Source: Roseivivax halodurans JCM 10272
GTDB taxonomy: Bacteria; Pseudomonadota; Alphaproteobacteria; Rhodobacterales; Rhodobacteraceae
Assembly (NCBI RefSeq): GCF_000521785.1
Contig: NZ_JALZ01000030.1
Location: 1-34,811 of the forward strand
Reading direction: 5' to 3'
Length of the DNA stretch: 34,811 nucleotides
Below the pieces are notes generated by a model. The model saw nothing but the letters and a program-made list of their open reading frames with translations. It had not been told where the DNA came from and made no database searches. Both the position numbers and the translations under genes were made by a program. Below are positions 1-34,811 of this stretch, piece by piece. The stretch's first letter is position 1; each line of letters starts with the position of its first letter.

Positions 1-273
1 AGTCATGCGTTTGCCTGCCTTTTCCCTGCCGTTCTGTTCGGCGCCAACGGCCGCTTCGCGACCGGGTCCTCGACTACACGCCGTGAACTAGAACGAAAAG
101 CGGGGGGGAATATCGTTTGCGCACAGCAGCTTCTGCCGGCTTCCTGCAGTCACTACCGCAGGCGGCGAGATTGGTCTCGACCGAGCCCTTCGGCCCCGTT
201 GCCCAAGGGGCGCAAATTCACGACGCAGTTATTCCTTCACGCAAGTTGAACTGGATCCTCAGCACTGGAAGTT
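1..273. other. non-coding start of window
   Basis: No open frame here resembles a protein I know, and no RNA gene is apparent. It probably holds the tail of a unit lying outside the window and the upstream region of the toxin-antitoxin pair that follows. Confidence 0.4.
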
Positions 274-295
274 TTATGTAGAAACATAACTACAT
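274..295 (+). promoter_or_regulatory. palindromic operator before Phd/VapC module
   Basis: Two overlapping inverted repeats sit just before the antitoxin start: TTATGT-AGAA-ACATAA at 274-289, and ATGTAG at 276-281 paired with CTACAT at 290-295. Phd/YefM antitoxins normally bind such palindromes and repress their own operon, so this is the likely autoregulatory site. The repeats are seen directly; the binding is inferred. Confidence 0.5.
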
Positions 296-306
296 TGGAG
301 GGTGTG

Positions 307-528
307 ATGACCATCACCACCGTTTCGAGCAGAGAGTTCAACCAAGACGCCAGCCGGGCCAAGCGTGCGGCTGAGCATGGCCCGGTCTTCATTACCGATC
401 GGGGCCGGCCGGCCCATGTTTTGCTTAGCATCGAGGCCTACCGGAAGCTCACCGGGACCTCTAGAAATCTGGCGGAAATTTTGACCATGCCAGGCTTGTC
501 CGAAATCGAGTTCGATCCCCCCCCGTAG
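307..528 (+). CDS. Phd/YefM family antitoxin
   Basis: A 73-residue protein that begins MTITTVSSREFNQD, the usual N-terminal DNA-binding part of Phd/YefM antitoxins, followed by the conserved stretch VFITDRGRPAHVLLSIEAY at roughly residues 31-49. The short C-terminal tail (NLAEILTMPGLSEIEFDPP) would wrap round the toxin. I chose ATG 307 over the in-frame TTG at 295 because GGAG lies about 7 bases before 307. It is followed after 30 bases by a PIN-domain toxin, forming a type II module, and preceded by palindromes that are probably its operator. The family assignment is firm; a specific symbol is not justified. Confidence 0.88.
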   Translation: MTITTVSSREFNQDASRAKRAAEHGPVFITDRGRPAHVLLSIEAYRKLTGTSRNLAEILTMPGLSEIEFDPPP

Positions 529-558
529 CGAAATCGCAAGCCGGGCAGCCAATCTCGA

Positions 559-984
559 GTGACGTATCTACTCGATACCAATATCATCTCCGAGCTCCGC
601 AAGGTCGGAGATGGTCGTGCCGATCCAAACGTCACGCGCTGGATCGGCCACCAAGACGCCGGCAGTCTCTACATCTCTGCGCTGACCGTGATGGAGCTCG
701 AGATTGGCGTTCTGCGCATCGAGCGTCGAGACACGGGGCAGGGCGCGCGACTGCGATCCTGGCTTGAGGAGCGCGTCTTGCCAGAGTTCGCAAATCGGAC
801 CTTGCCGATCGATAGCGCCGTCGCCAGACGCTGCGCGAGACTTCATGTTCCGGACCAAAAATCAGACCGCGACGCACTGATTGCCGCGACAGCATTGGTC
901 CATGGGATGCATGTGGTGACGAGAAATGCTCGAGACTTCTCTGCGACCCATGTTTCACTGGTCGATCCTTGGATAGCTACCTGA
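559..984 (+). CDS. PIN-domain ribonuclease toxin, VapC/FitB type
   Basis: A 141-residue PIN-domain protein starting at a GTG. It opens with the classic MTYLLDTNIISELRK, where Asp6 is the first metal ligand. A second acidic site lies in VMELEIG, and the C-terminal acidic cluster lies in SDRDALIAATA before HVVTRNARDF. The length and order of motifs match VapC/FitB endoribonucleases, which cut RNA using Mg2+ and are neutralised by the antitoxin encoded just upstream. All expected catalytic acids appear present, so the toxin is probably functional. The pairing of a VapC-type toxin with a Phd-type antitoxin is common in alphaproteobacteria. Confidence 0.9.
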   Translation: MTYLLDTNIISELRKVGDGRADPNVTRWIGHQDAGSLYISALTVMELEIGVLRIERRDTGQGARLRSWLEERVLPEFANRTLPIDSAVARRCARLHVPDQKSDRDALIAATALVHGMHVVTRNARDFSATHVSLVDPWIAT

Positions 985-1165
985 GGCCTCGAAGCTGGGG
1001 AGAACATTTCTCAGAAACGCCAGGCCTATTTTGCAAAGCAGTATTGTGAGCTTGGACCGGTCGACATCGTCGATCCCCGGTCGGAAGAAATTGGGGCAGC
1101 GCTTGCAGAGGGTCGCTCGGCCGAGGCAATCGTCAGTGACCTGAGCCGGCTCTCCTATCCGAACT
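985..1165 (+). other. open-frame remnant between TA modules
   Basis: After the VapC stop the same frame stays open for about 60 codons without a start codon, reading KRQAYFAKQYCELGPVDIVD and later AEGRSAEAIVSDLSRLSYPN. The composition is protein-like (balanced, with acidic and hydrophobic alternation), so this may be the decayed end of a former gene. I do not recognise the family. No regulatory signal for the convergent YoeB gene is seen here. Confidence 0.3.
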
Positions 1166-1438
1166 CTAGTAGTGATATCGGAGCTGGGCAATTTCGAGAC
1201 GCTGGTCATCACCTTTACCGGCCACGCGATAGACCATCCTGTGCTCGTCGGTGATGCGCCGAGACCACCAGCCGGAGAACTCTCCTTTGAGCGGTTCGGG
1301 CTTGCCGGTGCCTTTGAAAAAGCTCCGGCTGGTCACCTTGATCAGCTCGTTCACCCGATCCAGTGTCTTACCGCCATCGCTGTGCTCCTGCCAATGCAGG
1401 TAATCTTCCCAAGCTTGATCCGAGAAGACGAGTTTCAC
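1166..1438 (-). CDS. yoeB: YoeB-type mRNA interferase toxin
   Basis: A 90-residue toxin of the RelE/YoeB fold. It begins MKLVFSDQAWEDYLHWQ and ends in QLRYHY, both typical of YoeB. The expected catalytic residues are visible: Glu48 in KPEPLKGEFSGWWSRRI, Arg61/Arg67 in the RRITDEHR stretch, and the terminal His89-Tyr90. YoeB binds the ribosomal A site and cleaves the mRNA there. The gene overlaps the end of the antitoxin gene by 4 bases (ATGA), so translation of the two is coupled. It is full length compared with E. coli YoeB and shows no sign of damage. Confidence 0.95.
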   Translation of the reverse strand: MKLVFSDQAWEDYLHWQEHSDGGKTLDRVNELIKVTSRSFFKGTGKPEPLKGEFSGWWSRRITDEHRMVYRVAGKGDDQRLEIAQLRYHY

Positions 1439-1686
1439 AGATCGAGTTCACGCTCCAAGCCACCGTCGGCATCGAGTTGCGCTATGGAAGCCCGCAGGCG
1501 ACGTGCGTTTTCCGGACTTTGCACCAGGCGCAGGGTTTCGTTGATCGAATTGTACTCATCCAGCGACATCATGACGACAGCTTCGCTGTTTTTACGTGTA
1601 ATAACAATGGTTTCGCGGTCATTAATCGCCATATCCATCGCCGACTTCATACCTTTACGGGCGTTGGTGTAGGTCATGACTTGCAT
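1435..1686 (-). CDS. yefM: YefM antitoxin
   Basis: An 83-residue antitoxin beginning MQVMTYTNARKGM, the recognisable YefM N-terminus, with the conserved core ETIVITRKNSEAVVMMSLDEYNSI and the C-terminal toxin-binding tail AQLDADGGLERELDL. The ATG at 1686 is preceded by GAGG at a good distance. The longer in-frame start at 1722 adds residues unlike the family and would overlap the operator region. It neutralises the overlapping YoeB and represses its own operon through TGTACA-type sites, which are visible upstream. Confidence 0.93.
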   Translation of the reverse strand: MQVMTYTNARKGMKSAMDMAINDRETIVITRKNSEAVVMMSLDEYNSINETLRLVQSPENARRLRASIAQLDADGGLERELDL

Positions 1687-1727
1687 GTTCGCCTCGCTCA
1701 GAACTGTGAGATCCAGATGCATTATCT

Positions 1728-1745
1728 AGTACATAATTCTGTACA
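1728..1745 (-). promoter_or_regulatory. YefM-YoeB operator-like repeats
   Basis: A TGTACA hexamer (1740-1745) and a near copy AGTACA (1728-1733) sit about 40 bases upstream of yefM. TGTACA is the known core bound by YefM in E. coli, so this is the probable autoregulatory operator. Direct observation for the hexamers; function by analogy. Confidence 0.55.
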
Positions 1746-1907
1746 TTTCAATGCGTCGCAACCCGTGTCCACAGCGGACCAAAAACCGGCCACTTGGCGG
1801 CGCAATACCAGGCCAATGGCGGGGAGCTACGCGTCATGGCGCGCGCGCCCAGATAGCTGGTGCGTGCCATGGCGCATGGCCCACAGGGCCGATCTTGCGG
1901 CGGATGA

Positions 1908-2024
1908 TCAGGTTGGGGCTTCGGCCTGTCGGGCGCGGATCTGGGCAAGTCTGTAGCTCTCACCATTCATCTCGATGATGTTGACGTGATGGGTCAGCCG
2001 GTCGAGGAGAGCGCCGAGCGGTCA
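1908..2024 (-). pseudogene. 3' remnant of IS21-family istB
   Basis: Reading the minus strand gives PLGALLDRLTHHVNIIEMNG followed by ESYRLAQIRARQAEAPT and a stop. This is the C-terminal end of the IstB ATPase that assists IS21-family transposition. Only about 38 codons survive: upstream of PLG an in-frame stop interrupts the frame, so the rest of istB and all of istA are missing. The stretch at roughly 1746-1907 is probably the matching IS 3' flank. It marks an old insertion between the toxin-antitoxin block and the HTTM gene. Confidence 0.82.
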
Positions 2025-2203
2025 TTCAAGCGAGGCCCCGCGAAGGACCGTAGAGAGCCTTGACTACTCGATGCCGAGCAAGGTGGTGAAACCCGTTTCT
2101 TGGTCCTCGTGCGGCAACATATCGACGCCGATGCGGGATCTCGCGCTCCTGACCCTTCGGTATTGGGACTGACCCGCTACCTCGCCTCCGGATCCGGGCC
2201 AGA
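2025..2203. other. intergenic, no gene recognised
   Basis: Between the istB remnant and the end of the HTTM gene no coding frame resembles a known protein and no clear terminator is visible. The sequence is probably the 3' flank of the HTTM transcript joined to IS debris. Confidence 0.3.
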
Positions 2204-3595
2204 TCATTGAGGTTCGGAAAGACTCGCGGCGGAACTCTGCAGAGGCACGATCCAGGAATCGCTGGAGAACCGCGCGACCTCGACCGACGTCAGGTCGATC
2301 GCAGGATCGATGAAGTTCTGGAGGGGACGGCCGTTCAGGGATTTTCGGATCTCGGCGCGCACGGAGACGTCGGAATATCCGGCCTCCTGCCATCTTTCGG
2401 CAAGCTCACCGGCGAAGTGATGCACCATGTCCGCGCGCACCATCATTTTCCTCGCCTGTCGCGGACTAAGATAGGTCTCGGGATCGATGTACCAGTGTTG
2501 GCCGTCCGCCGTCACGATGAACCGGCCGTCCGCTTGCCGGTCATAGATCCGCATCCGCCACGAGAAGCGATGACCGTCTCCGGCCCAGCGGACTTCCGAG
2601 GCAAAGGCCAGAGAACGCAACGGCAGCGCGATCTGCACCGCGATCCACGCAGACATGGCCAGAAGGGTCACCCTTGGCAGGCGGCGAGTGGTCCTGCCAA
2701 GGGTGTCCGCTGGCGCAGGCAGCGTCTCGAACCATCCGAGGCACCACCGTGCCAGCCGATGCGGCCAGTCCGGGGCGAAGAAAATCGTCGTGGCCGCGAA
2801 GGTGAGCCAGGGGAAGATGCCAATGTTGAAGAGCCCAGCATTCGCCGCGTGGAACAACGCATAGACGCAAAAGGCAGCAAGCCTTGTGCGGCGCCACAAC
2901 AGAAGCGGAGCGCCGACGAGATGCAGAGCCACCGTACCCCATGTTCCGGCAAGGATCAGCCAGTCATGGACGAAGAGCGCGCCCAGAGGGTGGCTGTCAG
3001 CCTGCGCCCGGAGCCACAATCCCAGCGGCTGACCGGCGAGCCAGTCGGAAGTGAGCTTCACCAGACCAGCGAAGACCAGCACGATCTCCATCTGCGCGCG
3101 GAGCACGAAGACGGCGGCATAGGGGACGCCGCTTGCAGTCGAACGCCGGAAGAGCCGGGCATCCAGCGAGAAGGCGCGGTGCGCCGGCAGCACGCACATC
3201 AGCAGCAGAAACAGCAGGACAAGGTAGAAGTGGTTGAGATATTCCGCCTTATCGAGAAGGAAGAAATAGCCGAACGTCACCGTGAGGACCACGATCGAGA
3301 TCCGGTAGAACAGCCCCAGCATGACGCAGAAGGCCGAGCCACCCACCAGAAGCCAGGCGAGGTGGATCCAGGGTTCGGGCAGCGGGGTGATCCAGCCGAA
3401 ACCTTCGTAGGTGAAGTGGATCTCCGGCGCGACCCAGTAGCGCCAGACGCGGTCGTACTTGACGAAACGCCAGCAATCCCAGACCAGAAGCGCCCCGAGC
3501 GCGATGCGAAAGGCGGCCAGCGACAGGGCGGAGACGGGCTGCGACAGTGTCACATGCGCTCTTCGTACCGAGGCGCGGATCATGTCGGACCTCAT
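2204..3595 (-). CDS. HTTM-domain (vitamin K gamma-carboxylase-like) membrane protein
   Basis: A 463-residue polytopic membrane protein. About six or more hydrophobic segments fill the first 300 residues, and a soluble domain follows. The segment FFLLDKAEYLNHFYLVLL (Lys116, Asn121-His122) matches the most conserved stretch of the HTTM/VKGC family, where the equivalent Lys is catalytic in human gamma-glutamyl carboxylase. Function of bacterial HTTM proteins is mostly unknown. I chose ATG 3595 because a strong GGAGGAG ribosome site precedes it; an ATG at 3619 would fall at the predicted transcription start. It is divergent from a DCC-family gene, a frequent partner of HTTM proteins, and appears to be under ECF sigma control. 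Confidence 0.85.
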   Translation of the reverse strand: MRSDMIRASVRRAHVTLSQPVSALSLAAFRIALGALLVWDCWRFVKYDRVWRYWVAPEIHFTYEGFGWITPLPEPWIHLAWLLVGGSAFCVMLGLFYRISIVVLTVTFGYFFLLDKAEYLNHFYLVLLFLLLMCVLPAHRAFSLDARLFRRSTASGVPYAAVFVLRAQMEIVLVFAGLVKLTSDWLAGQPLGLWLRAQADSHPLGALFVHDWLILAGTWGTVALHLVGAPLLLWRRTRLAAFCVYALFHAANAGLFNIGIFPWLTFAATTIFFAPDWPHRLARWCLGWFETLPAPADTLGRTTRRLPRVTLLAMSAWIAVQIALPLRSLAFASEVRWAGDGHRFSWRMRIYDRQADGRFIVTADGQHWYIDPETYLSPRQARKMMVRADMVHHFAGELAERWQEAGYSDVSVRAEIRKSLNGRPLQNFIDPAIDLTSVEVARFSSDSWIVPLQSSAASLSEPQ

Positions 3596-3620
3596 GCTCT
3601 CCTCCTCTACATGACTCATG

Positions 3621-3645
3621 GGATTAACGGCAAAGCCCCGGCGTT
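3621..3645 (+). promoter_or_regulatory. weak ECF-type promoter for DCC gene
   Basis: GGATT at 3621-3625, a 16-base spacer and CGTT at 3642-3645. One base differs from the GGAAT seen at the other local sites. The start point would be near 3652, giving a leader of about 27 bases that contains the AAGGAG ribosome site of the gene at 3679. It overlaps almost completely with the oppositely oriented promoter. Confidence 0.45.
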
Positions 3646-3650
3646 ATTCC
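3626..3650 (-). promoter_or_regulatory. ECF-type promoter for HTTM gene
   Basis: On the minus strand GGAAT (3650-3646), a 16-base spacer and CGTT (3629-3626) give the classic ECF sigma promoter layout. The transcript would start near 3619, leaving about 24 untranslated bases with a strong GGAGGAG before ATG 3595. The same GGAAT-N16-CGT pattern recurs before two other genes near the sigma factor. Confidence 0.65.
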
Positions 3651-3678
3651 TGTGAAAGTCGGCGCGAAGGAGCGAAGA

Positions 3679-4098
3679 ATGCAGCCCGGCAATCAAGCCT
3701 CGGTGATGGAGATCGTCTATGACGGCGAATGTCCCTTCTGCGCCTCCTGGGTGCGGATGGTCCGGCTGCGCGAGAGAGTGGGGGCGGTCGAGCTCGTCGA
3801 TGCTCGATCCGGCGATCCACGCCCCGCCATGCTGGCCGAGGCAGGCTACGATCTCGATCGGGGCATGATCGTGCGTTGGCGGGGCCAAGTGTTCCACGGC
3901 GATGCGGCGCTGCATCTCATGGCGGTCCAGTCCGGCCCCGGCGGCGTGGCAAACAGCCTTCAGCGCCGTGTCTTCTCATCGCCGCGGATCGCGGCGGCGG
4001 TCTATCCCTGGCTCGTTCGGGGCCGGTGGCTCGCATTGCGCATGATGGGGCGGGGGCCGATCAAGGTGCAGAGGGAAAAGTCCCTTCCGAAGGAATAG
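3679..4098 (+). CDS. DCC-family (DUF393) thiol-disulfide oxidoreductase
   Basis: A 139-residue protein with the family signature at the N-terminus: VYDGECPFCASWVRMVR, with the CxxC pair Cys18/Cys21 after Asp15-Gly-Glu. This is the DCC family, thioredoxin-fold proteins assumed to perform thiol-disulfide exchange; substrates are rarely known. ATG 3679 is chosen because AAGGAG stands six bases before it, while the in-frame GTG at 3652 has none and coincides with the predicted transcription start. There is no signal peptide, so it is probably cytoplasmic. It is divergent from the HTTM gene, and these families often occur together. Its last codons contain the promoter of the next gene. Confidence 0.88.
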   Translation: MQPGNQASVMEIVYDGECPFCASWVRMVRLRERVGAVELVDARSGDPRPAMLAEAGYDLDRGMIVRWRGQVFHGDAALHLMAVQSGPGGVANSLQRRVFSSPRIAAAVYPWLVRGRWLALRMMGRGPIKVQREKSLPKE

Positions 4099-4116
4099 GG
4101 AGAAGCGTGTCCCGTA
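4092..4116 (+). promoter_or_regulatory. ECF-type promoter for Asp-rich lipoprotein
   Basis: GGAAT (4092-4096), a 16-base spacer and CGTA (4113-4116). Hexamer sequence and spacing are identical to the promoter before the subtilase at 6322-6346. The predicted start near 4123 gives a leader of about 44 bases to ATG 4167. It overlaps the stop codon of the DCC gene, so the lipoprotein can be made on its own as well as by read-through. Confidence 0.65.
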
Positions 4117-4166
4117 GTCCTTTCACGACCCGCAGGGCGGACCAGTTCAGAAAAGGACCAGAGACC

Positions 4167-4484
4167 ATGAAACGGACCCTCATTCTCGTGGCCGCGGCCG
4201 CAGCATTGTCGGCCGGCTGCTCGACAACATCCCTCGCGGACGATGATGACGGTTTCCGCCACCGTCCCGGCACCTTCGGCATAGAGACCACCCATGGCCG
4301 GCAAGATCTTGGGCTCTACCGCATCAACGATGACGACGACGATGGGGGCTGGCGGACCCGCGCCACGCTCCGCGGCCAGGGCTGGCGCGACGACGACGAC
4401 CGCCGAGGCCATCGGGGGCGTTGGCACAATGACGACGACGACGATGATGATCGCCGCGGTCGCCGGGACGACGACGATGACTGA
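4167..4484 (+). CDS. small aspartate-rich lipoprotein
   Basis: A 105-residue protein with a lipoprotein signal: MKRTLILVAAAAALSAGCST, lipobox LSAGC with the acylated Cys at 18. The mature part is hydrophilic and dominated by Asp blocks (ADDDD, NDDDDD, RDDDD, NDDDDDDD, RDDDDD) alternating with Arg-, Gly- and Trp-containing spacers such as GWRTRATLRGQGWR. It has no enzyme motif; Asp runs of this kind commonly bind divalent cations, especially Ca2+, or basic surfaces, but that is inference. The start is set by the signal peptide. The gene carries its own ECF-type promoter, and the subtilase of the same regulon has a matching poly-Asp stretch. Confidence 0.8.
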   Translation: MKRTLILVAAAAALSAGCSTTSLADDDDGFRHRPGTFGIETTHGRQDLGLYRINDDDDDGGWRTRATLRGQGWRDDDDRRGHRGRWHNDDDDDDDRRGRRDDDDD

Positions 4485-4985
4485 CACGGGACGCGCCGAG
4501 CGCAGCTTATCCCTCGCGGCGACCGCAGGCATGGCCAAAAGAACAATCATCCCCCGGCTCGGCCCGATCTCTTCGCTTTTCGAGGCGAGGCTCGACCGCG
4601 ACCGTGCGGATTTCTCCGAGGATGCTGGACCGAACCGGCACGGGGTATCGGGCGCCGGTGAAAACCGACGCGGAGAACGCCGTGGGCCGGAGGCGTCGAC
4701 CGGCACGGAAGATCGCGAGCAGTGACGCCAGCGACCCGCCCGCTCCCGCATCCGGGGGCGGGCGCATCCCTTCGAGGGCTGACCGACGGGTGCGGGCGCC
4801 GTTCTTTCGGAGCGAGGCCCACCCACCGGTCGATCGCTCCTCGCGACACGGCCGGAGCTGGGAGGGCCGCTCTGGCCTCTCGGTCAAGAATGGCCCCCTC
4901 ACGCCACGCGACCGGCTCACTGATCCGGCCACACCAAAAGGCGTGAGGCAAAGGATCGCTAGTGGTTTGCGCCCCGAGTCCACCC
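4485..4985. other. convergent intergenic region, no gene recognised
   Basis: About 500 bases between the ends of the lipoprotein and anti-sigma genes. Several GC-rich frames are open but none looks like a real protein. An inverted repeat, CCTCACGCC (4897-4905) with GGCGTGAGG (4940-4948), lies just past the anti-sigma stop and could form a long-looped hairpin in its transcript; there is no T-run, so I do not call a terminator. Confidence 0.4.
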
Positions 4986-5750
4986 TTACCCGCCCGGTTC
5001 CGACAGAGCCGCGGCCTCTGCCTCTGCGTCCAGCGGAGCTCCGGCGCCGATGCCCGCGAGATAGGCGTCGAGGGCATCGAGCGAGGATGCCGGCGCATAG
5101 CCTTCGACGGTGCCGCCAGTTACCGCGGCGAACCGCACCTCCCAAGAGCCCCCGCCGTGACAGGCAACGGAGACATAGGTCTGCGCCTCCGTCGCGATCT
5201 CGAATTCCCGGCAGAACGCGCCCGAGGCATCGCGAAACGACGAGACCAAGGTGACATCGCCAACCTCCGTGGTGCCGCTCTCGCCGCTCCGAAGCCTGGA
5301 GAGCGGATAGGTCAGGCCAGCGCGCTCGACCCATGCGGAATCGAACGCATTCAATGCGCCCTCTTCACCGGTCGGCGCGATGATCCAGCCCGTGCCCAGC
5401 CCCACGGCCAGGGCGAGACTGGCTACAATCGCGGCAGGCCATGCGACAGACCTCGACCTTCCCTCCCGCGGCCGGCCGCCCCAGGCGACGACGTTTCCAG
5501 CCGCCTCGTTTGGCGGCTCTCTGTCGATCGTCGCGCGAACGCGTGCCATCAGGGCGTCGGGCACCGGGTCCGCCCGCTCTGCTTCGGCGGTCCGATCGAG
5601 CACCTCCCTTGTGCTGCGGAAGAGGGCGATCCGAGACGCCACGCGCTCGTCGCACCGGGCCGCCTCCACGACCCGCCGGGCGGTTGCGTCGTCCAGCGCG
5701 CCGTCGGCAAACGCCATCAAGGTCTCGTCGGTGAATGTCGCCCCGGCCAT
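4986..5750 (-). CDS. membrane anti-sigma factor
   Basis: A 254-residue protein that begins FTDETLMAFADGALDDATAR, the typical N-terminal anti-sigma layout (about residues 1-75) without the zinc HxxxCxxC motif. A single membrane span follows at about 104-124 (WPAAIVASLALAVGLGTGWII), then a periplasmic part of about 130 residues. The cytoplasmic domain should hold the ECF sigma factor and the outer domain should sense an envelope signal. It lies 35 bases downstream of the sigma gene on the same strand, the usual arrangement. The periplasmic domain has Cys residues (AFCREFEI, VSVACHGGG) that could respond to redox state; this is speculation. Confidence 0.85.
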   Translation of the reverse strand: MAGATFTDETLMAFADGALDDATARRVVEAARCDERVASRIALFRSTREVLDRTAEAERADPVPDALMARVRATIDREPPNEAAGNVVAWGGRPREGRSRSVAWPAAIVASLALAVGLGTGWIIAPTGEEGALNAFDSAWVERAGLTYPLSRLRSGESGTTEVGDVTLVSSFRDASGAFCREFEIATEAQTYVSVACHGGGSWEVRFAAVTGGTVEGYAPASSLDALDAYLAGIGAGAPLDAEAEAAALSEPGG

Positions 5751-5785
5751 TCGGTTGCTCCTTGTCTGGATCGTCTACGTCCGCG

Positions 5786-6280
5786 TTATCGGTTTAGTCC
5801 GAGCTTTTCAGCCAGCGCCACGCGGCCCCGGGCCAGGCGGCTCATCACCGTCCCCTTGGGGATCTCCAGAACCTCAGCGGCTTCGGCATAGCTCAGCTCT
5901 TCGAAGCAGACGAGGCGGATGACCTCTCTCTGATCCGCAGGCAGTGTGGCCAGTGCGGCCTCGGTTTCGCGCAAGGCCAGAGATGCCTCGCTGGCGCGGG
6001 ATCCGTCGTAGATCGCCGCCTCGGGCATCTCGTGCACGTCGACTTCGGTGCCCCGCGTGATCTGCCGGCGGGTCATGTCGATCCAGGCATTGCGCAGGAT
6101 GCGGAAAAGCCAAGGTCTCACTGCGGTCGCCGGATCATATCCCCGCCGGCCCGCCATCGCCCTCTCGGCGGTGATCTGGACCAGATCGTCCGCAACGTCG
6201 CCCCGGCGGCAGAGGGACAGGGCATAGCGGCGCAGCGCCGGAACCGCCTCGATCAGGTCAGTCTCGAAACGATCCGTCAT
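5786..6280 (-). CDS. ECF RNA polymerase sigma factor
   Basis: A 164-residue group IV sigma factor. Region 2 is visible in DDLVQITAERAM and RPWLFRILRNAWIDMTRR. Region 4 is LPADQREVIRLVCFEELSYA followed by EAAEVLEIPKGTVMSRLARG, a helix-turn-helix that reads the -35 box. I start at ATG 6280 (MTDRFETDLIEAVP); the longer frame to 6388 adds sequence that would lie under the divergent subtilase leader. It is followed by its anti-sigma factor. GGAAT-N16-CGTA/T promoters next to this gene are the natural targets. Its own promoter is not obvious: on this strand GGAAT (6350-6346) is followed after 16 bases by ATTA instead of CGT. Confidence 0.92.
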   Translation of the reverse strand: MTDRFETDLIEAVPALRRYALSLCRRGDVADDLVQITAERAMAGRRGYDPATAVRPWLFRILRNAWIDMTRRQITRGTEVDVHEMPEAAIYDGSRASEASLALRETEAALATLPADQREVIRLVCFEELSYAEAAEVLEIPKGTVMSRLARGRVALAEKLGLNR

Positions 6281-6321
6281 CCGGTTCAGGCTCTTTTCCG
6301 TACCAGCCGCGGGCTTACTGC

Positions 6322-6346
6322 GGAATAATGCCCGGAATCGCACGTA
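6322..6346 (+). promoter_or_regulatory. ECF-type promoter for subtilase
   Basis: GGAAT (6322-6326), a 16-base spacer and CGTA (6343-6346), ending 35 bases before ATG 6382. It is identical in boxes and spacing to the promoter at 4092-4116. It lies in the 101-base gap between the divergent sigma factor and subtilase genes and is partly palindromic (GGAATA...TATTCC), so it may also serve the sigma gene weakly. Confidence 0.65.
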
Positions 6347-6381
6347 TTCCCCGAGACATTCCGGAGAAGAACGGAAAAGCC

Positions 6382-7731
6382 ATGACAAACAGGCCTCGAG
6401 GCGATGGGTTCAGTTGGCGCCGCAAGACCATGGTGGCGTTGGTCTTGGCCCTCCTCGTGCCGGCTCCGGCGGCTGTCCTGCTGCTGGGATCGGCGACCAT
6501 CGTGCTTGCCGATGACGACGATGATGACGGCCGGGATGACGATGACGACGATGGCGGAGATGATGACGATGATGACGGACCCATACGGGTTCGCCGTGCG
6601 CCGGTGCCGGTCGCGCCCGCGCCACCACCGCCCGTCTTCGCGCCCGACGAGATCGTGGCGCTGTCCCTCAGTGATGAGGATCTGGCCACGCTCGTGGCGC
6701 AAGGTTTTGCGGTAATCGAGGAGATTTCGCTCACCGAGTTCGGAGAAACCTCGCGCCGGTTGCGCATCCCCGGGGGCACGACGCTGATTGCGGCGCGCGA
6801 CATCGTGCAGGCGCTTGCGTCGGGCGAGGCCGCCGACTTCAACCATTACTACCGCTCCGAGCAAGGCTTCGACGGCTGCTCGGGGGCCAGTTGCCCGGCC
6901 CGTCGGTCGATCGCCTGGCCGGTCCAGTCCGTGCGGGACACCTCCTGTGGACGCAGCGCAACCATCGGTATGATCGATACCGGCATCAACGGAGATCATG
7001 AGACCTTCGCTGGGGCTGCGCTCGATTTGCGACGGATGTCTCCCGAGAGCTTCGATCCCTCCGGCGCCGTCCATGGCACGGCGGTCGCGGCGCTGCTCGT
7101 GGGCGACCCCGCGACGCGTGCAGCCGGCCTCGTGCCGGGCGCGCGGCTGGTGGCTATAGACGCGTTCCACCGCCGGGGATCGGACGAGCGGGCCGACATC
7201 TTCACCCTGATCGAGGCGCTCGACACCTTGGCGACCGAAGAGGTGGGCGTCATCAATCTCAGCCTCGCGGGACCCCCGAATGCCGTTCTTGAAGCGGTCG
7301 TGGAGCGTCTCGTGCGCGATAGGAACATCGTCGTCGTGTCCGCCGTGGGCAACGGAGGACCTGCCTCCGAGCCAGCTTATCCCGCCGCTTATGCCCCGGT
7401 GATCGCAGTGACCGCCGTCGACCGGGCGGGCGAGGTCTACCGCCGTGCGGTCCGGGGCGATCACGTGGACCTGGCCGCGCCCGGCGTGGATGTCTGGACC
7501 GCCGCCTCGATCAGCGGTGCACGCCAGAAGACCGGCACCTCCTTCGCGGTACCATTCGTCTCCGCCGCAGCGGCAATCCTTCGCGAGGCGCATCCCGATC
7601 TTCCCGCAATCGAGGTTGCCGCCCGGCTCCGCGATCTTGCGCGCGATCTCGGCGAACCCGGTCCCGACGCCATTTTCGGCGCGGGTCTCGTCGGTCTCGG
7701 GGCGCTCTGCGACGGGGCACGGGATGGTTGA
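6382..7731 (+). CDS. secreted subtilisin-like serine protease with poly-Asp segment
   Basis: A 449-residue S8-family protease. A signal peptide (RRKTMVALVLALLVPAP, residues 13-29, ending near LADD) is followed by a remarkable Asp run at 44-65 and a Pro-rich linker (about 72-86). A propeptide-like region leads to the catalytic domain. The triad is intact: Asp199 in IGMIDTGINGDHE, His231 in VHGTAVAALLVG, Ser387 in TGTSFAVPFVSA, with the oxyanion Asn324 in SAVGNGG. Two Cys pairs (DGCSGASCP, DTSCG) suggest a disulfide outside the cell. The start follows the signal peptide and lies 35 bases after an ECF promoter. It may act in envelope stress proteolysis, possibly needing Ca2+ via the Asp segment; that part is inference. 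Confidence 0.9.
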   Translation: MTNRPRGDGFSWRRKTMVALVLALLVPAPAAVLLLGSATIVLADDDDDDGRDDDDDDGGDDDDDDGPIRVRRAPVPVAPAPPPPVFAPDEIVALSLSDEDLATLVAQGFAVIEEISLTEFGETSRRLRIPGGTTLIAARDIVQALASGEAADFNHYYRSEQGFDGCSGASCPARRSIAWPVQSVRDTSCGRSATIGMIDTGINGDHETFAGAALDLRRMSPESFDPSGAVHGTAVAALLVGDPATRAAGLVPGARLVAIDAFHRRGSDERADIFTLIEALDTLATEEVGVINLSLAGPPNAVLEAVVERLVRDRNIVVVSAVGNGGPASEPAYPAAYAPVIAVTAVDRAGEVYRRAVRGDHVDLAAPGVDVWTAASISGARQKTGTSFAVPFVSAAAAILREAHPDLPAIEVAARLRDLARDLGEPGPDAIFGAGLVGLGALCDGARDG

Positions 7732-7743
7732 AACCAGCTTGGC

Positions 7744-8415
7744 CTATCCAATGCTGTAGCCCGCCCCGCGCTTGGTCTTGATGAGCTGCTTGGTCTCTCC
7801 CTCGTCCACCTTCTTGCGCAGGTAGCGCACGTAGACATCGACGACCTTGGTGCCGGGATCGAAGCCGTATCCCCAATTGTTGTTCAGGATCTGTGTCCGG
7901 CTGAGGACGGTCCCGGCATTCTCCATCAGGTAGCGCAAAAGCGCGTATTCCTTGCGCGTCAAGCTGATCTCGCGGCTCCCGCGCCGCACCTCGCGTGACC
8001 GCAGATCGAGCGTGAGGTCCTCCACGCGCAGCACCGGCTCGAGGCTCTCGGGTGTGCCGCGACGCAGCAGGGCCTCGACCCGCGCGACGAATTCGTCGAA
8101 CGAGAACGGCTTTGTCACGTAGTCGTCCGCCCCCGCATAGAGCCCGCCGATCTTGTCGGCGACCGCGTCCTTGGCCGTCAGCATCAGGACGCGGCAGGTA
8201 TGGTTCTCGGTGCGGAGCTGTCGGCAGATCTCGACACCGTCCATGTCCGGCAGCATCCGGTCGAGAATGACCAGCGCGTATTCAGTGGACCGCGCCATCG
8301 TGAGGCCATCGAGCGCCTTTTCAGCGATGTCGATGACGTGCCCCTCGGAGGCCAGACCCCGGGAGACGAAGCTGGCGATGCGCGGATCGTCTTCAACGAG
8401 TAGAATTTTTGCCAT
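7744..8415 (-). CDS. OmpR/PhoB-family response regulator
   Basis: A 223-residue two-domain regulator. The receiver domain (1-115) has the acidic pocket Glu8-Asp9-Asp10, phospho-acceptor Asp52 in ILDRMLPDMDG, Thr80 and Lys102 (VTKPFSFDEF). The C-terminal winged helix (about 130-223) has the usual SLTRKEYALLRYLMENAGTV and the end KTKRGAGYSIG. It lies 6 bases downstream of the histidine kinase and is the last gene of the export operon, so it probably regulates that operon or the target response. It converges on the subtilase with 12 bases between the stops and no visible terminator. Confidence 0.93.
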   Translation of the reverse strand: MAKILLVEDDPRIASFVSRGLASEGHVIDIAEKALDGLTMARSTEYALVILDRMLPDMDGVEICRQLRTENHTCRVLMLTAKDAVADKIGGLYAGADDYVTKPFSFDEFVARVEALLRRGTPESLEPVLRVEDLTLDLRSREVRRGSREISLTRKEYALLRYLMENAGTVLSRTQILNNNWGYGFDPGTKVVDVYVRYLRKKVDEGETKQLIKTKRGAGYSIG

Positions 8416-8421
8416 GTACCC

Positions 8422-9996
8422 TCACGCGATCAAGGGAAAACGAAGGGTCACGATCGTCTCGTGGTCCGCGCTCTTGAGACAGATGCCGCCGCTGTGGGTG
8501 TCGGCGATCCATTTGGCAATCGGCAGTCCGAGGCCGCTGCCGACGGCAATCCTTTTCTCGGTCTGGTGACCGCGGTAGAAGCGGTGGAAGACGAAGGGCA
8601 GGTCGCTGGCGGGTATTTCAGGACCAGAGTTTTGGACGCTGACCACGGCATCCGGGCGGGCACAGCTTAGGGTGATGTTCACCGAAGCCCCTCGGTCCGA
8701 ATATTTGACGGCATTGTCGAGGACGATCAGGAACGCCTGGATGAGGCGTTCGGCGTCACCCTCCACTTCGCAGGGTGTCTCATCGATTTCGGCATGAAGC
8801 AGCACGCCGGCCTCGGCGGCCAGAACGCGGGCTTCTGCGAGCGCGACGTCGAGCACATCCTGGAGGACAAGCGGCTCCATCTCGAACCGGATCGCGCCCA
8901 CTTCGGCCCGCGACAGGAACAAGAGGTCCTCGATCAGTCGGCCCATCTGCTGAGTCAGCACGACGATGCGGCCCAGCGTCTCGCGGTATTCCTCGACCGG
9001 CTTATCGCCACGCAACACGATCTCGGCTTCTCCGCGCAGCACGGTCAGCGGCGTCCGCAGCTCGTGACCGATATCGGCCAGGAACAGCATTCGCATCTCG
9101 TCGAGCTTTTTCAGCCGGCCGTTCGCATCCTCGAGCTGGCTCGTCCGTCGGCCGATCTCGGTCTCCAGTCCCGACTGGACCTCGAGAAGCTGCCGGCGCT
9201 GTGCCTCGAGCTGCGCGGCGGTGACGTTGAACTGGTCCGCCAGATCGGAGAATTCGTCCTTCTGGTCGTAGGATATGCGATATGCCAGATCGCCGTCACC
9301 GATCGCCTGCGCTCCCGAGATCAGGGCCCGGATCGGTCGGGTCAGCGTCCGCGCCAGTATCGCACCAGCGATCAGCGAAACGGCCAGAGCGGCCAGGCAG
9401 ATCACGATGACCAGAAGCGTCAGTTGCTGCTCAAGTCGGTTGGTCTGCGTCTGGATGAGATTGAGCTCTCTGGTCTCGCCTTCGATCGCGGCCGAAATGT
9501 ACTTCTCGAGCTCCTCGTCCATTCGGTCCTCGATCTCGTCGCGAAAGAGCTCCACGGCTTCCTCCTGACGGCCGGCATCACGCAGGAACATCAGCCGCTG
9601 CGCCGTCAGGTCGATCGACTCGTAGAGCTCACGCATCGCCTCCACGCGCACCAGTTCCTCACGCTCTGCCTCCTTTTCCGTTGCCGAGCGCACGAAGCCG
9701 ATTTCCTCCTCGATCAGGTCGGTCAGACGGTCGAGGCTGTCTTCGAGGCTGCCGCGGGCCACGTAGAAATCATCCAGTTCCGTCCGTCCGAGCAGGAGCA
9801 TCTCCGCGATGTTTTCCGAGTAGCGGTTCATGTGCGCTGACAGGCGGATCACGGTGTCCATCTGCGCCCGCGCCAGTCGGCTGCGATCGAAATAATAGTC
9901 TATGCGTTCGATCGCGAAATACGTCGCCCCCGCCGTACTAAGCAACATGAAGGCCACGACCGCCTGGAAGGCGATGATCTTGGCCAGTATGCTCAT
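8422..9996 (-). CDS. membrane sensor histidine kinase with HAMP domain
   Basis: A 524-residue kinase. The first membrane span is at about 5-29, a helical, acidic sensor region at 30-190 (a four-helix-bundle type, rich in Glu and Arg), the second span at about 192-214, HAMP at 215-268, a coiled coil, then HisKA with the phospho-accepting His311 (IGHELRTPLTVL) and HATPase with DNAVKYSDRG and GSGLGLPIAKWI. The ATG at 9996 is preceded by GAGAGG and places the first span right at the N-terminus. It overlaps the end of the exporter gene by 59 bases and precedes its response regulator by 6, which ties sensing to peptide export in a single transcript. Confidence 0.92.
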   Translation of the reverse strand: MSILAKIIAFQAVVAFMLLSTAGATYFAIERIDYYFDRSRLARAQMDTVIRLSAHMNRYSENIAEMLLLGRTELDDFYVARGSLEDSLDRLTDLIEEEIGFVRSATEKEAEREELVRVEAMRELYESIDLTAQRLMFLRDAGRQEEAVELFRDEIEDRMDEELEKYISAAIEGETRELNLIQTQTNRLEQQLTLLVIVICLAALAVSLIAGAILARTLTRPIRALISGAQAIGDGDLAYRISYDQKDEFSDLADQFNVTAAQLEAQRRQLLEVQSGLETEIGRRTSQLEDANGRLKKLDEMRMLFLADIGHELRTPLTVLRGEAEIVLRGDKPVEEYRETLGRIVVLTQQMGRLIEDLLFLSRAEVGAIRFEMEPLVLQDVLDVALAEARVLAAEAGVLLHAEIDETPCEVEGDAERLIQAFLIVLDNAVKYSDRGASVNITLSCARPDAVVSVQNSGPEIPASDLPFVFHRFYRGHQTEKRIAVGSGLGLPIAKWIADTHSGGICLKSADHETIVTLRFPLIA

Positions 9997-12115
9997 CCAT
10001 CACGCCCTCTCTGCGTTCGTCCGACGCAATCTTGCCCTTGCGGAACGTTATGACCCTCTCGGACGCCATGATCGTTTCTGGACGATGCGCCACGACGATG
10101 CGGGTCGGCGACAGCTTTTTCAGCGAGTCGTTCACTTCCCTCTCGCGCGCCATGTCGAGATGGCTCGTCGCCTCGTCGAGCAACAGAAGTCCCGGTGCAC
10201 GGTAGAGCGCACGGGCCAGCAGGATGCGCTGCTTCTGGCCGCCCGACAGCACCGTGCCCATATCGCCGATCAGCGTGCCGTAACCCATGGGCATGGCGGC
10301 GATGTCGTCGTGCACGGCTGCGTGCCGGGCGCAGTCCTCGATCCGGGCGGGATCGGCTCCCGAGGCGAAGAAGGCGATGTTGTCTGCGATGGAGCCGGCG
10401 AAAAGGCTGTCATCCTGCATCACGACGCCGATCCTTGCCCGCCAGGTCTGTGGATCCAGGCGTGCCAGCGGTTCGCCATCGACCAGGATGGTGCCGGATG
10501 TGGGCTCCAGAAGTCCCGCTATCAGCTTCAGGAGCGTGGTCTTACCGCAACCGGACGGCCCCGCGAACGCAACGGACTCGCCCGGCGCGATCCGGAAGTC
10601 GAGCCCGTCCAGCACCAGCGGATCGTTCGGTCCGTAGCGGAACGACACGTCCCGGACCTCTATCCCGATCGGCGTCTGCCGTGCCGCCGCGGGGCGCGGA
10701 TCGCCGGCGGGTTCGGGCGCGGTCAGCGCGATATCCGCGAGCCGTTCGGCATGCAGGCTCAGCATCCGCAACTCCACGAAGGTGTCGATCAACCCGCTGA
10801 CGCGTCGCACGAACAGGTCCTTGTAGGCGATGAAGGCGATCAGCAGACCGACCGAGAAGACGTTCTGGAAGATCATCCGCGCCGCGAGATAGACGACGAG
10901 AATCCCCAGGAACCCGAGCAGAAGCCCGTTCGCCGTGCGGAAGACCAGGTTCAGCCGCTGCGTGATGAGCTGGCGGTTGGTGGTCTCGACCAGCAGGTTC
11001 AGCCAGTGCGCCCTCCGGTCCTGCTGCCCGTTGAAAAGCTTGATCGTCTTGACGCCGCGCATCGTCTCGAGAAAATGGCTGTCGCGCCGCGCCGCCCAGA
11101 TGATCGCCTCCGCAGAGGCCTGCCGAAGTGGCATGTAGAACGACCAGCGCAGCAGGGCGTAGAGGGCCGCGCCGACCAGCGCCACGGTCGCGAGCGTCGG
11201 TGCCAGGACGAACATGACGATCAACGTGACAACGCACATGAGCCCGTCGAGGATGGCGACCACCAGGTCGGTGGTCAGGGTCTGCAGGATCGTGTCTTGG
11301 CTGTCGAAGCGCGACATCACGTCGGCCACGTGGCGCGTTTCGAAATAGGTCGCCGGTAGCGCGATCAGGTGCGAGAAGAGGTTGGTGCGCGCCTGCACCT
11401 TCAGGGACGCCCCGAGCGTGATCAGCATCCAGCTCCTCAGCACGCCGATTGCCGTCTGCAGGAGCAGCAACAGGCCGAAGGCGATCGCCAGCGTCAGAAG
11501 CAGGCCCCGGTCGGCCGAGACGATGGCCTGATCGACCGTCAGGCCCAGGAAGAGCGGCGCGAGGAGCGCGAAGATCTCCAGCGCGAAGGCCAGCAGCAGA
11601 AGCTGCGCCAGCGACCGGCGCATTCCCGTGATCCGGCCCAGAAGCGCACGGATGCGAATGCGCGGCGGGGCCGCCGCCGGCTCGAAGCCGCCGGTCGGCG
11701 TGAGTTCCAGGGCCACGCCCGAGAAGTGGCGGGACAGGTCGGCCATCGACAGGCGGCGCACGCCCTCGGCCGGATCGTGGATCGTCACGCCGCCGCGCCG
11801 CACCGCCTTGAGAACGATAAAATGGCTCAGGTCCCAGTGCAGGATGCAGGGCAGCCGCAGCAGCCGTAATTCATCGACCTCGAGGCGGACCGGACGCGAC
11901 GCGAGACCGATCCGGTCAGCGACCGCGATCACGTCCTTGAGGGTCGCTCCCTTCAGCGAGAACCCGTGCCGGCGCCGCAAGGCACCGGGATCGGAATGCT
12001 GACCGTGAAAGCCCGCGATCATCGACAGGCAGGCAAGGCCGCATTCCGCGGCTTCCGCCTGCAGCGTCACCGGCAGTCGACGGCCCCAGCCGAACTGCAA
12101 CCCTTCCACTCTCAC
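9938..12115 (-). CDS. C39-peptidase ABC exporter (PCAT) for double-glycine peptides
   Basis: A 725-residue fusion of three modules. The C39 peptidase (about 1-130) has Gln19, catalytic Cys25 (AAECGLACLSMI), His98 (SHFIVLKAV) and Asp114 (HDP), so it should cleave. A six-span membrane domain lies at about 155-450, then an ATPase with Walker A (GPSGCGKTTLL), signature LSGGQKQR, Walker B LLLLDEATSHLD and the switch His in VVAHRPE. Such exporters cut double-glycine leaders and export the core peptide (CvaB/RaxB/LagD type). I start at GTG 12115, which overlaps the HlyD stop by 4 bases; GTG 12160 would add 15 residues. It is the exporter for the 54-residue peptide upstream. Confidence 0.93.
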   Translation of the reverse strand: MRVEGLQFGWGRRLPVTLQAEAAECGLACLSMIAGFHGQHSDPGALRRRHGFSLKGATLKDVIAVADRIGLASRPVRLEVDELRLLRLPCILHWDLSHFIVLKAVRRGGVTIHDPAEGVRRLSMADLSRHFSGVALELTPTGGFEPAAAPPRIRIRALLGRITGMRRSLAQLLLLAFALEIFALLAPLFLGLTVDQAIVSADRGLLLTLAIAFGLLLLLQTAIGVLRSWMLITLGASLKVQARTNLFSHLIALPATYFETRHVADVMSRFDSQDTILQTLTTDLVVAILDGLMCVVTLIVMFVLAPTLATVALVGAALYALLRWSFYMPLRQASAEAIIWAARRDSHFLETMRGVKTIKLFNGQQDRRAHWLNLLVETTNRQLITQRLNLVFRTANGLLLGFLGILVVYLAARMIFQNVFSVGLLIAFIAYKDLFVRRVSGLIDTFVELRMLSLHAERLADIALTAPEPAGDPRPAAARQTPIGIEVRDVSFRYGPNDPLVLDGLDFRIAPGESVAFAGPSGCGKTTLLKLIAGLLEPTSGTILVDGEPLARLDPQTWRARIGVVMQDDSLFAGSIADNIAFFASGADPARIEDCARHAAVHDDIAAMPMGYGTLIGDMGTVLSGGQKQRILLARALYRAPGLLLLDEATSHLDMAREREVNDSLKKLSPTRIVVAHRPETIMASERVITFRKGKIASDERREGVMDEHTGQDHRLPGGRGLHVA

Positions 12116-13416
12116 GCCTCGGTCCGCCCGGTCAGCGAATGGAGCGGATCGAGGATCCACTGATAAAGGCGGCGGGTCTCGATCAGAATATCGGCACTCA
12201 GGGTCATGCCCGGTTGGAGCGGGGCCTCTGTTCCGTAGGCGGTCGCGTTCTGCGCGGCGATGCGGACGGTGACGCGATAGACCGGCTCCGCCCGGTCGGT
12301 CGCCGGGGCCGTGGCCCCAGCGGTGTCGAGCTCGTCCTGCCTGATCGTGGACCGGGAGACCGAGGCCACGGTGCCCTCGTAGAGCCCGAATTTCTGATAG
12401 GGATAGGCGTCATAGCGGATGCGGACCTCCTGGCCGGGACGCACGAAGCCGATCGCGCTACTGGGGCCATAGAGCCTTGCTTCGAGCAGCGCGCCCTGCG
12501 GCACCAGGGTCATCAGGGGCAGGTCGGGGCCCGCTCCGCCACCAGCGGAGGCGCGCACGGCCGTCACCGTGCCGGCATGCGGCGCCGCGATGACGATCTC
12601 GCGGGCGGCTTCGGCTTCGGCGATGTCCTGATCCAGCGCTGCCACAGCGCGGTCGATCTCTGAGAGTTGCAGCGCAGCACGGACCGGGGCCTCCTCCCGC
12701 GCAGCCTCGATCTCGAACCGCTCGCGCGCGAGCGTGCCGCGCTGGCGCTCCAGGATCTGCAAGGCCAGCGCCTGGTCGAGCGCCTCCTCCTCGGCGGCCC
12801 GCAAGGCCTCCGCCGTGATGAGATCGCGTTGCCTCAGATCACGCTGCCGCTCCTGCGTCTGCCGGGCCAGATCAAGCCGGGCGCGCTGCAGACCGAACTC
12901 GGCCTCAAGATCTTCGGCTGCCGCGTCCAAAGCTGCCAGACGTCTCTCCTGGGCCCCATCCTGACTGTCGAAAAGGGCGCGATAGCGGTCCCTCTCCGCC
13001 AGAAGGGCGTCACGTCGGACGCGCAGCGCGCGCACGACCTCACCTTGGGTGGCGCCCATCGTCTCGCTCTGGCGTTCGATGGACAAGACCGCCAGCGTCG
13101 CGCCGCGCTCGACCTCGAGCCCCTCGCTCGCCGCGACCTGGGTCAGGACCCCGGCTTGCGGCGCCATCACCTGGATCAGGCCGCCCTCGGGAGCGAGCGA
13201 GCCCTGGAGCCGCGCCTTTCGGGTGTATTCGCCGAACGTGACAAGCCCGATCACTCCGGCGACCAGAAGTGTCGCCGTGCCGGTTAGCAGCGCATGCGAC
13301 AGCCGCGGGGCCAGCAACACATTCCCAAGCCAGCGGTCCTGCTGCTCGGCCACGGCTTCGGGCCGGAAGAGGGATGTGTCCCGGGCCTGCGCCTCGGTGG
13401 CGGGCCCGTCGCTCAT
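12112..13416 (-). CDS. HlyD/CvaA-family periplasmic adaptor
   Basis: A 434-residue membrane fusion protein. A short cytoplasmic tail (1-38) precedes one membrane span (about 40-62, HALLTGTATLLVAGVIGLVT), then a lipoyl half (GGLIQVMAPQAGVLTQV), a long coiled coil (about 125-275, full of Glu, Arg, Gln), the second lipoyl half (IVIAAPHAGTVTAV) and beta-barrel domain (ARLYGPSSAIGFVRPGQEVR). It links the inner-membrane exporter to an outer-membrane channel, presumably TolC from elsewhere, since none is in this window. Its ATG overlaps the previous gene's stop (ATGA) and its stop overlaps the exporter start. Confidence 0.92.
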   Translation of the reverse strand: MSDGPATEAQARDTSLFRPEAVAEQQDRWLGNVLLAPRLSHALLTGTATLLVAGVIGLVTFGEYTRKARLQGSLAPEGGLIQVMAPQAGVLTQVAASEGLEVERGATLAVLSIERQSETMGATQGEVVRALRVRRDALLAERDRYRALFDSQDGAQERRLAALDAAAEDLEAEFGLQRARLDLARQTQERQRDLRQRDLITAEALRAAEEEALDQALALQILERQRGTLARERFEIEAAREEAPVRAALQLSEIDRAVAALDQDIAEAEAAREIVIAAPHAGTVTAVRASAGGGAGPDLPLMTLVPQGALLEARLYGPSSAIGFVRPGQEVRIRYDAYPYQKFGLYEGTVASVSRSTIRQDELDTAGATAPATDRAEPVYRVTVRIAAQNATAYGTEAPLQPGMTLSADILIETRRLYQWILDPLHSLTGRTEA

Positions 13417-14390
13417 GCCCCGCCCTCGTAGACGGTGTAGTCCCTGACCTCGAAGCTGACCTCGACGAGTTTCTTCGTCCGCCGTGTGCGCAGGAGTGTC
13501 CTGATGGCCGGGTCGAAGAAATCCTTCAGGATCGGCGGACGCGGGGACCGGAAATAAAATGTCGGATCGTCCACGACCGGTTGCGCGGCCGAAACCTCAA
13601 GCTCGTCCCGCCGGGTCACTGTCTGGATGACGCAAGGGACATGGGTGACACCGGCCATGCGCATCGCGACGGCGCGATGATAGCCGTTGTGGAGCACCAT
13701 CCTGTCTTCTGAACGGATGAGTGTCAGGAAGTTCGAGCCGTAGCCCACAAACAGCCCGACGGCGCCCGAGACCGGCGCGAAGGACTCGCGCCCCGTGACC
13801 TGATCGGCACGCAACATGGCCGTTTCGTGGAACCTCAGATCGTTCGAGTCCGAGGAGAACACGAAGCGCTGATTGCCTAGCCGCATGATCTCGACGGGCG
13901 GGTCGCGGCGCTCGAACGGCTGGCAGAAGCGGAACAGATCCTTAGGGTCGGGGCGCGGATCGAGCTTCGCCGCCAACGCCTCGACAAAAGGCAGCGTCAC
14001 ACGCCGCTGCGACACGACGATCTTGTCAAGCTCGACCATGCCGAAGGTCGTGGGCATCCGGTCGAACGTGTTGCGGAAGTGCTCGCGCTCCGACAGGTCC
14101 TCGGCCAGCGACGCAAGCTCGGCGGGCAATTCCAGGCAGTCGATCTCGTCGGCGATGCCCGCCTCGGTCGTCTCCAGTTCGGCATAATGGTCGTTGGCCT
14201 CCCGCCAGGCATCCACCAGGAGCCGGCGGTCGAGGCGGTCCCCCCCGTCGACGGCCTTCCTGACATGGTCGAGAAAGTCGGCGAGGGTTGGCTGGCCCAG
14301 AAGCCATAACTCATCCTGGGTGTCGGCATCGTCCCTACCGGCAACGCGGCACAGTTCCGCCTCCAGTCCGACTTCGCTTTCGAAGGGCAT
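13413..14390 (-). CDS. unknown protein of peptide-export operon, ParB-like motif
   Basis: A 325-residue soluble protein with no signal peptide or membrane span. I do not recognise its family with certainty. The stretch VLHNGYHRAVAMRMAGVTHV at about 232-251, continuing PCVIQ, resembles the ParB/sulfiredoxin-fold signature (DG.HR..A....G...VP), here NGYHR with His238-Arg239. The N-terminal half is acidic and helical (DCLELPAELASLAEDLSERE). It lies between the peptide gene and the HlyD gene, with a 4-base overlap to the latter, so it is almost certainly made together with the export system. It could modify, chaperone or confer immunity to the peptide; the sequence does not decide. Confidence 0.75.
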   Translation of the reverse strand: MPFESEVGLEAELCRVAGRDDADTQDELWLLGQPTLADFLDHVRKAVDGGDRLDRRLLVDAWREANDHYAELETTEAGIADEIDCLELPAELASLAEDLSEREHFRNTFDRMPTTFGMVELDKIVVSQRRVTLPFVEALAAKLDPRPDPKDLFRFCQPFERRDPPVEIMRLGNQRFVFSSDSNDLRFHETAMLRADQVTGRESFAPVSGAVGLFVGYGSNFLTLIRSEDRMVLHNGYHRAVAMRMAGVTHVPCVIQTVTRRDELEVSAAQPVVDDPTFYFRSPRPPILKDFFDPAIRTLLRTRRTKKLVEVSFEVRDYTVYEGGA

Positions 14391-14463
14391 GTCTTGCGCT
14401 CCTGCAGGGTGTCGCGCGTCCCGAAGACCTGTTGCCGGAACGCGCAGTGATGGCGTGATGTCG

Positions 14464-14482
14464 GGCCGCCTTTGCGGTGGCC
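14464..14482 (-). other. possible hairpin between peptide gene and downstream operon
   Basis: In the minus-strand transcript GGCC-A-CC and GG-C-GGCC can pair around a GCAAA loop, just 8 bases after the peptide stop. A hairpin here could stabilise an abundant short peptide mRNA or attenuate the exporter genes. It lacks a T-run and has one mismatch, so it is tentative. Confidence 0.25.
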
Positions 14483-14489
14483 TTACACC

Positions 14490-14654
14490 TCAGCTGCTGC
14501 TGTTGCCGCCGCTGTTGGAGTTGTTGCGATTGTTGCCGCTGTTGGAATTGCTGTTGCTGCCGTTGCGACGCCGTGCCTTGCGTTTCCGGCGGCGGCGACC
14601 CCGGCCACCGGCACCATAAACGCTCTCGAGTTCCTCGGTTTTTAGATCGCGCAT
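14490..14654 (-). CDS. double-glycine-type precursor peptide with Arg-rich core
   Basis: A 54-residue peptide starting MRDLKTEELESVYGA, a short double-glycine-type leader. Aligned to ELxxVxGG, Glu9 and Leu10 take E-8/L-7, Val12 takes V-4, and cleavage falls after Gly14-Ala15. GA is a known substitute for GG. The predicted 39-residue core opens GG, then runs almost wholly basic from Arg18 to Arg30 (11 of 13 are Arg or Lys), then a 24-residue tail of only Asn, Ser, Gly and one Arg. There is no Cys or Thr, so a lanthionine or Cys-disulfide product is unlikely. ATG 14654 has GGGAG at a good distance; a longer frame to 14810 lacks support. It heads an operon encoding its own C39 exporter. Confidence 0.82.
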   Translation of the reverse strand: MRDLKTEELESVYGAGGRGRRRRKRKARRRNGSNSNSNSGNNRNNSNSGGNSSS

Positions 14655-14714
14655 TCGTCTTCTCCCAGTGGAAGGAACCAGGAATTGGCCCCTTGCGCCT
14701 AGAGATGAGAAAAT

Positions 14715-14752
14715 CCCCGTCGCGGGGAAGCCGAAGCCGGGGAATCCCCCGG
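14715..14752 (-). promoter_or_regulatory. hairpin-rich upstream region of precursor peptide
   Basis: Two small perfect hairpins lie 60-100 bases upstream of the peptide start: CCCC-GTCGC-GGGG at 14715-14727 and CCGGGG-AATC-CCCCGG at 14737-14752. Further upstream on this strand, around 14760-14795, two TTAA-containing repeats (TTAAGCAAG and TTAAAGAA) about two helical turns apart could be a site for the OmpR-type regulator of the operon. All of this is suggestive only. Confidence 0.25.
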
Positions 14753-14810
14753 TTTCTTCGCATTCTTTAACCTGTCTCTCGGTCTTGCTTAACTTGGCAG
14801 GGTGTTTCAT

Positions 14811-14969
14811 GCGAAACTGCGCCGTGGAGAGCCAAGACAGAGGCCGCGGTCATCTGCGGACGGGTGTGAGACCCAAACGATCCGCTTCGCGCACCTGAAA
14901 CGCTGCGCGGATCGCCCAGTGCTCCACCGGCGCATTCGCGCCAACCTGTGAGCGCTACTCGAACCGCGA
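14811..14969. other. intergenic, nothing recognised
   Basis: Short open frame traces are present on the plus strand (for example IRFAHLKRCADRPVLHRRIR before a stop near 14951), which may be a scrap of an older gene or transposase. I cannot assign it. Confidence 0.25.
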
Positions 14970-15150
14970 CTATCGGTGGGATGAAGGGTAAGGGCGGTGG
15001 CCGATCCCCTCCATCATTTTCCCGCGGAAGACCTCGGCCGGGGTCTCCAGCCGAGGCATTTTCTGGGTGTGGTGTTGAGCTGATCGTAGAGCGTCTTCAG
15101 TCGTCGTCCGTCATTCTGCTGATGTCGTGCTTTCGGGGCAGCCTCCGGGC
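14970..15150 (-). pseudogene. IS30-family transposase 3' remnant with two frameshifts
   Basis: The minus strand encodes the familiar C-terminal end of IS30-family transposases, but in three frames: ARRLPRKHDISRMTDDD, then LKTLYDQLNTTPRKCLGW, then TPAEVFRGKMMEGIGHRPYP followed by SSHR and a stop. Each break fits loss of one base (after DDD and after LGWR). The fragment is truncated on its 5' side, exactly where a 25-base inverted repeat begins. It is a dead scar of an old insertion. Confidence 0.8.
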
Positions 15151-15240
15151 TTTGATGCTGTAACCGCCCCCCGACGGCATCGACTTGCCAAGGTGGGATC
15201 GCAACAATCCATTTTGGGAGGCGGTTACAGCATCAACGCC
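15148..15240. repeat. inverted repeat, about 25-base arms
   Basis: GATGCTGTAACCGCC at 15154-15168 is exactly inverted at 15220-15234. With two mismatches the arms extend to about 15148-15172 and 15216-15240, enclosing roughly 43 bases. It abuts the truncated IS30 scar. The layout resembles a MITE-like element or two IS ends left back to back; no target duplication could be confirmed by eye. Confidence 0.55.
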
Positions 15241-15586
15241 TCTAAAATGTCGCCTCAGGGGGTGGATTTCGTCTTTCACCAGAACGAAATTCTGGTCCAA
15301 GGCCAGTGATTGTCGAGACAGGGAGTTTTTCAACACCATCCGCTCGCTCCCGACCTTCGCCGCGCGAATCACGAGTGGCCGCTCTTTTGTCTGACATTAA
15401 CAGTATTACCCATTCTGTTCAGTTCGACGCATGAGGGGGTCCCTGTACGGCCTGTGACAAAAGGGGCTGGCGCGGTTCAGAGCGCGTCACCGCCCCTCGC
15501 GATACTCCATAGACCAGCCCATTGTCGCTTGACCCTGACGCGTCCCCCACACCAAGCTTGCACCGATTATCTCTGGGATTAAATTT
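15241..15586. other. intergenic, no gene recognised
   Basis: About 350 bases between the inverted repeat and the secreted-protein gene. I see no convincing coding frame, promoter of the local ECF type, or terminator. Confidence 0.35.
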
Positions 15587-16738
15587 ATGCGCAGATTTGC
15601 CGCTATCGCCGTGGCTGTTGCCGCAATTTCTTCAGTCTCGCATGCTCAGGAGGGTGCCTGGGTATCGCAAGACGGAGGAAATACCGCGCTGGTTTGCACG
15701 ACGAACACCGCCGGTGATGGGCTTTGTTTCTTCACGATTTGCTCGGGCGGCCAGGCATTCATGGGCGTCTCCTACACCGACGGGCCGGCGCTGGCACCTT
15801 CCGGGGAACTCCGCGCCGATATCGGGCGCCTGTCCTATCTGATCGGCCTCCGGGACGCCTCCACCGCAAAGGCCCAGCAGTTCATCGCGCCCCTTTACGA
15901 GGGTGAAGGCAGCCGTATGGTAGATGCCCTGATGTCCGGCTCCAGCGCATCTCTGACGATTGATACCGTAGAGGGACAAATCCGTCACAACATCACGCTG
16001 AACGGATCTGCCCGTGCTATGCGTCCGATCCTGAAGGCCTGCCCGGACCCCGATCTCGAATGGGACCCCTCGGACGCGCCGGCCGGGTCCACCAACCAAC
16101 CATCTGCCGGCGCTGAATTGGTCAGCGACCGCAACGAAATCGCACAAACTTTTCTTCGCCAAAACTGCGTCGCGACCGAGAGCGAACTCTTCGAAGCCGT
16201 CAGACAGCGTTGGGGGAGCATCGGGGACGCTCACGCCGCCTTGAGGATCTGGGGTGAAACCCCAGGTTTTTCGGACGATTACGAGATCCTGTCGCGCGAC
16301 CCGTTCACCTACCGCTGGACGGCCGGCCCCTGCGCCAATTCCCTTCAGCGAGCCGCGACCGAGCCTCCGGCGTCGCCGCAGGGTGCCCGCGATCAACGCG
16401 TCGCCGAGGCAATCGATCGGGCGTGCTGGAGGGACGATGGCGGAACGATGGACCGCGGAATTTACACCCCCGACCTGGACGGCGACGGACGCGACGATCT
16501 CGTTCTAGATCATGCCGGCATCGCCTGCTCCCAAGGTTACCTGCCTCAGACGTGTGGCGCTCAGGTCTGCGAGACCCAGATCTTCTTCGGTTTCAACGGC
16601 GGCTACCGCGAGGGCCACACCATGCTGAACTCGGTGACCGAGGTGGTGCCCGGAACACCGCCCGGGCTGCGGATCATCGGCCATGGTGGCACCGAGGGTG
16701 TTGTGCGCTGGAACGGCCGCGAGTTCGCCGTTCAGTGA
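15587..16738 (+). CDS. secreted protein of unknown function with DxDGDG motif
   Basis: A 383-residue protein with a clear signal peptide (MRRFAAIAVAVAAISSVSHA, cut before QEG). The N-terminal domain (about 22-150) has Cys residues in LVCTTNTAGDGLCFFTICSG and a beta-rich pattern. The middle (about 185-260) is helical. The C-terminal part holds DLDGDGRDDLVLDHAGIACS, a Ca2+-loop motif of the FG-GAP/VCBS-repeat kind, followed by a Cys pair and FFGFNGGYREGHT. I do not recognise a named family, and bacterial proteins of this plan are usually annotated hypothetical. It stands alone, flanked by IS debris and a damaged resolvase. Confidence 0.75.
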   Translation: MRRFAAIAVAVAAISSVSHAQEGAWVSQDGGNTALVCTTNTAGDGLCFFTICSGGQAFMGVSYTDGPALAPSGELRADIGRLSYLIGLRDASTAKAQQFIAPLYEGEGSRMVDALMSGSSASLTIDTVEGQIRHNITLNGSARAMRPILKACPDPDLEWDPSDAPAGSTNQPSAGAELVSDRNEIAQTFLRQNCVATESELFEAVRQRWGSIGDAHAALRIWGETPGFSDDYEILSRDPFTYRWTAGPCANSLQRAATEPPASPQGARDQRVAEAIDRACWRDDGGTMDRGIYTPDLDGDGRDDLVLDHAGIACSQGYLPQTCGAQVCETQIFFGFNGGYREGHTMLNSVTEVVPGTPPGLRIIGHGGTEGVVRWNGREFAVQ

Positions 16739-16776
16739 ATCTCGGCCTTCGGCGCCGGTTTCGTCGTCCGCTCCAC

Positions 16777-17316
16777 CTATGCCCGTCGGACCGTGTTCGG
16801 ACTGACATCGAAGAGCCTTGCGATCTCAGCGATGCGACGGCCTTCCTCATCACGGAGGCGTCGCACTTCTTCCCGCTGGTGCGGTGAAAGGGCATTCGGC
16901 CGACCTCCGATCCGGCCCACCTTCCTGGCGGCCGCCAGACCTTCCCGCGTACGCTCCGAAATCCGTTCGCGTTCGAACTGGGCGATGGAAGCGAAAACGT
17001 GAAAGACGCGACGTCCAGCCGAAGTCGTCGTGTCTATATCCTCGGCGAGAGACCGGAAGCCTGCGCCCTTCGCACGGATCGCCTCGACGATGGCGAGGAG
17101 GTCTTGCAGCGACCGCGAGAGACGATCCTACTTCGTGTCCGTGACAACGTCGCCGGGCCGGAGCTGGGAGATCAGCTTGTCGAGCTCCGGCCGCGCCCGT
17201 TTCGATCCCGAAATCTTCTCGGAGAAGGCCTGTTCGACGCCGGCAGCGTCCAACGCGTCAAGCTGCGCCTCCAGGCTCTGCCCTTCGGTCGATACTCGCG
17301 CATAGCCCAGGATCAT
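16777..17316 (-). pseudogene. serine recombinase (resolvase/invertase) with in-frame amber codon
   Basis: From [20 protein letters not shown] the minus strand encodes a complete Tn3-type resolvase/invertase of about 179 codons with the catalytic Ser in ARVSTEGQ, the E-helix region FASIAQFERERISERTREGL and the C-terminal helix-turn-helix EEGRRIAEIARLFDVSPNTV. One TAG at 17128-17130 replaces the Leu of the conserved motif K-L-D-R-L-S-R; TTG to TAG is a single base change. The frame is otherwise intact to its stop at 16777, so the mutation is recent or the codon is suppressed. Without read-through the gene gives a truncated catalytic domain only. Confidence 0.85.
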
Positions 17317-17404
17317 TCTTTGCGCCCACAAACCTTCCAAAACCATGACGGTTTTGAATGGAGGTTTTGGCACGGTCAAACCATTGATTGTAGTAGGGGC
17401 GTCC

Positions 17405-17434
17405 GGAGCATTCTAAAACGATCGTTTTTGCTCC
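17405..17434. repeat. palindrome near resolvase start
   Basis: A perfect 14-base palindrome AAAACGATCGTTTT (17415-17428) sits inside GGAGCA (17405-17410) and TGCTCC (17429-17434). It lies about 90 bases upstream of the resolvase start and could be part of a resolution or inversion site or an operator. Function is unknown. Confidence 0.4.
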
Positions 17435-17938
17435 TACAGCTTCTCTGAAGCTGACCTTGGCGCAGCTGCGGTGAATTGCAGCTAGCCCCGCACTCCTGTC
17501 GCTCAGGAGAACCGGAGCGACGGTTATTTAGGCGTCTCCTTTGGACACAGCAATCTTATAACAAAATATACGCAAAACGCTTCTTTGGCACTAGAAGCAC
17601 ATTCTATTATTCTGAATGTGGCGAGCATAATAATATCTGAACTTATGGCGATGGCTAAGCTCCAGATCACTACTAAGTCTGATCATATATATAATTAATA
17701 ATTGCGATTAATATTCCCGCATAAGATTATTTATACAACCTCGAAGGTTATGTAAATGTAAAGAAAATTTTCTGTAAAAATAGTTAGTTATGTTGAATAC
17801 CAATAAATTACATCGGCTCAAAATCCGTATTTACTAATGCACATCCAGATCTGATGTGGTGTGGCAGATAGTAGATAAAACTTTCAATTTTCTGCGGTCC
17901 AATGTACCTTCAAGGCAAGGTCCGAAAAAGGAGATAGC
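17435..17938. other. AT-rich non-coding region before hydroxyacid dehydrogenase
   Basis: About 500 bases without a gene. From about 17540 to 17830 the sequence is strikingly AT-rich (runs such as ATATATAATTAATAATTG), unlike the GC-rich rest. It ends in a good ribosome site (AAAAAGGAG before ATG 17939). It probably holds the promoter of that gene and may be foreign DNA of the kind bound by silencing proteins. No RNA gene is apparent. Confidence 0.5.
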
Positions 17939-18919
17939 ATGAAAGTTCACATTCTTGATGATTACTTCGACACGCTGAGACATCTTCCCAGTTTCAAAAA
18001 ACTTGCCGATCATGATGTGACGGTATGGAACGATCATGAAAACCATATCGACCGATTGGCGGATCGCCTCGCCGATGCGGACGCTGTTGCTCTTTTTCGA
18101 GAACGCACCGAGGTTGGGGCCGAACTCATCAAGCGGCTGCCGAAGCTGAAACTGGTCAGCCAGCGGGGCGTCTATCCACATGTAAATGTACCAAAATTGA
18201 CCGAAGCGGGCGTGATGCTATGTTCGGCGCGAGGCAAAAGTTGGGTCTCGACCGCGGCCGCCGAACTGGCATTCGGGCTGATCCTCGTTGCAGCCCGGCA
18301 ACTTGACTCGCAGATCGCATCGGCCCGTGCCGGAAACTGGCAGGCGGGAATTGGACGCAGCCTTTATGGGCGCAAGATCGGGATATACGGATACGGCGAA
18401 TTGGGGCGAATGGTGGCCGGCTACGCTAAGGCCTTTGGTATGGATGTCATCTGGTGGGCTTCCGAAAGAAGCCGGGAACGCGCGCTCAACGACGGAGAGA
18501 CAGTTGCCAAAAATCGTGACGCTTTTTTCTCCGATACTGACGTCGTCAGCCTTCACCTACGGCTTGTGGAAGCAACCCGCGGAATCATCACGGCCAACGA
18601 TCTTGGTCGAATGAAACCTAATTCCATTCTGGTCAATACGTCACGAGCGGGATTGGTCGAGCCGGGCGCGTTACGATCGGCACTGGATAAAGGTCGGCCC
18701 GGCGTGGCGGCGTTGGACGTTTTCGAGAAAGAGCCGGTTTGGGATCCGAAAAATTCTCTAATTTCGCACCCGCGAGTAATCCCAACGCCACATATCGGCT
18801 TCGTCACAGAAGATGAGCTCGATAGGCAATTTTCCGACATCTACGATCAGATCAATGCTTATGCCGAGGGAAAACCAATCAATATTATTAATCCGGAGGT
18901 GCAAAGGCCACAGAGCTGA
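17939..18919 (+). CDS. D-2-hydroxyacid dehydrogenase (SerA/GhrA superfamily)
   Basis: A 326-residue NAD(P)-dependent dehydrogenase. The nucleotide-binding motif is GIYGYGELGRMVAGYAKAFG (GxGxxG type, about 141-160). The catalytic trio follows the family pattern: Arg in NTSRAGLVE (about 238), Glu in VFEKEPV, His in PTPHIGFVT. It interconverts 2-oxo acids and D-2-hydroxy acids; substrate cannot be read off, and the top of the family includes phosphoglycerate, glyoxylate and C4-acid enzymes. A strong AAAAAGGAGATAGC stands before ATG. It converges on the AbrB-type gene and probably belongs to the same catabolic set. Confidence 0.9.
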   Translation: MKVHILDDYFDTLRHLPSFKKLADHDVTVWNDHENHIDRLADRLADADAVALFRERTEVGAELIKRLPKLKLVSQRGVYPHVNVPKLTEAGVMLCSARGKSWVSTAAAELAFGLILVAARQLDSQIASARAGNWQAGIGRSLYGRKIGIYGYGELGRMVAGYAKAFGMDVIWWASERSRERALNDGETVAKNRDAFFSDTDVVSLHLRLVEATRGIITANDLGRMKPNSILVNTSRAGLVEPGALRSALDKGRPGVAALDVFEKEPVWDPKNSLISHPRVIPTPHIGFVTEDELDRQFSDIYDQINAYAEGKPINIINPEVQRPQS

Positions 18920-18934
18920 ATTTCTGTGCGCATG

Positions 18935-20023
18935 CTATTCGTTATGATCGGCGTGCGCACCCCGAGCGCGATTGAAGATCCGGAAGACCAGTAGGATCGT
19001 CGAGCACACCACTAGAATTCGCAGGACATGAAACGCGGTGACGATCTCGGCATCCAGATGCATTGCCCGCGCCGTGAGAACCATCTCGGTCATAGCTGCA
19101 GGCGCAAGCGCGAGGAACGAGGTCGTCCGCGACAATCCCGTAGCGACCGACAGGAGCCACGAGCCGAAAAACGCTGCGCAGATCATGAAGAGCGCAGCCG
19201 CGACTCCGGCGAGCGCCACGCGGGGCAAGCCACCGATCACCTCGCGCCGGAACTGACTCCCCAGCCATGCGCCAAGCAAGATCTGCGCGATGAGCAGGAT
19301 CGGTTCGGGCGCACCGACATGCAGGATGTTCGTCACGCCCAGCAGGATCCCGGCAAGCATCGGGCCGATCAGCCACGCGTTCGGCAGAGGGCTCCGTTTC
19401 ACTAAAGCCACGCCAACCAACGCCGGGATGAGGGCGGCCACCAACCAGATCATGCTTTGCGGATCTGGGCGCTCCGCCATCGCGCCCCCTCCCTCGGTTC
19501 CGAAAGCGGTGGCGAGGAACGGAACCACGGCCACGGTCGTCGAGACTCGCAGTGCATGGACCATGGCGACGGAAGAGGGGTCTCCCCCCTTCTGCTGAGC
19601 GACATAGGCCATGTCGGCCACACCGCCGGCGGCGGTCGAGAAAAAGGCCGTCACCGGTTTCGTTCGGGCGAGGTATTGAAAGCCGAACGACGCCAACATC
19701 GTATAGGCCATAACGTACAGCGTGGCAGCCACCATGGCCGGCAGGAGCGAAACCATCGTCATCAGGGTGGCGGGGGTAAAGCGGAGCCCCACGATCAATC
19801 CTACGGCCATCTGACCGCATTCGCGCCCATAGGGCATGGTCTTCAAGTCGAGGCCGGCAGCGGAAAGCACGCCGCCGACAAAGAAGGGACCGAGCATCCA
19901 GGGAAGCGGCAAGCCGGCGATGGCGAACGTGTAGCCCGCGATGGCGGCGATCGCATAGGTCGCCGCGATGCGGGGCAGGGCGGCGCGCCATTGCCGGAGT
20001 TCCGTTGCCCTGGTTGACTTCAC
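18935..20023 (-). CDS. AbrB-family (DUF/COG3180) membrane protein
   Basis: A 362-residue integral membrane protein with about ten hydrophobic segments and an internal duplication typical of the family once called AbrB or putative ammonia monooxygenase (for example PLPWMLGPFFVGGVLSAAGL in the first half and LPNAWLIGPMLAGILLGVTN in the second). Despite the name it is no transcription factor; it is a likely transporter or permease with unknown substrate, and is often found beside TTT transporters and MmgE/PrpD genes. It overlaps the preceding prpD-type gene by 4 bases and ends the minus-strand catabolic operon. Confidence 0.85.
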   Translation of the reverse strand: MKSTRATELRQWRAALPRIAATYAIAAIAGYTFAIAGLPLPWMLGPFFVGGVLSAAGLDLKTMPYGRECGQMAVGLIVGLRFTPATLMTMVSLLPAMVAATLYVMAYTMLASFGFQYLARTKPVTAFFSTAAGGVADMAYVAQQKGGDPSSVAMVHALRVSTTVAVVPFLATAFGTEGGGAMAERPDPQSMIWLVAALIPALVGVALVKRSPLPNAWLIGPMLAGILLGVTNILHVGAPEPILLIAQILLGAWLGSQFRREVIGGLPRVALAGVAAALFMICAAFFGSWLLSVATGLSRTTSFLALAPAAMTEMVLTARAMHLDAEIVTAFHVLRILVVCSTILLVFRIFNRARGAHADHNE

Positions 20024-21462
20024 GCCGTCCGGACCAACGCCATCAGATCCCCAAGATCAGACTGAGTCTCGAAGTCTGCGACCATCTCGACCACTCGATC
20101 GGCCCGCGAACGGTCCCAACCGGCAAATTCAGCATTCTCACGGAACTTGTCGGCCACCTCGTCATAGCTCATCGGGTTCGCGGGGCTCCCCTTGCCGAAA
20201 TCGGCCATGCCGGACACGGTACGACCGTCCTTCATCTCGATGTCGATATAGGTGGTCATCTTGTGATACCCGGCATCTTCGGCGCGGTCGTCCACAACGA
20301 AATCAACCTTCTTGATCATCGCCTGAACGTCCTCGCGATTGACCACCTCGTCGGTAAATTCAGGAAGCCCGCCGCGTCCCTCGAGAAGCAGAATCGCCAT
20401 GCAGAACTCCATGGAGAACTTGGCCTGCAGTTCGGTGGTGGGCTGATGATGGATTAGTGCGTTCGGCATATTCGAGTTTGTGCCGACCCGGACATGGGCC
20501 ACGTCTTCGGCCTTGATGTCGTTGGCCCGGATCAAATCGAGCATCTCTGTCATCCCGGGATGGGTAAGCGACCCCGACGGATGCGGCTTGATCGAGACAC
20601 CAGGATTGTCGAACGTCCACGGCGCACCGAGCTTGCCCCGGATCGCCGCGGGATCGTAGCCGCCGCCCGCGGCGCGGAAGAAGCCGCGCATCGCCTCGAG
20701 GATGTTCTCGCTCGCGGTCCATCCAAGTTCCGCGAATTCAGCCGCGACCACCCCAGATTCCGACGCGCGCCCGGCGTGAAACGGCTTGGTCATCGTGCCG
20801 AAGTTCTCTCGCAGCCCAGCCGACTGGCTGCCGGCAATCGACAGCGCGCGACAGAGGGTCGTTTGATCGAGGCCCATCAACCGGCCCGCAGCAGAGGCTG
20901 CGGCGAAGGTTCCGCAGGTCGCAGTCGCGTGAAAACCGGTGCGGTAGTGGCGCGGATCGATTGCCTCGGCAATCTTGCACTCGACCTCGACCCCCAGGTG
21001 GTAGGCCAGCATCACGTCGGCGCCGTTCGCCCCCCGTGCTTCGCCGACTGCAAGGGCCGCCGGCAGGGCGGGTGCCGTTGGGTGCGTCAGAAGGCCGTAG
21101 ACCCGGTCCTTGGCCACCGCAAGCTGGGTGTCGTCGTAATCGTCCGCGTGGATGCCAACACCGTTAGCGAAGGCGGCGAAACGTGGAGCGAGGTTCCGGT
21201 TCCAGCCGAGCACCGTGGACGGCCCGTCACCTAGCGACTGGGCCGAAAGATGCTTGCGGACAAGCTCGCCCGATTTCGCGACTGAGCCCGACAGGGCAAG
21301 TCCGAAACCGTCGAGGATCGACTTTTTCCCGTTTTCGACGACGACCGCCGGAACGTCGTTGAGCGACGTGCCCCTCACGAACTCCGCAACCTCGGAGGTC
21401 ATTCCGCTGCCCGCTTCCGTCCAGGCGTTCTCCGAGCTCTGGTTGTCGATGGCGTCTTTCAT
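20020..21462 (-). CDS. MmgE/PrpD-family protein (first copy)
   Basis: A 480-residue member of the MmgE/PrpD family, which includes 2-methylcitrate dehydratase, cis-aconitate decarboxylase and iminodisuccinate epimerase. The family's features are visible: GIHADDYDDTQL (HxxDxDD-like), HLGVEVECKIAEAI, and GFHATATCGTFAAASAAGRL, with the KPHPSGSLTHP region later. Substrate specificity is not readable. It stands 63 bases downstream of the PdxA2-like gene and overlaps the AbrB-type gene by 4 bases. The other copy at 28977 is only distantly similar in its N-terminal half but shares the same motifs. Confidence 0.9.
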   Translation of the reverse strand: MKDAIDNQSSENAWTEAGSGMTSEVAEFVRGTSLNDVPAVVVENGKKSILDGFGLALSGSVAKSGELVRKHLSAQSLGDGPSTVLGWNRNLAPRFAAFANGVGIHADDYDDTQLAVAKDRVYGLLTHPTAPALPAALAVGEARGANGADVMLAYHLGVEVECKIAEAIDPRHYRTGFHATATCGTFAAASAAGRLMGLDQTTLCRALSIAGSQSAGLRENFGTMTKPFHAGRASESGVVAAEFAELGWTASENILEAMRGFFRAAGGGYDPAAIRGKLGAPWTFDNPGVSIKPHPSGSLTHPGMTEMLDLIRANDIKAEDVAHVRVGTNSNMPNALIHHQPTTELQAKFSMEFCMAILLLEGRGGLPEFTDEVVNREDVQAMIKKVDFVVDDRAEDAGYHKMTTYIDIEMKDGRTVSGMADFGKGSPANPMSYDEVADKFRENAEFAGWDRSRADRVVEMVADFETQSDLGDLMALVRTA

Positions 21463-21525
21463 CGTTTTCTCCTGTATTAATTGGTCAATGCGGCTTTTGC
21501 CGCGCGCTCTTCCTCGAACTCCCCG

Positions 21526-22542
21526 CTACGAGGCGAGTCTCATTGCTCGTTGTCGCCTAACGAGTTGGGTCGCGAGCGAGATCGCCGCCTCGTAGGCCCC
21601 GGTATCGGCCACGCCCTTACCGACAATGTCATAGGCTGTGCCGTGAGCGGGGGTCGTGAAGACAGTTTCGAGCCCCGCAGTCACCGTCACGCCGCGGTTG
21701 AAGCCATGCATCTTCGTCGCGATCTGGCCCTGGTCGTGGTACATTGCGAGTACGCTGTCGTATTCGCCGGCGAAGGCCTTGAGATAGACCGTGTCGGAAG
21801 GGAACGGGCCCTCGCAGGCGATGCCCTCGCGCGCCATTTGTTCGACCGCGGGACGAATGAGATCAATTTCCTCGCGGCCAAAGAGTCCGTTTTCACCCGC
21901 ATGCGGATTCAGCGCGGCCACGGCGATGCGCGGGCTCTCGATTCCCGCCGCCCGCATCGTGCGATCGCCCAAACGCAAGGCCCGGCAGATTGCCTCGTGG
22001 TTGATCTGATCGATGGCCTCGCGAAGGGAGACATGGCTGGTGACCCGGGTCATCCACTTGTCGCCGAGAACATTCATTTCGGAGAAGGGGCCGCTATGGC
22101 CGAGAAGATGAGCGAACATCTTGTGCTCGTCGGGGAATTTCCATCCGCCGTCGTAAAGGGCGCGTTTGTTCAAGGGCGCGAATGTCACAGCATCGATCTC
22201 GCGCGCCTTCGCAAAATCGATGGCGCGCGACAGTGTTTCGCCAGTCAGCCGCCCGGCTTCCGCGTCGGGCCGCCCCTGTGGCAAAGCGTTGGGATCGATG
22301 TTGCCCAAGTCGACCATCGGAACCGCGCCGTCCGGAACATCCTCGCTCGGTGTCGCGACAGCTTTCAGCTGAAGCGTGACGCCGGCCTCGCGCATGCCGC
22401 GGTCCATCACGCGCCGGTCGCCCACGATCACGAGGCGTACCTCCTTGGCGAAGCGGCCATCGGCCAAGATGCGGGCGGTCTGTTCGGGGCCAATCCCTGT
22501 CGGGTCGCCTGGCACAAGAGCGATTGTCGGAATGCTGGTCAT
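21526..22542 (-). CDS. PdxA2-like 4-hydroxythreonine-4-phosphate dehydrogenase family
   Basis: A 338-residue enzyme of the PdxA fold. It starts with IALVPGDPTGIGPEQTARIL and has the three metal-binding histidines: His170 (RVTSHVSLREAI), His214 (NPHAGENGLFG) and His269 (MYHDQGQIATK), plus TPAHGTAYDIVGKG. True PdxA makes vitamin B6, but a copy within a catabolic operon is the PdxA2 type, which in known cases oxidises and decarboxylates 4-phosphothreonate or erythronate-type acids. The gene is 13 bases downstream of the tartrate-dehydrogenase-like gene. A D-threonate kinase (DtnK) is absent, so the substrate is probably something else. Confidence 0.85.
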   Translation of the reverse strand: MTSIPTIALVPGDPTGIGPEQTARILADGRFAKEVRLVIVGDRRVMDRGMREAGVTLQLKAVATPSEDVPDGAVPMVDLGNIDPNALPQGRPDAEAGRLTGETLSRAIDFAKAREIDAVTFAPLNKRALYDGGWKFPDEHKMFAHLLGHSGPFSEMNVLGDKWMTRVTSHVSLREAIDQINHEAICRALRLGDRTMRAAGIESPRIAVAALNPHAGENGLFGREEIDLIRPAVEQMAREGIACEGPFPSDTVYLKAFAGEYDSVLAMYHDQGQIATKMHGFNRGVTVTAGLETVFTTPAHGTAYDIVGKGVADTGAYEAAISLATQLVRRQRAMRLAS

Positions 22543-22555
22543 GGTGTGGTCCTCG

Positions 22556-23626
22556 TCAGATGGCGGCGGCGATGGCCTTGCCGCACTCTTCCGTTCCCAA
22601 GGGGCCGCCCAGATCCTTGGTTCTCAGGGTCTCGTCGGCCAGAACACCCTCGATCGCGTCGGTCATGGCCGATGCGGCATCGGAATGGCCGAGATGGTCG
22701 AGCATCATGGCCCCGGCCCAGATCTGGCCGACCGGGTTCGCGATGCCCTGTCCCGCAATGTCCGGCGCCGAGCCGTGGACGGGTTCGAACAGCGACGGGA
22801 AATTCTTCGGCGGATTGAGATTCGCCGACGGCGCAATGCCGATCGTCCCGGTACAGGCGGGTCCGAGATCAGAAAGGATATCGCCGAACAGGTTGGATCC
22901 GACCACGACGTCGAAGCGGTCCGGATTAAGAACGAAATGGGCGGTCAGGATGTCGATATGGTACTGATCCACACTCACATCCGGACGGGTCTTGGACATT
23001 TCGGCCACCCGTTCGTCCCAATACGGCATGGTAATCGAGATGCCGTTCGACTTCGTGGCAGACGTGAGCTTCTTGCGCGGCCTCGATTGCGCTACGTCGA
23101 AAGCGAAGGCAAGGATCCGATCAATCCCCTGACGGCTCATCACCGTTTCCTGGATGACGATCTCGCGCTCGGTCCCGGCATACATCTTCCCGCCGATTGA
23201 GGAATACTCGCCCTCGGTGTTCTCTCGCACGACAAGGAAGTCGATGTCGCCCGGCTCGCGTCCGGCGAGCGGGCAAGGCACGCCGGGCATAAGCTTAACC
23301 GGCCGGAGGTTCACATACTGATCGAACTCGCGCCGGAATTGCAGCAGCGAACCCCAAAGTGAAATGTGATCGGGAACGGTGTCAGGCCAGCCAACTGCAC
23401 CGAAGAAGATGGCGTCATGCCCGCCAACGCGATCCTTCCAATCCTGCGGCATCATCTCGCCGTGCCGCGCATAGTAGTCGCAACTCGCGAAGTCGAACTC
23501 GTCGAAGTGCAGGTCGAGGTCGAACTTTTTGGCCGCCGCCTTCAGCGCACGCAGCCCCTCGGGCATGACCTCCTTGCCGATGCCGTCACCGGCAAGGACC
23601 GCGATGCGATGGGTGTTCTGGGCCAT
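22556..23626 (-). CDS. tartrate/D-malate dehydrogenase-like beta-decarboxylating dehydrogenase
   Basis: A 356-residue member of the isocitrate/isopropylmalate dehydrogenase family. It opens IAVLAGDGIGKEVMPEGLRA and carries LVVRENTEGEYSSIGG, DLGPACTGTIGIAPSANLNP and LFEPVHGSAPDIAGQGIANP. The small, substrate-discriminating residues and length are closest to D-malate/tartrate dehydrogenases, which oxidise a 2-hydroxy acid with beta-decarboxylation using NAD+ and Mn2+. The gene is downstream of tctA by 38 bases and upstream of a PdxA2-like gene, so the transported acid is probably its substrate or precursor. Confidence 0.88.
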   Translation of the reverse strand: MAQNTHRIAVLAGDGIGKEVMPEGLRALKAAAKKFDLDLHFDEFDFASCDYYARHGEMMPQDWKDRVGGHDAIFFGAVGWPDTVPDHISLWGSLLQFRREFDQYVNLRPVKLMPGVPCPLAGREPGDIDFLVVRENTEGEYSSIGGKMYAGTEREIVIQETVMSRQGIDRILAFAFDVAQSRPRKKLTSATKSNGISITMPYWDERVAEMSKTRPDVSVDQYHIDILTAHFVLNPDRFDVVVGSNLFGDILSDLGPACTGTIGIAPSANLNPPKNFPSLFEPVHGSAPDIAGQGIANPVGQIWAGAMMLDHLGHSDAASAMTDAIEGVLADETLRTKDLGGPLGTEECGKAIAAAI

Positions 23627-23664
23627 TGGGCCTCCGTCTTGGTTGTTTTAACGTACCGGCGAGG

Positions 23665-25185
23665 TCACTCGCCCGTCGGTGTTTGCGAGCTGCCAGACGT
23701 GCGCCGTCGCATCGCCTTCAGGCCGCTTCCGATGAACGGGCTGGCGAGGCTCAACACGGTGAGCACGAAGAACAGGTTCGCGATCCAGCTATGGAAGAAC
23801 ATGGTCCAGTCGCTGTCGAAGATGATCATCGCCTGGCTCCAGTTGTTCTCGAGCAGGTAACCGAGAACGAGGCCCATCACGAAGGGCGCAGGCCCAAAGC
23901 CGTGGCGCAGTGCGACGAAGCCGACAAGACCGGAGATCAGCATCACCCAGACGTCGAACATCTGCTGCTGGTAAGCGTAGGAGCCGACAATCGCGAAACA
24001 GAAGACCGACGGCCACAAGAACGTTCGCGGGACCAGCGTGATCATGGAGAACAGTTTCGCGCCCGCAAGCCCGATAAACAGAAACAGCAGGTTGGCGACG
24101 AACATGGCCGCGAAGATCGCATAGAGGATCTCCGGGTTCTCGGTCATCAGGAAGGGACCGGGGCGGAACCCGTGCATTATCAGTGCCGCGAGGATGACGG
24201 CGGTGGTGCCGCTACCAGGAATGCCGAGCGCGAGGGTGGGGACCATCGCCCCGGAGGTGCCGGCGTTGTTCGCCGCCTCGGGCCCGGCCACGCCCTCGAT
24301 GCAGCCCTTGCCGAATTCCTCGGGCGTCTTCGACCAGCGCTTGGCCTCGTTGTAGCCCATGATCGCCGCGACCGTGGTTCCCTCAGCCGGCAGGATTCCA
24401 ACAATCGTGCCAATGCCGGTGGAGCGCAGGATTGTCCTCCAGACCTTCCGGAAGTCGGCGAGGCCCGGCAGCTTGATCGCCACCTGCTTGATCCGCTGAA
24501 GCGCCTTGTCCGGCGCGTCGGCCTTCTTGAGAAGCTCCGCAATGGCGAAAACGCCGATCAGGACCGGAACGAAATCGATCCCGTCATAGAGGAAGGTCGT
24601 GTTAAAGGTGAACCGCTCAACCCCGGTGACGAGATGAATGCCCACCATGGACACGAGCACGCCGAACATCCCCGCGATCAAGTTGCGCGGCGCGGACTTG
24701 CCTGAGATCGCCGCCAGCATCGAGAGGCCGAAAAGCGTCAGAGCGAAGTATTCCTGCGGCCGAAAGCTCAGCGCGACCGACGCCAGAAGCGGCGCGGCGA
24801 TGATGAACGCCACGAGGCTCAGGAGACCACCCGTGACGCTGGAAACCGCGGCGATGCCAAGCGCGCGGCCCGCCTCGCCGTTCTGCGCCATCGGATAGCC
24901 GTCGAGAGCTGTCGCCACCGCGGGCGGCGCGCCCGGGGCATTGATCAGGATTGCCGTGATCGATCCCCCGAACGTGCCCGCGACGTAGAGCGCAGCCATC
25001 ATCGAGATTGCCACCGTCGGCTCCATGCCGATGGTGAAGGGCAACAGCAACGCCACCGCCATGGTCGAACTGAGCCCCGGCAGGGCCCCGACCATGACGC
25101 CGGCCATGACCGAGAACAGGATCAATCCCAGACTTGTCGGCGTCATGATTAGCGATATGCCGGTAAGTATGGCGTCGGGGTTCAT
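23665..25185 (-). CDS. tctA: TctA, large permease of a TTT transporter
   Basis: A 506-residue permease with about 11-12 membrane spans. It starts MNPDAILTGISLIMTPTSLG and has the family motifs MAGVMVGALPGLSSTMAVAL and later TLALGIPGSGTTAVILAALI. Start is set at ATG 25185; upstream codons in frame lack family similarity. Together with TctB and TctC it forms a secondary, membrane-potential-driven tripartite tricarboxylate transporter; its partners sit just upstream on the same strand, with 14 bases between tctB and tctA. Substrates of such systems include citrate, tartrate, terephthalate and similar acids. Confidence 0.93.
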   Translation of the reverse strand: MNPDAILTGISLIMTPTSLGLILFSVMAGVMVGALPGLSSTMAVALLLPFTIGMEPTVAISMMAALYVAGTFGGSITAILINAPGAPPAVATALDGYPMAQNGEAGRALGIAAVSSVTGGLLSLVAFIIAAPLLASVALSFRPQEYFALTLFGLSMLAAISGKSAPRNLIAGMFGVLVSMVGIHLVTGVERFTFNTTFLYDGIDFVPVLIGVFAIAELLKKADAPDKALQRIKQVAIKLPGLADFRKVWRTILRSTGIGTIVGILPAEGTTVAAIMGYNEAKRWSKTPEEFGKGCIEGVAGPEAANNAGTSGAMVPTLALGIPGSGTTAVILAALIMHGFRPGPFLMTENPEILYAIFAAMFVANLLFLFIGLAGAKLFSMITLVPRTFLWPSVFCFAIVGSYAYQQQMFDVWVMLISGLVGFVALRHGFGPAPFVMGLVLGYLLENNWSQAMIIFDSDWTMFFHSWIANLFFVLTVLSLASPFIGSGLKAMRRRTSGSSQTPTGE

Positions 25186-25199
25186 GGAAATCGCTCCGA

Positions 25200-25736
25200 T
25201 CAGAACAGAGAGCTGAAGGCGCCGCGCGGGAAATTTACGCGCAGGACCTGCGAGAACAGGAGGTAGACGGCGAGCGGGAAGAGGGCCGCGTAGGGGACGA
25301 GGATCTTCCAGCGCCTTTCGCCCCACATCAGTGGCATGGCGACCGCGATGAGGATCAGCGCGGGCAGGGCACCGAGCCAGGGAAAGGCCAGCAGGAACCC
25401 CACGAGCGCCACGCCGGTGATCCAGACGATCATGTCTGGTCGGTCGGCGCGCTCCTCATCCAAGTCAATGCCGCGCTCAATCTTTCTGGCGTATTCGAAC
25501 GGCAGGAATACCGTGATGGCCATGATCACGACCAGTACCAGCCGCGGAAACGTGGTCGGCAGGACGTTCTGCGCCAGGGATGATGGGACGCTGTCAAACC
25601 AGTAGGTGTTAACGTAGAGGAACGCACAGATCGTGATGACGACAAGCGCCACGATGAGATCTGGAATGTGTGTGCTCACGGGACCGGAGGGGGCACGCCC
25701 CCTCCGGTCCTCGGTATCAGAGTCGCTCTGGGTCAT
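25200..25736 (-). CDS. tctB: TctB, small permease of a TTT transporter
   Basis: A 178-residue membrane protein with four hydrophobic segments: one at about 26-46 (LIVALVVITICAFLYVN), one near 65-80 (PRLVLVVIMAITVFLPF), a pair around 105-135, and the end RWKILVPYAALFPLAVYLLF. This is the usual TctB plan. The gene lies 6 bases after tctC and 14 before tctA. It stabilises TctA in the membrane; family assignment rests on topology, size and position. Confidence 0.85.
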   Translation of the reverse strand: MTQSDSDTEDRRGRAPSGPVSTHIPDLIVALVVITICAFLYVNTYWFDSVPSSLAQNVLPTTFPRLVLVVIMAITVFLPFEYARKIERGIDLDEERADRPDMIVWITGVALVGFLLAFPWLGALPALILIAVAMPLMWGERRWKILVPYAALFPLAVYLLFSQVLRVNFPRGAFSSLF

Positions 25737-25742
25737 GGCCGA

Positions 25743-26735
25743 TTAGCGGTCAGTCATGTCGAGGTTACGCAAGGCTTCGAGTGAAACCTGATACTCTTCC
25801 TGGATTTGCTCGTTCCAGGTCTCCGCGCCGGCGATACTTGCCTCGGGGTCGAGCCCGTTCTGCTCTAGATAGTTCTGAAACCTTTCGCTCTCCATCGAGT
25901 CCATGATGAGCGTCTCGATCTCAGCGACGATCTCCGGATCGGTATCGGCATGGACGAAGTAGCCCCGCGTGGTGGTCACCGAGACCTCGTCGTCGGACTC
26001 GTAGACCGAAGGCACGTCTGGCAGGACTTCGAGGCGTTCGGGATACAGCGCGGCCAGAGCACGCAACTCACCCGCCTCGATCTGGTCGATTGCCTCGTTC
26101 GCGTTGGCAATTGACGCCTGAACCGCGCCGGAGCGCAACGAGGTGATCATATCGCCGCCACCGCCGAAGGGGACCACGCGGACTTGAGCATCCGCTACAT
26201 CGGCCCAGCGGGAAATGCCGATATGCTCCGTACCGCCGACCTGTGCGACACCCCAGGTCAGCGCTTCATCCTGTGAAGCGGCTTTGAGGTCCTCGTAGCT
26301 CTCGTAGGGGCTGTCGGCGCGCACCACGATGACGGAGGGGTCATCCATGGCCCGGGCGACGCCCTGCAACTGCTCCATCTCGACCGGGGAGTTACCGCGG
26401 GCGATGGTGTAGAGATGGGTCTGTGTCAGCGCGAAGATCGTATGTCCGTCCGCGCCGCGGCTAACCAGGTATTCATGCGCGGCCCTGGCACCGCCTCCCA
26501 GCTTGTAAACGACGCGGATGTCCTCGTCGATCATCGCACGCGCGGGCTCGACCCACATGCGCAGCGTGGTGTCCGTGCCACCCCCAGCAGACGAGTGAGA
26601 GACAACCTCCACGGTCTCGCACGGCCACTCCTCGGCCGCGCATTCTGACTGCGCCTGGGCAGCGATCGGCAGAACGGCGAACGCGCCCCCCATGATCGCC
26701 GCGGTGCGCAGGGTCACAATCTTGGATGGTTTCAT
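25743..26735 (-). CDS. tctC: TctC-like periplasmic solute-binding protein of TTT transporter
   Basis: A 330-residue binding protein. The signal peptide runs to about residue 29 (MGGAFAVLPIAAQAQ, cut AQA before QSE). The mature part has the Bug/TctC fold features VEVVSHSSAGGGTDTTLRMW (ligand-proximal loop) and VRVVPFGGGGDMITSLRSGA. It captures a carboxylic acid for TctAB; which acid is not readable. It is the first gene of the minus-strand operon, and a palindrome matching the proposed GntR operator lies about 150 bases upstream at 26889-26902, on the strand where TTGACA of a promoter would overlap it. Confidence 0.9.
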   Translation of the reverse strand: MKPSKIVTLRTAAIMGGAFAVLPIAAQAQSECAAEEWPCETVEVVSHSSAGGGTDTTLRMWVEPARAMIDEDIRVVYKLGGGARAAHEYLVSRGADGHTIFALTQTHLYTIARGNSPVEMEQLQGVARAMDDPSVIVVRADSPYESYEDLKAASQDEALTWGVAQVGGTEHIGISRWADVADAQVRVVPFGGGGDMITSLRSGAVQASIANANEAIDQIEAGELRALAALYPERLEVLPDVPSVYESDDEVSVTTTRGYFVHADTDPEIVAEIETLIMDSMESERFQNYLEQNGLDPEASIAGAETWNEQIQEEYQVSLEALRNLDMTDR

Positions 26736-26888
26736 CCTCTTTCCTCCCTCGATGATCTGGATCCCCTGACCGCCACTTACGGCGGTCAGTGCGTTCAGCG
26801 ACGGCGTTCAGTCCGAACGCCGCCTCGTAGCGCCAGCCCTCCCGAAGCCGGATCACAACGATGTAGCAGACCCTAAGACATCAGAATA

Positions 26889-26902
26889 AACTGTCAACAG
26901 TT
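26889..26902 (-). promoter_or_regulatory. GntR operator-like palindrome before tctC
   Basis: AACTGT-CA-ACAGTT, a perfect 6-base inverted repeat with a 2-base gap. On the minus strand TTGACA overlaps it and could be the -35 box of the tct promoter. The same ACAGTT core recurs upstream of three other genes of the cluster, including the GntR gene. Confidence 0.6.
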
Positions 26903-27042
26903 GACTATATTGCTCTACTCAAGAAGCCAATTACCTTACAACAGTATGTTATTAAAAGATATTTTCAATTTCCGCAGGCGACGATCGGGCCGGCGTCGGG
27001 TTAAATTCTGGTCAACACCAAACCCCAAAACGGAGAATCGTA

Positions 27043-27056
27043 GATTGTTGACAGTT
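27043..27056 (+). promoter_or_regulatory. GntR operator-like palindrome before rhodanese gene
   Basis: GATTGT-TG-ACAGTT matches the consensus seen at the tctC and prpD sites in 12 of 14 positions of the pattern AAYTGT-NN-ACARTT. TTGACA at 27048-27053 lies inside it. It is about 190 bases upstream of the rhodanese start. Confidence 0.5.
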
Positions 27057-27248
27057 AGCCGAACGTAGTGTGATCCTCCTTCGCAGGAGTTTCTCAATGG
27101 GCTGCGGTATGGGGAGCGAAGGTAGCGAGGCTCGCTCTTTGGCGGAGGGCCAGATCGGTATGAGCTGAAAACACGATGCTTAACCGAAGTTTGTTCGCCC
27201 ATGGCATGGCTCGCAAAAACTGCGGCAGAAAATGATAAAGGTGTGGAA

Positions 27249-28799
27249 ATGACTACGGTCACAGCAGCTGAAGCCACGCGCCGGATCCTTGGAGACGGGG
27301 AAGTATGCCTGCTAGATGTGCGCGAGGCCGGGCCGTTTTCTTCCGGGCATCCGCTGTTTGCCGTCTCGTGCCCATATAGCCGATTGGAGTTGAGGATCGG
27401 GGTGCTCGTGCCACGGCTGTCCACGTCGATCTTCATCGTGGATGGCGGAGACGGCATCGGAGAAGCGGCTGCACTGTCCCTAGAACGGATGGGCTACAGC
27501 GCTGTCTCGCGTGTCGAGGGCGGAGTAAAGGCCTTCGCGGCGGCTGGAGAAACACTCTACGAAGGAGTCAATGTTCCTTCAAAGGTTCTAGGGGAATTGG
27601 CGGAGGCTCATTGGCTTCCGGAAACCGTAAGCCCTTCCGATCTGGACGAGTGGCGCCGAGCGGGACGCCCAGTCGCGCTATACGATTGTCGGCCGCCCGA
27701 GGAAGTTGCAGAGATGGCTGTGCCCGGGGCGATATGTGTCCCGAACGGGGAACTGGCGCATCGTCTGCCCACGATCCCAAACACACCCATGGTGCTGACC
27801 TGTGCCGGTCGGACGCGGAGCATCATGGGGGCAATCGGAATCAGTCTGGTGGATCCGGAGCGCGACGTTCGCGTGCTTGAGAACGGAACTCAGGGTTGGG
27901 CGCTGAGTGACCGAGGCCTTGACCGTGGGGTCGCTCCCGCCCCGCTCCCCCCCATGCGTGGTTCAAATAGAGAGGCCACCGCAAAGCGCGCGACACGCTT
28001 TCTCTCAGATCAAACGATTGCCACAAGCTCGGCGTCAGAAATCGTCCAGATGCTCCACGACGCAGATCGGACCACGTATCTCTTTGATGTCCGCGGCCCC
28101 CAGGAGGCCGCTTCAGATCCTCTGCCGGCGTTCGATCCAGTCTGGTCAGGCCAAATCGTACAAGCGACGGACCGGTGGGTTGGCACGCGGAACACCCGAA
28201 TTGTTCTCGCCGACGATCTCGGACTGCGCGGCGGCCTGGCGGCCTTTTGGCTTCAGGCAATGGGATTTGAAGCTTCAGTCGCGCTCGTGGACAATGCGCT
28301 GCGCGATCTTCTCCCCCCTCCGCGGCCCCGATCACCCATAAGCCCACTGCCGGAAAGATCAGCTCGTGACACATTGCGGGCAATGGAGCGCGGCGCACGC
28401 CTTCTCGATGTGCGCGGCTCTGATGCGTTCCGAAATTCTCATGTCGCCGGCTCGACTTGGACGATCCGGCCAAAACTAAACGCGTTCTGTACGCTCGATC
28501 ATGTGATCCTGCTTGCAGACAACGCAGATGTCGCACGGCTTGCCGGCGACGATCTGCGCCGCTTGGGACGCGGAACCGTCGTCGAACTCGTCACCGGGGG
28601 ATTTGATGCCCTCAAGGCGGCCGGAGCGCCAATTGAAACCAGCCCCCATCATCCGTCACCTACCGAAGCCCGCGATGTGACCTGGTTTGCTCGAGGCCGA
28701 CATGATGGCAATCTTGCCGCCTCACGCCAGTATCTCGCCTGGGAGACAGGTCTGGTGGCTCGACTCAGTCCGGACGAACGGGCGCAGTTCGTCCTCTAA
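27249..28799 (+). CDS. four-domain rhodanese-like sulfurtransferase
   Basis: A 516-residue protein built of four rhodanese-like domains: about 1-105 (LLDVREAGPF...EGGVKAFAAAG), 125-240 (LYDCRPPEEVAEM...ENGTQGWALS), 270-370 (LFDVRGPQEAASD) and 385-490 (LLDVRGSDAFRNS). Only the second has an active-loop cysteine: Cys185 in LTCAGRTRS. The others lack it and are probably structural or regulatory. Proteins of this plan transfer or sense sulfane sulfur. ATG 27249 is preceded by AAAGG; an in-frame ATG at 27201... lies further upstream without support. It is divergent from the tct operon and has a matching operator, so it seems to be in the same regulon. Confidence 0.85.
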   Translation: MTTVTAAEATRRILGDGEVCLLDVREAGPFSSGHPLFAVSCPYSRLELRIGVLVPRLSTSIFIVDGGDGIGEAAALSLERMGYSAVSRVEGGVKAFAAAGETLYEGVNVPSKVLGELAEAHWLPETVSPSDLDEWRRAGRPVALYDCRPPEEVAEMAVPGAICVPNGELAHRLPTIPNTPMVLTCAGRTRSIMGAIGISLVDPERDVRVLENGTQGWALSDRGLDRGVAPAPLPPMRGSNREATAKRATRFLSDQTIATSSASEIVQMLHDADRTTYLFDVRGPQEAASDPLPAFDPVWSGQIVQATDRWVGTRNTRIVLADDLGLRGGLAAFWLQAMGFEASVALVDNALRDLLPPPRPRSPISPLPERSARDTLRAMERGARLLDVRGSDAFRNSHVAGSTWTIRPKLNAFCTLDHVILLADNADVARLAGDDLRRLGRGTVVELVTGGFDALKAAGAPIETSPHHPSPTEARDVTWFARGRHDGNLAASRQYLAWETGLVARLSPDERAQFVL

Positions 28800-28816
28800 C
28801 GGCATAAGCTCTTCTC

Positions 28817-28845
28817 TTAAAACTGTTGACAATTGACAGTTTTAA
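28817..28845 (+). promoter_or_regulatory. GntR operator-like double site before prpD
   Basis: TTAAAACTGT (28817-28826) and ACAGTTTTAA (28836-28845) are inverted around nine bases, and the segment contains AACTGT-TG-ACAATT plus an overlapping GACAAT-TG-ACAGTT. A possible -10 TATAAG follows at 28861-28866. It is the strongest of the four sites and the likely main operator of the second prpD operon. Confidence 0.65.
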
Positions 28846-28976
28846 AGCCATCGGTTCGGCTATAAGACCAGCGCCGGGTCCTTTTGGGCCATTACGGCCC
28901 GACTGAACGGGACGCCCCCCTGCCGCCACTTGTCCGGGCGGCAACGGCCGGCGGCTCTTGAACGAAAGGAAAGCGC

Positions 28977-30341
28977 ATGACTGATCGCAAGGTAACCGCC
29001 GAACTTGCCGACTGGATCGCGACGCTGAAGCATTCAGACATTCCCGAAGAGGTGCGAACCGAGGGCGTCCGGACCTTCGTAAACTGGGTCGGCTGTGCGA
29101 TCGGCGGGGCCGACCATCCCTCGGTGGACGTTGCCCTCAATGCGCTGTCGCCATTCTCAGGATCGCCCACATCGACCATTCTCGGACGGACTGAGAAGCT
29201 CGATGCGATGCATGCGGCATTGGTCAATGGCATTTCCAGCCACGTTCTCGACTATGACGACACGCATCTCAAGACGATCATCCACCCGGCCGGGCCAGTG
29301 GCATCGGCGCTTCTGGCGCTCGCGGAGATGCGGCCTGTTTCCGGTCAAGCGCTGCTGACCGCCCTTGTCGCGGGTGTCGAGGTCGAATGCCGCATCGGGA
29401 ATGCGGTGTATCCCGATCATTATGACCGTGGCTGGCACATTACCGGAACCGCCGGCGTGTTCGGTGCCGCCGCGGCCTGCGCGCACATGCTGGGGCTCGA
29501 CCGGCAGCGGACTCAGTGGGCGCTGAGCCTCGCCGCGTCGCAATCCTCTGGCTTGCGCGAGATGTTCGGAACCATGACAAAGTCGTTCCATCCGGGCAGC
29601 GCCGCGCAGAATGGCCTCAAGGCGGCTCTTCTGGCCGAAGCAGGCTTTGACAGTTCGGAGCAGGGGATCGAGGCGAAACGAGGTTGGGCTAACGTCACCT
29701 CGACAAAGCAGGATTACAACGAAATCCTCGGCAATCTAGGCCAGCATTGGGAGGCAGCGCTCAATAGCTACAAGCCCTATGCTTGCGGCATCGTCATCCA
29801 TCCCGCGATCGACGGTTGCCAGCAGATCCGCGAAGAGATCGGCGATCGCGTCGGAGATATCGAGCACGTGTCCCTACGGACGCATCCCCTTGTCCTAGAA
29901 CTAACTAGCAAGACGGCCCCGAAAACCGGGCTTGAGGGCAAGTTCTCAGTCTACCATGCGGCGGCCTGCGCGCTGCTGCGCGGGGACGGCGCGCCGACGG
30001 CGTTCACTGACGAAGTGGTCAACATGCCGGAACTCGTCGAACTTCGAGGCCGGATTGAGGCTAAAACGGATCCGGATATGCACAGCGCCTCAGTGCATAT
30101 CACAGTGACATTCAAGGATGACTCATCGCTCGAAAAGCATGTCGAACGGGCCATCGGAAGTATCGACCGGCCGTTGTCGAACGAACAACTCGAAACCAAA
30201 TTTCTCGATCAAGCTAAGCTCGTCGTCGGTTCCGACGTGGCCGCGCAAGCTCTCTCGCAGGCGTGGAAAATCGACGGCGCGCAGACGCCGGCCCCCATCG
30301 CGAGGGCAACGGTTCCGCAGGCAAGCCGAGCAGCGGAATGA
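28977..30341 (+). CDS. MmgE/PrpD-family protein (second copy)
   Basis: A 454-residue MmgE/PrpD protein. Conserved features include SSHVLDYDDTHLKTIIHPAG (about 83-102), GVEVECRIGNAVYPDHYDRG with WHITGTAG, and later GIVIHPAIDGC. The family rearranges or dehydrates branched or substituted carboxylic acids (methylcitrate dehydration, cis-aconitate decarboxylation, epimerisation). The gene ends with ATGA overlapping the following dehydrogenase, so the two are translated together and probably catalyse consecutive steps. It has a good AAGGAAAGC ribosome site before ATG 28977. Confidence 0.92.
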   Translation: MTDRKVTAELADWIATLKHSDIPEEVRTEGVRTFVNWVGCAIGGADHPSVDVALNALSPFSGSPTSTILGRTEKLDAMHAALVNGISSHVLDYDDTHLKTIIHPAGPVASALLALAEMRPVSGQALLTALVAGVEVECRIGNAVYPDHYDRGWHITGTAGVFGAAAACAHMLGLDRQRTQWALSLAASQSSGLREMFGTMTKSFHPGSAAQNGLKAALLAEAGFDSSEQGIEAKRGWANVTSTKQDYNEILGNLGQHWEAALNSYKPYACGIVIHPAIDGCQQIREEIGDRVGDIEHVSLRTHPLVLELTSKTAPKTGLEGKFSVYHAAACALLRGDGAPTAFTDEVVNMPELVELRGRIEAKTDPDMHSASVHITVTFKDDSSLEKHVERAIGSIDRPLSNEQLETKFLDQAKLVVGSDVAAQALSQAWKIDGAQTPAPIARATVPQASRAAE

Positions 30342-31426
30342 GGCCAAACAGCCCTCAACTCCGCATCGGCGTACTGGAAGGTGACGATATCGGGCACGAG
30401 ATCGTGCCAGCTTCCGTAACAGTCGCGCGGGCGGCCGCTGCCCGCGCGAACCTTATCATCGACTGGATCGATGTCCCAATAGGCGCCCGCGCGCTCGAGA
30501 CACAGGGCCACACGATGCCCGAGGGCACGCTCGATGTTCTAGAGGACCTCGACGGTTGGATCCTCGGACCGATCGGCCATCAGGCCTATCCCAAGACACC
30601 TGAGGCGATCAATCCGCACCCTATTCTGCGAAAGACCTTCGACCTGTTCGCCAATGTCCGGCCGACAAAATCCTATCCTGGGATCGGCTGCCTATTCGAC
30701 GATGTCGACCTCGTTATCGTGCGCGAGAACAATGAAGGCTTTCAGCCGGACCGAAATCTTATCGCCGGCTCGGGAGAATTCCGGCCGACCGAGGACGTGA
30801 CTATGTCGCTTCGAGTTATCACGGTCGAGGGCTCCAAGAAAGTGGCACGCGCGGCGCTTGAGATTGCGCAGAGCCGCGGCGGAAAGCTCACGCTGGTCCA
30901 CAAAAACACCGTGTTCAAGCTCGGCTGCGGTATGTTCGTCGACGCCGCTCGGGAGGTCGCGGCGGAGTTCCCGGACGTAGAGGTCGACGAATGCATAGTC
31001 GATACATTCGCCATGCGATTACTTCGCGACCATAGCGCCTTCGATACCGTGGTGACCACGAACATGTTCGGCGACATCCTTACGGATCAGGCTGCCGGAA
31101 TGGTGGGCGGCCTCGGCATGGCGCCCGGATTGTGCATCGGGCGGGGGGCCAAAGCGATGGCGCAGGCAACGCACGGATCGGCTCCGGACATCGCCGGAAA
31201 AGGGCTCGCCAACCCCTACGCGATGATAGAAAGCACGCGCATGCTTCTCGAGCATCTAGGACGTGTTCACCAGGTAGCCGAGGCGCAACGAGCTGCCGAA
31301 CTGATGGCTACGGGTCTTACCGCGGCGCTCTCTAGCCCCGCGACGCGGACCTACGACATTAAGGGCACCGGCGACCAATCGGAGATGGTCGACGCCATTC
31401 TGGGCGCTATCGACAAGGCCGCGTAG
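30338..31426 (+). CDS. isocitrate/isopropylmalate dehydrogenase family protein
   Basis: A 362-residue beta-decarboxylating dehydrogenase beginning RIGVLEGDDIGHEIVPASVT. Motifs VIVRENNEGFQPDRN, VTTNMFGDILTDQAAGMVGG and ATHGSAPDIAGKGLANPYAM carry the residues for Mg2+/Mn2+, NAD+ and the carboxyl group. GDDIGHE replaces the usual GDGIG. ATG 30338 overlaps the PrpD stop by 4 bases; a longer frame from 30263 would lie inside prpD. It is probably the oxidative decarboxylation step after the PrpD reaction. It is clearly different from the tartrate-dehydrogenase-like enzyme at 22556. Confidence 0.9.
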   Translation: MRPNSPQLRIGVLEGDDIGHEIVPASVTVARAAAARANLIIDWIDVPIGARALETQGHTMPEGTLDVLEDLDGWILGPIGHQAYPKTPEAINPHPILRKTFDLFANVRPTKSYPGIGCLFDDVDLVIVRENNEGFQPDRNLIAGSGEFRPTEDVTMSLRVITVEGSKKVARAALEIAQSRGGKLTLVHKNTVFKLGCGMFVDAAREVAAEFPDVEVDECIVDTFAMRLLRDHSAFDTVVTTNMFGDILTDQAAGMVGGLGMAPGLCIGRGAKAMAQATHGSAPDIAGKGLANPYAMIESTRMLLEHLGRVHQVAEAQRAAELMATGLTAALSSPATRTYDIKGTGDQSEMVDAILGAIDKAA

Positions 31427-31458
31427 GTAATCCGTCGGGAGGATCTAGCACCTGAGCG

Positions 31459-31473
31459 GCGGGTTGCACCCGC
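31459..31473 (+). other. small hairpin after dehydrogenase
   Basis: GCGGGT-TGC-ACCCGC can form a short stem about 33 bases past the stop. There is no T-run, so it is at most a weak pause signal. Confidence 0.2.
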
Positions 31474-31511
31474 ACGCTTGCCTGCTTGCGTCCTGTATCG
31501 TATCTTCTGCC

Positions 31512-31525
31512 GACAATTAACAGTT
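31512..31525 (+). promoter_or_regulatory. GntR operator-like site before gntR
   Basis: GACAATTAACAGTT, nearly identical (13 of 14) to the GACAATTGACAGTT part of the strong prpD site at 28830-28843. It ends 11 bases before the regulator ATG, which fits autorepression. Confidence 0.5.
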
Positions 31526-31536
31526 TTGGCACTACG

Positions 31537-32205
31537 ATGCATAGCGACCACGACGATCTGTCCATCATTCGCACGGTATCTCTAACCAGTGCGCTCGAGC
31601 GTCAGCTCGAGCGACTGATCGTTGAAGGCGAATTGGGGCCGGGAGATCGCCTGAACGAGATCCAGCTGGCCACTCGCTTTGGTACGAGCCGGGGCCCCCT
31701 GCGCGAAGCCACTCGCAGCCTCGAAGCAAAAGGCTTCGTGGAAGTGATCCGCAATCGCGGCGTCTTCGTGCGGCAGTTGAGCATCTCAGATGCGATAGAA
31801 ATCTACGACGTCCGGACAGCCTTGTTCGCGCTGGCTGGAAAGCTGCTGGCGGAGCGAATGTCCACCGGCATCGAACATATGCTTGTCGAATTGGTCGAGA
31901 AGATGGAGATCGCCAGCCGTGATGCAGATCTCGACGCGTATTATCCGCTCAACCTAAAGTTTCATGACACCATAGTCGGCGGCGCCGGCAACGAACTCAT
32001 GGCCCAGGAATACCTGCGTTACGTCAAGAAGATGCATTTGTTCCGCCAGAAAAGCCTCATCCAGGGTGGCGGACTCGAGGTGTCGAATGAAGAGCACAAG
32101 GAGATGCTGGAGGCTCTTCTAGCGCGCGATCCCATCCGAGCTCGTGATACCCATTGGCAACATGTCGAGAATGCCAAGCAGCGCATGCTGTCCGCAGTAA
32201 CTTGA
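31537..32205 (+). CDS. GntR-family regulator, FadR/FCD type
   Basis: A 222-residue regulator. The N-terminal winged helix (about 15-80) reads ALERQLERLIVEGELGPGDR and continues LNEIQLATRFGTSRGPLREA, the standard GntR recognition helix. The C-terminal FCD domain (about 85-215) has IYDVRTALFALAG, LNLKFHDTIV and NEEHKEMLEAL with the metal-binding Asp and His residues used to bind an organic-acid effector. ATG 31537 is preferred over TTG 31486. FCD regulators typically repress catabolic operons until a carboxylate binds. Related palindromes before four gene units of this cluster make it the likely regulator of all of them. Confidence 0.92.
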   Translation: MHSDHDDLSIIRTVSLTSALERQLERLIVEGELGPGDRLNEIQLATRFGTSRGPLREATRSLEAKGFVEVIRNRGVFVRQLSISDAIEIYDVRTALFALAGKLLAERMSTGIEHMLVELVEKMEIASRDADLDAYYPLNLKFHDTIVGGAGNELMAQEYLRYVKKMHLFRQKSLIQGGGLEVSNEEHKEMLEALLARDPIRARDTHWQHVENAKQRMLSAVT

Positions 32206-32240
32206 GTGACCGCCAATAGGCTTCTCACCCCGGTTCCAAG
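32206..32240. other. short gap before transposase fusion
   Basis: Only the gntR tail and the junction to IS sequence; no signal recognised. Confidence 0.2.
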
Positions 32241-32408
32241 CCATCCGAGGCACTTTCTGGGTGTTCCGTTGAGGCGGGCGCAAATCGCTTTCATATTGCG
32301 ATTTGTGAGCGCCGCGAGCTGTGTGTCGCGGGGCAGGTACCGACGCGCACGCTTGTTCAGGTTCTCGACCGATCCTTTCTGCCAAGGCGCCTGCGGATCG
32401 CAGAACCA
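32241..32408 (-). pseudogene. IS30-family transposase fragment
   Basis: On the minus strand WFCDPQAPWQKGSVENLNKR, then ARRYLPRDTQLAALTNRNMK, then AICARLNGTPRKCLGW: the C-terminal third of an IS30-family transposase, including the last catalytic Glu in GSVENLN. It is cut at both ends: at 32408 it is joined to an unrelated transposase and at 32241 it runs straight into the gntR 3' flank. No frameshift is seen inside the fragment. Confidence 0.85.
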
Positions 32409-32907
32409 TGCTGGTGGCGTCGTCGACAAAGGCCAGCAAAGTGCAGGCCGGGCCACGTTCTTCGAACCAGGCGTGATCGGAGCCGTCTATCTGCACGAGC
32501 TCGCCATAGCAGTCCCGACGCCGGCGCGGCTGGTGAAACGTTCTGCGCTGCTTGCGCGATAGCCAGATGCCGGCATCCTGCATCCATTTGCGCAAGGTCT
32601 CCCGCGACACCTTCAGACCATGGTCTTCTGCCAGTTTCTCGGCTGCGAACGTGGGCCCAAAGTCAGCGTAGCGCTCCCTGACCAGCGTCAGCGCAAACTC
32701 ACGCACCGCGGGATCGATCCGGTTGTTGGACGGACGTCCGCGTGCCTTATGCCGGATTGCCGCGGGACCATCGGCCTGGAACGTCTTCAGAAGACGGTGA
32801 ACCTGCCTTCGGCTCAGGCCCAGAACCGAGGCTGCCGCCACCGCAGACATCCGACCTTGCACCACATCACTCAGGACTTCGATCCGGTTCAGCTCGCGAT
32901 CGCTCAT
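32409..32907 (-). pseudogene. ISNCY-type transposase, 5' part
   Basis: Starting MSDRELNRIEVLSDVVQGRM, the minus strand encodes the helix-turn-helix region (AAASVLGLSRRQVHRLLKTF) and the first part of the DDE domain, with Asp in QIDGSDHAWFE and Asp in LAFVDDATS. The resemblance is to ISNCY/ISKpn21-type transposases. At about 32408 the sequence switches to an IS30 fragment in another frame, so the frame then reads 60 or so random codons and stops. It cannot make an active transposase. The left element end probably lies in 32940-32965 (TGTCACACTCCCCTG on the minus strand). Confidence 0.82.
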
Positions 32908-33090
32908 GACCACAAATCCCACGGCCGCACTCCAATCCTGCCCATTCAGGGGAGTGTGACACTTCAGCTTTGCTCATATGAGACATTCTAACTTGGCGCT
33001 TACAGGCATCAGTCCGATAATCTATCTTATGTAATAGATAGATTTGTTAAGTCCTGAGTATCGGCTAGAGCTAAAGTTCGAAACTGGCGC

Positions 33091-33561
33091 TTACTCTTCA
33101 ACAAAAGCGCGCAATCGAGCGACAAGCACCGCCCGTGAAGGTGTCTCAGTCTCACTGGCGGGGATGAGATTGTGATGTCGCAGTAACGGGCCCAGCTCGT
33201 CCGTCTTCCAAGCTACATAAAGGCCAGGAATCTCCGCTATCTGCCGTGCTGTCGCCACTTGGTGGTCGTTGCGGTGCTCACCGAGTGCGTAGCGGCGAGG
33301 CACAACCACCAAGGGCTTGCCCCAGCGCCGCGCCGACAGCATGGTACCTATCCCCGCATGAGCGACGACAACCCGAGCGGCGGTGAAGAGCTCCTCAAAC
33401 TCGGCCGGCGTCAGTTGACGGCGACAATCGAGCCCATCCTGGTCGGCCCCGAAGGCGCCTACCTGCGCAACGATCTTTTCACCGAGCTCTGGGGCCAGAC
33501 CCGCCAGTGCCCGGGTCAGCCGATCAAAAGGAAGTTGCGTGCCGACGGTCGCAAAGATCAC
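33091..33561 (-). CDS. PssE/Alg13-like glycosyltransferase subunit
   Basis: A 156-residue catalytic-half glycosyltransferase beginning VIFATVGTQLPFDRLTRAL, the Alg13/PssE start, with VVVAHAGIGTMLSARRWGKP and LVVVPRRYALGEHRNDHQ, the nucleotide-sugar binding region of the GT28 fold. GTG 33561 overlaps the stop of the PssD-like gene by 4 bases (GTGA). Working with that membrane-anchored partner it would add a sugar (in rhizobial PssDE, glucuronic acid) to a lipid-linked exopolysaccharide unit. The true sugar cannot be told. It is flanked by IS elements, so the pair may be an imported or stranded polysaccharide fragment. Confidence 0.9.
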   Translation of the reverse strand: MIFATVGTQLPFDRLTRALAGLAPELGEKIVAQVGAFGADQDGLDCRRQLTPAEFEELFTAARVVVAHAGIGTMLSARRWGKPLVVVPRRYALGEHRNDHQVATARQIAEIPGLYVAWKTDELGPLLRHHNLIPASETETPSRAVLVARLRAFVEE

Positions 33562-34007
33562 AGGATCGCTCCAGCATATTCGGCCCCCGCGGCCTTGGCA
33601 ACATGCTCCCATTGGGAGAGCCAAAGATGCGCAACGCGCCTCGCGAGCTTGCCCGACAGAGACATCTCTTCAGCATTAGCGATGCTGTCGATCCAGATCG
33701 TGCGCGCGCCCATGACCCGCCCGATAGCCAGCGCGATGACGCCTGGTAGCGCGCCAGTGGAGACGACCACATGTGGACGGAAACGGACCACGTGGCGGCC
33801 GATCATGAGGCTGGCTTTTAGGATATCCAATTTCGCGTTTCGGTTGCATTCAGGCACGATGGCTGCGGGTCGAGCATCGAATTGTTCAGGTAGGCCAGAA
33901 AGCGTGGTCAAAAAGAACAGCTCATGGCCGTCGAACGCAGATCGCATCTGCATCAGCTGCTGCCAGTGACCGCCGCCTGAGGCCACAAGAAGGATGCGCT
34001 TGTCCAT
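33558..34007 (-). CDS. PssD/Alg14-like glycosyltransferase subunit
   Basis: A 149-residue partner starting MDKRILLVASGGGHWQQLMQ, the Alg14/PssD signature, with VVSTGALPGVIALAIGRVMG (a membrane-associating hydrophobic segment) and ARTIWIDSIANAEEMSLSGK. It anchors the catalytic PssE-like subunit to the membrane. The two genes overlap by 4 bases, as in exopolysaccharide operons. Nothing else of such an operon (polymerase, flippase, other transferases) is in this window. Confidence 0.9.
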   Translation of the reverse strand: MDKRILLVASGGGHWQQLMQMRSAFDGHELFFLTTLSGLPEQFDARPAAIVPECNRNAKLDILKASLMIGRHVVRFRPHVVVSTGALPGVIALAIGRVMGARTIWIDSIANAEEMSLSGKLARRVAHLWLSQWEHVAKAAGAEYAGAIL

Positions 34008-34246
34008 AGTGACCGTCCCGTCATCAGGATATCAAAGTAAGCGAACTCGCCGCATATCGCTGTGTGAAACAAAGGAAAAGCTGTTCGGCCTCATCCTTAT
34101 GTCGCTTTATCGACGTGGGAAAGAGGTCAAGGTTGTCTTTGTCAAACATTGCGGGCGTGGGCTGCCACTGCAAGTCGATACGCATTATGAATAGCCCCGT
34201 GTCTTGTGGACGCCTTCTTCGCTAATTTTGAGGCAAGGAGGCCATG

Positions 34247-34483
34247 ATGAGCAGCAGCCAGTTCAGCGATGAGTTCAAGCGGGACGCGGTCGCGCAGATC
34301 ACCGAGCGAGGCTACCCCGTCAGGGAAGTGTCTGACCGGCTCGGGGTCAGTCCGTATTCGCTCTACGCCTGGAAGAGGAAGTTCGCGAAGGCGTCATCGG
34401 GGGAGGCGGAGAAGGACACCGAGATCCGACGCCTGAAGAAGGAGCTGGCGCGGGTCTCGGAGGAACGTGACATCCTAAACTGA
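34247..34483 (+). CDS. IS3-family orfA
   Basis: A 78-residue helix-turn-helix protein: FSDEFKRDAVAQITERGYPV, REVSDRLGVSPYSLYAWKRK, then the leucine zipper EIRRLKKELARVSEERDIL. AAGGAGG lies 5 bases before ATG 34247 (a preceding ATG at 34244 is only 2 away). OrfA normally continues DILKKATAYFARDAK; here the frame stops three bases after DILN because the sequence between DIL and the Lys-Ala codons of the usual tail (found at 34525 onward) is an extra segment of about 45 bases. Confidence 0.82.
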   Translation: MSSSQFSDEFKRDAVAQITERGYPVREVSDRLGVSPYSLYAWKRKFAKASSGEAEKDTEIRRLKKELARVSEERDILN

Positions 34484-34492
34484 GGAGGATCA

Positions 34493-34517
34493 GGAAACGG
34501 TCCGGGGGACCGTTTCC
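34493..34517. repeat. palindromic hairpin inserted at orfA end
   Basis: GGAAACGGTCC (34493-34503), GGG, then GGACCGTTTCC (34507-34517): a perfect 11-base inverted repeat with a 3-base loop, sitting within the extra segment (about 34479-34523) that splits the end of orfA. It may be a small mobile palindrome (REP-like) or a frameshift-stimulating hairpin particular to this IS. Confidence 0.6.
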
Positions 34518-34555
34518 CCGACGAAGGCCACCGCGTATTTCGCCAGGGATGCAAA

Positions 34556-34792
34556 GTGAGATACGCGTTCGTGGCCGAGCATCGCGGGCAGTTCTCCGTC
34601 CGGGCGATGTGCCGGTGTCTGCGCATTCAGCCGAGCTGCTTCTATGCGTGGGTGAAGTCGCCGCTCAGCAAGCGCGCCCAGGAAGATGCTCGCCAGACCG
34701 AACTGCTGAAGGAGGCTTGGGTCGAAAGCGGCAAGGTCTACGGGCACCGCAAGCTTCACGACGATCTTCTCGAACAGGGCGAAAGCGTCTGA
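34556..34792 (+). CDS. IS3-family orfB, truncated
   Basis: A partial transposase, 78 residues, beginning VRYAFVAEHRGQFSVRAMCR with the IS3 orfB pattern continuing to GKVYGHRKLHDDLLEQGE. The DDE catalytic residues, which lie further on, are absent: the frame stops at TGA 34790-34792, and from there the DNA resembles a different IS end. The start is an in-frame GTG; in the intact element it would be made by frameshifting from orfA. Confidence 0.75.
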   Translation: MRYAFVAEHRGQFSVRAMCRCLRIQPSCFYAWVKSPLSKRAQEDARQTELLKEAWVESGKVYGHRKLHDDLLEQGESV

Positions 34793-34811
34793 TCCTGCCC
34801 CGCTTGAGTGG
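34790..34811 (+). mobile_element. possible left end of a second IS3-type element
   Basis: TGATCCTGCCCCGCTTGAGT begins exactly where orfB homology is lost and resembles IS3-family terminal repeats, including the local TGAATAGCCCCGTG. A second element nested in orfB is the simplest reading. The window ends here, so it cannot be confirmed. Confidence 0.35.

Follow-up and report, generated by a model that had tools for sequence, protein, structure and literature searches.

A family of export-type, mostly basic, serine-containing peptides and its companion of predicted ParB/sulfiredoxin-type fold, a candidate peptide-modifying enzyme

The stretch of DNA analysed here (the window, 34,811 nucleotides of Roseivivax halodurans JCM 10272) contains, at positions 14490-14654 of the minus strand, an open reading frame of 54 codons that translates to MRDLKTEELESVYGAGGRGRRRRKRKARRRNGSNSNSNSGNNRNNSNSGGNSSS*. 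The locus raises the question of whether this frame is a gene and, if so, what would happen to its product before export. An earlier note had read it as an export-type peptide with a leader ending in Gly14-Ala15, a block at positions 18-30 in which 11 of 13 residues are basic, and a tail at residues 31-54 (24 residues of Asn, Ser and Gly plus one Arg); all three descriptions were recovered in the translation. The frame opens a run of minus-strand genes, which continues with the companion, HlyD, PCAT, histidine kinase and response regulator genes. The features are listed below, with the kind of evidence in brackets where it was recorded.

14490..14654, minus strand: precursor peptide gene, 54 aa (translation, upstream sequence, alignment, leader-pattern scan)
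14610..14654, minus strand: 15-residue double-glycine-type leader MRDLKTEELESVYGA (alignment of 17 peptides)
14493..14609, minus strand: 39-residue core, an Arg/Lys block followed by an Asn/Ser/Gly tail, net charge +12 (translation)
14662..14666, minus strand: GGGAG ribosome-binding site of the peptide gene (upstream sequence)
13413..14390, minus strand: companion, 325 aa, of predicted ParB/sulfiredoxin-type fold, candidate peptide-modifying enzyme (profile, model and fold searches)
13674..13688, minus strand: Box II motif N-G-Y-H-R, companion residues 235-239 (alignment)
12112..13416, minus strand: HlyD-type periplasmic adaptor
9938..12160, minus strand: peptidase C39-containing ABC exporter (PCAT), triad C40/H113/D129
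8422..9996, minus strand: sensor histidine kinase (HAMP, HisKA, HATPase_c)
7744..8415, minus strand: OmpR-type response regulator

The start codon of the peptide gene is ATG and is preceded by GGGAG. The DNA of the tail is simple sequence with short direct repeats, which speaks for a spurious low-complexity frame. The window peptide gave no Pfam match at E 0.001 and was matched by none of the seven NCBIfam families that each matched one or two of the 17 peptides described below (best E 0.0054). Relatives were collected with the companion protein as bait; a scan of genome contigs gave nine and a scan of plasmids four, which together with the window make 14 main-branch loci, all of them kept. 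A strict leader pattern was matched 18 times in the 187,878 bases of these loci (at least once per locus), and not once in 20 block-shuffles or in 36 control loci (201,643 bases), of which 6 were of lasso type and 30 were ParB loci. Two leader-pattern peptides each were found in L006, L008, L012 and L016. The alignment of 17 peptides excludes the second L006 peptide, which is on the minus strand, and has the first L008 peptide without its last codon (one Gly), which does not alter its charge. The aligned peptides have a common start Met, M1, R2, L4, E8, V12 and G14 are invariant, and the GG/GA motif of PCAT-exported double-glycine peptides is conserved across the leaders.

Differences per site in the leader amounted to 0.332, 0.328 and 0.653 at codon positions 1, 2 and 3 (17 sequences). 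The leaders of the window and of Paracoccus liaowanqingii are identical as proteins (dN 0 over 16 leader codons, dS being saturated and not computable); dN and dS were 0.26 and 2.5 for the window and L014, and 0.12 and 1.4 for L014 and L004. By these comparisons the leader is under purifying selection. In 12 of the 14 loci a same-strand peptide gene precedes the companion by 51-228 nt; L011 has a K/S-rich peptide gene downstream of the companion, and L012 has one peptide gene 1.3 kb upstream and a K/S-rich one just downstream. A later scan of 292 genomes of the order gave two new companions. One genome (G1452) has a peptide of the same design, followed by companion, HlyD, PCAT, kinase and regulator in the order of the window. 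In the other (G1410, locus L068) the operon is decayed: the companion is without its middle, the kinase gene is fragmented and an RS-repeat tail stands at the expected peptide position; neither an exporter nor a recognisable leader was found at this locus.

The earlier note was prepared to abandon the frame if no relatives stood beside PCAT operons and if the leader was neither conserved nor under purifying selection. With the leader in 14/14 main-branch loci and in G1452, and the exporter in 12/14, its view of a genuine export-type gene holds. Leader conservation, codon-position bias, the ribosome-binding site and recurrence in all 14 loci and one new genome refute the reading as a spurious frame, to which we assign a negligible probability; judged on this comparison, the 54-codon frame is a real gene.

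The same note had suggested looking for a common leader with variable basic cores beside PCAT operons of related genomes, and such peptides were found in the 14 loci: net charge was at least +10 in 13 of the 17 cores, +5 in two, +2 in one (the second L016 peptide) and -3 in one (the first L012 peptide), the last two being not strongly basic. K, R and H together make up 10-50% of the cores and S, G and N 30-82%, and Ser is present in 17/17. The Paracoccus core is 35 residues long, against 39 in the window. The repeats differ from record to record: NS in the window and Paracoccus cores, RS in Hansschlegelia (L009), KS in an Alphaproteobacteria MAG (L007), KGSH in a MAG labelled Eisenbacteria (L010), KKHST in L008, KGSKS in Blastomonas (L016) and GKGK/SSSS in a Geminicoccaceae MAG (L006). 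It thus looks as if composition, rather than sequence, is conserved in the cores, and on this alignment the Asn/Ser tail of the window core is one version of a broader basic, Ser-containing core type. The earlier note's description of the peptide and exporter stood; the 325-residue companion and this wider core type were missing from it.

Three further peptides were observed. The second double-glycine peptides at L016:3516-3698 and L012:4313-4564 are weakly or not basic and have a common NNGxGNG...APGNS motif; they may represent a distinct partner peptide or a two-peptide system. The extra double-glycine peptide on the minus strand at L006:1272, MRELDPSECDVVSGG..., has a Cys/Pro/Lys core and lies about 3 kb from the main peptide.

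The earlier claim of an intact catalytic triad in the C39 exporter of the same operon was substantiated: C40, H113 and D129 are aligned in 10/10 exporters (L006 and L007 were left out of this alignment), and the exporter belongs to the same tight gene run as the peptide, as is typical of a PCAT-exported double-glycine peptide. Such an exporter suggests that the core would be cleaved off and secreted. HlyD is present in 13/14 main-branch loci; no exporter was found within 12.9 kb in L012, and the sequence of L005 stops inside HlyD. Outer-membrane channel (OEP) genes were found in L008, L011 and L016, and the window's gene run contains no recognised one. The order from companion to regulator is as in the window on plasmids of Paracoccus liaowanqingii and Rhodobacter CZR27; the peptide frame upstream has no entry in the Paracoccus gene table shown, which is incomplete, and is a hypothetical protein in Rhodobacter. 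Two-component genes come after the exporter in the window, L013, L014 and L067, and relatives of them stand upstream on the opposite strand in L009; this two-component system probably controls the operon. A point against the earlier note's reading is that, of nine genomes of the genus, the exporter was found at E <= 1e-100 in that of the window alone, so that the distribution of the operon is patchy.

FemAB genes are present in 2/14 loci (L005:6976-7998 and L015:12781-13812, 49% identical), and the aminoacyltransferases that they encode could add residues to core Lys side chains; a 2OG-Fe(II) oxygenase gene is present in one (L016). A 229-residue protein with no Pfam match and no relative in the other 13 loci is encoded at L005:8001-8690, between FemAB and HlyD. 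Downstream of the operon in the window lie an ECF sigma factor gene (5786-6388) and a subtilase gene overlapping it on the opposite strand (6328-7731), and relatives of both (46% and 34% identity, respectively) occur near the Hansschlegelia operon. The window also encodes an HTTM/vitamin K-dependent gamma-carboxylase-like protein (2204-3619), which was dropped as an operon partner because its gene is not part of the gene run. At 18935-32205 there is a catabolic island of tricarboxylate type, some parts of which are duplicated; it comprises two MmgE/PrpD genes, two Iso_dh genes, PdxA, TctA/TctC transporter genes, AbrB and a GntR regulator.

The companion, encoded directly downstream of the peptide gene, belongs to no confidently named family. 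Pfam searches of 10 members gave two stray weak matches, no HTH model among them, and PF02195 (ParB_N) was not matched up to E 1 in any of the ten. Among 20 companions the kept residues include W62, Q128, S180, N235, G236, H238, R239, R284-P285-P286, D290 and P294. Two AlphaFold models were of middle confidence (pLDDT 76 and 75), and Foldseek ranked ParB-fold structures first for both. ParB, Noc, KorB, PadC, Srx, SbnI or SerK were named in 44 of the best 50 of 86 matches for the first model and in 40 of the best 50 of 83 for the second; six of the 50 listed per model were Atu1540, and the second list also held a Pyrococcus hypothetical protein and three others. All of these E-values were weak (best 0.04 among the matches listed) and the TM-scores were low. 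When the companion profile was aligned with that of 30 ParB_N domains (hhalign), the result was a probability of 77% and, for this single comparison, E 2e-5, with some 45 columns aligned around Box II; two control profiles gave E 0.53 and 0.2. With E 0.22, the ParB protein Spo0J was the best match in a profile search of PDB sequences, again at Box II.

Box II reads GxHR in 20/20 companions, in keeping with the GxxR of the ParB/Srx fold; the 30 ParB_N controls have GxRR in 26 cases and GAHR in one, and three did not fit the pattern. We take sulfiredoxin (GCHR) and SerK (GHHR) to have the same His. The NCBIfam family matched by most companions was SerK, an L-serine kinase (9/20, best E 8.1e-4); these were local alignments with a best score of 18.6 bits, the cut-off of the model (NF053625) being 380 bits. 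Because the chromosomal ParB of the same genome matches the model equally (E 9.6e-4, 19.4 bits), the match was discarded as evidence for a kinase and was kept as evidence for the fold, not for kinase chemistry. The catalytic Glu of SerK could not be located in the companion. About 110 residues precede the ParB-like part in the model, and a conserved RPPxxxDxxxP motif lies close to the C-terminus. Taken together, the profile, motif and model data support well the assignment of a ParB/Srx nucleotide-binding fold to the companion.

Companion-bearing records include Paracoccus, Rhodobacter, Methylobacterium, Hansschlegelia, Blastomonas, Methylobacter, Polaromonas and others, together with the Eisenbacteria MAG. 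The protein is rare: the genome of the window is alone among 394 genomes of its family, and companions were found in 3/398 genomes of the phylum sample, 1/385 of the class sample and, using a wider profile, 3/292 of the order sample (these samples overlap, and each of the four counts includes the genome of the window). Further plasmid scans with distant companions as query returned the same four records only. A phage origin was rejected, as the phage collection gave no match and the 67 pattern stretches in viral contigs included no relative.

A second companion branch was found in 6/198 genomes of another family. In 6/6 of these loci (L021, L022 and L027-L030) the companion homologue is an unexplained extra gene beside genes for a Transglut_core3 protease (lasso B2) and an Asn-synthase cyclase. 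The precursors have Thr at -2 and cores that end in TTSP (AHNHGTLWDGVFPTTSP in five, AHSHGTLWDGIFPTTSP in one); the lasso ring was assigned by Thr -2 and Asp9. By gene content these loci are lasso peptide clusters. They come from two genera of one family and their cores are nearly identical, so the six count as about one observation. The companion occurs in two unrelated ribosomal-peptide systems, which argues for an action on the peptide, although the lasso loci are close relatives of one another. This gene context lends good support to a part in peptide maturation, and the companion is probably a nucleotide-using peptide-modifying enzyme.

For the peptide operon we infer nucleotide use, a Ser target, phosphorylation, cleavage, secretion and regulation as parts of one scheme. 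Sensor and regulator would control the export operon, and the short double-glycine leader would serve to recognise and hold the precursor. Before export the companion would spend a nucleotide to modify core hydroxyls, most likely those of Ser, phosphorylation being the simplest such change. Next, the PCAT would cleave after Gly14-Ala15 with its C39 domain and, together with HlyD and an outer-membrane channel, export the 39-residue core as a small secreted polycation. SerK and SbnI, according to the part of PMC12704722 consulted, are serine kinases of the ParB/Srx fold, and one SerK-like protein assayed there bound CTP. For lasso peptides Ser phosphorylation is established, by other kinases (PMC9266682, in part). 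By analogy, our best guess for the companion is a Ser kinase that acts before C39 cleavage and export and yields a phospho-Ser/Arg-Lys zwitterionic peptide, resembling native silaffin-1A. The scheme as a whole (regulation probably by its own two-component system, nucleotide-dependent modification of core Ser, C39 cleavage and export of the polycation) is tentative, with a probability of roughly 40%. The product may bind surfaces, minerals or matrix in the manner of silaffins, or be antimicrobial. The boldest version, a new ribosomal peptide class in which a ParB/sulfiredoxin-fold kinase phosphorylates Ser in Arg/Lys-rich repeats and silaffin-like products condense silica, phosphate minerals or acidic cell-surface matrix, is a long shot.

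The peptide could instead be a microcin-like polycation, antimicrobial or cell-penetrating, that leaves the cell unmodified, with the companion as a nucleotide-dependent escort or an immunity-type protein. Class II microcins likewise combine a PCAT, an HlyD protein and a double-glycine leader, membranes are a common target of Arg/Lys-rich peptides, and the best NCBIfam models for the exporter include bacteriocin exporters, all under the cut-off. The window core, however, has one Ala and no other hydrophobic residue, unlike known pore-formers, and the companion also accompanies lasso clusters, which have maturation enzymes of their own. No immunity gene was recognised from the annotation of the window's gene run, where a gap of 99 nt is the sole space for a separate one between peptide and regulator. 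This explanation is a serious contender, if an unlikely one.

A different reaction of the companion on Ser, Thr, Asn or Lys, again nucleotide-dependent (nucleotidylation, glycosyl-phosphate transfer or amide chemistry), to which FemAB and 2OG-Fe(II) enzymes add more in some clusters, would agree with their genes in two and one of the 14 loci; these genes are, however, not universal, and sulfiredoxin, like the small-substrate enzymes of its fold, phosphorylates its substrate. In the part of PMC12704722 consulted, the nucleotide bound by ParB-fold proteins may be CTP, ATP or GTP and is not predictable from sequence, yet both small-substrate enzymes of the ParB/Srx fold named there are serine kinases. 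Many tailoring types are employed by lasso lineages, as far as the excerpt of PMC9266682 goes. We consider such a modification clearly unlikely. As for a ParB-like regulator or DNA-binding clamp unconnected to peptide chemistry, the detectable profile and fold relatives of the companion are indeed ParB-type proteins; its GxHR Box II differs from theirs, however, its Pfam matches in 10 members include neither an HTH nor a ParB model, the two-component system could serve regulation in several operons, and the protein adjoins peptide genes in two unrelated systems, all of which makes this role very improbable.

Literature searches for this core type with a ParB/Srx-fold partner gave no description among the matches listed, and curated families (Pfam, NCBIfam) gave no confident match for peptide or companion. 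The export system is known and the peptide family is a variant of double-glycine peptide systems; that the companion represents a new family of peptide-modifying enzymes is a credible claim. To our knowledge, and among the matches listed, no other ParB-fold protein has been linked to the maturation of ribosomal peptides; the companion would be the first, and in both exporter and lasso clusters. In the peptides, which are scattered over proteobacteria, composition (charge and Ser content) rather than sequence seems to carry the information, with leader and partner constant. The role of this ParB-like orphan becomes directly addressable by mass spectrometry.

Diatom silaffins are, like the peptides described here, basic, Ser-containing, repetitive and bound for the outside (compare KGSKS, SKSK and KGSHKGS). 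In the part of PMC4557024 consulted, native silaffin-1A is phosphorylated on Ser, silica formation without these phosphates needs added phosphate, and a diatom silaffin kinase favours basic substrates. The likeness is one of composition only, without homology and with another kingdom and another export route, and phosphorylation or mineral binding is conjectural here. With class II microcins (colicin V type) the system shares the leader L-x3-E-x3-V-x-G-(A/G), the C39 exporter with intact triad and the HlyD adaptor. It differs in its low-complexity, mostly polycationic cores, which have no confident match to named peptide families, in having no recognised immunity gene and in a ParB/Srx-fold companion at every main-branch locus, the companion having been the search bait. 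The companion resembles SerK, SbnI and sulfiredoxin in predicted fold, GxxR-type Box II and the lack of a matched HTH model; unlike them it has about 110 residues before the ParB-like part and RPPxxxDxxxP in its C-terminal region, it gave no significant full-length match to them, and its predicted substrate is a peptide and not free serine. The lasso Ser kinases PadeK, ThcoK and SyanK are marked by a His-Lys-Asp-Asp motif and have a C-terminal Ser as their target (PMC9266682, in part), and ParB is mentioned nowhere in this review. By prediction the companion has another fold than these kinases and would share with them the tailoring of a ribosomal precursor within a RiPP cluster, and the lasso core described here likewise has Ser near its C-terminus (TTSP).
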